Assembly: GCA_017406005.1 (NCBI GenBank)
Contig: JAFQZI010000143.1
Coordinates: forward strand, 1 to 49,809
From: Oscillospiraceae bacterium
GTDB lineage: Bacteria > Bacillota > Clostridia > Oscillospirales > Oscillospiraceae
Length of the DNA stretch: 49,809 nt
Direction: 5' to 3'
The notes beneath the pieces were generated by a model that was not told the origin of the DNA, searched no databases, and saw only the letters and a program-made list of their open reading frames with translations. Made by a program: the position numbers and the translations under genes. Shown here one piece after another: positions 1-49,809 of this stretch (position 1 is the first letter of the stretch; every line of letters begins with the position of its first letter).

Positions 1-462
1 ATGTTCAAGGACGCGGCAGGCATCTGGCGGGTGGATCGCTGGAGGCCTCTGACCGCGGCTCTGGTTAACCTGGGCTTGAATCTTGCCACTGTACGTTGGT
101 TGGGGTTGTATGGTGTGCTGCTTTCTTCGGTTTTCTCCATCGTTTTCATTCAGATCCCCTGGCTGTTCCGTAACCTGTTCCTGGAGGTATTTCCCCGTCG
201 GTATTTTGGAAGTTATATACGGCTCTTCTTCGGGTTGACGACGACAGCTTTGATTTCCTGCGGGGCATCGTGGTTTGTCTGCAGCTTGGTTTCGATAAAT
301 GTATGGCCTACCCTCATTATAAATGCCGCTGTGAGCTTTATAATACCGAATCTTTGTTACTACGTTGTTTACGGGCGAAATGCCGTGTTCAGGGAAAGCC
401 TTTCGCAGTTGAAACGGAGTCTTCTGTCAAGGGGCAGAACAACGCAGGTTTCGGATTTATAA
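1..462 (+). CDS. Polysaccharide flippase (Wzx/MATE-like), C-terminal part only
   Basis: Likely the last membrane segments of a lipid-linked oligosaccharide flippase that moves polymer repeat units across the membrane. The visible 153 residues are hydrophobic with four or more membrane helices (about 15-32, 34-55, 72-95, 100-122) and a basic tail. The pattern 'WRPLTAALVNLGLNLATVRWLG' region (residues 14-35) is typical of the C-terminal half of polysaccharide biosynthesis proteins. The gene is cut by the window edge: the family is usually 450-500 residues, so the ATG at base 1 is probably an internal Met. It lies 74 bp upstream of a glycosyltransferase in the same direction, which fits an exopolysaccharide operon. 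Family is inferred from fragment and context. Confidence 0.72.
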   Translation: MFKDAAGIWRVDRWRPLTAALVNLGLNLATVRWLGLYGVLLSSVFSIVFIQIPWLFRNLFLEVFPRRYFGSYIRLFFGLTTTALISCGASWFVCSLVSINVWPTLIINAAVSFIIPNLCYYVVYGRNAVFRESLSQLKRSLLSRGRTTQVSDL

Positions 463-536
463 AGGATACCGAATCCGCAAACGTCAGAATATAAGGCCGA
501 AAAACCTGCTTCATCAATGAAAAGGGGATCAAAAGA

Positions 537-1574
537 ATGATCAGCGTAATTGTGCCCGTCTTCAAGGTGGAAAAATATCTGAGGCACTGTGTGGACAGCA
601 TTCTTGCCCAGACTTATACAGATTTTGAACTGCTGCTGATTGATGACGGCTCACCGGACGGGTGCCCTCAGATCTGTGATGATTACGCCGGCCGTGATTC
701 CCGCGTGCGGGTGATACACAAACCCAATGGGGGCTTGATCTCAGCCCGGAACGAAGGAATTCGCGCTGCCACAGGGGACTATATCTGCATTCTGGACGGG
801 GATGACTGGGCCCTCGAAAATATGCTGCAATTCATCCATGATACTGTTTCACAGTCGCCGGAACCGCCCGATATGGTGCTTTTCGCGGCTTACAACGTGT
901 ATGAGGATCATCTGGAAGAAACCGTCAACAATGTTCCGGAAGGATATTACGACAAAGAACAGTTGGAAAAAGTTGTTTTCCCGTATTTACTTACGGATTC
1001 CCGGAATGGAATTCAGGCGGGCGTTATTCAGGCCCACACCTGGGATAAGGCGTTTAAACGGGAGTTGCTGCTCGATCATTATACGCATGATGAGAGGATC
1101 CGCGTCTTTACTGATGTTCCCATGACCTACGAATGTCTTCTTCATTGCCGGAATGTATACATATGTAATGAGCATTTGTATATGTACAACAAAACCAACG
1201 AGGACTCCATTCGCGCCAGAAGCCGGGAGAACCTTCTTACAAAGAGTTTCTATTATCTGGTTCTGTATATGCGGGAGCATCTGAACGGTCTGGGGCCGTC
1301 TATAGACCGTCAGCTCAACGAATACGCGGCCATGTTGATTATTCGTACGGGAAAGTGGCGCGCCGAGACGGATCCATCCTTGCGGGACGCTGTGCAGCAT
1401 ATGAAAGAAGGGCTCCAGGAATCGGATATGCTGTCACTTGTATCAGTCAAAGGCTTGCCCCGAAAGCCGGGAGCAGTTATATGGCTGCTCAAGATGCATC
1501 TGTATTTTCCGGCCATGCTTCTGTGTGCCGCCAGGGTTAGCCAGCAGGAAAAGCAAAGCAAGCAGTCTGGATGA
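537..1574 (+). CDS. Family 2 glycosyltransferase (GT-A fold)
   Basis: Predicted cytoplasmic enzyme that transfers a sugar from a nucleotide donor to a growing polysaccharide repeat unit. The N-terminus has the classic GT2 start 'ISVIVPVFKVEKYL', then 'LLLIDDGSPDG' (about residues 34-44), 'NGGLISARNEGIRAATGDY' (about 64-82) and the metal-binding 'LDGDDW' (about 86-91). The 345-residue length is usual for capsule GT2 enzymes. The ATG follows an AAAAGGGG ribosome site. It sits between flippase and sugar-transferase genes in one direction. Donor and acceptor cannot be told from sequence. Confidence 0.9.
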   Translation: MISVIVPVFKVEKYLRHCVDSILAQTYTDFELLLIDDGSPDGCPQICDDYAGRDSRVRVIHKPNGGLISARNEGIRAATGDYICILDGDDWALENMLQFIHDTVSQSPEPPDMVLFAAYNVYEDHLEETVNNVPEGYYDKEQLEKVVFPYLLTDSRNGIQAGVIQAHTWDKAFKRELLLDHYTHDERIRVFTDVPMTYECLLHCRNVYICNEHLYMYNKTNEDSIRARSRENLLTKSFYYLVLYMREHLNGLGPSIDRQLNEYAAMLIIRTGKWRAETDPSLRDAVQHMKEGLQESDMLSLVSVKGLPRKPGAVIWLLKMHLYFPAMLLCAARVSQQEKQSKQSG

Positions 1575-1652
1575 CCCCCTGCGGGATTCCGCGTCAGCTT
1601 AAAAATCCTGATTATTACCAGGTATGTCCGAACAATGGAAAGCAGGTGAAAA

Positions 1653-3143
1653 ATGTATAAACGGAGAGTACGCGGCTGGTCCCAGCATATTGATTTTATG
1701 CTTTTGGACAATCTATGTGCTTTTGCCAGCCTTCTGATTGCATTCTTGCTCGTTGAAAAAGAAGGGGTGTTGGTCTCCCGTTTCTTCTGGAGGATAGCCC
1801 TGGAAACCATCCTGGTAAATCTGGTTGTGATGATTGTTCTGGACACTTATCACAGCGTGCTGCATCATACGCCCTGGGATGAGATGATCCGGCTTCTTGC
1901 CCAGACAGGGTATCTGATTCTCATTCTTTTGGTATTTCAGTTGCTGGACCAGACGGCTGAATCCAATCTCTCAAAAATCGCGCTTTGTGCCGTACCTCTG
2001 TACGTTCTGTCCTGTTATATCGTACGCCAGACATATAAAAGCTTTCTGAAGAAAAAACATCACATACTCAACCGGCATTCTATGCTCATCGCGCTGGAAG
2101 CTCCTCAGATTCCCACAGTCATTCCGCGAATTCTTCGTTCGAATTACGGGGCCTATCGCTTCATCGGCCTTGCAATCATGGGCACCGATCCTTCCGAAGA
2201 GCAGGCTCGGCAGGTTCTCCGTCCGCTCCGGGATCAGTATCCAGAGGTTGTAACGATCCCCATAGTAGCCACAGCTGACACGTTAGAGCAATATCTTACT
2301 AACAACTGGGTAGATGAAGTGTATCTGGATGTGTCTCCTAAAGCCGATCTGCCCGTGGAACTGATCAACAATCTCATGCGTATGGGTATCACCATCCATA
2401 CTGCCCTCACGAATCTTGACGATATTGAGTCTCGGCATAAAAATGTAGAATGGATCTGTGGTCATTTGACCATTACAACTTCCTTGGGTTATATCACTGG
2501 CCGTGATGTTTTCCTAAAGCGGCTTATGGATATTATAGGCGGGTTGGTCGGTTCCCTGATTACCATGATTCTCATTCCTCCTGTGGGGCTGGCTATCTGG
2601 CTGTCCGATCCGGGTCCTATCTTTTTCACGCAGACCCGAATCGGTGAAAACGGGAAAAAATTCCAGATGTACAAATTCCGCAGCATGTATATGGATGCAG
2701 AGGCACGCAAGAAGCAAATAGCGCAGAACAGCGGGCAGGAGGACCATCTCATGTTCAAGCTGGAACATGACCCGCGGATTATCGGGCAGAAGGAGCTTCC
2801 TGACGGCAGATGGAAAAAAGGAGTTGGCGGATGGATCCGTGATCTTTCTCTGGACGAGTTTCCCCAGTTTTTCAATGTCCTGAAGGGAGATATGTCTCTG
2901 GTCGGCACCCGGCCACCTACTGTGGACGAATGGCAACGATACGAGCCTTTCCATCGGGCCAGAATGTCTACACGGCCGGGAATTACCGGTCTCTGGCAGG
3001 TCAGCGGCCGCAGCAAAATCCGTGATTTTGATACAGTGGTCCGTCTGGATCGGGAATACATCGAAAACTGGTCCCTCAAACAGGACATTCATATCTTGTT
3101 TAAGACTGTATGGGTTGTGCTTACCCGGAGAGGGGCCATGTAG
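1653..3143 (+). CDS. Exopolysaccharide polyprenyl glycosylphosphotransferase (WbaP/CpsE type)
   Basis: Predicted membrane enzyme that starts repeat-unit synthesis by moving a sugar-1-phosphate onto undecaprenyl phosphate. The 496 residues split into an N-terminal block of about four membrane helices (residues 15-130), a central nucleotide-fold-like region (about 140-270), and the catalytic bacterial sugar transferase domain. The last begins near residue 288 with 'KRLMDIIGGLVG', followed by 'PGPIFFTQTRIG', 'YKFRSM', 'SLDEFPQFFNVLKGDMSLVG' and 'RPGITGLWQVSGRS'. These are hallmark motifs of the family. Start has an upstream AAAGCAGGTG. In many clusters this gene comes first; here it follows flippase and GT, so the cluster order is mixed. 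Confidence 0.93.
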   Translation: MYKRRVRGWSQHIDFMLLDNLCAFASLLIAFLLVEKEGVLVSRFFWRIALETILVNLVVMIVLDTYHSVLHHTPWDEMIRLLAQTGYLILILLVFQLLDQTAESNLSKIALCAVPLYVLSCYIVRQTYKSFLKKKHHILNRHSMLIALEAPQIPTVIPRILRSNYGAYRFIGLAIMGTDPSEEQARQVLRPLRDQYPEVVTIPIVATADTLEQYLTNNWVDEVYLDVSPKADLPVELINNLMRMGITIHTALTNLDDIESRHKNVEWICGHLTITTSLGYITGRDVFLKRLMDIIGGLVGSLITMILIPPVGLAIWLSDPGPIFFTQTRIGENGKKFQMYKFRSMYMDAEARKKQIAQNSGQEDHLMFKLEHDPRIIGQKELPDGRWKKGVGGWIRDLSLDEFPQFFNVLKGDMSLVGTRPPTVDEWQRYEPFHRARMSTRPGITGLWQVSGRSKIRDFDTVVRLDREYIENWSLKQDIHILFKTVWVVLTRRGAM

Positions 3144-3200
3144 CAACGTTGGATGGTATGGAAAAAGTCTTTACGAGAAATCTGTTCAGGAGAGATAGAT

Positions 3201-4370
3201 ATGCGTTGTGAACAATTGTTTGAAGGGAAATACGGGCGTGAGCCGGAAGAAATCAGTTTTGCGCCTTATCGTATCTGCCCGATCGGAGCACATGTCGATC
3301 ATAATCTCGGTAAGGTTACCGGTTTTGCTATCGATAGGGGAATTCATATCGCATACAGTATAAAGAAAAACGGTGTGGTGGAAATGACAAGTCTCCAGTT
3401 CCCTAAGCGTGCGCAGTGGCATATCAGGGAGATCGGAGAGAAAACAGGTGACTGGGCAGATTACCTGAGAGGGGCAACCTGGGCTTTGAGCAAGAAGCAT
3501 GTGCTGTCATACGGGGTCTGCGGAGTAATTGAAGGCAGCCTGCCAATCGGAGGGCTAAGTTCATCCGCTGCGGTTATTCTGGCATTCCTGTCTGCACTCT
3601 GTAAGGTGAATAAGATTGAGCTGACCGCGCAGGAATTGATTAATATTGCTTTTGACGCAGAGAAAAACTACGTCGGTGTCAGTGTCGGCACGCTGGACCA
3701 AAGCTGTGAAGTGCTGGGAAAGAAAGATCATCTCCTGTATCTGGACTGTAAAGACAACAGTTCTGAACTGGTTCCGACCAATCCTGTAATGAAGCCGTAC
3801 AAATTTGCGGTATTCTTTTCCGGGCTGGAGCGCAGCCTTGTGGGATCCAGATATAACATGCGCGTGGATGAACTGCGGGCCGGGGCATATGCGCTTCAGG
3901 CTCTGGCGGGAATGGAATACGGCAAATTCTATCAGACCAGTGCAAGAGATGTGGCATGGGATGTTTATCAGACGTATAAAGACCGTCTGCCTGTACCATG
4001 GATGAGACGCTGCGAGCATTGGTATACGGAGTTTCAGCGTGTGGAAGAAGCGGTAGAAGCTTGGAAAAGGGGAGATCTGGAAGAATACGGCAGGCTCTCT
4101 TTTGAGTCCGGGTGGTCCTCTATTCATAACTGGGAATCCGGTGCGCCGGAACAGATCAGGCTGTATGAAATTATGCGGGAGACGGATGGGATTTACGGCG
4201 GGCGCTTTGCCGGAGCTGGCTTTAAAGGCTGCTGCATTGCACTGGTTGATCCGGAGAAGATCGACGCAATTAAAGCTAGTGTCACAAGTGCATATCTGAA
4301 AGCATATCCGAAAATGGAATCGAAGTATTCCTTCCATGTATGCGAGAGTGCGGATGGGGTAAAAGCATGA
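3201..4370 (+). CDS. GHMP kinase, galacturonokinase-like (galactokinase superfamily)
   Basis: Predicted kinase phosphorylating C1 of a sugar, most likely a uronic acid or galactose. Motif 1 reads 'APYRICPIGAHVDH' (residues 21-34), not the galactokinase 'GRVNLIGEHTDY'. Motif 2 is 'GLSSSAA' (118-124), the catalytic-Asp region 'GTLDQS' (163-168), and motif 3 'FAGAGFKGCCIALVD' lies near the C-terminus. From memory, the motif 1 and 3 wording closely resembles plant galacturonokinase (GalAK) more than GalK. The ATG at 3201 is chosen over one at 3153 because AGGAGAGATAG precedes it. The stop overlaps the next gene's start (ATGA), so the kinase and nucleotidyltransferase are probably coupled and make an activated sugar for the polymer. 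Confidence 0.82.
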   Translation: MRCEQLFEGKYGREPEEISFAPYRICPIGAHVDHNLGKVTGFAIDRGIHIAYSIKKNGVVEMTSLQFPKRAQWHIREIGEKTGDWADYLRGATWALSKKHVLSYGVCGVIEGSLPIGGLSSSAAVILAFLSALCKVNKIELTAQELINIAFDAEKNYVGVSVGTLDQSCEVLGKKDHLLYLDCKDNSSELVPTNPVMKPYKFAVFFSGLERSLVGSRYNMRVDELRAGAYALQALAGMEYGKFYQTSARDVAWDVYQTYKDRLPVPWMRRCEHWYTEFQRVEEAVEAWKRGDLEEYGRLSFESGWSSIHNWESGAPEQIRLYEIMRETDGIYGGRFAGAGFKGCCIALVDPEKIDAIKASVTSAYLKAYPKMESKYSFHVCESADGVKA

Positions 4371-5104
4371 AGTGTCTGATTTTGGCTGCGGGGTATGCTA
4401 CCCGGTTGTATCCGCTGACGGAGAATTTTCCGAAGCCCCTGCTGAAGGTAGGAGACAAAACCATTCTGGACTGGCTTCTCGAGGATATCGACAAAGTGGG
4501 AGTGGTTGATCAGTATGTGGTGATCAGTAATCATAAATTTTCGCATTATTTTCAGGTGTGGGCAGCCGGGCATGTTCTGCCGATTGCGGTGCTGGATGAT
4601 GGCACTGAGAGCAATGAGACGAGGCTGGGAGCTGTCCGGGATGTGCAGTTTGCCATCGATGAACTGAATCTGAAAGATGATCTGCTTGTGATTGCGGGAG
4701 ATAATCTTCTGGATTTCAGCCTGCAGGGGTTTATCCGGTATGCAGAGGTAAAACAGACCACTTGCGTCATGAGGTATTATGAGCCTTCGATAGAGAAGCT
4801 GCATAAAACCGGTGTCGCGGTAGTAGATGAAGAGGGCAGAATCCTGAATATGGAAGAGAAGCCGGCTTTCCCGAAGAGCCACTGGTGTACTCCTCCGTTT
4901 TATATCTACAAGGCGGAGGATGTACCACTGGTAAAGAAGGGCATTGAGAGCGGATGCGGTGTGGATGCACCGGGAAGCTTTATTGCCTGGCTGAGCGGGA
5001 AGACGGTGGTACATGCTTATGAAATGCCTGGCAAACGGTACGACATCGGCAATCTGGAGAGTTACCGGAAGGTGCAGGAAGAGTACAGGGGAATAGAGAA
5101 ATAA
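4367..5104 (+). CDS. Sugar-1-phosphate nucleotidyltransferase
   Basis: Predicted to join a nucleoside triphosphate and a sugar-1-phosphate to an NDP-sugar. The N-terminus carries the family signature 'LILAAGYATRLYPLT' followed by 'PKPLLKVGDKTILDW', and the metal-site 'IAGDNLLDF' near residue 112. A later 'EKPAFPKS' matches the EKP segment of RmlA/GalU-like enzymes. Length of 245 residues is the short nucleotidyltransferase type without a left-handed helix domain. The ATG at 4367 overlaps the kinase stop; this start gives the correct N-terminal signature. With the preceding kinase it forms a two-step salvage route to an NDP-sugar, by inference an NDP-uronate if the kinase is GalAK-like. Confidence 0.88.
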   Translation: MKCLILAAGYATRLYPLTENFPKPLLKVGDKTILDWLLEDIDKVGVVDQYVVISNHKFSHYFQVWAAGHVLPIAVLDDGTESNETRLGAVRDVQFAIDELNLKDDLLVIAGDNLLDFSLQGFIRYAEVKQTTCVMRYYEPSIEKLHKTGVAVVDEEGRILNMEEKPAFPKSHWCTPPFYIYKAEDVPLVKKGIESGCGVDAPGSFIAWLSGKTVVHAYEMPGKRYDIGNLESYRKVQEEYRGIEK

Positions 5105-5188
5105 AGACACGTCTACATTTTGACTTGATTTTTCTTTTTTGACCTGTTATTCTGATAACGAAATGATACCGGAAAGGCTGGATGAGAT

Positions 5189-6661
5189 ATGTCGTTCACG
5201 CTGAATTTACTGTACATGCTGAAATGGTTCGGGATTGGAAATAAGCTCTGGCCTTATATGCTTGCAGTTCCGTATCTGCTTGCTGTGACGAGCGGTGTGC
5301 TTGGTATATTCCGAAAGGCCGGAAAACGTCCCTGGCATGCATTGATTCCCTTTTTCGGTTCCTTTGAATTGTTCTCTATTGCCTGGAGGGGCTGGATCGG
5401 GCTGGTCTATCGTGCGCTGTCCGTTTCCGCATTCCTGCTGTTGCCGGAGAGCATACATCTGTTCTTCGAGGGCGCTCGAGGCTTCTTGTGCTTTCTCGCT
5501 CTGATAACCAGTATCGTTCTCTCCTTAATCCTGAAGGCAAAGCTGAGCCGTTCATTCGGACAGGGGCCTGTGTTTTCCTTTTCGCTGGTCTTCGCGGAGG
5601 GCATCTGCACCATACTCCTTGGATATGGCCGCGCCGAATACCTGGGGCCGACTCTGGTTCGTTCAAACCGTGACAGGAAACACCGCAAATCGGGCGTTTT
5701 CTCCCCGGCCAAGGCTGCCAAGCATTACATGATCAATTTGTATAAGTGGCGCAGTGTTGCCGCTCTGATTGCCTGCATGGTTACGCTTTTCTTTTCCGTG
5801 AACGCGATCAGCTGGGGTATAACCAGTTATATGACTGAGGGCTGGAGCGTTCTGAGCCTGTTTTGCTATTTTACCATCGTCTCCAACTGTCTGACTGCCC
5901 TGGGATCCAGCTTTGTCCTCCCCTATGCTGTCGATGGGATCCATCGTAAACGGTTCATCTATCCGAAGTGGGTTGCTATGTTCCATTATTCCGGCACTAT
6001 CTGCACAACGCTGACAATGGTTTTTGCTGTTTTGGTAATCTCCTGGTTCAATCCCGATTTTGCTTTCGGCAGATATAACTTCTGGCTGCATCTGGTCTGT
6101 CCGATTGCGGTGCTGGTCTCTTTCTTCATGGTAGAATCCAGCTATCGTTATTCACTGGACGATACATTTATCTGCATGATACCCTTTTTCATATATTCCT
6201 TGTTCTATCTCGTAAATGTCGTGCTGATCGGTGAGGAAAACGGCGGCTGGGAGGATATGTACTATGCGACGACGTATACCCCGATCACATTGTCACTGCC
6301 CGTGATGTACTTTCTGGCGTTTGCAGTTGCTTTCTCGATCCGTGCCAGCTACAATCGGCTGAGCTGCTATCGTCAGGAAAAACTGACAGCCGCCTGGAGC
6401 GATGATGCAGAGCCCGTTGAAATCAAGGTCGAAGCTTTCGGTCTGGGCCGGTATGACGGCAAGCACGGAGAGAGCAACAGCATTAATATGCCGTTAGAGA
6501 TCCTCGAGGCGATGTCTGAAAAGTACTCCCTATCTATGGATGAGCTGCTCAGAGCATATTCAAAAGGCGTCACGGGCGGCCTGAAGGAAAGAGAAATGTA
6601 TCGCATAAAGAGGCGGGAGGAGTCTACCCATATGCTTGGAACTCCTGAAAAGAACAGTTGA
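5189..6661 (+). CDS. Pr6Pr-family membrane protein with extra N-terminal membrane block and soluble tail
   Basis: Function unknown. Three parts are visible. Residues 1-150 form about five membrane helices and contain 'RKAGKRPWHALIPFFGSFELFSIAW', similar to small DUF5684-type membrane proteins found near signal peptidases. Residues about 185-405 form six helices resembling the Pr6Pr family ('WSVLSLFCYFTIVSNCLTALGS', 'HLVCPIAVLVSFF'). Residues 406-490 are a charged soluble tail. Eighty-four bases separate it from the polysaccharide cluster, and a strong terminator follows. The start ATG is preceded by only a modest GGATGAG site. Domain assignment is from pattern memory and is moderately sure. 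Confidence 0.68.
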   Translation: MSFTLNLLYMLKWFGIGNKLWPYMLAVPYLLAVTSGVLGIFRKAGKRPWHALIPFFGSFELFSIAWRGWIGLVYRALSVSAFLLLPESIHLFFEGARGFLCFLALITSIVLSLILKAKLSRSFGQGPVFSFSLVFAEGICTILLGYGRAEYLGPTLVRSNRDRKHRKSGVFSPAKAAKHYMINLYKWRSVAALIACMVTLFFSVNAISWGITSYMTEGWSVLSLFCYFTIVSNCLTALGSSFVLPYAVDGIHRKRFIYPKWVAMFHYSGTICTTLTMVFAVLVISWFNPDFAFGRYNFWLHLVCPIAVLVSFFMVESSYRYSLDDTFICMIPFFIYSLFYLVNVVLIGEENGGWEDMYYATTYTPITLSLPVMYFLAFAVAFSIRASYNRLSCYRQEKLTAAWSDDAEPVEIKVEAFGLGRYDGKHGESNSINMPLEILEAMSEKYSLSMDELLRAYSKGVTGGLKEREMYRIKRREESTHMLGTPEKNS

Positions 6662-6689
6662 GAGACGCTGACCCGCTGTGTTTTTGAAG

Positions 6690-6733
6690 AGGACTGGCCG
6701 AGCCCGCTGAATGCGTTCGGCCAGTCCTTTGTG
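6690..6733 (+). terminator. Rho-independent terminator after the Pr6Pr gene
   Basis: A perfect 12-bp stem (6690-6701 with 6717-6728) that is GC-rich, with a 15-nt loop and followed by a short TTTG run. It separates the Pr6Pr-like gene from the kinase operon. The U-tract is short, so termination may be incomplete. Confidence 0.75.
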
Positions 6734-6756
6734 CGTCGTTGTCCGCTCTCCGCATA

Positions 6757-6785
6757 TTGACTTTTATATCGTTTTCGTGTACATT
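6757..6785 (+). promoter_or_regulatory. Probable sigma-A promoter of the hybrid-kinase operon
   Basis: TTGACT (6757-6762), a 17-nt spacer and TACATT (6780-6785). It lies just after the terminator and would give an untranslated leader of about 200 nt. The -10 is imperfect, so this is a moderate call. Confidence 0.45.
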
Positions 6786-6993
6786 TATGTTGTGATAGTA
6801 TCCGAAATTTCAGGGTAAAGTATTGGATTAAACATTTGTCACATAGCTGAGATTTCATAGCCGAAAGGCACCGTTCCGATACTGTATCCCCTAGACCTTT
6901 CTTCCTGCTTCCCTATTTATGCATGCTCTGTCCATACCCGGGATCCGCAAAGATTGCCTGCAGAATCCGTGAGGTTATTTATGGGAGGTTACC

Positions 6994-9390
6994 ATGGGCT
7001 TGTATCAATATTTCCTGTCAATCAGAGGACAGGCAGGATGCCTTTGCGTTGTGTTGTTCCTGGGATCAATTTACTTCTTTGCGAAGCGAAAAGATACCGT
7101 TCAGCACAGGCTTTTTTCCGCAATGATCCTGGCATCCATCGTCAACCTCGTTTTTGACATGATCACGGTTTTCACAGTCAACCACCTGGATTCTGTGCCG
7201 GGAAGGCTGAATCATCTGTTCCATATTATTTTTCTCGGCAGTATCGTGGTGATTTTGTATATCATCTTTTTATATGTACAGTGCCTTGCATATAAACAGC
7301 TCTCATTCAAAAAATACTGGCTAATCCCTTTAATCGCTGCCATCCTGGCCGTTCTTTTCCTTCCGATCAGATATAACGAGTCTCCATATGGAAACTATTC
7401 GGGAGGGCCTTATGCAATTGTTGCATATATATGTGCATACGTGTATTTTATTCTGAGCGTGGTTATCCTGATCCGAAGGAGGAAGTATCTGGAGCCTAAA
7501 GCGATTCGGGCAATTACCGTTGCAATGGCCAGCATGTTTATTGTGACAACAATTGAGGGCATTTTTGGTGAGATGCTGGTTTCCAGCATCGGTGTAACAT
7601 TGGTCAATGTAGCTTTTTTCTATACGGTGGAAAGTCCGGATGCCATGCTCATCGAACTGCTGCAGGAAGAACGGGAAAAGGCCCAAAGCGCCAATCGTGC
7701 AAAGTCCAATTTCCTCGCCCAGATGTCTCATGAGATCAGGACGCCTATTAATGCAATTCTTGGCATGAATGAGATGATCCTGCATGAATCGAAGGAAAAC
7801 AGTACTCTGGAATATGCGGGAAACATAGATGCTTCGGGAAAAACACTGCTATCTATTATCAACAGCATTCTGGATTTTTCCAAAATAGAAGATGGAAAAA
7901 TGGAAATCCAGCCTGTCCGCTATGACACAGCATCTGTTATTAATAATCTTGTGAATTCAATTGAAGAACGGGCCAGTGCAAAATCACTGGATTTTCTGGT
8001 CGAAATTGATGAGTCTCTTCCCTCGGCTCTGATTGGGGATAACGTGCGGATCGAGCAGGTTATCATGAATCTTCTGACCAATGCTGTCAAATACACAAAC
8101 GAAGGCAAAGTTGTTTTTTCGGTAAAGACAGCGTCCCGGGACAAAGATGCAATTCTTATGGAAGTCGCAGTCAGGGATACTGGAATCGGAATCAAAAAGG
8201 AAGATATGAAAAGGCTCTTTGAACCTTTCGAAAGGCTGGATCAGGAGAAGAACCGGAATATTGAAGGCACCGGGCTCGGCATTTCTATCGTCACAAGGCT
8301 CCTTGCCATGATGGGCAGTGAATTGAAGGTAGAAAGTGAATATGGGGTAGGTTCATCCTTTTCTTTCCTTCTTCGGCAGGGGATCGCTGATGAAAAGCCC
8401 CTTGGCGATTATGCAAAGCGGTACCGGGAGACTGCCCGTCAGGGCGGCAGTGAAATTCATTTATATGCACCCGACGCCAGGATACTGGTCGTGGACGATA
8501 ATGAAATGAATCTCAAGGTTGCCAAAAACCTGATGAAGCTTTTCGGCATCGTGCCTGACTCAGCCTCCTCCGGTAAAAAAGCTATAGAGATGATTCCTGA
8601 CAACCGATATGACATTGTATTCCTGGATCATATGATGCCGGAGATGGATGGGATTGAAACGCTTGAAGAACTTCGAAAAGAGCATCTGGTACCGGAGACA
8701 ACAAAAATCATCGTCCTCACCGCAAATGCCGTGGCAGGGGCCAGGGAGACCTATCTTGCGGCAGGTTTTGATGACTATCTCTCCAAACCGATCGATCTGG
8801 AAAAGCTGGAAGTCAAGCTGCAGATGTATCTTCCTGAAAACGTATTTGTCAGCCGTGAGAAGGATACTGCTCCGGTTGCTATGCCGAAGAAAGAAAACGA
8901 AGATACCGAAATCGGGGATATCCTGGAGTTCGCGCCATCCGGTGTTGATGATAGTCTGGATTTCGATCCGCAAAATGAGGACGAAAGCACACCTGGAACC
9001 GTTGGCAATATTATAGAGCAAATCAGAAAAATCGGGCTTTCTGTGGAAGATGCACTGAACTACTGCGGTGGGGACGAGAGCTTTTATGCAGAAATCCTTC
9101 TCGATTTTATTGAAGACTATCCCGAAAACACAGAACATCTGGAAAAAGAGTTTAAAAGTGAAGACTGGCATGCCTACCGGACAAGCATCCACTCTTTGAA
9201 AAGCGTTTCTCGGACAATCGGTGCCCGGGCTCTCTCCGAACAGGCTAAAAAACTGGAAGAAGCTGCGGCAAACACAGACGTGACAGTTTTGCGAAAAATG
9301 CATCCGGAGTGTATGCATACGTACAGTACATTGGTAAATCAGATCGCCGAAGCGGCAAAGGAATCGCAGATTGAAAAAGGGGGACAATGA
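6994..9390 (+). CDS. Hybrid histidine kinase 1 (7TM-like sensor, HisKA, HATPase, REC, Hpt)
   Basis: Membrane sensor with a complete internal phosphorelay. Residues 10-212 hold about seven membrane helices with short loops, so the signal is probably membrane-borne or a small molecule. The H-box 'MSHEIRTPINAILGMNEM' places the phospho-His at residue 246. The N-box 'NLLTNAVKYTNEG' and 'DTGIGIKKED' identify the ATPase domain. A receiver begins near 490 ('ARILVVDDNEMN', phospho-acceptor in 'FLDHMMPEMDG'). The C-terminal Hpt has 'IHSLKSVSRTIGA'. A 'DILEFAP' motif (642-648) sits in the REC-Hpt linker. The ATG has GGGAGG upstream. Its stop overlaps or abuts the phosphatase gene, so the two are co-translated. 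Confidence 0.93.
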   Translation: MGLYQYFLSIRGQAGCLCVVLFLGSIYFFAKRKDTVQHRLFSAMILASIVNLVFDMITVFTVNHLDSVPGRLNHLFHIIFLGSIVVILYIIFLYVQCLAYKQLSFKKYWLIPLIAAILAVLFLPIRYNESPYGNYSGGPYAIVAYICAYVYFILSVVILIRRRKYLEPKAIRAITVAMASMFIVTTIEGIFGEMLVSSIGVTLVNVAFFYTVESPDAMLIELLQEEREKAQSANRAKSNFLAQMSHEIRTPINAILGMNEMILHESKENSTLEYAGNIDASGKTLLSIINSILDFSKIEDGKMEIQPVRYDTASVINNLVNSIEERASAKSLDFLVEIDESLPSALIGDNVRIEQVIMNLLTNAVKYTNEGKVVFSVKTASRDKDAILMEVAVRDTGIGIKKEDMKRLFEPFERLDQEKNRNIEGTGLGISIVTRLLAMMGSELKVESEYGVGSSFSFLLRQGIADEKPLGDYAKRYRETARQGGSEIHLYAPDARILVVDDNEMNLKVAKNLMKLFGIVPDSASSGKKAIEMIPDNRYDIVFLDHMMPEMDGIETLEELRKEHLVPETTKIIVLTANAVAGARETYLAAGFDDYLSKPIDLEKLEVKLQMYLPENVFVSREKDTAPVAMPKKENEDTEIGDILEFAPSGVDDSLDFDPQNEDESTPGTVGNIIEQIRKIGLSVEDALNYCGGDESFYAEILLDFIEDYPENTEHLEKEFKSEDWHAYRTSIHSLKSVSRTIGARALSEQAKKLEEAAANTDVTVLRKMHPECMHTYSTLVNQIAEAAKESQIEKGGQ

Positions 9391-9391
9391 A

Positions 9392-10543
9392 GTGGCAGAT
9401 TGGGTAGTTGTCGTTGATGATGATGTGACCAACCTGAAAATGGCGGGGCATATTCTGAGCAAGCATAACATGCGTGTAACGGCTTTGAAATCCGGGACGG
9501 CTCTGATTGAATACGTTAAAACAAACCAGCCTGACCTTATCCTGCTGGACATTATGATGCCTGGCATGGATGGTTTTGAGACAATGGAAATTCTCAAAAA
9601 GCAGATGGCGCCCGGAAAAGAGATCCCCATTATTTTCCTGACAGCAGATGAAAACCGGGAATCTGAAATGCGGGGCCTTCAGCTGGGAGCAATGGACTTC
9701 ATCCGCAAGCCCTTTGTGCCGGAAGTTCTGGTTCTTCGTGTCCGGCATACGATTGAACTTGTACGCCTCCAGCGGAATCTTGTTCTGGAGAACGAACGGA
9801 TCAGTGCTGAAATTGCATTGGCTTCCCGAATCCAGTTGGCTATGCTGCCCAGTGTTTTTCCGCCTTTCCCGGATCGGCCGGAAATCGATATTTATGCCTG
9901 CATGGATCCGGTTCGGAAGGTTGGTGGAGATTTCTATGACTTTTTCTTTGTGGACGATGACCATCTCTGCCTTGTCATAGCGGATGTGTCCGGCAAAGGA
10001 ATACCGGCTGCCCTGTTTATGATGGCATCCAAAATCGTCCTGGCAGACAGTGCAAAGATGGGCAAGTCTCCTTCCCGGATTCTGGAGGATATGAACGCAG
10101 TCATTTTCGCCAACAACCGTGAGGACATGTTCGTGACCGTATGGGTAGGGATCCTTGAGGTCTCCACAGGCCGTTTGACTGCCGCTAATGCAGGTCATGA
10201 ATATCCGGTGCTGATGAACGACAGCAGGCAGTTTGCATTGATGAAAGATGATCACGGTCTGGTCATTGGCGTCTTTCCTCAGCAGAAATATAAGGAATAT
10301 ACCCTGCAGCTTTCACCCGGGGCAAAGTTGTTCGTATATACTGACGGCGTGATCGAAGCTACCAATAGCATCGGAGAGTTATTCGGAATAACGCGTATGG
10401 TAGAAACACTGAACAGAAATCCCGATGCTTCGCCGAAGCAGGTGCTGTCGGGTATCCGGCAGGCTGTGGATGACTTTGCACAAGGTGCAGAACAGGCGGA
10501 CGACCTGACCATGCTGTGCCTGGAATTCAAAGGAAAATCCTGA
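9392..10543 (+). CDS. Response regulator with PP2C/SpoIIE (RsbU-like) phosphatase output
   Basis: Predicted phosphorylation-controlled Ser/Thr phosphatase. The receiver spans residues 1-120 with acidic 'VVDDD', phospho-acceptor Asp53 in 'LLDIMMPGMDG' and Lys in 'FIRKPF'. A short helical linker ('ERISAEIALASRIQLAMLP') leads to a PP2C-SpoIIE domain with 'KVGGDFYDFF', 'IADVSGKGIPAALFM', 'YTDGVIEATN' and 'DDLTML'. The GTG at 9392 is preferred to a TTG at 9371 because AAAGGGGG lies 8-9 nt before it. The gene sits inside a run of three hybrid kinases and is the only output protein among them. By family it would dephosphorylate an anti-anti-sigma factor, but none is encoded in this window. Confidence 0.92.
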   Translation: MADWVVVVDDDVTNLKMAGHILSKHNMRVTALKSGTALIEYVKTNQPDLILLDIMMPGMDGFETMEILKKQMAPGKEIPIIFLTADENRESEMRGLQLGAMDFIRKPFVPEVLVLRVRHTIELVRLQRNLVLENERISAEIALASRIQLAMLPSVFPPFPDRPEIDIYACMDPVRKVGGDFYDFFFVDDDHLCLVIADVSGKGIPAALFMMASKIVLADSAKMGKSPSRILEDMNAVIFANNREDMFVTVWVGILEVSTGRLTAANAGHEYPVLMNDSRQFALMKDDHGLVIGVFPQQKYKEYTLQLSPGAKLFVYTDGVIEATNSIGELFGITRMVETLNRNPDASPKQVLSGIRQAVDDFAQGAEQADDLTMLCLEFKGKS

Positions 10544-10590
10544 TCACTCATACGATACATCAGAATTCTTAACGGAGAGAGGCGAAGACT

Positions 10591-12912
10591 GTGTTTAATC
10601 GTCTGAAAGAAATCTGGAAAGAGCTCAGCAGAAGTATATTGGTGGGAGAGCGCTACGAGAAGAATATGCGCGGTATCTCGCTTGTCGCGTCGCTGATCGT
10701 CGTTGTAAATATCATAACCGGTTGCCTGAATCTGAAAAACGGTTATTACAGTGCCGCTCTGACCTCTCCCCTTTTCATCTTTGCCGGTTTGCTGATTTTG
10801 TATTTTATTCGCGTAAAGCAAAACAGAGCAGGAGCTGTAATCACCGCACTGATCGCAGTCGTAATCATTTTCACTTATGAAGCTTTCACTGTCACACACG
10901 GCTTTACAATCTTCTGGACATTGCTGCTGCCGCTGGCGTTTTCTTATTTTGCCGATGTCAGAGCAGGCATCGGCCTGTCGCTTTATTTTCTGATATTGTA
11001 CTGGGTTCTGTTTTTTACACCGCTGCGGGAATCTCTCGGCCGCCATTACTCCGACATTATCGCACAGAGATTTCCGATCCTGTACCTGGCAAATGTTATT
11101 CTCACCACATACATCATGGTCCAGTATCACCAGATCACTCTGCACCAGATGGATAATGCCAGGCAGCTGCTGGAAGCAAAAGCAGCCGCCGACCGCTCCA
11201 ATGCAGCCAAGGGCGACTTTCTGGCAAATATGTCCCATGAAATCCGCACACCCATTAATGCCGTGCTGGGTATGAACGAGATGATTCTTCGTGAAAGCAT
11301 GCAGGCAAGAGAACAGTCCGCCGGGGACGCGTCGGATGCCCGTCAAAAGGCATTTGAAAACATCGGTATTTATGCAGGTGATGTAAAAAGCGCCGGAACC
11401 AATCTGCTTGCCATCATCAACGACATCCTGGATTATTCCAAAATCGAAGCGAACAGGATGGAGATTGTCGAAGGAGAGTATAAATTCAGTTCTGTCCTGA
11501 ATGATGTCAGCAATCTGGTTTTTTTCAAAGCGAAGGAAAAAGGTCTCGATTTTCTTGTGGACGTGGATGAAACCATTCCGGACAGCCTGTACGGCGATGA
11601 AGTACGAATTCGCCAGATCATCACCAATATTCTGGGAAATGCAGTAAAGTATACAGAAGAAGGCAGTGTCCATCTATCAGTACGTCAGGAACAAGCCTCT
11701 CCGGCAGAGTCTGATCAAACGATAAGCCTGATTGTTATCGTCAAGGATACAGGCATCGGCATCAGAGAAGAAGATGTCAGCCGCCTGTTCACCAAATTTG
11801 AACGGGTCGATCTGGAACATAACAGTACCGTTGAAGGTACCGGACTCGGCCTGGCTATTTCGCAGGCCCTGGTGGCGATGATGGGCGGGCATATTGGCGT
11901 AGAAAGCGAATACGGGAAAGGATCGACCTTTACTGTTTCTTTGCCGCAGAAAGTGGTCTCTCCGGAACCTCTGGGGAATTACCGTGAGAGATTTGAAAAG
12001 AATGTGCTGGAAACAACGAACTACAGAGAGTCCTTCCACGCACCGGAAGCCCACATCCTGATTGTGGACGATACCCAGATGAACCTTGCCGTAGTCGTCA
12101 GGCTGCTGAAATCCACCGAAATCAGAATTGATACCGCTCCTGGTGGTGAAGAAGCAGTCGCCATGGCAAAGGACACCCCATACGATTTGATTCTGATGGA
12201 TCAACGCATGCCGAACATGGACGGTACGGAAGCCATGCACCGGATCAAAACACAACTTGACGGTGCAAATAACAAAACCCCGATCATCTGCCTGACAGCT
12301 GATGCCATCATCGGCGCAAAAGAGCGGTATATAGCGGAAGGGTTCACAGATTATCTGGCAAAGCCGGTAGATGGCTATTCCCTTGAAAGCATGCTGATGA
12401 AACATCTTCCGGCAGAAAAGATTCAGCGGGTTCAGATTTCACAGCAGACTGATTTGGGGGGCAAGGAAGAAGAAACCGTACAGGCACATGATACAGCCGG
12501 CTTTGCACAGCTCAGTACAGCCGGTATCCAGCCGGAAACCGGTTTAAACTATTGTCAGGGGGATTCGGATTTCTATCGCTCAATGCTGCTGGAATATGCC
12601 CAGAGTGCAAGAGAAAAAATGCCTGACATCCGGCGCAGATATGCTGCTCTGGAATGGAAGGATTATGCCATCCTCGTCCACGCGCTCAAAAGTACATCCA
12701 AAATGATCGGGGCAACCTCGCTGTCAATAATCGCAGCACGCCTGGAAGCCTCTGCAAATCAAAACCAGACGGAGACCATCCAAAGCGAACATCCTCTCAT
12801 GATGAATCAGTATGAAACTGTCGTCAAGGCGATCGAAACACTCTTTGGAGAGCAGAAGCCTGCTCCTGACCTGGAGGAAGACATTCTGGAATTTCTCCCT
12901 GAGGAGGAATAA
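10591..12912 (+). CDS. Hybrid histidine kinase 2 (6TM, HisKA, HATPase, REC, Hpt)
   Basis: Paralogue of the next gene. After a conserved 'ILVGERYEKNMRG' lead, about six membrane helices occupy residues 30-180. The phospho-His is His216 in 'MSHEIRTPINAVLGMNEM'. The ATPase domain has 'NILGNAVKYTEEG', 'DTGIGIREED' and 'EGTGLGLAIS'. The receiver starts at 'AHILIVDDTQMN' with acceptor Asp in 'LMDQRMPNMDG', and the Hpt domain shows 'LVHALKSTSKMIGA'. The protein ends in the acidic tail 'DILEFLPEEE'. It starts with GTG, preceded by GGAGAGAGG, 47 bp after the phosphatase gene, and is followed 5 bp later by kinase 3. A 464-codon frame on the other strand is a shadow. Confidence 0.93.
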   Translation: MFNRLKEIWKELSRSILVGERYEKNMRGISLVASLIVVVNIITGCLNLKNGYYSAALTSPLFIFAGLLILYFIRVKQNRAGAVITALIAVVIIFTYEAFTVTHGFTIFWTLLLPLAFSYFADVRAGIGLSLYFLILYWVLFFTPLRESLGRHYSDIIAQRFPILYLANVILTTYIMVQYHQITLHQMDNARQLLEAKAAADRSNAAKGDFLANMSHEIRTPINAVLGMNEMILRESMQAREQSAGDASDARQKAFENIGIYAGDVKSAGTNLLAIINDILDYSKIEANRMEIVEGEYKFSSVLNDVSNLVFFKAKEKGLDFLVDVDETIPDSLYGDEVRIRQIITNILGNAVKYTEEGSVHLSVRQEQASPAESDQTISLIVIVKDTGIGIREEDVSRLFTKFERVDLEHNSTVEGTGLGLAISQALVAMMGGHIGVESEYGKGSTFTVSLPQKVVSPEPLGNYRERFEKNVLETTNYRESFHAPEAHILIVDDTQMNLAVVVRLLKSTEIRIDTAPGGEEAVAMAKDTPYDLILMDQRMPNMDGTEAMHRIKTQLDGANNKTPIICLTADAIIGAKERYIAEGFTDYLAKPVDGYSLESMLMKHLPAEKIQRVQISQQTDLGGKEEETVQAHDTAGFAQLSTAGIQPETGLNYCQGDSDFYRSMLLEYAQSAREKMPDIRRRYAALEWKDYAILVHALKSTSKMIGATSLSIIAARLEASANQNQTETIQSEHPLMMNQYETVVKAIETLFGEQKPAPDLEEDILEFLPEEE
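12877..12911 (+). repeat. 35-bp exact direct repeat, copy 1 (end of kinase 2)
   Basis: Identical to 15222-15256. It encodes the 'EDILEFLPEEE' tail and contains GAGGAGG, which serves as ribosome site for kinase 3. The rest of the two genes differ more, so this end is unusually conserved. Confidence 0.85.
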
Positions 12913-12917
12913 CCGCG

Positions 12918-15257
12918 ATGGCACTCTTGCACAGGGTATGGTGTTCTCTGATCAGTTCCGTCATGGATACATGGAGGTTGCTGGACAGATCTATCTTTGT
13001 CGGTACACGATATCAGAAAAATATGCGGGGCATGGGGATTGTATCTCTTGTAATCATTATCGTCGGGACGATTATGTCTGTCTTAAATATCGTGCAACGG
13101 TATTATCAAACTTTAATTGTCTCTCTGTGTATCGTTTTCGTCGGCTGTCTGATGTACTTTTTTGTCAAAGCCAGGAAAAACAGGGAAGCTGCTTCATTCA
13201 CTGCACTTGTTTTTGCCGTCGCAATCTTCACTTATGTGACTATCACTGGAACGATGAATGGTTTTGCGATCCTCTGGACAACGCTGATCCCGCTGATCGT
13301 CTGCTATTATTTCAACGTCAAATACGGTATTTTTCTGTTCTTATATTTTGAAATTCTGTTCTGCATTCTGTTTTATACACCGTTGCGCCAATTGCTGGAA
13401 AACTATTATACTACCACGATGATGAACCGTTATCCAATCCTATATTTTTCGCTGGGAATCATCACTTCCTTCTTTATGATACAATATCACAAAAGCATCC
13501 TTGACCAGATGGACTATGCAGAGCAGCTTCAAAAGTCGAAGGATGAAGCAGAACGTTCTAATGCCGCCAAAAGTGATTTCCTGGCAAATATGTCCCATGA
13601 GATTCGTACCCCTATCAATGCTGTCCTCGGCATGAACGAAATGATTCTCCGCGAAAGCCTTCAAGGGCGTGATCTTCTGGCTTCGGAACATGCAGATATC
13701 AGTGAGATGTTTTCCTATATCAGTGTTTGTGCCGGGAATATTGATAGTGCCGGGAATGGCCTGCTATCCATCATTAACGACATTCTGGACTTTTCCAAAA
13801 TTGAGGCCGGAAAACTGGAAATTGTGGAAAGCGAGTATAGACTGAGCTCTGCTCTGAATGACATGACCAATATGATTGCATTCAGAGCAAAAGACAAAGG
13901 ATTGGAATTCAGGGTCGATGTAGATGAGACTTTGCCGGATAGCCTGTATGGAGACGAAGTGCGAGTGCGGCAGGTTATCACCAACGTTCTGAATAATGCC
14001 GTTAAGTATACCAAAGAGGGCTCGGTTACTTTATCTGTGAACAGAGAAAATATCATTGAAATCAAAGCAGGCGACCAGATTTGTCTCGTGGTTTCTGTCA
14101 GTGATACCGGCATCGGCATTAAGAAAGAGGATTTTGATAAGCTGTTCGGAAAGTTTGAGCGCCTCGATCTGCAGCAAAACAGCACCGTGGAAGGTACTGG
14201 ATTGGGCTTAGCTATCTCTCAAAGGCTTTTGGAAATGATGGGCGGAAGTATTAAAGTAGAAAGTATTTATGGTCGTGGCTCCGTATTCACTATTATTCTC
14301 CCACAAAAGGTCGTTTCTACAGAACCTGTTGGGAACTTTCGTGAAAAATTTGAGAAGAGCATTCTTGGGATGCAGGCGTATAAAGAACCTTTTCGTGCAC
14401 CGGAAGCTCATATTCTGATTGTGGATGATACTCGGATGAATCTGGCCGTGGCGGTTGGTCTTCTGAAAGGCTCGGAAATCAAGATCGATACAGCAACCAG
14501 CGGCCCCGAATCCATTAATCTGGCCAGGCAGAACCACTATGATCTTATCCTGATGGACCAGCGTATGCCGGAGATGGATGGTAGCGAGACCTTGCGTTAT
14601 ATTCACGGGCAAGCAGAAGGAATCAATCGGGAAACGCCGATTATTTGTTTGACTGCGGATGCAATCAGCGGTGCCAGAGAGCGTTATCTGGCAGAGGGTT
14701 TTACAGATTACCTGTCAAAGCCTATCGACAGTCTTGCACTGGCCAGAATACTGATCAAATACCTTCCAAAGGAACTTGTAATCCCTGCGGAAAAAACGGA
14801 GTATGAAAAAACATCTGATAACGTCGAATCTGTTTTCACAGATAATGATTTATTGTCGTGTCAAAGAGCGGGTGTAAACACGAACATCGGCCTGCAATAC
14901 TGCCAGAACGACAAAGAACTTTACCTCTCTATTCTTTGTGAATACGTAAAGTGCTCCGGGCAAAGGCTGAAAGATCTCCAGCGTTGTTTCGAGACAAGCG
15001 ACTGGAAGAATTATGCTGTTCTGGTTCATGCACTTAAAAGTACTTCAAAAACGATCGGTGCAGTCCCACTGTCTGAAACAGCGGCAGAGCTTGAAAGTGC
15101 CGCAAACCGGGAATATGCAGTGATCATCCAAAGTATGCATGATTCGATGATGCAGACTTACAGTTCTTTGGCCGATACCCTGGGGAAAATCCTTGGAATA
15201 ACTGGCCCAATGTCGGATGATGAAGACATTCTGGAATTTCTCCCTGAGGAGGAATAG
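12918..15257 (+). CDS. Hybrid histidine kinase 3 (6TM, HisKA, HATPase, REC, Hpt)
   Basis: Tandem paralogue of kinase 2 with the same layout: 'IFVGTRYQKNMRG' lead, six membrane helices (about 38-190), phospho-His227, ATPase motifs ('NVLNNAVKYTKEG', 'DTGIGIKKED'), receiver with 'LMDQRMPEMDG', and Hpt with 'LVHALKSTSKTIGA'. It too ends in 'DILEFLPEEE', with an identical DNA stretch of 35 bp at both gene ends (12877-12911 and 15222-15256). In the upstream copy this stretch supplies the GAGGAGG ribosome site for this gene. All catalytic residues are present, so both copies look active. The different sensor loops suggest divergence in the signal detected. Confidence 0.93.
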   Translation: MALLHRVWCSLISSVMDTWRLLDRSIFVGTRYQKNMRGMGIVSLVIIIVGTIMSVLNIVQRYYQTLIVSLCIVFVGCLMYFFVKARKNREAASFTALVFAVAIFTYVTITGTMNGFAILWTTLIPLIVCYYFNVKYGIFLFLYFEILFCILFYTPLRQLLENYYTTTMMNRYPILYFSLGIITSFFMIQYHKSILDQMDYAEQLQKSKDEAERSNAAKSDFLANMSHEIRTPINAVLGMNEMILRESLQGRDLLASEHADISEMFSYISVCAGNIDSAGNGLLSIINDILDFSKIEAGKLEIVESEYRLSSALNDMTNMIAFRAKDKGLEFRVDVDETLPDSLYGDEVRVRQVITNVLNNAVKYTKEGSVTLSVNRENIIEIKAGDQICLVVSVSDTGIGIKKEDFDKLFGKFERLDLQQNSTVEGTGLGLAISQRLLEMMGGSIKVESIYGRGSVFTIILPQKVVSTEPVGNFREKFEKSILGMQAYKEPFRAPEAHILIVDDTRMNLAVAVGLLKGSEIKIDTATSGPESINLARQNHYDLILMDQRMPEMDGSETLRYIHGQAEGINRETPIICLTADAISGARERYLAEGFTDYLSKPIDSLALARILIKYLPKELVIPAEKTEYEKTSDNVESVFTDNDLLSCQRAGVNTNIGLQYCQNDKELYLSILCEYVKCSGQRLKDLQRCFETSDWKNYAVLVHALKSTSKTIGAVPLSETAAELESAANREYAVIIQSMHDSMMQTYSSLADTLGKILGITGPMSDDEDILEFLPEEE
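15222..15256 (+). repeat. 35-bp exact direct repeat, copy 2 (end of kinase 3)
   Basis: Second copy of the repeat that ends kinase 2. Here the embedded GAGGAGG has no start codon at proper distance, so translation coupling does not explain its conservation in this copy. Confidence 0.85.
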
Positions 15258-15327
15258 TATTACACTGTTCCTCTGCTCTCAACATCCCGTTGAATTGGAT
15301 TCTATAGGTCTTTCCGGACTGTAACTG

Positions 15328-15356
15328 TTGACTTTGCTGCCGCCTTAATATATTAT
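15328..15356 (+). promoter_or_regulatory. Sigma-A promoter of the acyltransferase pair
   Basis: TTGACT (15328-15333), 17-nt spacer, TATTAT (15351-15356). Transcription would start near 15363 and leave a leader of about 120 nt. This separates the acyltransferases from the kinase operon. Confidence 0.65.
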
Positions 15357-15486
15357 ACATCTGCTTAGATTCGGGTAGATTTTTGTGTGTCTGGCAATTC
15401 AAGTCCAGTCTCGTGTATTATAAAGCCTTTTTCCTGGATTTTTGGCTTTACTTCTCTTAGATGGTTATCCTGTGGAGATCCTTTCT

Positions 15487-16494
15487 ATGACAAAAAAAGA
15501 TATTATTCAATATAGAAACTGCTGGATGGGCTTTTCCATCCTTTGGGTGATGTTCACCCATTCCCATTTCGGTATGCCGAATGCTTTTCTGACATTCATC
15601 AAAGACATCGGTTTCATTTCGGTAGATGGTTTCCTGTTTGCTTCCGGCCTGGGTTGTTATTATTCTCTGAAAAAAAATGACGATCTTCTTCTTTTCCTGA
15701 AACGCCGCTTCGTAAAGCTTGCTCCTGCCTATTATCTTGTTATAATCCCGTTTATCCTTTACAAATGGCTGATCCTGCATGTTCCTTTCCAATATGTCTG
15801 GGGCAACCTTACTTTCATGCAGTCTCTTACCACTTACGGTACCGGGTTCAGCTGGTATGTCAGTGCCATCTGGGTGTATTATCTTCTCGCTCCCTACTTC
15901 AAAAAACTTATTGACCGGCTCTCCTGGAAACAGAATTTCGGCGTTATAGCGCTCATGGTAGTCTTTTCCGTTGCTTTCTGGAAAACAAATACCCTGATTA
16001 TTATCATTGCGAGAATCCCCGTAGTCTATCTCGGCATGATGCTCGGAAAGCTTGATGACTCTTACCGCTTCACCGGAAAACAGATTGCCTTTATGGAGTT
16101 CCTGATTATCCCTGGCTTAATACTCATTGTTCTTTTTAAAACATTCTTTCCGCACCTTCTCTGGACGCATGGGCTTTACTGGTATCCCTCTCTGTTGATC
16201 GTACCGGCTTATTGTTTTAATATTTCCTTCGTGCTTCATGCACTTCGGAATTTCCGTCTCGGAGAAATTCTTACAAAAATACTGAATGTGCTCGGTGCCA
16301 ATACATTTGAGCTGTTTCTCGTCCACATTTTCATCGATGACGTGCTGATGGAGGTCTACAAGGATTATCCGAACCAGAGGCTGGTCTGGATCATCGGAAC
16401 GCTTGCCATCGTCCCCGGTGTCTTGCTTTTGAAAAAAGGTGTCAGCCTTGTGAATCAAATAAGGAGTAACCGTCATGTTGCGACTGAATCCTGA
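15487..16494 (+). CDS. Acyltransferase-3 family membrane protein A
   Basis: Predicted integral membrane O-acyltransferase that modifies a surface sugar polymer or lipid. The 335-residue protein has about ten membrane helices. The N-terminal 'NCWMGFSILWVMFTHSHFG' holds the conserved His of the family in helix 1, and 'ISVDGFLFASGLGCYYSLKK' with 'FLKRRFVKLAPAYY' matches the next conserved helix and Arg motif. ATG 15487 is chosen over a TTG at 15442 because TGTGGAG lies upstream and the family N-terminus fits. Its end overlaps the next gene by 20 bp, indicating co-translation. The acyl donor and target are unknown. Confidence 0.85.
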   Translation: MTKKDIIQYRNCWMGFSILWVMFTHSHFGMPNAFLTFIKDIGFISVDGFLFASGLGCYYSLKKNDDLLLFLKRRFVKLAPAYYLVIIPFILYKWLILHVPFQYVWGNLTFMQSLTTYGTGFSWYVSAIWVYYLLAPYFKKLIDRLSWKQNFGVIALMVVFSVAFWKTNTLIIIIARIPVVYLGMMLGKLDDSYRFTGKQIAFMEFLIIPGLILIVLFKTFFPHLLWTHGLYWYPSLLIVPAYCFNISFVLHALRNFRLGEILTKILNVLGANTFELFLVHIFIDDVLMEVYKDYPNQRLVWIIGTLAIVPGVLLLKKGVSLVNQIRSNRHVATES

Positions 16495-17527
16495 TAAAAG
16501 AATAAACGGCAACATCGAAGTTCTGCGCTTTCTGTTCTCATATTATATAGCCATAGAGCATTTTTGCCTGAAAATTCCTGGTGGCCTGCCGGCAGTTGAC
16601 ACGTTTTTCCTGGTAGCCGGCTTTTATCAGATGCAGCATATGACACGGAGCAGTGAGTTTTCTCCTTTCCGGTATACCTGGAAGCGCTTTGCCGGAATGG
16701 CATTTCTGTATGAATCTTCAATCATCCTTCTGAATCTGTTCGGTGAGGAAGGGTTCGGGTTGAGGCAGTTTATCGGAGGGTTGTATAGGTCGATCCCGGA
16801 TATGTTTTGCCTGCAGATGTCCGGTTTTTCCGAACTGCACGTGAATTCACCGCTGTGGTTTGTGGCAGGCATGATGATAGCGGGTCTGTTTCTGGCACTG
16901 CTTTATGCCATGACAGCGAAGAATTACCGATATCTTCTTCCAATAATCGCTATTCTGTGCTATGCAGCGATCTTCTATCTGCAGGGTGATATGGATGCAA
17001 CATATTATCCCAATTCTACTTATCCGAACACCTATCTGATTCCTCTCGGAACCGTGCGGGCTATTGCCGGGATGGCAGTCGGGTGCATGATGTATCTGTT
17101 TACGGAAGAAAACGCCGAACAAATCAGCAATCCGTCAAAACGTCCCCTCATCAGTGCATTGGAGATTGTTACCTGTATGATCATTCTCTACGGGTTTCTC
17201 TTCAACCATCACAATCACTATGATTTCATTTATGTGATCCTGCTTCCGATTTTCCTCCTGTGTATCTATTCTCAGAACACCTTCTGGGCCGGCTTCTTCA
17301 ACCGGGCAGGACAGATGCTGACAGGTCTGTTCGGCAAGCAGTACACTCTGGCTGTGTTTTGCTTTCAGATTCTTGCGATACGTATTTACCAGCTTATCAT
17401 TGGGGATGCATTATCAAGGAATCTGGGAATTGCAATTGTTGTATATACTGTGATGCTTACAATTATCAGTATTGTTTTCACAAAGCTCTCTGATTGTTTT
17501 AATAAGAGATTTCTCAAAAAAGCATAA
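16475..17527 (+). CDS. Acyltransferase-3 family membrane protein B
   Basis: Second membrane O-acyltransferase-like protein, 350 residues and about ten helices. Conserved elements are 'NIEVLRFLFSYYIAIEHFCL' with the helix-1 His, 'AVDTFFLVAGFYQM' and 'YTWKRFAGMAFLYE'. It begins within the preceding gene with a strong AAGGAGT ribosome site. A and B belong to one family but are clearly divergent, so they may act on different positions of the same polymer. A shared terminator follows, separating it from the convergent sugar kinase. Confidence 0.82.
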   Translation: MLRLNPDKRINGNIEVLRFLFSYYIAIEHFCLKIPGGLPAVDTFFLVAGFYQMQHMTRSSEFSPFRYTWKRFAGMAFLYESSIILLNLFGEEGFGLRQFIGGLYRSIPDMFCLQMSGFSELHVNSPLWFVAGMMIAGLFLALLYAMTAKNYRYLLPIIAILCYAAIFYLQGDMDATYYPNSTYPNTYLIPLGTVRAIAGMAVGCMMYLFTEENAEQISNPSKRPLISALEIVTCMIILYGFLFNHHNHYDFIYVILLPIFLLCIYSQNTFWAGFFNRAGQMLTGLFGKQYTLAVFCFQILAIRIYQLIIGDALSRNLGIAIVVYTVMLTIISIVFTKLSDCFNKRFLKKA

Positions 17528-17548
17528 ATCTTTTCTCTTCCCGAACGA

Positions 17549-17596
17549 AAAACATGCAGAATTCTTTTTCTTGAATCCTGCATGTTTTCTTTATCT
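17549..17596. terminator. Bidirectional terminator between acyltransferase B and the NahK-like gene
   Basis: An 11-bp perfect stem (17549-17559 with 17578-17588) around an AT-rich loop, with T-rich sequence on both sides. It can end transcripts from both convergent operons. Confidence 0.82.
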
Positions 17597-17606
17597 GTTT
17601 TTTTCT

Positions 17607-18728
17607 TTATCGGTATTGTCTTACACAGCTTTTTACGATAGCATCCATCGCTCCGAGCTTGGTATACATGTCCTTTGCCAGCGCAACCTGACACTTCGTA
17701 CGAATCAGATTATGCCTGTCTCGTTTAACCTTAAAATACTTGTCCCCGATCAGATAGTCATCCAGAAAACGTGTCGCAAGTTCACATGTAATCGCAAAGC
17801 AGGACAGCGCAAGCGTGTCGACTTCTTCATCGGTCAGCGTCTTTGCTGTTTTGCTCAGAAAACCATCCGCAAAAGCCCAGAAGATATTAAGGTCAACACC
17901 GGTTTTATAGGTATCTTCCGAATCTTCTTCCGTAAAGTTGGCCGCAAACCGAACCGCATCTCCGAAATCATGGCCGACAAGACCCGGCATTACCGTATCA
18001 AGATCAATAACAACAAGCGGTTCAAGTGTCTCTTCATCGAAAAGCACATTATTGATTTTTGTATCGTTGTGTGTAACCCGGAGAGGAAGCTTTCCTTCCC
18101 GGTAGAGGTCTGTTAATCTGCATGCCTCCTGCTGAACGGAAAACAGATAATCCAGCTCTGCCCTTGCCTCCTGTACTCTTCCGCATGGGTTCTCATTGGC
18201 ATCGGCAATCAGCTTTTCGTATCGCTTGCGGGTGTCATGAAAGTCCGGGATCGTATAAAAGAGCTGGGATGCATCAAAATCGCTCAAAACCATCTGGAAA
18301 TCGCCAAATGCTTTTCCTGCTGATCGGACAATGTGGGCATCTTCGCACTTGTCAAAAGTCACTGCCGGGATATATTTATAAATCCTCCAGAAGCTGTCTC
18401 CTTCTACAAGATAGGTCCTGCGATTATCCCCTGTTCCGGTATGATGAAAATGCATACAGGTTTTATCCGGTCGTTTTGCACGAATATACTCTGTTACTTT
18501 ATCAATATTGCTCATCAGTTCGTCCGGATTGTGGAAAGCATAAGAGTTGATTTTCTGCACAAGATATGGCTTGATTACTGCCATCCCTGTTCCGTCATCA
18601 CTGACATAATTTACTTTAAAAGTTCTGTTTACATTCCCGTTCAGAATCTCCTCATAGGAAAAGAACGGTCCGGGCAGATTAAATGCTTTGCCAATCTGCT
18701 GTAGTTTCCTGGCTGTCGCCTGGTCCAT
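17607..18728 (-). CDS. NahK-like N-acetylhexosamine 1-kinase (APH/choline kinase fold)
   Basis: Predicted cytoplasmic kinase for C1 of N-acetylhexosamines or a similar sugar. The protein of 373 residues resembles Bifidobacterium NahK in many segments I recall: 'GNVNRTFKV' near residue 31, 'FWRIYKYI' (113-120), 'AGKAFGDFQMVLSDFDASQL' region (137-156), 'DFHDTRKRY', 'RVTHNDTKINNVLFD' with catalytic Asp222, and 'VVIDLDTVMPGLVGHDFGD' with metal Asp near 242-244. Unlike Bifidobacterium there is no galacto-N-biose phosphorylase or epimerase beside it. Instead a deacetylase-like gene lies 21 bp upstream in the same direction. Exact substrate is uncertain. Confidence 0.82.
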   Translation of the reverse strand: MDQATARKLQQIGKAFNLPGPFFSYEEILNGNVNRTFKVNYVSDDGTGMAVIKPYLVQKINSYAFHNPDELMSNIDKVTEYIRAKRPDKTCMHFHHTGTGDNRRTYLVEGDSFWRIYKYIPAVTFDKCEDAHIVRSAGKAFGDFQMVLSDFDASQLFYTIPDFHDTRKRYEKLIADANENPCGRVQEARAELDYLFSVQQEACRLTDLYREGKLPLRVTHNDTKINNVLFDEETLEPLVVIDLDTVMPGLVGHDFGDAVRFAANFTEEDSEDTYKTGVDLNIFWAFADGFLSKTAKTLTDEEVDTLALSCFAITCELATRFLDDYLIGDKYFKVKRDRHNLIRTKCQVALAKDMYTKLGAMDAIVKSCVRQYR

Positions 18729-18749
18729 ACGATAGTTCTCCTGAATTAG

Positions 18750-19778
18750 TTAATTTGAGCGGCTGAGCCAGTATGCGAGCATGGCAACCGGTGTTCCGCG
18801 CTGTATTGTATAACGATAGATAATAGACCCGTCGTCAATTGTTGTGTTATATGGTCTCTCTGCAGATCTTCTGACGCAGAATCGGAATTCAGAGGAACAA
18901 TGCTGCTGTGCTCCTGCCGTGATACCGCCTACCGGATAGGCGAATGCGAGCGGTTCATGTCCGATGAGATCCGTCACATATTTTTTTGCCTTGTCGATTG
19001 ATGCAAATAGCTCATCCTGTTTCATAGAATCCGTCGGTTTATATATTTCTATTCCGGCCTGAACAGAAACAAGATCAGAACCCGCCAGCTCCTTAAGCTG
19101 CCCTTCCGTAATATGTCCACCCGTTCCGAGATACTCCGGCCATACAAAGATATTGATCTTTGTGTTATACTGCTGAATCCTCGGATAGACAATAGTATAA
19201 AGGTCTTTCCAGCAGCCGTCAAATGTGAGCATAACCGGCTTGGTGATATTGGCAAGATCTGCCAGATCTTCAAAGGTGATTGCAGTAAAGCCGTTGTCTG
19301 CTATGTATTTGAGCTGTTCTTCAAAATCATCCGGGCTTACCCGCTCACTGCCGACCAGATACTGTTCCATTCCCGGATCATCACTGACAGAGTAATACGA
19401 AATGATTGGAATTTCCCGGTCTTTCTGAAGCGGAAAGTCTTTTACAAACACCGGTTCCGGGGTAGGTTCAGGAGTTGGCACAGGCGTGGGCGCCGGGGTT
19501 GGGGCAGGAGTTGGTTTTGGAGTAGGTTCCGAAGTTGGAATCGGTGTAGTTTTGACTTCTTGAACGGTTTCTTTTCCCTTCCCTTCCTTTGAAAAAAGCC
19601 TGGTTATGCCGCTGGTAAAATCAGACAGGTTTTCAGGTACCTTGCGTATGTCAAAATCTGTGAATCTCGAAACCAATATGGCTGTAGCGACAAGAAGAAT
19701 AACGATCAGTATCAGTATCACAACTCTAGCTGGATTCCGTCTTCTTCTGCGCCTTATTCTGCGTCTGCGTCTGGTCAT
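18750..19778 (-). CDS. Membrane-anchored polysaccharide deacetylase-like protein, active-site residues missing
   Basis: NodB/CE4-fold protein, probably cell-wall exposed. A very basic N-terminus (residues 1-18, mostly Arg) precedes one membrane helix (19-37), then a Pro/Thr-rich spacer (79-109, TPxP repeats) and a deacetylase-like domain (120-342, 'IPIISYYSVSDD', 'FEEQLKYIADNGFTAITFEDL'). The usual metal motif TFDDG reads 'TFDGCW' (185-190), losing the second Asp. The usual S/THxxxH motif region reads 'VSVQAGIEIY' (237-246), with no His. It is probably a binding or structural protein, not an active metal-dependent deacetylase. Good AGGAGG ribosome site; promoter at 19814-19842. Confidence 0.8.
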   Translation of the reverse strand: MTRRRRRIRRRRRRNPARVVILILIVILLVATAILVSRFTDFDIRKVPENLSDFTSGITRLFSKEGKGKETVQEVKTTPIPTSEPTPKPTPAPTPAPTPVPTPEPTPEPVFVKDFPLQKDREIPIISYYSVSDDPGMEQYLVGSERVSPDDFEEQLKYIADNGFTAITFEDLADLANITKPVMLTFDGCWKDLYTIVYPRIQQYNTKINIFVWPEYLGTGGHITEGQLKELAGSDLVSVQAGIEIYKPTDSMKQDELFASIDKAKKYVTDLIGHEPLAFAYPVGGITAGAQQHCSSEFRFCVRRSAERPYNTTIDDGSIIYRYTIQRGTPVAMLAYWLSRSN

Positions 19779-19813
19779 AGAGATCCCCTCCTGTTTCCTA
19801 TAATAATTGATTC

Positions 19814-19842
19814 ATTTTACTATATTTTGTGATAAAAAGCAA
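19814..19842 (-). promoter_or_regulatory. Sigma-A promoter for the deacetylase-like/NahK operon
   Basis: On the minus strand TTGCTT (19842-19837), 17-nt spacer, TAAAAT (19819-19814). The -35 element overlaps the rpoC terminator stem, so the operon restarts right where rpoBC transcription ends. Confidence 0.6.
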
Positions 19843-19868
19843 GGATATTACTAAATACCCTTGCTTTT
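19829..19868 (-). terminator. Rho-independent terminator after rpoC
   Basis: Minus-strand stem of 10 bp (19859-19868 with 19835-19844) and a 14-nt loop, followed by TTTTTATC. It lies about 40 bp past the rpoC stop. Confidence 0.8.
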
Positions 19869-19908
19869 CGTTGTTAAAGCTGTCTATCTGATCAATATTC
19901 TGCAGCAA

Positions 19909-23646
<3,738 letters not shown>

Positions 23647-26600
23647 TTACATATCCTCCTCATTATAATCATCGTAAGAATCACTTCCGGCATCCATGCC
23701 GTACTCATCATCTGGGATATCTTCAATGGAGTAGCCCTCTGCTTCAAGCTCTTCATCCGTTCCGGTGAAGTACTCGTTATCCTGATAATCCGGGATGTCG
23801 TCATCTTCATCATCGCGGAGTTCCACTGTCAAACCGTCTTCGTCAAGCAGCGTTACATCCAGGCAGAGTGACTGGAGCTCTTTCACAAGGACCTTGAATG
23901 CCTCCGGAATGCCCGGGCGCGGGATGTTCTGGCCCTTTACAATCGCTTCGTAGGTCTTCACACGGCCGGTCACATCGTCCGACTTGACTGTGAGGATCTC
24001 CTGCAGTGTGTAGGCAGCGCCGTAAGCTTCAAGAGCCCAGACTTCCATTTCACCGAAACGCTGGCCGCCAAACTGGGCTTTGCCGCCCAGAGGCTGCTGC
24101 GTAACAAGGCTGTAAGGTCCGGTAGAACGGGCATGGATCTTATCATCGACAAGATGGTGCAGTTTCAGGAAGTAAACCCAGCCGACAGTGACATCGTTGT
24201 CAAACTTCTCACCGGTCCGTCCGTCATACATCTCGGATTTTCCGTCTTCACGGAGTCCTGCCTGCTTGAGCGTTGCGCGGATTGTAACTTCGTTTGCACC
24301 GTTAAATACGGGGGTAGCAACCTTCCAGCCAAGGGCCTGTGCCGCATATCCGAGGTGAACCTCCAGAACCTGCCCGATGTTCATACGGGAAGGAACGCCC
24401 AGCGGGTTCAGCACGATATCGAGCGGCGTGCCGTCCGGCAGGTACGGCATATCTTCACGCGGAAGAATTCTGGAAACAACGCCCTTGTTGCCGTGGCGGC
24501 CGGCCATCTTATCACCGACGGAGATCTTGCGCTTCTGTGCAATGTAAACTCTAACTACCTGGTTGACTCCGGGGTTCATTTCATCGCCGTTATCACGCGT
24601 AAAGACCTTGACGTCAACGATAATGCCGCTTTCGCCGTGAGGTACCTTCAGTGAAGTGTCGCGCACTTCACGGGCTTTTTCACCGAAGATCGCCCTCAGC
24701 AGACGCTCTTCAGCGGTGAGATCCGTTTCGCCCTTAGGGGTAACTTTTCCGACCAAAATATCTCCTGCGGTAACTTCGGCACCGACCATAACGATGCCGC
24801 GTTCATCGAGATACTTCAGTGCATCTTCGCCGACGCCCGGGATATCCCGCGTGATCTCTTCCGGTCCGAGTTTCGTGTCACGGGAGTCACACTCATACTC
24901 CTCAATGTGGATGGAAGTGAATACGTCTTCCATGACCATACGTTCATTGAGCAGGATAGCATCTTCGTAGTTGTAGCCTTCCCAGTTCATGTAGCCGACA
25001 AGAATGTTCTTGCCGAGGGAAAGCTCGCCGTTGGCGGTGCTCGGCCCGTCTGCCAGGACATCACCCTTTTCCACTCTCTCACCAACCGTGACGATCGGGC
25101 GCTGGTTGATGCAGGTGCCCTGGTTGGAACGGCCGTACTTAATCAGTTTATAGGTCTTCAGCCCTGCGCCGTCATAGCGGACGGATACATAGTTTGCATC
25201 GACCTTTGTAACAACACCGGAGTCTTCTGCCAAAATGCAGACACCGGAGTCAATTGCACATTTGTGCTCAATGCCAGTGGCAACAATCGGTGCCTGGGTC
25301 GTCAGCAGCGGCACTGCCTGGCGCTGCATATTGGCACCCATCAGCGCACGGTTCGCGTCGTCGTTTTCGAGGAATGGGATCATTGCTGTTGCGATGGAAA
25401 CCATCATCTTCGGAGAGACGTCGATAAAGTCGACATCTTCACGGTTTGCAGCGATCGTATCGTTGCGGTGGCGGCAGGTAATGCGCTTGTTTGCAAGGCA
25501 GCCGTTCTCGTCCAGAGGTTCGTTAGCCTGTGCAACCTTGAACTCGTCTTCCATATCCGCTGTCATATAGACAACTTCATCCGTCACACGGCAGGTTCCC
25601 TTTTCCACTCTGCGGAAAGGAGCAATCAGGAATCCGTATTCATTGGCACGGGCAAAGGAAGCCAGGTAGGAGATCAAACCGATGTTCGGGCCTTCAGGCG
25701 TCTCAATCGGGCAGAGACGGCCGTAATGGCTGTAGTGAACGTCTCGTACGTCGAAAGAAGCCCTCTCTCTTGAGAGACCGCCGGGCCCGAGAGCTGAAAT
25801 ACGGCGCTTATGTGTAAGCTCTGCCAGCGGGTTCGTCTGGTCCATAAACTGGGACAGAGGTGAAGAGCCGAAGAATTCTTTGATCGCCGCCGTCACAGGA
25901 CGAATGTTGATCAGGCTCTGAGGAGTTACAACATCAAGATCCTGAAGCGTCATTCTCTCACGGATGACTCGCTCCATACGGCTGAAGCCGATACGGAACT
26001 GATTCTGCAGAAGCTCACCCACGCAGCGGACACGGCGGTTGCCGAGATGGTCGATATCGTCGCGCTCTGCAAGGCCGTTTGCAAGACAGTTGAGATAGTT
26101 GACGGAACAGAAAATATCATCTGCAACAATATGCTTCGGAATAAGAACATCAATATTCTCGCGGATAGCACGTTTCAGAGCTTCTGGATCATCTGCATAC
26201 TGCTCGGCAATGCCTTTCATCACGATGCCGCGCACTTTTTCTTTGATTCCGAGTTCAGCCTTCAGCTCTTCCCCGATATACTTCGCAATATCTACCATCC
26301 CGTTGTTCATCACGCGTACGCGCTTTCCTTCAATCAGCACGTCAACGGATACAACACCGCAGTCGGAAACTGCCATTGCCTTTTCACGGGTAAGAATTTC
26401 GCCTTCTTCTGCGACAACTTCACCGGTAAACGGGTCAACAACCGTTTCTGCCAGCTGGCATCCGGAGATACGCGGATAAAGGGCCTGCTTCTTATTGAAT
26501 TTAAAGCGTCCGACATTGGAAATCTCATAACGGCGACGGTCATAGAACAGACCATAGAGGAGGCTTTCCGCAGATTCCACCGTGGGAGGATCGCCCGGAC

Positions 26601-27381
26601 GCAGCTTGCGATATATTTCGATCAGGCACTCTTCCCTGCTCTCAGCCGTATCCTTCTCAATGGTCGAGCGGATGCGCTCATCATCGCCGTAGATTTCACG
26701 GAGGCGCTCATTTGTCACAGCCCCTGCAGCAGTATCCTGAATGCAGGAAAGCCATGTTGAGGGTTCATCCGGATCGTAGGCACCCATAGACTTTAGGAAC
26801 CATGTGATCGGCAGCTTGCGGTTCTTATCAATACGCACATTAAAGGTGTCCACCGCATCCGTTTCATATTCCAGCCATGCGCCATGGTAAGGAATAATCT
26901 GAGAAGTGTACAGGCTCGTCAGTGATTTATCAAAAAGTTTGTCAAAATACACACCAGGAGAACGAACGATCTGGGATACGATAACACGCTCTGCACCATT
27001 GATGATGAAAGTTCCGCTATCCGTCATCAGCGGGAAATCTCCCATAAAGATCTCCTGCTCTTTAATTTCATCGGTTTCCCTGTTGCGCAGGCGAACCCTT
27101 ACCTTCAGGGGAGCTGCATATGTGGCGTCACGCGCTTTGCACTCTTCTTCATTATATTTGGCATCTTCCCGAGACATGGAATAGTCAATAAAGCTGAGTT
27201 CAAGATTGCCGGAATAGTCTTTAATCGCTTCTACATCTTTGAAAACATCTCGAAGGCCTGTATCCAGAAACCATTTATAAGAGCTTTTCTGGATTTCGAG
27301 AAGATTGGGCATGTCCATAATCTCCTCGGTTCTGGCAAAACTCTTTCGCAGAGTTTTCCCATACAGAACATCTTTTGGCAT
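23647..27381 (-). CDS. rpoB: DNA-directed RNA polymerase subunit beta
   Basis: Catalytic beta subunit, 1,244 residues from the start at 27381, which has AAGGAGAG upstream and gives the expected N-terminus '[17 protein letters not shown]'. An upstream in-frame ATG at 27429 adds 16 unlikely residues. The rifampicin pocket (about residues 500-530) reads '[19 protein letters not shown]', with His, Arg and Asp intact, so no classic resistance change is seen. The C-terminus carries a long acidic tail ('[16 protein letters not shown]' and more). Upstream of rpoB there is no rplL; a divergent membrane glycosyltransferase gene lies there instead. It has its own strong promoter. Confidence 0.99.
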
Positions 27382-27455
27382 TGGCGCACTCTCCTTGCAA
27401 ATAAAATACAGAAATACGAACACCCGCATGAGTTGTTAAAATCAGTAAAAAGATC

Positions 27456-27484
27456 TTGATATGATAACCTGGTCGTGCTATACT
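27456..27484 (+). promoter_or_regulatory. Promoter of the GT-C gene, facing the rpoBC promoter
   Basis: Plus strand TTGATA (27456-27461), 17-nt spacer, TATACT (27479-27484), start near 27491. It lies inside the rpoB leader, and the rpoB promoter lies inside this gene's leader, so the two start sites point toward and past each other. Confidence 0.65.
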
Positions 27485-27536
27485 GTTTTCATCAACATGG
27501 GGTGTTATGCTTTTTTGTTGACACACAAAGCAAGTT

Positions 27537-27566
27537 ATTATACCATTTTAATAATATTGCTGTCAA
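27537..27566 (-). promoter_or_regulatory. Strong rpoBC promoter
   Basis: Minus strand TTGACA (27566-27561), 18-nt spacer, TATAAT (27542-27537), with a TG one base before the -10 (extended -10). Both hexamers are perfect consensus. Start near 27530 gives a leader of about 149 nt before rpoB. Confidence 0.85.
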
Positions 27567-27582
27567 GCTTTTTTTGTTTGTT

Positions 27583-27607
27583 CCGGGGTTTCCCGGTTTT
27601 TTTATTT
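27583..27607 (+). terminator. Terminator-like hairpin in the leader of the GT-C gene
   Basis: CCGGG-GTTT-CCCGG (27583-27596) followed by seven T. It sits between the plus-strand promoter and the start codon at 27629, where it could act as an attenuator. The stem is only 5 bp, so strength is uncertain. Confidence 0.5.
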
Positions 27608-27628
27608 GCATTGTTTCGGAGATTGTGC

Positions 27629-28885
27629 ATGGATTATCGCGTTATTATTCTATTGGTTCTTGAAGGCGTATTTGCCCTTTGGCTCCTCTGGCGTTCCGGT
27701 TGCGCTGGTTCTGTCAGAAACCTGCTCCGTTGTGCACTGCTGATCGCCCTTGCTCTCTTTATCCGGCTTACCTATTTTGACAGGGAAAATACCGACTATC
27801 AGTGGTTTTTAAAAGTTTGGGTTGATTTTTATAGAACACATGGCGGTTTCCTCGGTTTAAGCGAATCCATAGGAAACTATAATATACCGTATCTGTACTT
27901 CCTCGCTCTTTTCTCTCTTTCTTCGATCCGGGATCTCTATCTTATCAAACTCCTGAGTATTTTTTTCGACATTGTCCTCGCCTATACCGGTCTTCTGCTT
28001 GTCCGCCGATGCGGAGGCAGTCACCTGCGTGCAGCCATCTGTTTCTTTGTCATTCTGTTCCTGCCCACGGTTCTCCTGAACAGTGCCTGCTGGGGACAGT
28101 GTGACAGTATTTATGTTTCCTTTGCTCTGCTCGGTATTGCCCTTGCCCTTCCCTCTCAGGAAACAAAGGGTCATCCTCTGCTTTCGATGATCTGTATAGC
28201 CGTTTCCTTTGGGTTTAAGCTTCAGGCTGTTTTTCTCATGCCGATCTGGCTTCTCCTTTGGGTATGGCAAAAGTATAAATGGTACTGGTTTGCAGTTTTC
28301 CCCCTTGCCTATCTTGTGCTCATCCTGCCGGCCGTTCTTCTGGGGCGTCCGCTTGCTGACGCAGTCATGCTGTATATTGATCAGGCTGACACCGTTGGTT
28401 CTGCACTCAACTATAATGCTCCTTCCCTCACTGCCCTTTTGCAGAACTCCTCCTCTCCGGAGTCGGTTTCCCGTGTCCTGATTATTTGCGCTTTTGCTGC
28501 CACATCTCTGATTCTTTTAATCGGCATCTTCCTTCGAGACAGGTTGGCCACAAAACTCTTTCTTTGTTTCGCTGCCCTGTTTGTCCTTGTTATTCCCTTT
28601 TTACTCCCGCATATGCATGACCGGTATTTCTATGCCGGCGATGTTCTGACATCTGTTCTTGCCGTCTGTTTTCCGTGGCTCTCTGTTTCTGCCCTTCTAA
28701 CGGAATTTGGGTCGTATATCTGCTATCTCGCATATTTTACCGGGTATTACCGGCGCATCGGAAAATCAAACATTTTCCTTACCAATGACAAAGGTGCCTT
28801 TGCGGTTCTTCTCTCAATTCTGCTGATTTCTCTGCACATTGTCTGCTCCGTTCACAGCGCAAAAAATAGTGAGAAAAGATCATAA
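27629..28885 (+). CDS. GT-C type membrane glycosyltransferase
   Basis: Predicted polyprenyl-phosphate-sugar dependent glycosyltransferase acting outside the membrane. The 418-residue protein has about ten or more helices. The first extracellular loop holds acidic 'DRENTDYQWFLKVW' (about residues 49-62), the place of the catalytic Asp in GT-C enzymes, followed by 'YRTHGGFLGL'. Later 'FGFKLQAVFLMPIW' and 'LPHMHDRYFYAGDVL' match bacterial mannosyltransferase-like proteins. The ATG at 27629 has CGGAG 7 nt upstream; an in-frame extension upstream (ATG at 27497 or 27461) has no such site. Substrate unknown. Confidence 0.72.
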   Translation: MDYRVIILLVLEGVFALWLLWRSGCAGSVRNLLRCALLIALALFIRLTYFDRENTDYQWFLKVWVDFYRTHGGFLGLSESIGNYNIPYLYFLALFSLSSIRDLYLIKLLSIFFDIVLAYTGLLLVRRCGGSHLRAAICFFVILFLPTVLLNSACWGQCDSIYVSFALLGIALALPSQETKGHPLLSMICIAVSFGFKLQAVFLMPIWLLLWVWQKYKWYWFAVFPLAYLVLILPAVLLGRPLADAVMLYIDQADTVGSALNYNAPSLTALLQNSSSPESVSRVLIICAFAATSLILLIGIFLRDRLATKLFLCFAALFVLVIPFLLPHMHDRYFYAGDVLTSVLAVCFPWLSVSALLTEFGSYICYLAYFTGYYRRIGKSNIFLTNDKGAFAVLLSILLISLHIVCSVHSAKNSEKRS

Positions 28886-28892
28886 TTTTTTC

Positions 28893-28920
28893 TTGACAAA
28901 TCATTTTTATCTGTTATAAT
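28893..28920 (+). promoter_or_regulatory. Promoter of tRNA-Leu
   Basis: TTGACA (28893-28898), 16-nt spacer, TATAAT (28915-28920), both perfect consensus. Located 12 bp before the mature tRNA. Confidence 0.85.
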
Positions 28921-28932
28921 GGCTCATGCGCT

Positions 28933-29015
28933 TGCGAGAGTGCTGGAATTGGTAGACAGGCACGTTTGAGGGGCGTGTGTCAACCGACGTGGGAGTTCAA
29001 GTCTCCTCTCTCGCA
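28933..29015 (+). tRNA. tRNA-Leu (GAG)
   Basis: Acceptor stem TGCGAGA/TCTCGCA, D-loop 'GGAATTGGTAGACAGG', anticodon loop TTGAGGG with anticodon GAG, long variable arm as in class II tRNAs, and T-loop TTCAAGT. CCA is encoded (29016-29018). Stands alone with its own promoter and terminator. Confidence 0.96.
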
Positions 29016-29024
29016 CCAAAGGAA

Positions 29025-29072
29025 AATCGCCAGAATCATTCAGAAATGAACGAATCTGGCGATTATTTCTTG
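29025..29072. terminator. Terminator after tRNA-Leu, possibly bidirectional
   Basis: Long imperfect stem (29025-29041 with 29048-29064, two mismatches) around a 6-nt loop, followed by ATTTCTTGTTTC. It may also stop minus-strand reads from the phospholipase D-like gene. Confidence 0.75.
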
Positions 29073-29167
29073 TTTCTATTAACTTTTAGCGTTGAAAAGT
29101 GAAAACGCAAATTTCGGATTTACCTTAATTAATTGTTTCTAAAAACCAAACACCAAAATGAATCGGT

Positions 29168-30343
29168 TTATCGCATTATTGTCATTTCTGCAGCAGCCAT
29201 AAAACGATTAAGATGGATCTCGTCACCGTCATGTATATGTCTGGAGTTTCTGAACAGCTCTTCTACACTTGCACGGACCTGGCAAGCAAAAGGACTGTTA
29301 TCGTTGTTAACAGCAATGCACAGTTCTCCAAGCCTGTTGAAAGATTTTTTATTGATATTACAGGATCCCGTAATGATGCGTTTCTCATTCATCATGAGTT
29401 TTGCATGCAGCATATAATCTGTCACGAACACGGATGGTTTTCCGCTGGAACAGGCATGTTTATGGCCGAGCAGTTTTGAAACTGTGAGCCAGTTCGTGTC
29501 ATTATTGTAATTTGCACTCCTGGAGATCAGTATTCTCACATTTGCGCCTCTTTCCAAAGCACGATAGATAGCTGACAGTATTTCTTTCTCCGGAGCAAAA
29601 TACGCCATTATTATGATGAGCTCACATTTTGTGTCATCGATCAATTCCAGAAAACTCTCTTTCAGTTCAAAATATCTTACCGGTTCCCTCGTGTTAACTC
29701 GGAACAGTTCGTTTTTCTTCTGCGGGAAGACTCTCTTATCCAGAAACTGTGAAACAATTTTAGAGTCATTGATCTTGATCATGTAGTCATAGTAGATTCT
29801 GCCCTTAGAATCGCTGAAGTACTCCTTATCCTCAATGTTGATTCCTCCGAGTATCATGATCCGACGATCAAAAATGTAGTACTTGGAGTGATCTTTTGTC
29901 TTTCTGTTATCCTTCATGATAACATTTGGGTGTTCTTTCAGTTTCCTGTACAGGTCACTCCGTTTTACCTGTAGATGTTTCCTGTACAGATCCCTGTTGC
30001 AGGCCAGGCAAAGCACCTTTATCTGAAACCGTTCCAAAAGATCAGGACTGTGACAGAAAGACCTTTGAGATTCCTCCCCATATTCCAGTAACAGCCCATA
30101 GCGATCTTTTTCGATCACAATCGAAACGCCTCTGTCTGCTGCTTTAAGTAACTCCCCGGCTATCTCAACACCTATTCTGTCTTCACGCCAGATAAACATG
30201 TGTAATATGATCTCCTGCCTGGCTGAGCGAATCTGATTTATAATTTCAGGAAATGCATTACGACCAGTCTCAAGAAGACTGATCGCGCAGTCGTTTTCCG
30301 GTTCTTTCTTTGTCTCGTTTTTGTGCGGTTTTTCTTCGTTCAT
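29168..30343 (-). CDS. Soluble phospholipase D-like protein (cardiolipin synthase superfamily)
   Basis: PLD-superfamily protein with two HKD-type motifs. Motif 1 is 'HSKYYIFDRRIMILGGIN', fully canonical. Motif 2 is 'HAKLMMNEKRIITGSCNIN', where Glu replaces the usual Asp. The 391 residues lack the N-terminal membrane helices of typical cardiolipin synthases, so it may be cytoplasmic and act on phospholipid, nucleic acid or another phosphodiester. The ATG at 30343 is chosen, with GGGGAAC upstream, over a TTG at 30373. It stands alone between tRNA-Leu and a DNA glycosylase gene. Specific substrate is not predictable. Confidence 0.8.
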   Translation of the reverse strand: MNEEKPHKNETKKEPENDCAISLLETGRNAFPEIINQIRSARQEIILHMFIWREDRIGVEIAGELLKAADRGVSIVIEKDRYGLLLEYGEESQRSFCHSPDLLERFQIKVLCLACNRDLYRKHLQVKRSDLYRKLKEHPNVIMKDNRKTKDHSKYYIFDRRIMILGGINIEDKEYFSDSKGRIYYDYMIKINDSKIVSQFLDKRVFPQKKNELFRVNTREPVRYFELKESFLELIDDTKCELIIIMAYFAPEKEILSAIYRALERGANVRILISRSANYNNDTNWLTVSKLLGHKHACSSGKPSVFVTDYMLHAKLMMNEKRIITGSCNINKKSFNRLGELCIAVNNDNSPFACQVRASVEELFRNSRHIHDGDEIHLNRFMAAAEMTIMR

Positions 30344-30690
30344 GTGTTTGTCAGTTCCCCGGTTACCTTTCAATTATTTGTAATATTCCTAAACATCTGG
30401 GCAAAAAACCTATGGCAAAATGAATCATGACAGCTCCCCAGATATTCCTGTCCCTTTCATACGGCAAGCCTGTGACAAAACGCAGCAAAATGTTCCAGTC
30501 ACATAATAATATCTCTGTTTGTTATTTTATCATAAAAAGCCATTTCTCCGCAAGCCACGTACTCCGGGATATAGCGAAAAGCAGCTTTTCCCAAGCCGCG
30601 ACTAAAAATCTGATTTCAAAAGGCTGTTAACAAAAGATCAATTTGTAGCGGCAGGAAAAACATGGAATACTATTTCTGTGAGGATTCAAT
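30344..30690. other. Intergenic region between PLD-like and YcaQ-like genes
   Basis: A 347-bp divergent gap. I see no convincing gene or RNA family and no near-consensus promoter. A short imperfect hairpin lies at about 30575-30590. The ribosome site GTGAGGATT for the right-hand gene is at its end. A 67-codon frame (30427-30630) has no ribosome site and no recognisable features. Confidence 0.5.
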
Positions 30691-31890
30691 ATGATTGCAC
30701 TGACAAAAACTCAAGCACGGGAATTTATTCTTGCCAAACAAGGCTTGATAGGTAGCTATCGCTTTATCGGCAAGGAAGGTGCTTACGCCTATGTTCGTCA
30801 GGCAGGTTGTATCCAGTATGATCCTGTGGATGTTTGCGGGAAGAACGCCGAACTGACACTCCAGTCGCGGGTGAAAGGTTTTCGAAAGTCCATGCTGTCT
30901 GACCTTTTATATAAGGATCGGCTCCTGGTGGACTATGCTGATAAAGAACTCTCCATTTGGCCAGCGGAGGATTGGCCGTATTTCTCCCAATATCGGGAAC
31001 GCAGCCGGTCTCTCGGTACAACTTTTCCCGGACTTGCGGAGTTGGAACGTGAGGCTCTTGCATATATTCAGGCAAACGGTCCGGTTTCGAGCGATCAATT
31101 GCCTGTGGACGGCGAGATCTTCTGGCATTCTTCCATGCATTGGAGTGGAAATTGGCATGAGAAGTCGCAAGCGGCGAGATCCGTGCTGGAGCAACTATAC
31201 ACCGATGGAACGCTTATTATTCACCACAAAAACGGCTCCAGGAAGTTTTATGATCTGGCGGAACGATATCTGGACTCGTCTTTGCTGGCAGCGAATCATC
31301 CTTTTGCAGATGAAAAGGCAGAGCTATGCTGGCGAGTTTCGCGACGGATAGGTGCAGTAGGACTTCTTTGGGATAAAAATTCAACCGCCTTTCTGGGTAT
31401 CAGGATGAATGCAGAGCAGCGCAAGTCTGTGCTTTCCGAGCTTGAATCGTCCGGTGTGATTCTGCCGGTTCAAGTCGAAGGTATTAAAACACCATTCTAT
31501 TGCCTCGCAGAAGATGAACCGCTGTTGCAGGCAGTTCTTGAAGGATTGTTCGACAAGAAAGCGCGTATGGAATTCTTGGCTCCTCTTGATCCGATGCTCT
31601 GGGATAAGGCGCTGATCACTGCACTCTGGAATTTCCGATACTCCTGGGAAATCTACACTCCGGCAGACAGGCGCAAATACGGTTATTACACCTTGCCGAT
31701 TCTCTGGGGAGAAGAATTTATCGGAAGGATTGAGGCAGCAGCTGATCATAAGGCTAATATACTTCATGTCAAAAACATCTGGCTCGAACCGGGTATACAC
31801 CGAACCAAAAAACTGCAAACTGCCCTTAATCGGACGATATGCCGCTTTTCCGAATTTAATGATTGCTCGGCTGTGGAAACATCCGGATAA
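30691..31890 (+). CDS. YcaQ/AlkX-family DNA crosslink glycosylase (winged-helix)
   Basis: Predicted DNA glycosylase that excises bulky or crosslinked bases. The family is built of winged-helix domains and uses a Gln-x-Asp catalytic motif; here 'CIQYDPVDV' gives Gln42-Tyr43-Asp44. Other family marks are 'LTLQSRVKGF', 'LLYKDRLLVDYADKELSIWPAEDWPYF' region (77-103) and the C-terminal 'LAPLDPMLWDKALITALWNF'. Length is 399 residues, normal. GTGAGGATT precedes the ATG. A stem terminator follows. No nearby partner gene suggests a specific damage source, though such genes are sometimes self-resistance factors for genotoxins. Confidence 0.87.
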   Translation: MIALTKTQAREFILAKQGLIGSYRFIGKEGAYAYVRQAGCIQYDPVDVCGKNAELTLQSRVKGFRKSMLSDLLYKDRLLVDYADKELSIWPAEDWPYFSQYRERSRSLGTTFPGLAELEREALAYIQANGPVSSDQLPVDGEIFWHSSMHWSGNWHEKSQAARSVLEQLYTDGTLIIHHKNGSRKFYDLAERYLDSSLLAANHPFADEKAELCWRVSRRIGAVGLLWDKNSTAFLGIRMNAEQRKSVLSELESSGVILPVQVEGIKTPFYCLAEDEPLLQAVLEGLFDKKARMEFLAPLDPMLWDKALITALWNFRYSWEIYTPADRRKYGYYTLPILWGEEFIGRIEAAADHKANILHVKNIWLEPGIHRTKKLQTALNRTICRFSEFNDCSAVETSG

Positions 31891-31916
31891 GATAAGGAAA
31901 ACGCACAAATAGCTGA

Positions 31917-31969
31917 CCCGAAGCGAGACTTGTAAATCCGCTTCGGGCTGCTGTTTTTCTGTTTTTTCT
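31917..31969 (+). terminator. Terminator after the YcaQ-like gene
   Basis: A 9-bp GC-rich stem (31917-31925 with 31939-31947), then CTGCTGTTTTTCTGTTTTTTC. The run of T begins a few bases past the stem. Confidence 0.75.
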
Positions 31970-32025
31970 ATGGTTGCCGGGGTAAATCTGACGACTAATA
32001 TTCTAAAGCAGGGATAAGCATATAT

Positions 32026-33087
32026 TCACTCGCCCAGATTGAAACACTCCTTTTTGAAAAGTCTGAGTTCCAGCTGATAAAGCCGCGAAGTCACGTTTAC
32101 GGCTTCCTGGATGATCTCATCCAGCGTGGCAGCCGGACAGGCTGCGTTTGCGTTCAAAACAACCGCAATGTCGGTGCAGGGGTTTTCAAAGCGACGCGTA
32201 ATCTCGATCGGGCGATTCACACCGAGCAAATCCACTTTGCCGTAATCTCCCTCCGGTTCCCAGGCCAGCAGCTTCATATGGGGAATCTCATAGTCCCATG
32301 CCTGCAGCTCCGCCTGCACCATACGGGCGATGTCGGAAAGATATTCAGTGCCGTCAAAGTCGTTGCAGCAAACCTGAGCAACGTATTCCAGATAATACTC
32401 GGTCAGCTGATCCATGGCATTCTGCAGATTCTTGTCCTCATAGTCAATGTCAGGATGCTTCATCGACGCCTTGTCCCGAATCAGAGCCTGGGAAAGCTCT
32501 TCAAGTCCTTCCCCTGTCATAGCGCTGATCGTAATGACGCTGGCCTTCGGATAGTGATCGGCAAGCCACGCCCTGTCCGCTTCCAGCTCTGCCGGTTCAA
32601 GCAGATCGCGTTTATTAAGCACGATCAGGTCTGCCTCCATCAGCTGTGCGTGCAGGATATACGCCATATCGTCTCCCTGCCCGCTCCTCAGGATTTCTGC
32701 ATTCCTCGGTTCGATAAGTACCGTGAAGGGTCCGAGATCAAACTGATCAGGATATTCTTTGCTCAGTCCATGATAGACATGCTCGAGCGCCCCGACGCCG
32801 AAGCCGGGAATATCCGAAACAACAAGATCACAGCCACTGTCATAATATTCGTTCAGTCTCTGAGTCAATACGTCATGGCAGAAACAGATGCATTCGTTGG
32901 TAATCTGGGACGCATTCACGCCGCTGAGCCTAGCCAGCCGGTCATCGGCCAATGTCACGCCTTCCCCCAGATCATTAGAGATCATGGCGGCTTTACCATG
33001 ATAGGCACTGTAGTACCTGGTCAGGGCCATCATGGTCGTGGTCTTCCCCGATCCGAGGAAGCCGCTGAATACTGCAAATTTTCTCAT
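32026..33087 (-). CDS. CobW/HypB-like GTPase (G3E family)
   Basis: Predicted metal- or cofactor-linked P-loop GTPase. Walker A 'GFLGSGKTTT' lies at residues 9-18, then 'MISNDLGEG' and 'VVSDIPGFG' as switch/Walker B, and 'LNKRDLLE' as the guanine-specificity motif. In COG0523 proteins a CxCC metal site follows the P-loop; here the matching segment reads 'ECICFCHD' (Cys66, 68, 70), a CxCxC variant. Residues 210-353 are a C-terminal domain I do not recognise. It is divergent from a transporter gene and shares an overlapping promoter region. Metal or client protein is unknown. Confidence 0.8.
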   Translation of the reverse strand: MRKFAVFSGFLGSGKTTTMMALTRYYSAYHGKAAMISNDLGEGVTLADDRLARLSGVNASQITNECICFCHDVLTQRLNEYYDSGCDLVVSDIPGFGVGALEHVYHGLSKEYPDQFDLGPFTVLIEPRNAEILRSGQGDDMAYILHAQLMEADLIVLNKRDLLEPAELEADRAWLADHYPKASVITISAMTGEGLEELSQALIRDKASMKHPDIDYEDKNLQNAMDQLTEYYLEYVAQVCCNDFDGTEYLSDIARMVQAELQAWDYEIPHMKLLAWEPEGDYGKVDLLGVNRPIEITRRFENPCTDIAVVLNANAACPAATLDEIIQEAVNVTSRLYQLELRLFKKECFNLGE

Positions 33088-33134
33088 AAGTCAGTCTCCA
33101 TGGATGCATTATTGTTGTAATTTGTTGTGAAGAC

Positions 33135-33163
33135 AGTATAATTTTTATGTTGATAAAATTCAA
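33135..33163 (-). promoter_or_regulatory. Promoter of the CobW-like gene
   Basis: Minus strand TTGAAT (33163-33158), 17-nt spacer, TATACT (33140-33135). A possible opposing plus-strand promoter (TTGTAA 33115-33120, TATAAT 33137-33142) uses the same bases. Confidence 0.6.
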
Positions 33164-33234
33164 TATAAAGTTCGATTCTTTTCAGCATCCAAGCTGTTAC
33201 TCTCTTTTCACAGCATCATTTCACGGATCTTTTA

Positions 33235-33262
33235 TTGACATGGCGATGTTATATGGTAAAAT
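33235..33262 (+). promoter_or_regulatory. Promoter of the EamA transporter gene
   Basis: TTGACA (33235-33240), 16-nt spacer, TAAAAT (33257-33262). Transcription would start near 33269, downstream of an in-frame ATG at 33147, supporting the later start codon at 33336. Confidence 0.7.
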
Positions 33263-33335
33263 GTTTCATACAGATAGTGAACCGTTAGGCAAAGCTGATA
33301 TAGGGAAATTGAATGGGTACGAAAGGCCTGGTGGT

Positions 33336-34226
33336 ATGGACTCCGAACTGAAAAGCTTTATCAAGATATTTTTCACCGGATGCCTCTGGGGTACAATCGG
33401 GCTTTTTGTTAAACTGATGGAAGCTCAGGGCTCCTCGTCATCGTATACGAGTTTTCTCAGATTGTTTTTCGGCTTTTTTCTGCTGGTCATTCTTACCCTG
33501 ATTTTTGAAGGGCCGAGAGCGTTCCTGATCGGCCGAAGAACACTGTTTTCCTGTATCTTACTAGGGATTGTCTGTCAGGGCATCTTTAATATTCTGTACA
33601 GCAGTTCGATCAGTATGAACGGGATATCTGTCGGTTCTGTGCTGTTGTATACCGCACCGATATTCACAAGCATCACTTCCATACTGCTTTTCAAAGAAAA
33701 GCTGAATCTTCTGAAATGGTTCGCATTGCTGATCAATGTAGTCGGATGCACACTCACCGCAACCGGCGGGGATTTCAGTGCTGCAGTCCTCGCTCCGCTT
33801 GGAATTCTGATTGGTGTTGGTTCCGGTTTCACTTATGCAATGACTGCCGTCTTCGGTAGGATTGCCATGCGGGAAGAATCTTCACCGTTTGCTGTGGCTG
33901 CATACAATGTGTTGTTTGGCTGTATCTTTGTGGCAATCTTCAGCCGTCCATGGGTGGCTGTGGAAAACCCGTTCAACCCGAAGCTGATTCTGCTTGGTCT
34001 CCTCTTCGGCCTTATTCCAACGGCGCTGGCGTATAGTTTCTATTTCAACGGGCTTTCAGAAATCACACAGACAAGCAAAGTTCCGGTAGTAGCTTCAGTC
34101 GAACTGGTAGTCGCTACAATCATTGGAGTTTTTGCCTTTGCTGAAACCATCAATACTTTCAAATTTTTTGGTATTCTTCTGGTTCTTCTTTCAATCTTTC
34201 TGTTCAGCAGGAAAAGCAATTCTTGA
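33336..34226 (+). CDS. EamA/DMT-family transporter
   Basis: Predicted ten-helix metabolite exporter of the drug/metabolite transporter superfamily, 296 residues. It has two EamA repeats: the first begins 'GCLWGTIGLFVKLME', the second around 'GILIGVGSGFTYAMTAVFGRIAM'. The C-terminal 'VASVELVVATIIGVFAFAE' is a family hallmark. The upstream in-frame extension to 33147 is rejected because a good promoter lies inside it. The ribosome site is weak. Substrate unknown; amino acids or nucleosides are typical for the family. Confidence 0.82.
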   Translation: MDSELKSFIKIFFTGCLWGTIGLFVKLMEAQGSSSSYTSFLRLFFGFFLLVILTLIFEGPRAFLIGRRTLFSCILLGIVCQGIFNILYSSSISMNGISVGSVLLYTAPIFTSITSILLFKEKLNLLKWFALLINVVGCTLTATGGDFSAAVLAPLGILIGVGSGFTYAMTAVFGRIAMREESSPFAVAAYNVLFGCIFVAIFSRPWVAVENPFNPKLILLGLLFGLIPTALAYSFYFNGLSEITQTSKVPVVASVELVVATIIGVFAFAETINTFKFFGILLVLLSIFLFSRKSNS

Positions 34227-34253
34227 ACTGAAAAGTACATCCGTATTATTTTG

Positions 34254-34282
34254 TTGTCATAATTTAGTTTTCATATTATAGT
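34254..34282 (+). promoter_or_regulatory. Promoter of the peptide/cyclic-nucleotide operon
   Basis: TTGTCA (34254-34259), 17-nt spacer, TATAGT (34277-34282). Start near 34289 leaves a leader of about 119 nt. The whole 34408-37975 block could be read from here. Confidence 0.65.
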
Positions 34283-34407
34283 TTCAGATTATTATATTCC
34301 TCTTGTCGGGCTGCAGGTTTGGCATGTGACAATTCTGTGATTGTTTGAATGTTATCCTATGCTCGCAACTGGAAAATAAACGAAATTACTGGAAAGGGGT
34401 ATCTACC

Positions 34408-34656
34408 ATGAAAAACGAAAAAAACTATAATGAATCACCATTGACGCCTGAACAGCTGGAAACCATTTCAGGTGGTATGATTGTGGATGACGGGGACGGG
34501 AAGAAGTTCTGGCTTGTGCGCCAGAACGGGACTGTTATCTCTCCGGTTCCCGGATTGGAAAATGCTGTGGAATTTGCAAAAGCCTATAGGGAAAGCACCA
34601 GAGTCGTCACCCAGGAAGAGTATAAAAAACTCTTCGGAAGAGATCTCGTCTGGTAA
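34408..34656 (+). CDS. Double-glycine-leader peptide (bacteriocin-like precursor)
   Basis: Small protein of 82 residues with an N-terminal leader ending in 'LTPEQLETISGG' (residues 12-23), the pattern cleaved by C39-peptidase exporters in class II bacteriocins and RiPPs. The remaining 59 residues are mixed: 'KKFWLVRQNGTVISPVPG', a helical 'ENAVEFAKAYRES' and 'EEYKKLFGRDLVW'. It has no Cys and few clustered Ser/Thr, so it is not a usual lanthipeptide. The ATG at 34408 follows GGAAAGGGG; an in-frame ATG at 34345 lacks one. No peptidase, ABC exporter or modification enzyme lies nearby. It precedes two cyclic-nucleotide-binding genes in the same direction. Confidence 0.72.
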   Translation: MKNEKNYNESPLTPEQLETISGGMIVDDGDGKKFWLVRQNGTVISPVPGLENAVEFAKAYRESTRVVTQEEYKKLFGRDLVW

Positions 34657-34766
34657 CTTTACAGAAAGCTGAATATGTGGTAATATGCTTTTAATTGCGA
34701 CAGGTATTCGATGAATCATATGCCATATTATCCCAAACAATAATTGGAATCAAAAAGGAGATCCGT

Positions 34767-35162
34767 ATGGAAACAAAAACATTCAGAAAAAACGAAGTCA
34801 TTTTCGAAAAAGGTGCTCCCGGCGACTGCATGTATGAAGTAGACAATGGAAAGGTTGGCATTTATTCCAACTACGGAACACCGGAACAGAAGCTTCTGAC
34901 GGAGTATTTCCCGGATCAGTACTTCGGTGAAATGGGTCTGCTGGATCATGCACCCCGCTCCGCTACCGCAGTTGCCATGGAGGACGGGACCTGCCTCACT
35001 CCTGTTACCGAAGATGGTTTTGAAGCCTATTTCAAAGAGAATCCGATGCGTGTAGTAATGGTGGTGCAGCAGCTGAGCCACAATCTCCGGAAGAGAACAA
35101 ACGAATATATAGACGTCTGTGGTAAGATCAAGGAACTGACAGAAAAGGAGGCTCAGGCATGA
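34767..35162 (+). CDS. Stand-alone cyclic-nucleotide-binding protein 1
   Basis: Single CRP/PKA-like cNMP-binding domain of 131 residues. The phosphate-binding cassette 'FGEMGLLDHAPRSATAVA' (53-70) has Gly54, Glu55 and Arg64-Ser65-Ala66, the ligand-binding set. A short C-terminal helix (about 95-130) follows; there is no helix-turn-helix, kinase or channel domain, so it cannot act as a CRP-type DNA binder by itself. AAAAAGGAG precedes the ATG at 34767. It overlaps the next gene by ATGA. Ser65 is at the position where cGMP-dependent kinases have Thr, but CRP also has Ser, so ligand is not settled by this. Confidence 0.88.
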   Translation: METKTFRKNEVIFEKGAPGDCMYEVDNGKVGIYSNYGTPEQKLLTEYFPDQYFGEMGLLDHAPRSATAVAMEDGTCLTPVTEDGFEAYFKENPMRVVMVVQQLSHNLRKRTNEYIDVCGKIKELTEKEAQA

Positions 35163-35632
35163 AAGTAAACGAATACAGAAAAGACGAAGTGATTTTCCGG
35201 CAGGGGGATTATGCAACCACCTTTTACAGGATTCTCGGCGGCAATGTCGGTGTATTTGTCTTCTACGGCACAGAAAATGAAAAGCAGCTGACCACCCTTC
35301 ACGAGGGCGAGTATCTCGGAGAAATGGCTATTATTGAAGCCTATCCCAGAAGCGCAACTGCGGTTGCCCTGGAAGACGGAACAAAACTGGAAGAAATCGA
35401 TGAAAAAGAGTTTTCCGATTATTTCTCCGATCGCACAGGAGACCTGCTCCAGATTATGCGTCAGATGGCCCAGCGCCTGAGAGACCGCACAGACGATTTT
35501 GAAGATGCATGCCGCACGCTCGATGAGCTTCAGAAGACCTCCGGAGAGCCGGAAAAGCGCAGCAAATCTCTGATGGATAAAATCATGGAAGCCATCTACA
35601 TCTATAATGAGGCTATGTACATCGAGCGCTGA
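35159..35632 (+). CDS. Stand-alone cyclic-nucleotide-binding protein 2
   Basis: Tandem paralogue of the preceding protein, 157 residues. The cassette 'LGEMAIIEAYPRSATAVA' keeps Gly54, Glu55 and Arg64-Ser65-Ala66 at the same numbers. The C-terminal helix is longer and charged ('RQMAQRLRDRTDDFEDACRT' region, then 'SLMDKIMEAIYIYNEAMY'), possibly a coiled-coil or partner-binding element. No DNA-binding domain is present. Start overlaps the stop of protein 1, implying fixed stoichiometry and perhaps a heteromer. Confidence 0.88.
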   Translation: MKVNEYRKDEVIFRQGDYATTFYRILGGNVGVFVFYGTENEKQLTTLHEGEYLGEMAIIEAYPRSATAVALEDGTKLEEIDEKEFSDYFSDRTGDLLQIMRQMAQRLRDRTDDFEDACRTLDELQKTSGEPEKRSKSLMDKIMEAIYIYNEAMYIER

Positions 35633-35681
35633 CCATTCAGTGTGCAGAATTATTTTATAAACGATATACCAGATACGTTTT

Positions 35682-35714
35682 CGGCTTTCGTCCTGCGGGG
35701 CGAAAGCCGTCTTT
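35682..35714 (+). terminator. Hairpin between cNMP-binding gene 2 and the cyclase
   Basis: Perfect 9-bp stem (35682-35690 with 35701-35709), 10-nt loop, followed only by TCTTT. It may be a weak terminator or attenuator that lets part of transcription enter the cyclase gene. Confidence 0.55.
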
Positions 35715-35732
35715 GAATGACAGGAGAACCAG

Positions 35733-37163
35733 ATGGATCGAGAACAGCAGATACAAAACCGCATTATTTCTGATCTCTCGGAAGGGGTCATGGTGATACG
35801 CTTTGACGGCGTGGTCGAGTATGTAAATGACGCAGCTTTGACCATTCTTCACAAAAAGCCGGAAGATCTCATAGGGCTTTCCTTTGCACGGGCTTTTTTC
35901 ACGGATGTGAATAATGATACCTTTATTCAGTGTGCACTTGATGTGATCTACCGGAAGGCAAGAAGGCATGAATGCTATGTGCCCTATAACACAGGTGAAA
36001 CAACCAGACAACTTCGTATAGTTTCCTCCTACCTGACAGACGGGGATACTGCGACCGGAATCATTTTCGTTATCAGTGACATCACGGAGCTTGAGGAACT
36101 GCGGGACGCTGTAAAGGCTATGGAGACCATTCGCGGTCTTAATCAGCAGCTGGAAATGCGTAATCAGCTCCTGCAGGAAACTTTCGGCAGATATCTGTCC
36201 GACGATATCGTGCGTGAGATTCTGGAAGCGCCTGACGGATGGAAGCTGGGCGGGCAAAAAAGGAAACTGACCGTCCTGATGAGTGACCTTCGTGGCTTTA
36301 CTGCGATGTCGGAACGCATGAGACCGAAAGATCTGATTGACATGCTGAACCATTATTTCGGTGAGATGTACGAGGAGATCATGCGTTACCATGGCACACT
36401 GATTGAGTTTTTGGGTGACGGTATGATGGTTATCTTCGGTGCTCCCGCTGCGACGGACACGCATGCCGCTGACGCTGTTGCTGCTGCCGTTGGTATGCAG
36501 AAGCGGATGCCTGCATTGAACCTCTGGAATGTGGAACACGGTTATGAACCGCTCGGCATGGGTATCGGCATTAACACCGGCTCTGTCATTCTAGGGAACA
36601 TTGGCTCAGAGCGCCGTACAAAGTATGGGGTGCTCGGGGCAGTCGTAAACCTGGCAGGAAGAATTGAGAGCTATACCACCGCAGGACAGATTCTGATCTC
36701 TCCGGACACCCGCAAAGCCATCCGTGAAAAACTGGAGATTGGGGAGACCATCCATGTCTCTCCCAAGGGTGTAACCGGAAAGATCGCCCTCTCTGAAGTC
36801 ATCGGTATCGGTGATCCTTACGGCGTAAGGCTGGAGGAGAGCTTTTCCTGCGAACTCCAAACACTGGAAACCCCGGTTCCTGTATCTTATATGGTTTTGG
36901 AAGACAAGGCAGTCGATGACGAGGAACAGAATGCTGTCATCCTCGCGCTCTCAGAGGCGGAAGCTGTTCTGGAAACGGATGTGCCCCTTGTACCATACCA
37001 GAATCTGTGTCTTGAGATCGGCGGAAGCCTGTATGTCAAGGTGAAGGAAACGGACGGCACCCGCTCCCGGATTTATTTCACGGCCAAACCTCCCTGTTTC
37101 AAAGCCTGGATGGAACAGGCTGTGGCAGTAGCCTCTGTCGTGCAGGAGGGTTCAGAAACATGA
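35733..37163 (+). CDS. PAS-class III nucleotide cyclase, predicted guanylyl-type
   Basis: Soluble sensor-cyclase of 476 residues. A PAS domain (about 10-120) leads through a helical linker (120-160, ending 'FGRYLSDDIVREIL') to a class III catalytic domain (176-355). Metal ligands Asp185 ('LMSDLRGFTAMSE') and Asp229 ('EFLGDGMMV') and the transition-state pair Asn306/Arg310 ('VVNLAGR') are intact. At the purine site, adenylyl cyclases have Lys; here it is Glu225, as in guanylyl cyclases, with Lys297 and Gly299 in 'TKYGVLG'. Residues 370-476 form a C-terminal domain I do not recognise, perhaps PilZ-like. AGGAG precedes the ATG; its end overlaps the MBL gene. Confidence 0.9.
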   Translation: MDREQQIQNRIISDLSEGVMVIRFDGVVEYVNDAALTILHKKPEDLIGLSFARAFFTDVNNDTFIQCALDVIYRKARRHECYVPYNTGETTRQLRIVSSYLTDGDTATGIIFVISDITELEELRDAVKAMETIRGLNQQLEMRNQLLQETFGRYLSDDIVREILEAPDGWKLGGQKRKLTVLMSDLRGFTAMSERMRPKDLIDMLNHYFGEMYEEIMRYHGTLIEFLGDGMMVIFGAPAATDTHAADAVAAAVGMQKRMPALNLWNVEHGYEPLGMGIGINTGSVILGNIGSERRTKYGVLGAVVNLAGRIESYTTAGQILISPDTRKAIREKLEIGETIHVSPKGVTGKIALSEVIGIGDPYGVRLEESFSCELQTLETPVPVSYMVLEDKAVDDEEQNAVILALSEAEAVLETDVPLVPYQNLCLEIGGSLYVKVKETDGTRSRIYFTAKPPCFKAWMEQAVAVASVVQEGSET

Positions 37164-37975
37164 CGAAACCGGTATTTCAACTCACGGTGCTTGGTTCACG
37201 CGGATCCATGGCATCCGGCCGGGCAGACTTTGCACTTTTCGGAGGCGATACCTCCTGCTATATGGTTCGTGCCGGCGATGAAACCGTATTTCTCGATGCC
37301 GGCAGCGGCATTGTGACGGCTCCTGCAAGTTATCCGAAGCCTCCTGTGATTCTTCTCTCCCACCTGCATCTTGACCATGTTATGGGGCTGGGGATGTTCC
37401 CCGGCCTCTCAAACAGATCGCAGAAAAGTACCCTGTATATTCCGTTCTGTGCAGATGCTGCTCTGGCGGAAGCAAAGATGGACCGGGTTTTTATCCCTCC
37501 TGTCTGGCCTCTGAAACTGACTGAACTCGAGGGTGATTTAATGATCCTGCCGATGCCGAAATCTCTGAAAATCGGTTCACTCCAGGTAGATTCGATACCC
37601 GGCTGTCATCCGGATGGCTGCCTTGTTTTCCGGCTTCGCTATCTGGGAAAAACCATCGTCTATGCAACAGACTTTGAAGCTTCGGAGCCTTCCTTCTCTG
37701 CTTTGGCCGCTTTTGCTGAAAAAGCGGATCTCCTCTTGTATGACGCTCAGTTCGATGAATCGGAATATGAAAGTAGGAAAGGCTTCGGCCACTCAACCGC
37801 TGCGAAAGGGCTGGAACTCATGCAAAACAGCGGCGCAAAACAGCTTCTGCTGGTTCACCATGCCCCGGGCAGTACCGACACTATCCTCTTGCAGCGGGAA
37901 AAAAAGCTTCCGAATGTCAATGCCTCCTATGCCCGCGAAGGGCAGACCATTACTCTCCTCGGTGAACCGGACTGA
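37160..37975 (+). CDS. MBL-fold metallohydrolase, candidate cyclic-nucleotide phosphodiesterase
   Basis: Metallo-beta-lactamase-fold hydrolase of 271 residues. Metal site 'SHLHLDH' (67-73: His68, His70, Asp72, His73), His150, Asp171 ('YATDFE') and His211 ('GFGHST') complete a binuclear site like RNase Z or class II phosphodiesterases. The N-terminal 'LGSRGSMASGRADFALFGGDTSCYMV' pattern (residues 11-36) matches the RNase Z-like branch that includes phosphodiesterases for cyclic nucleotides. It overlaps the cyclase stop by ATGA, so the pair are co-translated; a role in degrading or resetting the cyclase product is inferred from that. Confidence 0.82.
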   Translation: MTKPVFQLTVLGSRGSMASGRADFALFGGDTSCYMVRAGDETVFLDAGSGIVTAPASYPKPPVILLSHLHLDHVMGLGMFPGLSNRSQKSTLYIPFCADAALAEAKMDRVFIPPVWPLKLTELEGDLMILPMPKSLKIGSLQVDSIPGCHPDGCLVFRLRYLGKTIVYATDFEASEPSFSALAAFAEKADLLLYDAQFDESEYESRKGFGHSTAAKGLELMQNSGAKQLLLVHHAPGSTDTILLQREKKLPNVNASYAREGQTITLLGEPD

Positions 37976-38079
37976 ATCATCAGCAAAAGCTCTTCTTTTC
38001 TTCTTTATCACATTAGCACAAAAAAGTATCGTGGGTTTCTGTCATTTTTTGTCAATCCGGGAGAAAGTGTTTTTCTTGC

Positions 38080-38108
38080 TTGACAAATGTGAAAAAATCG
38101 ATTATGAT
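38080..38108 (+). promoter_or_regulatory. Promoter of the lysine transporter operon
   Basis: TTGACA (38080-38085), 17-nt spacer, TATGAT (38103-38108). Start near 38115 is exactly at the 5' edge of the riboswitch aptamer. Confidence 0.82.
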
Positions 38109-38112
38109 CTCG

Positions 38113-38279
38113 CCCAAGATAGAGGCGCGAGGTTCATCAGTACGCTCCAGGTCGGAAGCAGCATCTTCCGGAGCCGAAAGGGGACATCGCCGAAGCGGGA
38201 ATAAGCGGCTGCGCTTTTCTCAGCTGGGTCGCCGGACAATATCCGGCGGACTGTCACGTAAGTGGAGCGCTATCGAGTA
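38113..38279 (+). promoter_or_regulatory. Lysine riboswitch (L box) aptamer
   Basis: Contains the conserved L-box words in order: GATAGAGGCGCGA (38118-38130), AGTA (38139-38142), CCGAAAGGGGA followed by TCGCCGAAGC, GCTGGGTC, GACTGTCA and TGGAGCGCTATC (38263-38274). P1 pairs GATAG with CTATC. Order and spacing match B. subtilis lysC leader as I recall it. When lysine binds, the terminator at 38338 should form and stop transcription of the transporter genes. Confidence 0.93.
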
Positions 38280-38337
38280 CAAAAGCCCGTTTCCGGTTCC
38301 TGCAGGCCGAAATCGGTAAGTTATATCTGCTTTTTGT

Positions 38338-38371
38338 GCCGTAAATGCTCTGCGAGCGTTTACGGCTTTTT
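38338..38371 (+). terminator. Expression-platform terminator of the lysine riboswitch
   Basis: A 13-bp stem with one G-U pair (38338-38350 with 38354-38366), a 3-nt loop and TTTTTC. It lies between aptamer and start codon. Confidence 0.88.
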
Positions 38372-38415
38372 CATTTGCGCTTCTGTCAAATTTATTTTTT
38401 AAAGGAGAATCCGAA

Positions 38416-39255
38416 ATGAACACTTCCAGAAGATTTTTATCCATGATCCTTGCTCTGCTTTTTTTATTGTCTTTTGCCGTCGCCGCTTCTGCGGAACCGG
38501 CTGATGATCTCGCCTATCTCAACAGCCAGCTCCGTGTCGGCATGGAGTGTGCCTATGCCCCCAGCAACTGGCAGGAATCCGAAGCCTCCGAAACTAACGT
38601 TCCGATTGAGAATGTCCCCGGTGCCTACGCGGAAGGCTATGATGTACAGATCGCCCGTATCGTGGCGGATTATCTCGGTCTTGAACTTGTCATTGTGAAG
38701 ATGGATTGGGACGGCCTGATTCCCGCTCTGAATGAAGGACAGATCGATGCTATCATCGCTGGCATGGCAGACACCGCAGCCCGTCGCGAAGCCATTAACT
38801 TCTCCGATCCGTACCACTCCACGATTTACGGCATGATGGTCAATGCCGGCTCTCCCTTTGAAAATGCCACCAGCATTCAGGACTTCAGCGGTGCCAGCGT
38901 CCTCGGTCAGAGAGACACAATGCTCGACGTTGTGATTGATCAGATTGAAGGAGTCAACCACTTGACAGCCGTTGCAAGCGTGCCCGATATGATAGCCCGT
39001 CTTAACCAGGGTGCCTGCGATGCCATCACTGTTAACATGGAAAGCGTTCCGGTTTATCTCGCAGCCAACCCCGATTTTGTTGCCATCAGTTTTGCGGAAG
39101 GACAGGGCTTTGATCTCGGCTTTACCGGTTCCTGCATTGGCCTTCGCCAGAGCGATGAAGCGCTGCTTGCACTCGCAAACGAAGCCCTTGCCACTGTCGA
39201 TCAGGAGACCCGCGACGCCATGTGGGACACTGCTGTGAACAGCCAGCCCGCCTGA
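38416..39255 (+). CDS. Amino-acid ABC transporter substrate-binding protein (predicted lysine)
   Basis: Periplasmic-binding-type family 3 protein of 279 residues. Signal peptide 1-26 (basic start, hydrophobic 8-22, cleavage after 'AAASA'-like 'VAASA'). The mature part has 'LRVGMECAYAPSNW', 'GYDVQIARIVADYLGLEL' and 'ALNEGQIDAIIAGMADTAARREAINFSDPY', typical of polar amino-acid binders. The lysine riboswitch upstream points to lysine or a related basic amino acid. Oddly, no lipobox Cys is present although binding proteins of single-membrane bacteria are usually lipoproteins. Co-directional permease, ATPase and peptidase genes follow. Confidence 0.92.
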   Translation: MNTSRRFLSMILALLFLLSFAVAASAEPADDLAYLNSQLRVGMECAYAPSNWQESEASETNVPIENVPGAYAEGYDVQIARIVADYLGLELVIVKMDWDGLIPALNEGQIDAIIAGMADTAARREAINFSDPYHSTIYGMMVNAGSPFENATSIQDFSGASVLGQRDTMLDVVIDQIEGVNHLTAVASVPDMIARLNQGACDAITVNMESVPVYLAANPDFVAISFAEGQGFDLGFTGSCIGLRQSDEALLALANEALATVDQETRDAMWDTAVNSQPA

Positions 39256-39272
39256 GCAGAATAAAAAAGCTT

Positions 39273-39304
39273 TTTGCCCCGGAGCCGTATAGCTCCGGGG
39301 CAAA
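39273..39304 (+). terminator. Strong hairpin between binding-protein and permease genes
   Basis: Perfect 13-bp stem (39273-39285 with 39292-39304), 6-nt loop, followed by GAAAGG, not T-rich. More likely an mRNA-stabilising or processing stem that keeps binding protein more abundant than permease than a terminator. Confidence 0.75.
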
Positions 39305-39321
39305 GAAAGGAAATACCGGTT

Positions 39322-40461
39322 ATGAAACAACAATCCGGGACCAGTTTTCTCACCCGTGATTATCGCTATCTTTATCTTGGCGGAAGTATCCTCGCACTGC
39401 TTGGGCTCAGCCTGTTGAACAGAGAGGCACATCCATACAGCTTTCTGACGGTTTCAAACTTGCCCGGCACGATTTGCAGTGTGATCTTCTGGGCTTTTCT
39501 TGCATTCAGTGCTGTAGCATTGGTTGTCAAGCTCTCTCACTGGAAGAACTACTCCGATACCGTTATGAAGCATCCTTCCGTTGTCCGTGCAAGTCGCTGG
39601 GCCTCTTATCCGGTAGCCGTTGCCTGCATCCTGGTCCTGTTCGACCGCGTGCTGCTTCGGTTTGTGTATACAGTGAAGCTGTGTGTAGGGCTGGAGAAAA
39701 ATCCTCAGAACTTCGGATCTTCCATGATTTATATGAGCCTGAAGGGGAAAGATATGCTTCTCACGGGTATCTGGACAACTGTCCGGATTGCTCTTTTGGG
39801 TACTGCAATTGCTTTTATTCTTGCAATTCTCATGGTCTTCCTCCGGATTCAGGAACCTGATAAAAGGGATAATGATGCCGTCAAAGCCCTGAAATGGATT
39901 GCCAGCCATTTCGCCCGGGTTTATGTGTTTGTCATACGCGGCACCCCCATGATGGTGCAGGCTCTGATTTTCTATTATTTTGGTTTCAATCTTTTCAAGC
40001 GTACCAGTATGACCGTTACCGAGATCAACCACGTCTGGAGCTTTTTCATCTCCGGTCTGTGCACAGTTTCGCTCAACTCCACCGCTTACCTTACTGAGGT
40101 CCTGCGCGGAGGAATTCTGGCGGTTGACAAAGGCCAGACGGAGGCTGCACGCTCTCTTGGCATGACCAATTGGCAGACGATGATCCGTGTGGTGTTCCCG
40201 CAGGCTGTGAAGAATTCCATACCGGCTATCGGCAACGAATTCATTATCAACATTAAGGATTCTTCCGTGCTTTCGGTCATCGGTGTGATGGATCTGATGT
40301 ATGCTACGAAATCCGTTAGCGGCATCTATTTCCGTTCTCTGGAAATCTATTGTGTTGCGGCTATCCTGTACCTGATTCTGACCTGGTTGTCCTCGCTTCT
40401 GCTCCGCTGGCTGGGCAAAAAGCTGGATATGCCCGTCAAAGGTATTCCCAGTTCAAATTAG
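39322..40461 (+). CDS. Amino-acid ABC transporter permease (predicted lysine)
   Basis: Integral membrane subunit of the importer, 379 residues. The core (about residues 135-370) has the His/Glu-type permease helices and the EAA loop 'GQTEAARSLGMTNWQTMIRV'. 'FVIRGTPMMVQALIFYYFG' is a further hallmark. The N-terminal 130 residues add about three helices beyond the usual 220-residue permease. ATG 39322 has AAAGAAAGG upstream and is chosen over an in-frame ATG at 39274 that would read through the hairpin. It is 12 bp before the ATPase gene. Confidence 0.92.
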   Translation: MKQQSGTSFLTRDYRYLYLGGSILALLGLSLLNREAHPYSFLTVSNLPGTICSVIFWAFLAFSAVALVVKLSHWKNYSDTVMKHPSVVRASRWASYPVAVACILVLFDRVLLRFVYTVKLCVGLEKNPQNFGSSMIYMSLKGKDMLLTGIWTTVRIALLGTAIAFILAILMVFLRIQEPDKRDNDAVKALKWIASHFARVYVFVIRGTPMMVQALIFYYFGFNLFKRTSMTVTEINHVWSFFISGLCTVSLNSTAYLTEVLRGGILAVDKGQTEAARSLGMTNWQTMIRVVFPQAVKNSIPAIGNEFIINIKDSSVLSVIGVMDLMYATKSVSGIYFRSLEIYCVAAILYLILTWLSSLLLRWLGKKLDMPVKGIPSSN

Positions 40462-40473
40462 AGGAGATCCAAT

Positions 40474-41223
40474 ATGGATGAATGTGTGCTGAAAATCGAA
40501 AAGCTGGAAAAATCCTTCGGAGACCTTCATGTTCTCAAGGGCATCGATCTCGAAATACAGAAGGGCGAGGTCGTCTGTATCATCGGGGCCTCGGGTTCGG
40601 GAAAATCCACATTGCTGCGCTGTATCAATCTTCTGGAGGAAGCGGACTCCGGCTCCATCTGGTTTGACGGACAGAATCTGATGGATCTTCATGTCAACCT
40701 CAATGCACTCCGCCAGAAGATCGGCATGGTCTTCCAGAGCTTTAATCTTTTCAATAATAAAAATGCGCTTGACAACTGTACGCTCGCTCCCATGACGGTA
40801 CGTAAAATTTCCCGCGCCCAGGCGGAGGAGACAGCAATTCGCAATCTCAAAACCGTCGGGCTCGGCGATTTTATCTATGCGGATTCCACGCGTCTCTCCG
40901 GCGGGCAGAAACAGCGTGTCGCCATCGCCCGGGCACTGTGCATGGAGCCTGAGATCATGCTGTTTGATGAGCCAACCTCCGCACTCGATCCCGAAATTGT
41001 CGGTGAAGTACTTGATGTTATGAAAGAACTTGCTGCCGAAGGCATGACCATGGTGGTTGTGACGCATGAAATGGCTTTCGCCCGCGAGGTGAGCGACCGG
41101 GTTGTCTTTATGGACCAGGGTGTCATTCTGGAACAGGGCAGCCCGGAGGAGATATTCGTTCATCCGAGGAATGACCGCACAAGAGAATTCCTCAGCCGTT
41201 ATCTGGAGGACAAGGATCCATGA
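40474..41223 (+). CDS. Amino-acid ABC transporter ATP-binding protein (predicted lysine)
   Basis: Energising subunit of the importer, 249 residues. Walker A 'GASGSGKST' (38-46), Q-loop '[10 protein letters not shown]', signature 'LSGGQKQR', Walker B '[12 protein letters not shown]', and switch His in 'VVTHEM'. These are the exact patterns of polar amino-acid ATPases (GlnQ/HisP type). GAGGAG lies before the ATG. Its stop overlaps the start of the peptidase gene. Confidence 0.95.
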
Positions 41224-42614
41224 ACCCTGTCGGAGACTTTTTTGCCGCTGAAGATCTCTACCCGGATCTCGATATCGGCCGGGCAGTTGAACATCTGTCC
41301 GCCGCCATCCGCTGCGAAACCGTGAACCATGTTGACCACAGCCTAACGGATTTCACCGAATTTGACCGCCTGCACGTTCTTATAAAAGAGAGTTTTCCTG
41401 CAGTCATGGAACATGGCACTTTTGAGCAGATTGGTCATTCTCTGCTTATCACCATACCAGGCTGTGAACCCGAACTTCGGCCCTGCCTCTATATGTCCCA
41501 TCAGGATGTTGTTCCTGTTATCCGCGGCACGGAGCAGGACTGGACGTATGATGCCTTTTCCGGGGCTGTGGCGGACGGATATATCTGGGGTCGTGGTACG
41601 CTGGATATCAAAGATATGGTTTTCGGGATTCTGGAGGCAGCGGAGTATCTGCTTTCCCATGGATGTCAGTTCAGGCGCACCGCCTATCTCGCTTTCGGCG
41701 ATGATGAGGAGACTCTGAATCAGGGGGCACTTGCAATAGCAAAAACGCTGCAAAACCGCGGCGTGCATCTGGAGTTTCTGCTGGATGAGGGCGGCGGAGA
41801 AATAGAAGACGGGGCCGCTTTCGGCGCCCCCGGAGTCATTGTCTCTCACATTAACCTGATGGAAAAAGGCTATGCCGATCTGGAGCTCTCGGTGGAAAGT
41901 GCAGGCGGCCATTCCAGCTGTCCCTGGGGAGGCAGCTCCCTGGAGCGCCTTGCCCGCGCCATCACGGCCATCACTGATCATCCTTTCTTGCCCCGCATGC
42001 CGGAACCGCTCCTGGCTACCTTTGAGACACTCGCTCCCTTTATTACGGAAGAACCACTGCGTTCACTGGTGCAGGATGTTCACGCCAACAGTGTTGCCAT
42101 AGCAGCATGCTGTCTGGAGAAAAAGAAAACCTTTCCCTACGTGACAACGACCATTGCCCCAACCATGATAGAAGGCGGGAGCTCTGCCTGCAACGTGCTG
42201 CCCCAGAATATGCGCGCCGTTATCAATTTCCGCCTCAACCGGGGGGAGACGACAGAAAGCGTCATGGCGCATTGTCGCAGTGTAGTGCAGGACGAAAGCA
42301 TTTCTCTCCGTTTCCTGCAGGCAAACAATCCATCATCCACAGCCCGCTGTGACGGTTCCGGATACCGCTGGCTTACGGAAGCGCTCTCCGTCTTTTACCC
42401 GGATGTGCTGTTCGTTCCCGCTCTCACGGCTGGAGCAACCGACGCCCGTCAGTATGAACGCATCTGCGACACCTGCCTGCGCTGCAGCCCCTTTATGGCA
42501 GAACCCGATGAAGTCCACACAGGAGTGCACGGTACAAACGAGCGTATCCCCATCCGCTCCTACGCACAGGGCATTCGTGTTCTGATCCGTCTGATGGAAC
42601 TTGCAAATCTGTAA
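41220..42614 (+). CDS. M20-family metallopeptidase
   Basis: Predicted zinc carboxypeptidase/aminoacylase of 464 residues. Metal motifs are visible: 'MSHQDVVPV' (His-x-Asp), '[10 protein letters not shown]', 'AFGDDEE' and C-terminal '[11 protein letters not shown]'. A dimerisation insert occupies about residues 220-360. It resembles the carboxypeptidase S/acyl-amino-acid hydrolase branch. Translational overlap with the transporter ATPase and the shared lysine riboswitch suggest it frees lysine or a basic amino acid from an imported dipeptide or acylated form. No signal peptide, so cytoplasmic. Confidence 0.9.
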
Positions 42615-42621
42615 GATAACT

Positions 42622-43884
42622 CTATGGATTGATCAGTTTACCATCCAGATATCGGGCCACTATATTTCTGTCATCTCCTCCGTAGCAGAAGCGTTCCAGC
42701 TTTTCTTCCGGCGTCAGTGGTGAAAAGTCATCTTCCAGCCCATCGAGTACAAGCGCATTGAAGCGGTATCCCGGTTCCAGCGAGCCTACTCTGTCAAAGA
42801 TGCTTCCGCCTTCCTTCGTTGCCATATAAAACGCTCTTGCAAACGAGAGCTGTCCGTTTCCCTCCGGCTGGAAGAACGCTTTCAGCTTGGATAGCTGTAC
42901 TGCTCTCGATACCTGACGGTAGACAGCCGTCCCTGGCCCTGCACCGATGTCCGTTCCGAGTGCAATGGGAAGCTCACGTTTTCCCAATGCGTCGGCCGGC
43001 ATAATCCCGGCAATGATATTGGCGGTTGCATCCGGGCAGTGGACGGAAATGCTCTTCGTTTTTTTCAGGATCTCTATGTCTTCACCGGTTGGAAAGATCA
43101 CATGTGCGAAAACGGAAGGCCCATATTCCAGAAGCCCTGCCTGTTCATAAATTGCCGCTTCACAGCGATAACCTGGGAAAAGATCTTTCGTCCATGCTGC
43201 CTCGGCAATGGATTCCACTAAATGCGTCTGTACTCCGCAGGCGTATTTTTTAGCGAGTTTTCCCAACCCCTGTATCAGGGTCTCTGAACATGTTGGTGCA
43301 AAACGCGGTGTAAGAATCGGCTGAACGGTTCTGGCACCCTGGTGTTCCCGGAGAAATCGTTCTGTGTTTCGCAGCGAGTTTTCAGTCGTTTCACAGAGAT
43401 ACTCCGGTGAATTGCAGTCCATGTTCACAACTCCGGTATAGGCATACAAGCCTCTCTCCGCAAGTTTCTCAAAAAGATAATCCGATGCTTCATAATGAAT
43501 CGTTGTAAAGATGCTTGCATGAAAGGTTCCGTGACGGATCAGATCTGCGACCAGCGTGTCATATACCATTTTCGCATAAGACAGATCAGCAAATTTTGTC
43601 TCCTGCGGGAAAGTGTAATCCATCAGCCAGTCAAACAGCAGTTTGTCCATTCCGATTCCCCGCTGTGCATACTGAGAAGCATGAATATGCAGGTCGGAAA
43701 ACGCCGGAATGATAAGTGCATTTCCGTAATCCTGCACCGGCAGCTCTGCAAGTTCCTCCGGCAGGTTTTTCAGTACATTCTTCACAAAACCGTCTTCCAC
43801 CAGGATGTTTGCTCCCGGAAAAGCCGCCAGTTTGTCCCTCTCAGCAGCATAGACTACCGTCCCCCGATAGATTGAAATACTCAT
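42622..43884 (-). CDS. guaD: Guanine deaminase (amidohydrolase superfamily)
   Basis: Predicted zinc hydrolase converting guanine to xanthine, 420 residues. Metal and active-site motifs: 'SDLHIHASQYAQRG', 'HLVES' (with 'QTH'), 'FAHVIFPT', 'HCPDATANI' and 'LGTDIGAGPG'. The His-x-His followed by Ala-Ser-Gln is typical of guanine deaminases. Start 43884 follows AGGAGAAGAG; an in-frame ATG at 43914 adds 10 residues and lacks a site. It converges with the M20 gene 7 bp away and is divergent from a TetR-type regulator that may control it. Confidence 0.87.
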   Translation of the reverse strand: MSISIYRGTVVYAAERDKLAAFPGANILVEDGFVKNVLKNLPEELAELPVQDYGNALIIPAFSDLHIHASQYAQRGIGMDKLLFDWLMDYTFPQETKFADLSYAKMVYDTLVADLIRHGTFHASIFTTIHYEASDYLFEKLAERGLYAYTGVVNMDCNSPEYLCETTENSLRNTERFLREHQGARTVQPILTPRFAPTCSETLIQGLGKLAKKYACGVQTHLVESIAEAAWTKDLFPGYRCEAAIYEQAGLLEYGPSVFAHVIFPTGEDIEILKKTKSISVHCPDATANIIAGIMPADALGKRELPIALGTDIGAGPGTAVYRQVSRAVQLSKLKAFFQPEGNGQLSFARAFYMATKEGGSIFDRVGSLEPGYRFNALVLDGLEDDFSPLTPEEKLERFCYGGDDRNIVARYLDGKLINP

Positions 43885-44027
43885 TCTCTTCTCCTGTCTG
43901 ATTAACTTTGTCAATTATAGTTGTTTATTAGTATTGCAAAATGATTAGCGATTATATATTCCCACTTCATACATATAGAAAAAAACTGAAAAATCTTCAT
44001 TTTCAGCGTTTTTGGGCAAAATAATAC

Positions 44028-44056
44028 TTGCATTTTTTCAAAGCTTTTTGTATTAT
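44028..44056 (+). promoter_or_regulatory. Promoter of the TetR-type regulator
   Basis: TTGCAT (44028-44033), 17-nt spacer, TATTAT (44051-44056). AT-rich palindrome-like sequence between it and the gene could bind the regulator itself. The region 43915-44097 is the shared control region with guaD. Confidence 0.65.
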
Positions 44057-44097
44057 ATACGAAATTCAATTAATATTGGTTTGAAATGGAGGCCAGC

Positions 44098-44628
44098 ATG
44101 GATAAACGTATCATCCGAACAAAGCGTGCTATCCGCTCCGCTTTTCTTGATCTTCGGAAAGAGCAGCCCCTCGAAGAAATAAAAGTGATTGATATCTGTG
44201 CCCTGTCTGTTATCAATAAAACAACCTTTTATAAATACTATACAGATATTTTTGATCTTAATGCCGCAATTGAGAATGAGGTCTTTACGTCTTTTATGGG
44301 AGATTTTAAGGAATTTCATTCACTCTTCATCAATACCAGTGGCTTTATTCAGAATATGAATGATGCCTTAGTGAAGCAGGGGCCGATTTTCAATACTCTT
44401 TTTTCCGACCGTGTAGATAAGTTCTTCAGTATGCTGGAGCGCGCTATGAAAGCCTATTATCTGGAAAATCCTCCATCGAATCTTTCTCTCCTGAAGACTG
44501 ATTTTATTCTGGCCGGGGTCATCCATACCTTTAAAGAGATGCAGCTGAATCGGAATTACGATCTCGACCTTTTGATTCGGGAACTTGAAGAGATTATCCG
44601 GGCTGTCTCTGTATACTCAGGTCAGTAA
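44098..44628 (+). CDS. TetR/AcrR-family transcriptional regulator
   Basis: DNA-binding repressor of 176 residues. The N-terminal helix-turn-helix spans about residues 6-50: 'RTKRAIRSAFLDLRKEQPLEEIKV', then 'INKTTFYKYYTD', the recognition-helix signature. The C-terminal part (55-176) is helical and variable, binding an unknown ligand. ATG 44098 follows TGGAGG by 5 nt; the earlier ATG at 44086 lies in that site. Divergent from guaD, hence a likely local regulator of purine use. Confidence 0.87.
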   Translation: MDKRIIRTKRAIRSAFLDLRKEQPLEEIKVIDICALSVINKTTFYKYYTDIFDLNAAIENEVFTSFMGDFKEFHSLFINTSGFIQNMNDALVKQGPIFNTLFSDRVDKFFSMLERAMKAYYLENPPSNLSLLKTDFILAGVIHTFKEMQLNRNYDLDLLIRELEEIIRAVSVYSGQ

Positions 44629-44653
44629 TTGGATTTATTCTGTTTGCTTTTAC

Positions 44654-44681
44654 AAAAGCTGCCGTGTTAACGGCAGCTTTT
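44654..44681. terminator. Bidirectional terminator between the TetR gene and glyA
   Basis: Perfect 11-bp stem AAAAGCTGCCG/CGGCAGCTTTT (44654-44664 with 44671-44681) and 6-nt loop. The A- and T-rich flanks serve both convergent genes. Confidence 0.9.
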
Positions 44682-44689
44682 TGCATTTC

Positions 44690-45928
44690 TCATGGATAAA
44701 GAGGGAAGCTTCTGCAAAGTTCCAGCACCTGTTCTTTTGCTGCCGGCACAGCCTCTTCCCCGCGCTCGATCAGATCCGCGATGAGCCGTCCGATTATGTG
44801 CATTTCATTCTCTTTCATACCTCTCGTCGTGACGGCAGGAGTTCCGAGGCGAACGCCCGATGTAAGTTTTACTCCCTGTGTATCAAAAGGAATCGTATTC
44901 TTGTTTGCCGTGATATTTGCTGCATCGAGCAGTTCCTGTACGGCATATCCGGTTTTTCCTTTGCTCATACAGTCCGCAAGCATCAGATGGTTATCTGTTC
45001 CTCCCGATACAAGGCGGATTCCATCCTTCATCAGCTCCGCTGCCAGTGCCTGGGCATTGTCTGTAATCTGCTGCTGATACTGTCGGAATTCGGGTTTCAG
45101 TGCTTCACCGAAAGCAACCGCCTTTCCTGCAATCACATGCATCAGAGGTCCTCCCTGCGAACCGGGAAATACACCGGAATCGATCTTCCTGGCAAGCTCT
45201 TCTCTGCAGAGGATAATGGCACCCCTCGGTCCGCGCAGTGTCTTGTGCGTTGTTGTTGTCACCACGTCAGCATACGGCACAGGGGACGGATGAATCCCGG
45301 CGGCAACCAGACCTGCAATATGCGCCATATCCACCATCAGGTAAGCACCGGCAGCATCGGCAATTTCACGCATTTTGGCCCAATCGATAACACGCGGATA
45401 AGCGCTTGCTCCTGCAATAACGATGCGTGGTTTGTTTTCTTCTGCAATCCGGATCGCCGCTTCATAGTCAATCGTCTCTGTCTCCGGTGAAACACCATAA
45501 AAAACGGATTGGAAATATTTTCCGGAAATGGATGCTCTGGATCCGTGTGTGAGGTGTCCTCCATGGGAAAGATCAAGCCCCATAATGACATCTCCGGGTT
45601 TCAGAAGAGCGAGATAGACCGCTGTGTTAGCCTGGGATCCGGAATGCGGCTGCACATTCACATGCTCCGCTCCGAAAAGGGCTTTCGCCCGTTCCTGTGC
45701 AATGACTTCCACTTCATCCACATACTGGCATCCGCCGTAGTAACGTGCGCCGGGATAACCTTCCGCATACTTATTGGTCAGATGGCTCCCGACTGCTTCC
45801 AGCACAGCTTCACTGACGAAGTTCTCGGAAGCAATCAGCTCAATATGATCGCGCTGACGTTCCAGTTCCCTCTGCATTGCCTCATATACTTCAATATCCT
45901 GCGCCTTGACATGTGAATAGTTCAACAT
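44690..45928 (-). CDS. glyA: Serine hydroxymethyltransferase
   Basis: PLP enzyme converting serine and tetrahydrofolate to glycine and methylene-tetrahydrofolate, 412 residues, usual length. Motifs: '[15 protein letters not shown]', '[13 protein letters not shown]', '[10 protein letters not shown]', and the PLP lysine in '[13 protein letters not shown]' (Lys229). GGAG lies 12 nt before the start, a slightly long spacing. The upstream neighbour, 21 bp away in the same direction, is an unusual lipoprotein gene whose promoter may drive glyA. Divergently lie thrC-thrH; these fit one serine-glycine-threonine group. Confidence 0.98.
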
Positions 45929-45949
45929 TAGAGTTTCTTTCTCCTTATA

Positions 45950-47053
45950 TTATATTACATATTTTATTTTGTTCAGAATCTTCCCGTCTTCATAATACTC
46001 ATAGGAGCAGTAAAACAGAACAGTTTCTGTCCCGTCCGGATGGCGAATTCTCTCTGAAACTGGATTTTGCCGGGCATCATATTCCACTGTTGTAACGGTT
46101 TTCTCCGGCGGTCTGCCGACAGATGATCTCAGCACAGTCGTTATCGTGATATTCCCGGCCGTGTTATACTCGTAGAAGGTTTGTGTCGTTCCCTCTCCCG
46201 CATATTCCGTAACCGAATTCAACATCCCGTTGTCGGCATATTCATATACCTTCCTGGTCAAAATGTTATCGTCCTTGATTTCATCAGAGGAATAAACGGT
46301 GTCGCTGACAATACTTCCTGTCTCATTATACTCCAGGATCTCCATACTGATTACATTTCCGAGTGCATCTGTTTTTGTCTGCTTTGTCAGCCTGTTCTCT
46401 CCGTCATAGACAAATGTCCGCGTTTCAAACAGGCGGAAAGTCTCCCCGTCACTGCTATGTGAATACCGGTCCACCAGCAGGTTTCCTGCCTCATCATACT
46501 CGTATTCGTCCGTTTCATAATTGTTCGGAGCCGAATACTTCTTATCCCTGGCAGTTCCGTCTTCATTATAATTCGTGATCGTCTCTTCTTTACCGCTGTA
46601 AGAATACCCGTTCTCCGCCGGAATCATACTGACAATTCTTTCCGAACCTAGTTTATTCTTCTGATAGGTCCAGTAATAGACCGTCCTCGTTCCGCCGTTC
46701 TCATCGTAGAGAACCCTTTGCGTGCAGTTATCCCCGCTGTAAAGATAAGCCTCAATAGCCTTGTTCTCTCCAAGGCCTCCGCCGTTTTTGCGGATCGTCG
46801 AGATCCTTCCGGCATCATTATAGCTGTATTCAATGCTGTAACTGATTTCAGCCTTTCCGTCGTTATACCGGTAAAAATCCTCCTTCTGGATTTTTCCGGT
46901 CCTGTTGTAGGCTTCAATGGAGGAAATCTTCGGTGCAGGTACTGCTGTCGGTGAAGCTGTCGTCATGCTCGGGTCCTGATTTCCGGTGTTCCCGCATCCC
47001 GTCATTATCAAAAGAGACAAAATGCACAAACAATACATAAAGATTCGATTCAT
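45950..47053 (-). CDS. YD-repeat-like lipoprotein
   Basis: Probable surface lipoprotein, 367 residues. A signal peptide with lipobox ends at Cys20 ('IMTGC'). A short Pro/Thr/Ala-rich spacer (28-42) is followed by eight or so weak repeats of about 20-30 residues, with cores such as 'YSYNDAGRIS', 'YEYDEAGNLLVD', 'FVYDGENRLTKQ', 'LEYNETGSIVSD', 'YEYADNGMLNSV', 'YEYNTAGNITIT'. These are RHS/YD-like beta-hairpin units, but the protein lacks an RHS core or toxin tip. It lies 21 bp upstream of glyA and likely shares its transcript. Function unknown, perhaps carbohydrate or wall binding. Confidence 0.8.
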   Translation of the reverse strand: MNRIFMYCLCILSLLIMTGCGNTGNQDPSMTTASPTAVPAPKISSIEAYNRTGKIQKEDFYRYNDGKAEISYSIEYSYNDAGRISTIRKNGGGLGENKAIEAYLYSGDNCTQRVLYDENGGTRTVYYWTYQKNKLGSERIVSMIPAENGYSYSGKEETITNYNEDGTARDKKYSAPNNYETDEYEYDEAGNLLVDRYSHSSDGETFRLFETRTFVYDGENRLTKQTKTDALGNVISMEILEYNETGSIVSDTVYSSDEIKDDNILTRKVYEYADNGMLNSVTEYAGEGTTQTFYEYNTAGNITITTVLRSSVGRPPEKTVTTVEYDARQNPVSERIRHPDGTETVLFYCSYEYYEDGKILNKIKYVI

Positions 47054-47111
47054 TCTTCTCTATTCCTATCATAGGTCAGCTCTTGTTGGATCACGGAAAA
47101 TATGATAATAT

Positions 47112-47140
47112 ACTATAACATAGGATTACCGAGAACTCAA
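47112..47140 (-). promoter_or_regulatory. Promoter of the lipoprotein-glyA operon
   Basis: Minus strand TTGAGT (47140-47135), 17-nt spacer, TATAGT (47117-47112). Lies in the divergent gap with thrC. Confidence 0.7.
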
Positions 47141-47222
47141 TAAACGTTTTCCAAACTCCGCATGAATAGTTATTCTCGACATTTAGTGTGTAACATATTT
47201 CTTGATAAAGGAGAAATCTACA

Positions 47223-48677
47223 ATGCAAAGCACACGAAGCAACTATACCGCCTCAGATACAGCCGCTGTTCTCCAGGGTATAGCCCCGGATGGCGGTCTG
47301 TTCGTTGATCCCGATATTGCATCCCGTCCGTTTGATGTCGCAGGATGCCTTCAGCTTCCCTATATCGGGATGGCAGAGAAAATCTTTTCTCACCTTCTTC
47401 CCGGATTTCGTGAAAAAGCCGGAGAAATAGCGTCTGTCTATCCGGGCAAGTTTTCTTCGGAAAAAATAACACCTCTCACAAAGGTCGGTGAAGACTACGC
47501 TCTTGAGCTTTATCACGGCCCCACCTCTGCTTTTAAGGATGTTGCGCTTTCTGTTCTCCCGCTGTTTATCACCGCTGTCAAAGAAATGGAAGGGATCGAA
47601 AAGCAGATCTCCATTCTGACAGCCACTTCCGGGGATACCGGAAAAGCAGCACTGGAAGGCTTTCATGATGTCCCCGGCACTGATATCACAGTCTTCTTCC
47701 CGGATGACGGTGTCTCCCCTATGCAGAAAGCGCAGATGGTCACGCAGGTGGGAAGCAATGTCCGTGTCTGTGCCGTTCGCGGCAACTTTGATGACTGTCA
47801 GCGTGGCGTAAAAGAAGCCTTTGCCTGCTTCGGCAAAACGGCTCGCGAAGACAGCAGCCGCATTCTTTCATCTGCAAACTCCATCAATATCGGCAGGCTT
47901 GTTCCGCAGGTGGTCTACTACTTCTCTGCTTATGCACAGCTTATGGAATCAGAAAAAAACCGCTTCGGTGATCCGGTTGACTTCGTTGTTCCCACCGGTA
48001 ACTTCGGCGATATCCTTGCAGGCTATCTTGCTCGTGAAATGGGGCTTCCGGTCGGCCGCCTCATCTGTGCTTCCAATGCCAACAATGTCCTGACGGATTT
48101 TATTTCTACCGGAGTTTATAACCGGTGCAGACCCTTCCTGAAGACAAGTTCTCCTTCTATGGATATTCTTATCTCCTCCAATCTGGAAAGGATGCTCTTT
48201 TATGCCTCCCGCGGAGATACGTCTCTTGTTTCTTCCCTGATGCAATCCCTGAATACGGAAGGTACTTACACGCTCACCGGTGAGCCGCTGAAACGGATCC
48301 AGTCTGTCTTTTCTGCCGGCTGCTGCACCGAAGCAGAGACGTCCGATACAATAGCTGAACTCTGGAATCAGCATCACTGGCTTAGCGATACCCATACAGC
48401 GGTCGGATTTTCGGTTCTGAAAAAATACCGTGCAGATCCTGCCTATACCGGGAATCCCTGTGTGGTTCTCTCTACCGCATCCCCGTTCAAATTCCCGGCA
48501 ACAGTCCTCTCTGCAATCGGAGGTATTCCTTCCCCGGATGAATTTGAAACCGCCTTCCTCCTCTCTGAGAAAACCGGTATTCCGGTTCCGCAGAATATCT
48601 CTGATCTGAGAAAGAAACCGGTTCTTCATACTGACCTTGTTGACAAGTCAGAAGTTGTTTCCTATGCATTATCATAA
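47223..48677 (+). CDS. thrC: Threonine synthase
   Basis: PLP enzyme turning O-phospho-homoserine into threonine, 484 residues. Features: N-terminal 'GIAPDGGLFVD', 'LYHGPTSAFKD' with PLP Lys105, 'LTATSGDTGKAALEGF', and 'VPTGNFGDILAGYLAREMGLP'. The long, yeast/E. coli-like form is present. ATG 47223 is preceded by AAAGGAG; the in-frame ATG at 47202 is not. thrH follows 18 bp later, suggesting co-transcription. Confidence 0.96.
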   Translation: MQSTRSNYTASDTAAVLQGIAPDGGLFVDPDIASRPFDVAGCLQLPYIGMAEKIFSHLLPGFREKAGEIASVYPGKFSSEKITPLTKVGEDYALELYHGPTSAFKDVALSVLPLFITAVKEMEGIEKQISILTATSGDTGKAALEGFHDVPGTDITVFFPDDGVSPMQKAQMVTQVGSNVRVCAVRGNFDDCQRGVKEAFACFGKTAREDSSRILSSANSINIGRLVPQVVYYFSAYAQLMESEKNRFGDPVDFVVPTGNFGDILAGYLAREMGLPVGRLICASNANNVLTDFISTGVYNRCRPFLKTSSPSMDILISSNLERMLFYASRGDTSLVSSLMQSLNTEGTYTLTGEPLKRIQSVFSAGCCTEAETSDTIAELWNQHHWLSDTHTAVGFSVLKKYRADPAYTGNPCVVLSTASPFKFPATVLSAIGGIPSPDEFETAFLLSEKTGIPVPQNISDLRKKPVLHTDLVDKSEVVSYALS

Positions 48678-48695
48678 ATTAGGGAGGAATCTGTC

Positions 48696-49295
48696 ATGAC
48701 TATCGTATGCCTCGATATGGAAAGCGTTTTAACCCCTGAAGTTTGGATTGCTTTTTCTGAAGCGAGCGGTATCCCGGAGCTTCGCCGTACAACGCGTGAC
48801 GAGCCTGATTACGACAAGCTGATGCGCTGGAGAATCGCTATCCTGAAAGAACATGGCCTTGGTCTTAAAGAGGTTCAGGACGTGATATCCACCATAGATC
48901 CGCTTCCGGGTGCTCCGGAATTTGTCGCCAAGTTGCGTGAACGTGTTCAGGCTGTTATCCTCAGTGATACATTTGAGGAATTTGCATCTCCCCTGATTAA
49001 AAAACTCGGTATGCCGCCAATCCTGTGTAATTCTCTCGAAGTCTCCCCTTCTGGCCAGATTCTTTCTCATAAAATGCGTATTTCTCATTCAAAGCTTTCT
49101 TCCGTCAGAGCTTTTCAGAGCATAAACTATGATACTATCGCAGTTGGCGACAGCTACAACGATCTGGAAATGCTTAATGCCAGTAAAGTAGGTTTCCTCT
49201 TTAACGCTTCGCAGAAGATGATTGACGAAAATCCGAATCTGAAGCCATTCTTCGATTACAATTCTCTCTACAACGCAATCCTTGAAAATCTGTAA
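48696..49295 (+). CDS. thrH: ThrH-type phosphoserine phosphatase/homoserine phosphotransferase
   Basis: HAD-family enzyme of 199 residues. Family motif I reads 'CLDMES' (Asp7, Glu9), the same Asp-x-Glu form as Pseudomonas ThrH ('CLDLEG'), instead of the usual DxDxT. 'WIAFSEASGI', 'TTRDEPDYDKLM', 'VILSDTFEEF' and 'GDSYNDLEML' also match my memory of ThrH. ThrH removes phosphate from phosphoserine and can pass it to homoserine. Adjacent thrC, which uses phosphohomoserine, supports the role. AGGGAGG precedes the ATG. Confidence 0.93.
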   Translation: MTIVCLDMESVLTPEVWIAFSEASGIPELRRTTRDEPDYDKLMRWRIAILKEHGLGLKEVQDVISTIDPLPGAPEFVAKLRERVQAVILSDTFEEFASPLIKKLGMPPILCNSLEVSPSGQILSHKMRISHSKLSSVRAFQSINYDTIAVGDSYNDLEMLNASKVGFLFNASQKMIDENPNLKPFFDYNSLYNAILENL

Positions 49296-49400
49296 TGTTT
49301 GACGCAGTAATTTACTCCCTTCTTCGCTTCATCTTTAATTCAATTCTACTATATAGAACTCTCTATATTCAATTTTTCAAACATATAGCCGCATAACTAG

Positions 49401-49460
49401 TAAACAGAACTCTGTTAACGTAATTTTGTTATCAGAGTTCTGTTTACATATTTTATTTTT
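49401..49460 (+). terminator. Terminator after thrC-thrH
   Basis: Perfect 14-bp stem (49401-49414 with 49433-49446) around an 18-nt loop, then CATATTTTATTTTT. Located 105 bp past the thrH stop. Confidence 0.85.
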
Positions 49461-49479
49461 CATAACTATTCTATTGCTT

Positions 49480-49517
49480 TAAAGAAATCATCATGACTCA
49501 ACGAATCATGATGATTT
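49480..49517 (-). terminator. Terminator of the tRNA cluster
   Basis: Perfect 12-bp stem (49506-49517 with 49485-49496), 9-nt loop, then CTTTAAAG on the minus strand. It follows tRNA-Trp. Confidence 0.75.
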
Positions 49518-49521
49518 ACAG

Positions 49522-49594
49522 CAGGGGAAGAAGGCTTCGAACCCTCGGCCTACGGTTTTGGAGACCGCCGCTCTACCAGCTGAGCTATTCCCCT
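49522..49594 (-). tRNA. tRNA-Trp (CCA)
   Basis: Acceptor AGGGGAA/TTCCCCT, discriminator G, anticodon loop CTCCAAA with anticodon CCA, T-loop TTCGAAG. The terminal CCA is not encoded, unlike the two neighbours. Confidence 0.95.
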
Positions 49595-49616
49595 TTATTC
49601 ACTTAGTCACGTATGG

Positions 49617-49689
49617 TGGACCGTCAGGGACTCGAACCCCGGACCGACCGGTTATGAGCCGGCTGCTCTACCAACTGAGCTAACGGTCC
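49617..49689 (-). tRNA. tRNA-Met (CAT)
   Basis: Acceptor GGACCGT/ACGGTCC, discriminator A, anticodon loop CTCATAA with CAT, T-loop TTCGAGT; CCA encoded at 49616-49614. The paired first base makes it elongator-like, not initiator. A lysidine-modified Ile tRNA cannot be fully excluded. Confidence 0.9.
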
Positions 49690-49733
49690 AGCTTTTGAAA
49701 TAGCCGCCACTGCGTGACGGCTATTTCATTTGG

Positions 49734-49806
49734 CGCCTCCTGTAGGACTCGAACCTACGACACCGCGGTTAACAGCCGCGTGCTCTACCTATTGAGCTAA
49801 GGAGGC
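49734..49806 (-). tRNA. tRNA-Asn (GTT)
   Basis: Acceptor GCCTCCT/AGGAGGC, discriminator G, anticodon loop CTGTTAA with GTT, T-loop TTCGAGT; CCA encoded at 49733-49731. First of three tRNAs read leftwards, with a hairpin (about 49698-49727) between it and tRNA-Met. Confidence 0.95.
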
Positions 49807-49809
49807 ATA

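Follow-up and report, generated by a model that had tools for sequence, protein, structure and literature searches.

Bacterial cGMP signaling rests on few cases; the parts of the literature available to us name Xanthomonas, Rhodospirillum centenum, Sinorhizobium Clr, and cyanobacterial Cya2. In Clostridia this messenger is hardly known, and among the literature matches listed none describes a cGMP system there. Here we compare such systems with a locus in a stretch of 49,809 nucleotides (the window) from an Oscillospiraceae bacterium (assembly GCA_017406005.1, contig JAFQZI010000143.1), probably one of the gut Clostridia. The cyclase of this locus resembles Cya2 from Synechocystis (2w01) in its catalytic domain, its base-selecting Glu, and its FGRY linker motif. 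Both proteins also extend C-terminally past the core (for Cya2, see the available part of PMC5995499), a likeness that does not imply homology of the extensions. Unlike Cya2, which is CHASE2/membrane-linked, the window cyclase is a soluble PAS protein with adjoining receptor and hydrolase genes. The Xanthomonas pair XC_0250/XC_0249 likewise links a class III guanylyl cyclase to the gene of a cNMP-binding (CNB) receptor. According to the accessible text of PMC3770947, however, that receptor is a CNB-GGDEF protein with a Glu base contact and that cyclase carries TPRs, whereas the window receptors are bare CNBs with Thr, and an MBL gene completes the set.

The window hydrolase shares the [T/S]HXHXDH motif, PF12706, and the MBL fold with Rv1339, YhfI, and CpdA (PMC9293780, in the excerpt available), but it is distant from them in sequence, falls below the equivalog score, is encoded in or near cyclase operons, and has a predicted activity. 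The two receptors recall the regulatory CNB pairs of PKA and PKG in being two tandem CNBs; some of their relatives are single two-CNB proteins, and apicomplexan PKG chains share their PRSAT cassette. They differ from these pairs by their separate genes and CRP-type lid helix, and no kinase was found. With the CRP family (E. coli CRP, Clr) they share the CNB fold, the Gly-Glu...Arg-Ser phosphate cassette, and a long lid helix, but not the HTH.

Gene order and conservation of the locus

The preliminary description of this DNA had proposed five co-directional genes, and the ORF check of the window found all five open, on the plus strand, and at the coordinates given here. Pfam matches bear out the domains it had named, that is, two stand-alone CNBs, a PAS-class III cyclase, and an MBL-fold hydrolase. 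A peptide ORF with a double-glycine leader (34408..34656, 82 residues) is followed after 110 nt by CNB1 (34767..35162, 131 residues, PF00027 E 7.6e-19), CNB2 (35159..35632, 157 residues, PF00027 E 1.7e-17), the cyclase (35733..37163, 476 residues, PAS_9 and Guanylate_cyc), and the MBL-fold protein (37160..37975, 271 residues, Lactamase_B_2 2.4e-14). The ATGA overlaps claimed at 35159 (CNB1/CNB2) and 37160 (cyclase/MBL) are real, but the last four genes have three junctions rather than four, and the third leaves 100 nt between CNB2 and the cyclase, where a strong hairpin lies.

This gap contains a perfect inverted repeat, CGGCTTTCG...CGAAAGCCG, at 35682..35709 on the plus strand, between CNB2 and the cyclase start. 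Folding of the window gap gave a z-score of -2.41, with 4 of 200 shuffles as good; the equivalent gap of L040 gave -3.83, with 1 of 200 shuffles as good. Among 152 loci, L040 is the one independent locus that shares the exact repeat. The repeat is absent from the output of the terminator scan. Its form suggests an attenuator- or terminator-like element, and cyclase expression may perhaps be held below receptor expression by this hairpin. Since the hairpin separates receptors and cyclase, the notion of one operon may be too simple.

Among the loci compared, the whole set CNB-CNB-cyclase-MBL occurs only in the window. The nearest variants are CNB-CNB-cyclase in L040 and, in the same genus, CNB1-CNB2-MBL side by side in L148; CNB1 is 71% identical in the former and 53-55% in the latter. 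Conservation of the gene set, which the preliminary description named as a check, is seen in relatives of the four genes that recur together elsewhere, but not in the full arrangement. In the comparison with L040, the nearest relative, CNB1, CNB2, and the cyclase have dN at ~1/13 to 1/6 of dS, which is itself near saturation; against L148, two of three genes gave no computable dS. Because relatives recur together elsewhere, active-site residues are invariant, and dN against L040 is well below dS, the locus is more than a product of chance. The genes have a GC content of 0.48-0.53 against 0.48 for the window, and this composition gives no sign of horizontal transfer. Genes on fetched loci were called with a home-made picker based on amino-acid composition and are not curated; the contig scan used one query sequence and gave three named loci.

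Active sites of the cyclase and the hydrolase

The class III catalytic domain of the cyclase spans residues 177-336 (36261..36740, Guanylate_cyc E 3e-28). Its best sequence matches in the PDB are 6fht, a Cya2-based chimera, and 2w01, and Foldseek likewise ranks Cya2-based chains first. Over this domain the model aligns with 2w01 at a TM-score of 0.94-0.95 on the target and 48-49% identity. As expected of a class III cyclase, the metal-binding Asp185 and Asp229 are present together with Asn306 and Arg310, which we take to be the transition-state residues, and all four are the same in every row of the residue table. The base-selecting E225 aligns with the Glu of 2w01 that corresponds to the GTP-selecting Glu488 of Cya2. 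The accessible part of PMC5995499 reports that the E488K exchange switches the specificity of Cya2 and that 6fht, with Lys at that position, is the adenylyl variant. We predict from these residues that the window protein is a guanylyl cyclase of the Cya2 type and would form cGMP.

The same two base positions divide the relatives. E/G is the pair in all 14 full-length rows of the PAS type, counting the window, and the L140 cyclase also carries E, which makes 15 Glu-type cyclases with the window. All 32 long rows of the CHASE2-like kind, from 29 distinct loci, have the adenylyl-type pair K/T, and one of these cyclases belongs to the window's own assembly. Both types, with residues read, occur in G000, G549, G051, and G032. 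Among the 46 Lys-type loci, 44 combine K/T with a CHASE2-like N-terminus, while L135 and L136 have the Lys only and no such N-terminus; L084, with D/D, was placed in neither class. The C-terminal β-rich domain of the window cyclase (residues about 376-472, 36858..37148, delimited by AlphaFold strands and the last helix) is modeled with pLDDT mostly above 80 and has no match in Pfam (E up to 10) or in the PDB sequence search. On strand order alone we considered a PilZ-like barrel, but we make no such claim.

Like enzymes of the atypical class II type, the MBL-fold protein contains the motif [T/S]HXHXDH, here SHLHLDH, in a PF12706 fold, on which it scores 53.8 bits (cut-off 27). Residues H68, H70, D72, H73, H150, D171, and H233 are invariant in 37 of 37 sequences, window included. 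The nearest solved relative in the PDB sequence search is YhfI (6kns), which, in the available text of PMC9117128, prefers cAMP/cGMP; Rv1339, another member of this group, degraded both 3',5'-cAMP and 3',5'-cGMP (PMC9293780, as far as the excerpt goes). The score on the NCBIfam cNMP phosphodiesterase NF041851 is 54.9 bits, which marks a relative below the equivalog cut-off of 400. The window enzyme, its L148 counterpart beside a CNB pair, and that of L142 form a 100/100 clade. We regard the protein as a candidate 3',5'-cNMP phosphodiesterase from a lineage with cAMP/cGMP-cleaving members.

The receptor pair

Both CNB proteins have the CNB fold and the ligand residues Gly, Glu, Arg, and Ser/Thr of cNMP receptors. 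CNB1 has a CRP-type lid helix and the ligand motif G54-E55...R64-S65, comparable to G85, E86, R95, and S96 of Clr (PMC10127613, available part). The CNB2 model (AlphaFold, mean pLDDT 82, pTM 0.67) places a long lid helix at 93-126 and another helix at 136-155, and its Foldseek matches are CRP- and PKG-type CNB structures. In Pfam, PF00027 is the one family above cut-off in either protein, with no HTH, in line with the preliminary description, and no other output domain; the C-terminal HTH of CRP/FNR transcription factors is missing from both. The two CNBs are fused in one protein in L077, L079, and L140, and CNB1 and CNB2 look like a split tandem CNB protein.

The residue equivalent to Ser128 of E. 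coli CRP is Thr in both CNB1 and CNB2, and neither carries the cGMP-type Glu of XC_0249 at this position. In the accessible part of PMC11224242, Ser/Thr at this position goes with cAMP and Glu, as in XC_0249, with cGMP. Clr, a dual receptor with Thr140/141, provides a precedent for cGMP binding with Thr (PMC10127613, same excerpt).

No candidate output partner is common to most of the 32 CNB stretches (window and 31 loci). An SDF symporter recurs at three CNB loci and adjoins the CNB in two, Big_2 surface proteins lie near CNBs at two loci, and a DJ-1/SUV3 block does so in L038 and L077. A TIM-barrel protein stands beside or between CNB and cyclase in L078, L079, and L081 (Pfam was run on that of L078 only). 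Other neighbors recur in two or three loci.

Linkage across genomes and the proposed circuit

A CNB gene lies within 3 kb of 13 of the 15 Glu-type cyclases, always on the same strand. On cyclase-found loci alone, which leaves out the window and L034-L036 (found through their CNB), the linkage is 9/11 (p 3e-7 vs Lys-type). Any CNB falls within 3 kb in 2 of 46 Lys-type loci, 15 of which have flanks that reach no further than about 1.6 kb. In L085 there are two CNB genes, scoring 72 and 68 bits, that also encode GGDEF and DUF2225 domains, and in L128 a single one, scoring 85 bits, runs off the end of the locus. Duplicates L112, L116, and L118 were dropped before counting. At the genome level, these CNBs occur in 8 of 8 family genomes with a full-length Glu-type cyclase (own included) vs 9 of 382 others. 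The 17 genomes with the CNB family (E <= 1e-35) thus include nine without a Glu-type cyclase; six of these (G337, G184, G071, G674, G692, G720) lie, as far as the cyclase sample covered them, outside the 99 class III cyclase matches. Such occurrences speak against cGMP as the messenger, as does the Thr of both receptors.

The MBL family also tracks cyclases. In 400 family genomes, 36 have both, 5 the cyclase only, 4 the MBL only, and 355 neither (Fisher p 2.6e-41, relatedness uncorrected); the cyclase and MBL scans are assumed to cover the same 400 genomes, and the CNB scan covered 390. Among 38 family genomes with a cyclase match of the other, non-Glu type, 34 have an MBL match. In 26 of the 38 the two share a contig and are no more than 12.6 kb apart, and this is the rate of linkage. 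Cyclase and MBL were both observed at 26 distinct loci and are on one strand at each. That number of loci is itself no rate, because 20 stretches were chosen from genomes in which the MBL had already been found, for the most part on the cyclase's contig. Among the 15 Glu-type cyclases, the window's is the one with an MBL within 3 kb, although several of the contigs break off shortly past the cyclase gene. No MBL match was found in three genomes with a Glu-type cyclase (G422, G466, and G694; 78, 95, and 81% complete). Of the proposal that one operon serves synthesis, sensing, and removal, the CNB-cyclase linkage and the co-occurrence of MBL and cyclase families stand, but the hairpin intervenes and the full set was seen in the window alone.

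On balance, we favor the reading that the four genes from 34767 to 37975 are a compact module for cyclic-mononucleotide signaling, with cGMP as the most likely messenger. That the module uses cAMP, or cAMP and cGMP alike, with the CNBs as receptors for cAMP or for both ligands and the CHASE2 adenylyl-type cyclase as a further source, is unlikely but carries appreciable weight: the Thr in both CNBs is the cAMP-type residue, Clr binds both ligands with Thr there, a K/T cyclase exists in the same assembly, and the CNB family occurs in G641, whose cyclase is K/T. The preference of CNB genes for the neighborhood of Glu-type over Lys-type cyclases argues against it. A Pycsar-like anti-phage system using cCMP or cUMP seems highly improbable. 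The PADLOC PycC/PycTIR models do give up to 72.7 bits for the cyclase and a score of 52.3 bits for CNB2, as expected of class III cyclases and CNBs generally, but on the receptor side the matches cover the CNB part only, the CNBs bear no TM or TIR effector, and with the model that matches the window cyclase the assembly's CHASE2 cyclase does better (95.9 bits). E225 and L227 stand at the offsets of EaPycC Arg142/Gln144 before the metal Asp (D229 here, Asp146 there), and a dedicated phosphodiesterase would presumably disarm a defense. We rejected this candidate on PADLOC and the residue comparison, which covered the cytidylate-cyclase residues.

It is also improbable, though less so, that the MBL protein is a general hydrolase of the RNase Z/PhnP type that merely shares the cyclase's transcript. 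Its best NCBIfam score is indeed for ribonuclease Z (64.3 bits), above its cNMP phosphodiesterase score and far below the cut-off of 293, and PhnP matches weakly; yet the family co-occurs with class III cyclases in the 400 genomes, lies near them on the same strand, and shares its motif and fold group with established cNMP phosphodiesterases. We give least credence to a circuit in which the double-glycine peptide (82 residues, including ...LTPEQLETISGG) is exported and tunes the cyclase. The ORF does precede the set, on the same strand as CNB1 and 110 nt away, and one C39-peptidase protein is encoded in the assembly (contig C146). The peptide has no family match in Pfam or NCBIfam, however, and is missing from L040, L148, and the other related loci. 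A search of the assembly and 168 loci found one own-genome paralogue, 62-63% identical, elsewhere in the assembly at a contig end beside unrelated genes. We rejected its membership; the peptide adjoins the module but is probably no part of it.

In the favored cGMP module, the soluble PAS-sensing cyclase would make the messenger from GTP, and the split tandem CRP-type CNB pair, probably dimerizing by way of the long lid helix, would bind this messenger. As neither CNB has an output domain, the pair may signal by altered contacts with a putative partner, like a PKA regulatory subunit. The MBL enzyme would hydrolyze the messenger to the 5'-monophosphate and so reset the system. In this picture, gene content, active-site residues, and linkage are observed, whereas every activity, the cGMP ligand, dimer formation, and the way of output are inferred. 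An adenylyl-type circuit is often present in the same genome as a Glu-type one. On another contig, the window's assembly holds a second cluster, in which a CHASE2-type adenylyl cyclase has an MBL of its own, so two parallel circuits may exist. Contamination of the assembly is estimated at 6.6%, and for this reason the C25 circuit could be foreign to the genome. With less than even confidence, we propose that some gut Clostridia run parallel CHASE2 adenylyl and PAS guanylyl circuits, each with its own MBL phosphodiesterase in the window's genome, and that guanylyl output passes through effector-less tandem CNBs, bacterial counterparts of PKA regulatory subunits acting on a putative partner.

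The residue split between the two cyclase clades, sometimes within one genome, makes specificity directly testable. The cluster offers four proteins ready to test and points to receptors with an output partner still to find. A small gut Clostridia cluster that combines synthesis, reception, and breakdown would extend bacterial cGMP signaling to these hosts.

Layout of the gene cluster

The preliminary description of five co-directional genes with overlapping ATGA junctions is borne out by open reading frames at 34408–37975, with such overlaps between CNB1 and CNB2 and between the cyclase and the MBL-fold hydrolase. On the forward strand, the cNMP-binding proteins CNB1 (34767–35162) and CNB2 (35159–35632) are followed by a PAS-class III cyclase (35733–37163) and the hydrolase (37160–37975). 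Gaps of 110 nt and 100 nt separate the double-glycine peptide from CNB1 and CNB2 from the cyclase. An inverted repeat 5' of the cyclase start (35682–35709) is kept in the nearest relative locus, L040 (CNB-CNB-cyclase). No further independent locus with a copy was found among 152 loci compared, and the repeat was not among the predictions of a terminator scan. This element may attenuate cyclase expression. Comparison with L040 gives dN of 0.16–0.18 and dS of 1.1–2.0 for CNB1, CNB2 and the cyclase, which marks purifying selection on all three.

The peptide was not found 5' of CNB1 in L040, and a search of 168 loci returned no copy except that of the window and one paralogue in the same assembly. 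This paralogue (62–63%) lies at a contig end (G000:C6:5-199; L098, L152), and the assembly also encodes one C39-peptidase protein, on contig C146. Elsewhere in the window, a Lysine riboswitch (38112–38280, forward strand; Rfam RF00168, 88.3 bits) precedes open reading frames resembling an amino-acid ABC transporter (38416–41223), which suggests lysine uptake. Three hybrid histidine kinases in a row, with Hpt and a receiver-SpoIIE phosphatase, occupy 6994–15257 on the forward strand.

Base-selecting residues of the cyclase

By sequence, the solved chains closest to the cyclase are 6fht and 2w01, each based on Synechocystis Cya2. A Foldseek search with an AlphaFold model (mean pLDDT 77, pTM 0.57) agrees with this result (2w01: TM-score 0.94–0.95 on target, 48–49% identity). 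The protein retains the metal ligands D185 and D229 as well as N306 and R310, and its E225 falls in the same alignment column as the 2w01 Glu. Excerpts of PMC5995499 describe Cya2 as a guanylyl cyclase that the exchange E488K converts to an adenylyl cyclase. Glu and Gly occupy the two base positions in all 14 full-length PAS-type cyclases aligned, window included (Glu-type). Lys and Thr (Lys-type, adenylyl-like) were read in 32 of 32 long sequences from 29 distinct loci classed as CHASE2-like, an N-terminus called by BLAST, with a Pfam-based call for the C25 cyclase alone. The congener G536 encodes a short class III cyclase with Asp at both positions (L084, 9454–10221), and its CNB-CNB-MBL run lies on a different contig. 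No known match was found for the C-terminal beta-rich domain of the cyclase (residues about 376–472).

Receptors and their linkage to the cyclase

The phosphate-binding cassettes read FGEM...PRSATAVA in CNB1 and LGEM...PRSATAVA in CNB2, and both proteins carry a CRP-type lid helix. The CNB2 model comprises the CNB, a 34-residue lid helix and one additional helix. CNB1 and CNB2 look like a split tandem receptor, because single proteins with two CNBs occur at L077 and L079 (329–335 aa) and at L140 (309 aa). A lid-helix Cys (C118 and equivalents in CNB1 and CNB2) is near-invariant among stand-alone CNBs; it is present in 16 of the 16 sequences first aligned and missing in two of ten added later (L140_ta, L148_2).

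The main risk concerns the ligand of these receptors, which from the residues could be cGMP, cAMP or both. Thr or Ser stands at the site equivalent to Ser128 of E. coli CRP in 25 of 26 CNB sequences compared. This is a cAMP-type choice according to the available part of PMC11224242; Clr, which binds both cAMP and cGMP, likewise has Thr there (PMC10127613, in extract). A stand-alone CNB at L033 (9507–9980) has Asn at this position, the residue with which PycTIR recognition of cUMP is associated in PMC11224242.

A same-strand CNB gene lies within 3 kb of 13 of 15 Glu-type cyclases versus 2 of 46 Lys-type cyclases (p = 1.6e-9). Without the window and three loci found through CNB, the fraction for Glu-type cyclases is 9 of 11 (p = 3.1e-7), and comparison of this set with the 31 Lys-type loci whose flanks are long, one of them with a CNB, gives p = 1.2e-6. 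At E ≤ 1e-35 the CNB family occurs in 17 of 390 family genomes, among them the own genome and the seven others that encode the Glu-type cyclase at full length. The remaining nine comprise G536 (D/D cyclase), G641 (K/T cyclase), G627, in which a strong cyclase match was not found, and six genomes absent from the 99 cyclase-search matches. The CNB family is therefore not tied to the Glu-type cyclase alone.

Several neighbours of these genes can be recorded. At L041 (379–3333), CNB, CNB and a Glu-type cyclase are directly preceded by genes for a PAS-Rce1 protein and for a protein that combines an iron-only-hydrogenase domain with an MCP signalling domain. At L078, a SpoIIE phosphatase with HATPase (4090–6903) lies 51 nt 5' of a CNB-CNB-TIM barrel-cyclase run, a possible partner-switching output. 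CobW-type GTPases are found close to CNB genes in both congeners (window 32026–33087, reverse strand; L148 6447–7403, forward strand).

Distribution, a possible second circuit and a proposed mechanism

Of 400 family genomes, eight encode a full-length Glu-type cyclase; among 341 genomes sampled across the class it occurs in the own genome only, with a shorter Glu-type relative in G834. The order sample added three loci, found through CNB, and one more Glu-type cyclase comes from another family of the class (L140). Three further loci come from metagenome-assembled genomes (MAGs) of Oscillospiraceae, Lachnospiraceae and Erysipelotrichia; the Oscillospiraceae and Lachnospiraceae MAGs carry sample names that point to ruminants (roe deer omasum, water buffalo rectum). 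From these three MAGs we infer that the window belongs to a gut Clostridia genome.

The assembly of the window, in 174 contigs with a completeness of 92.9% and a contamination of 6.6%, encodes four CNB domains and two cyclases that exceed the Pfam cut-off. Contig C25 (L039, 7452–15499) carries on one strand CHASE2-SpoIIE, FecR, MBL (37% identical), GAF-HD and a CHASE2-cyclase of the adenylyl type. Both cyclase types were established from their residues in G000, G549, G051 and G032; G422, G731, G705 and G694 each have a second cyclase match by score (145–153 bits). At L085 (5119–10089), an adenylyl-type CHASE2-like cyclase is followed by MBL, CNB-GGDEF and CNB-DUF2225 proteins, and this run is a link to cyclic di-GMP.

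None of the matches listed in text searches of the open-licence literature describes a cGMP system in Clostridia. In the mechanism we propose as the most likely one, a signal at the PAS domain would set the activity level of the cyclase, and cGMP would determine the occupancy of the CNB pair. A change in the shape of the lid-helix dimer would then bind or free a partner, and cGMP would be removed through hydrolysis by MBL.
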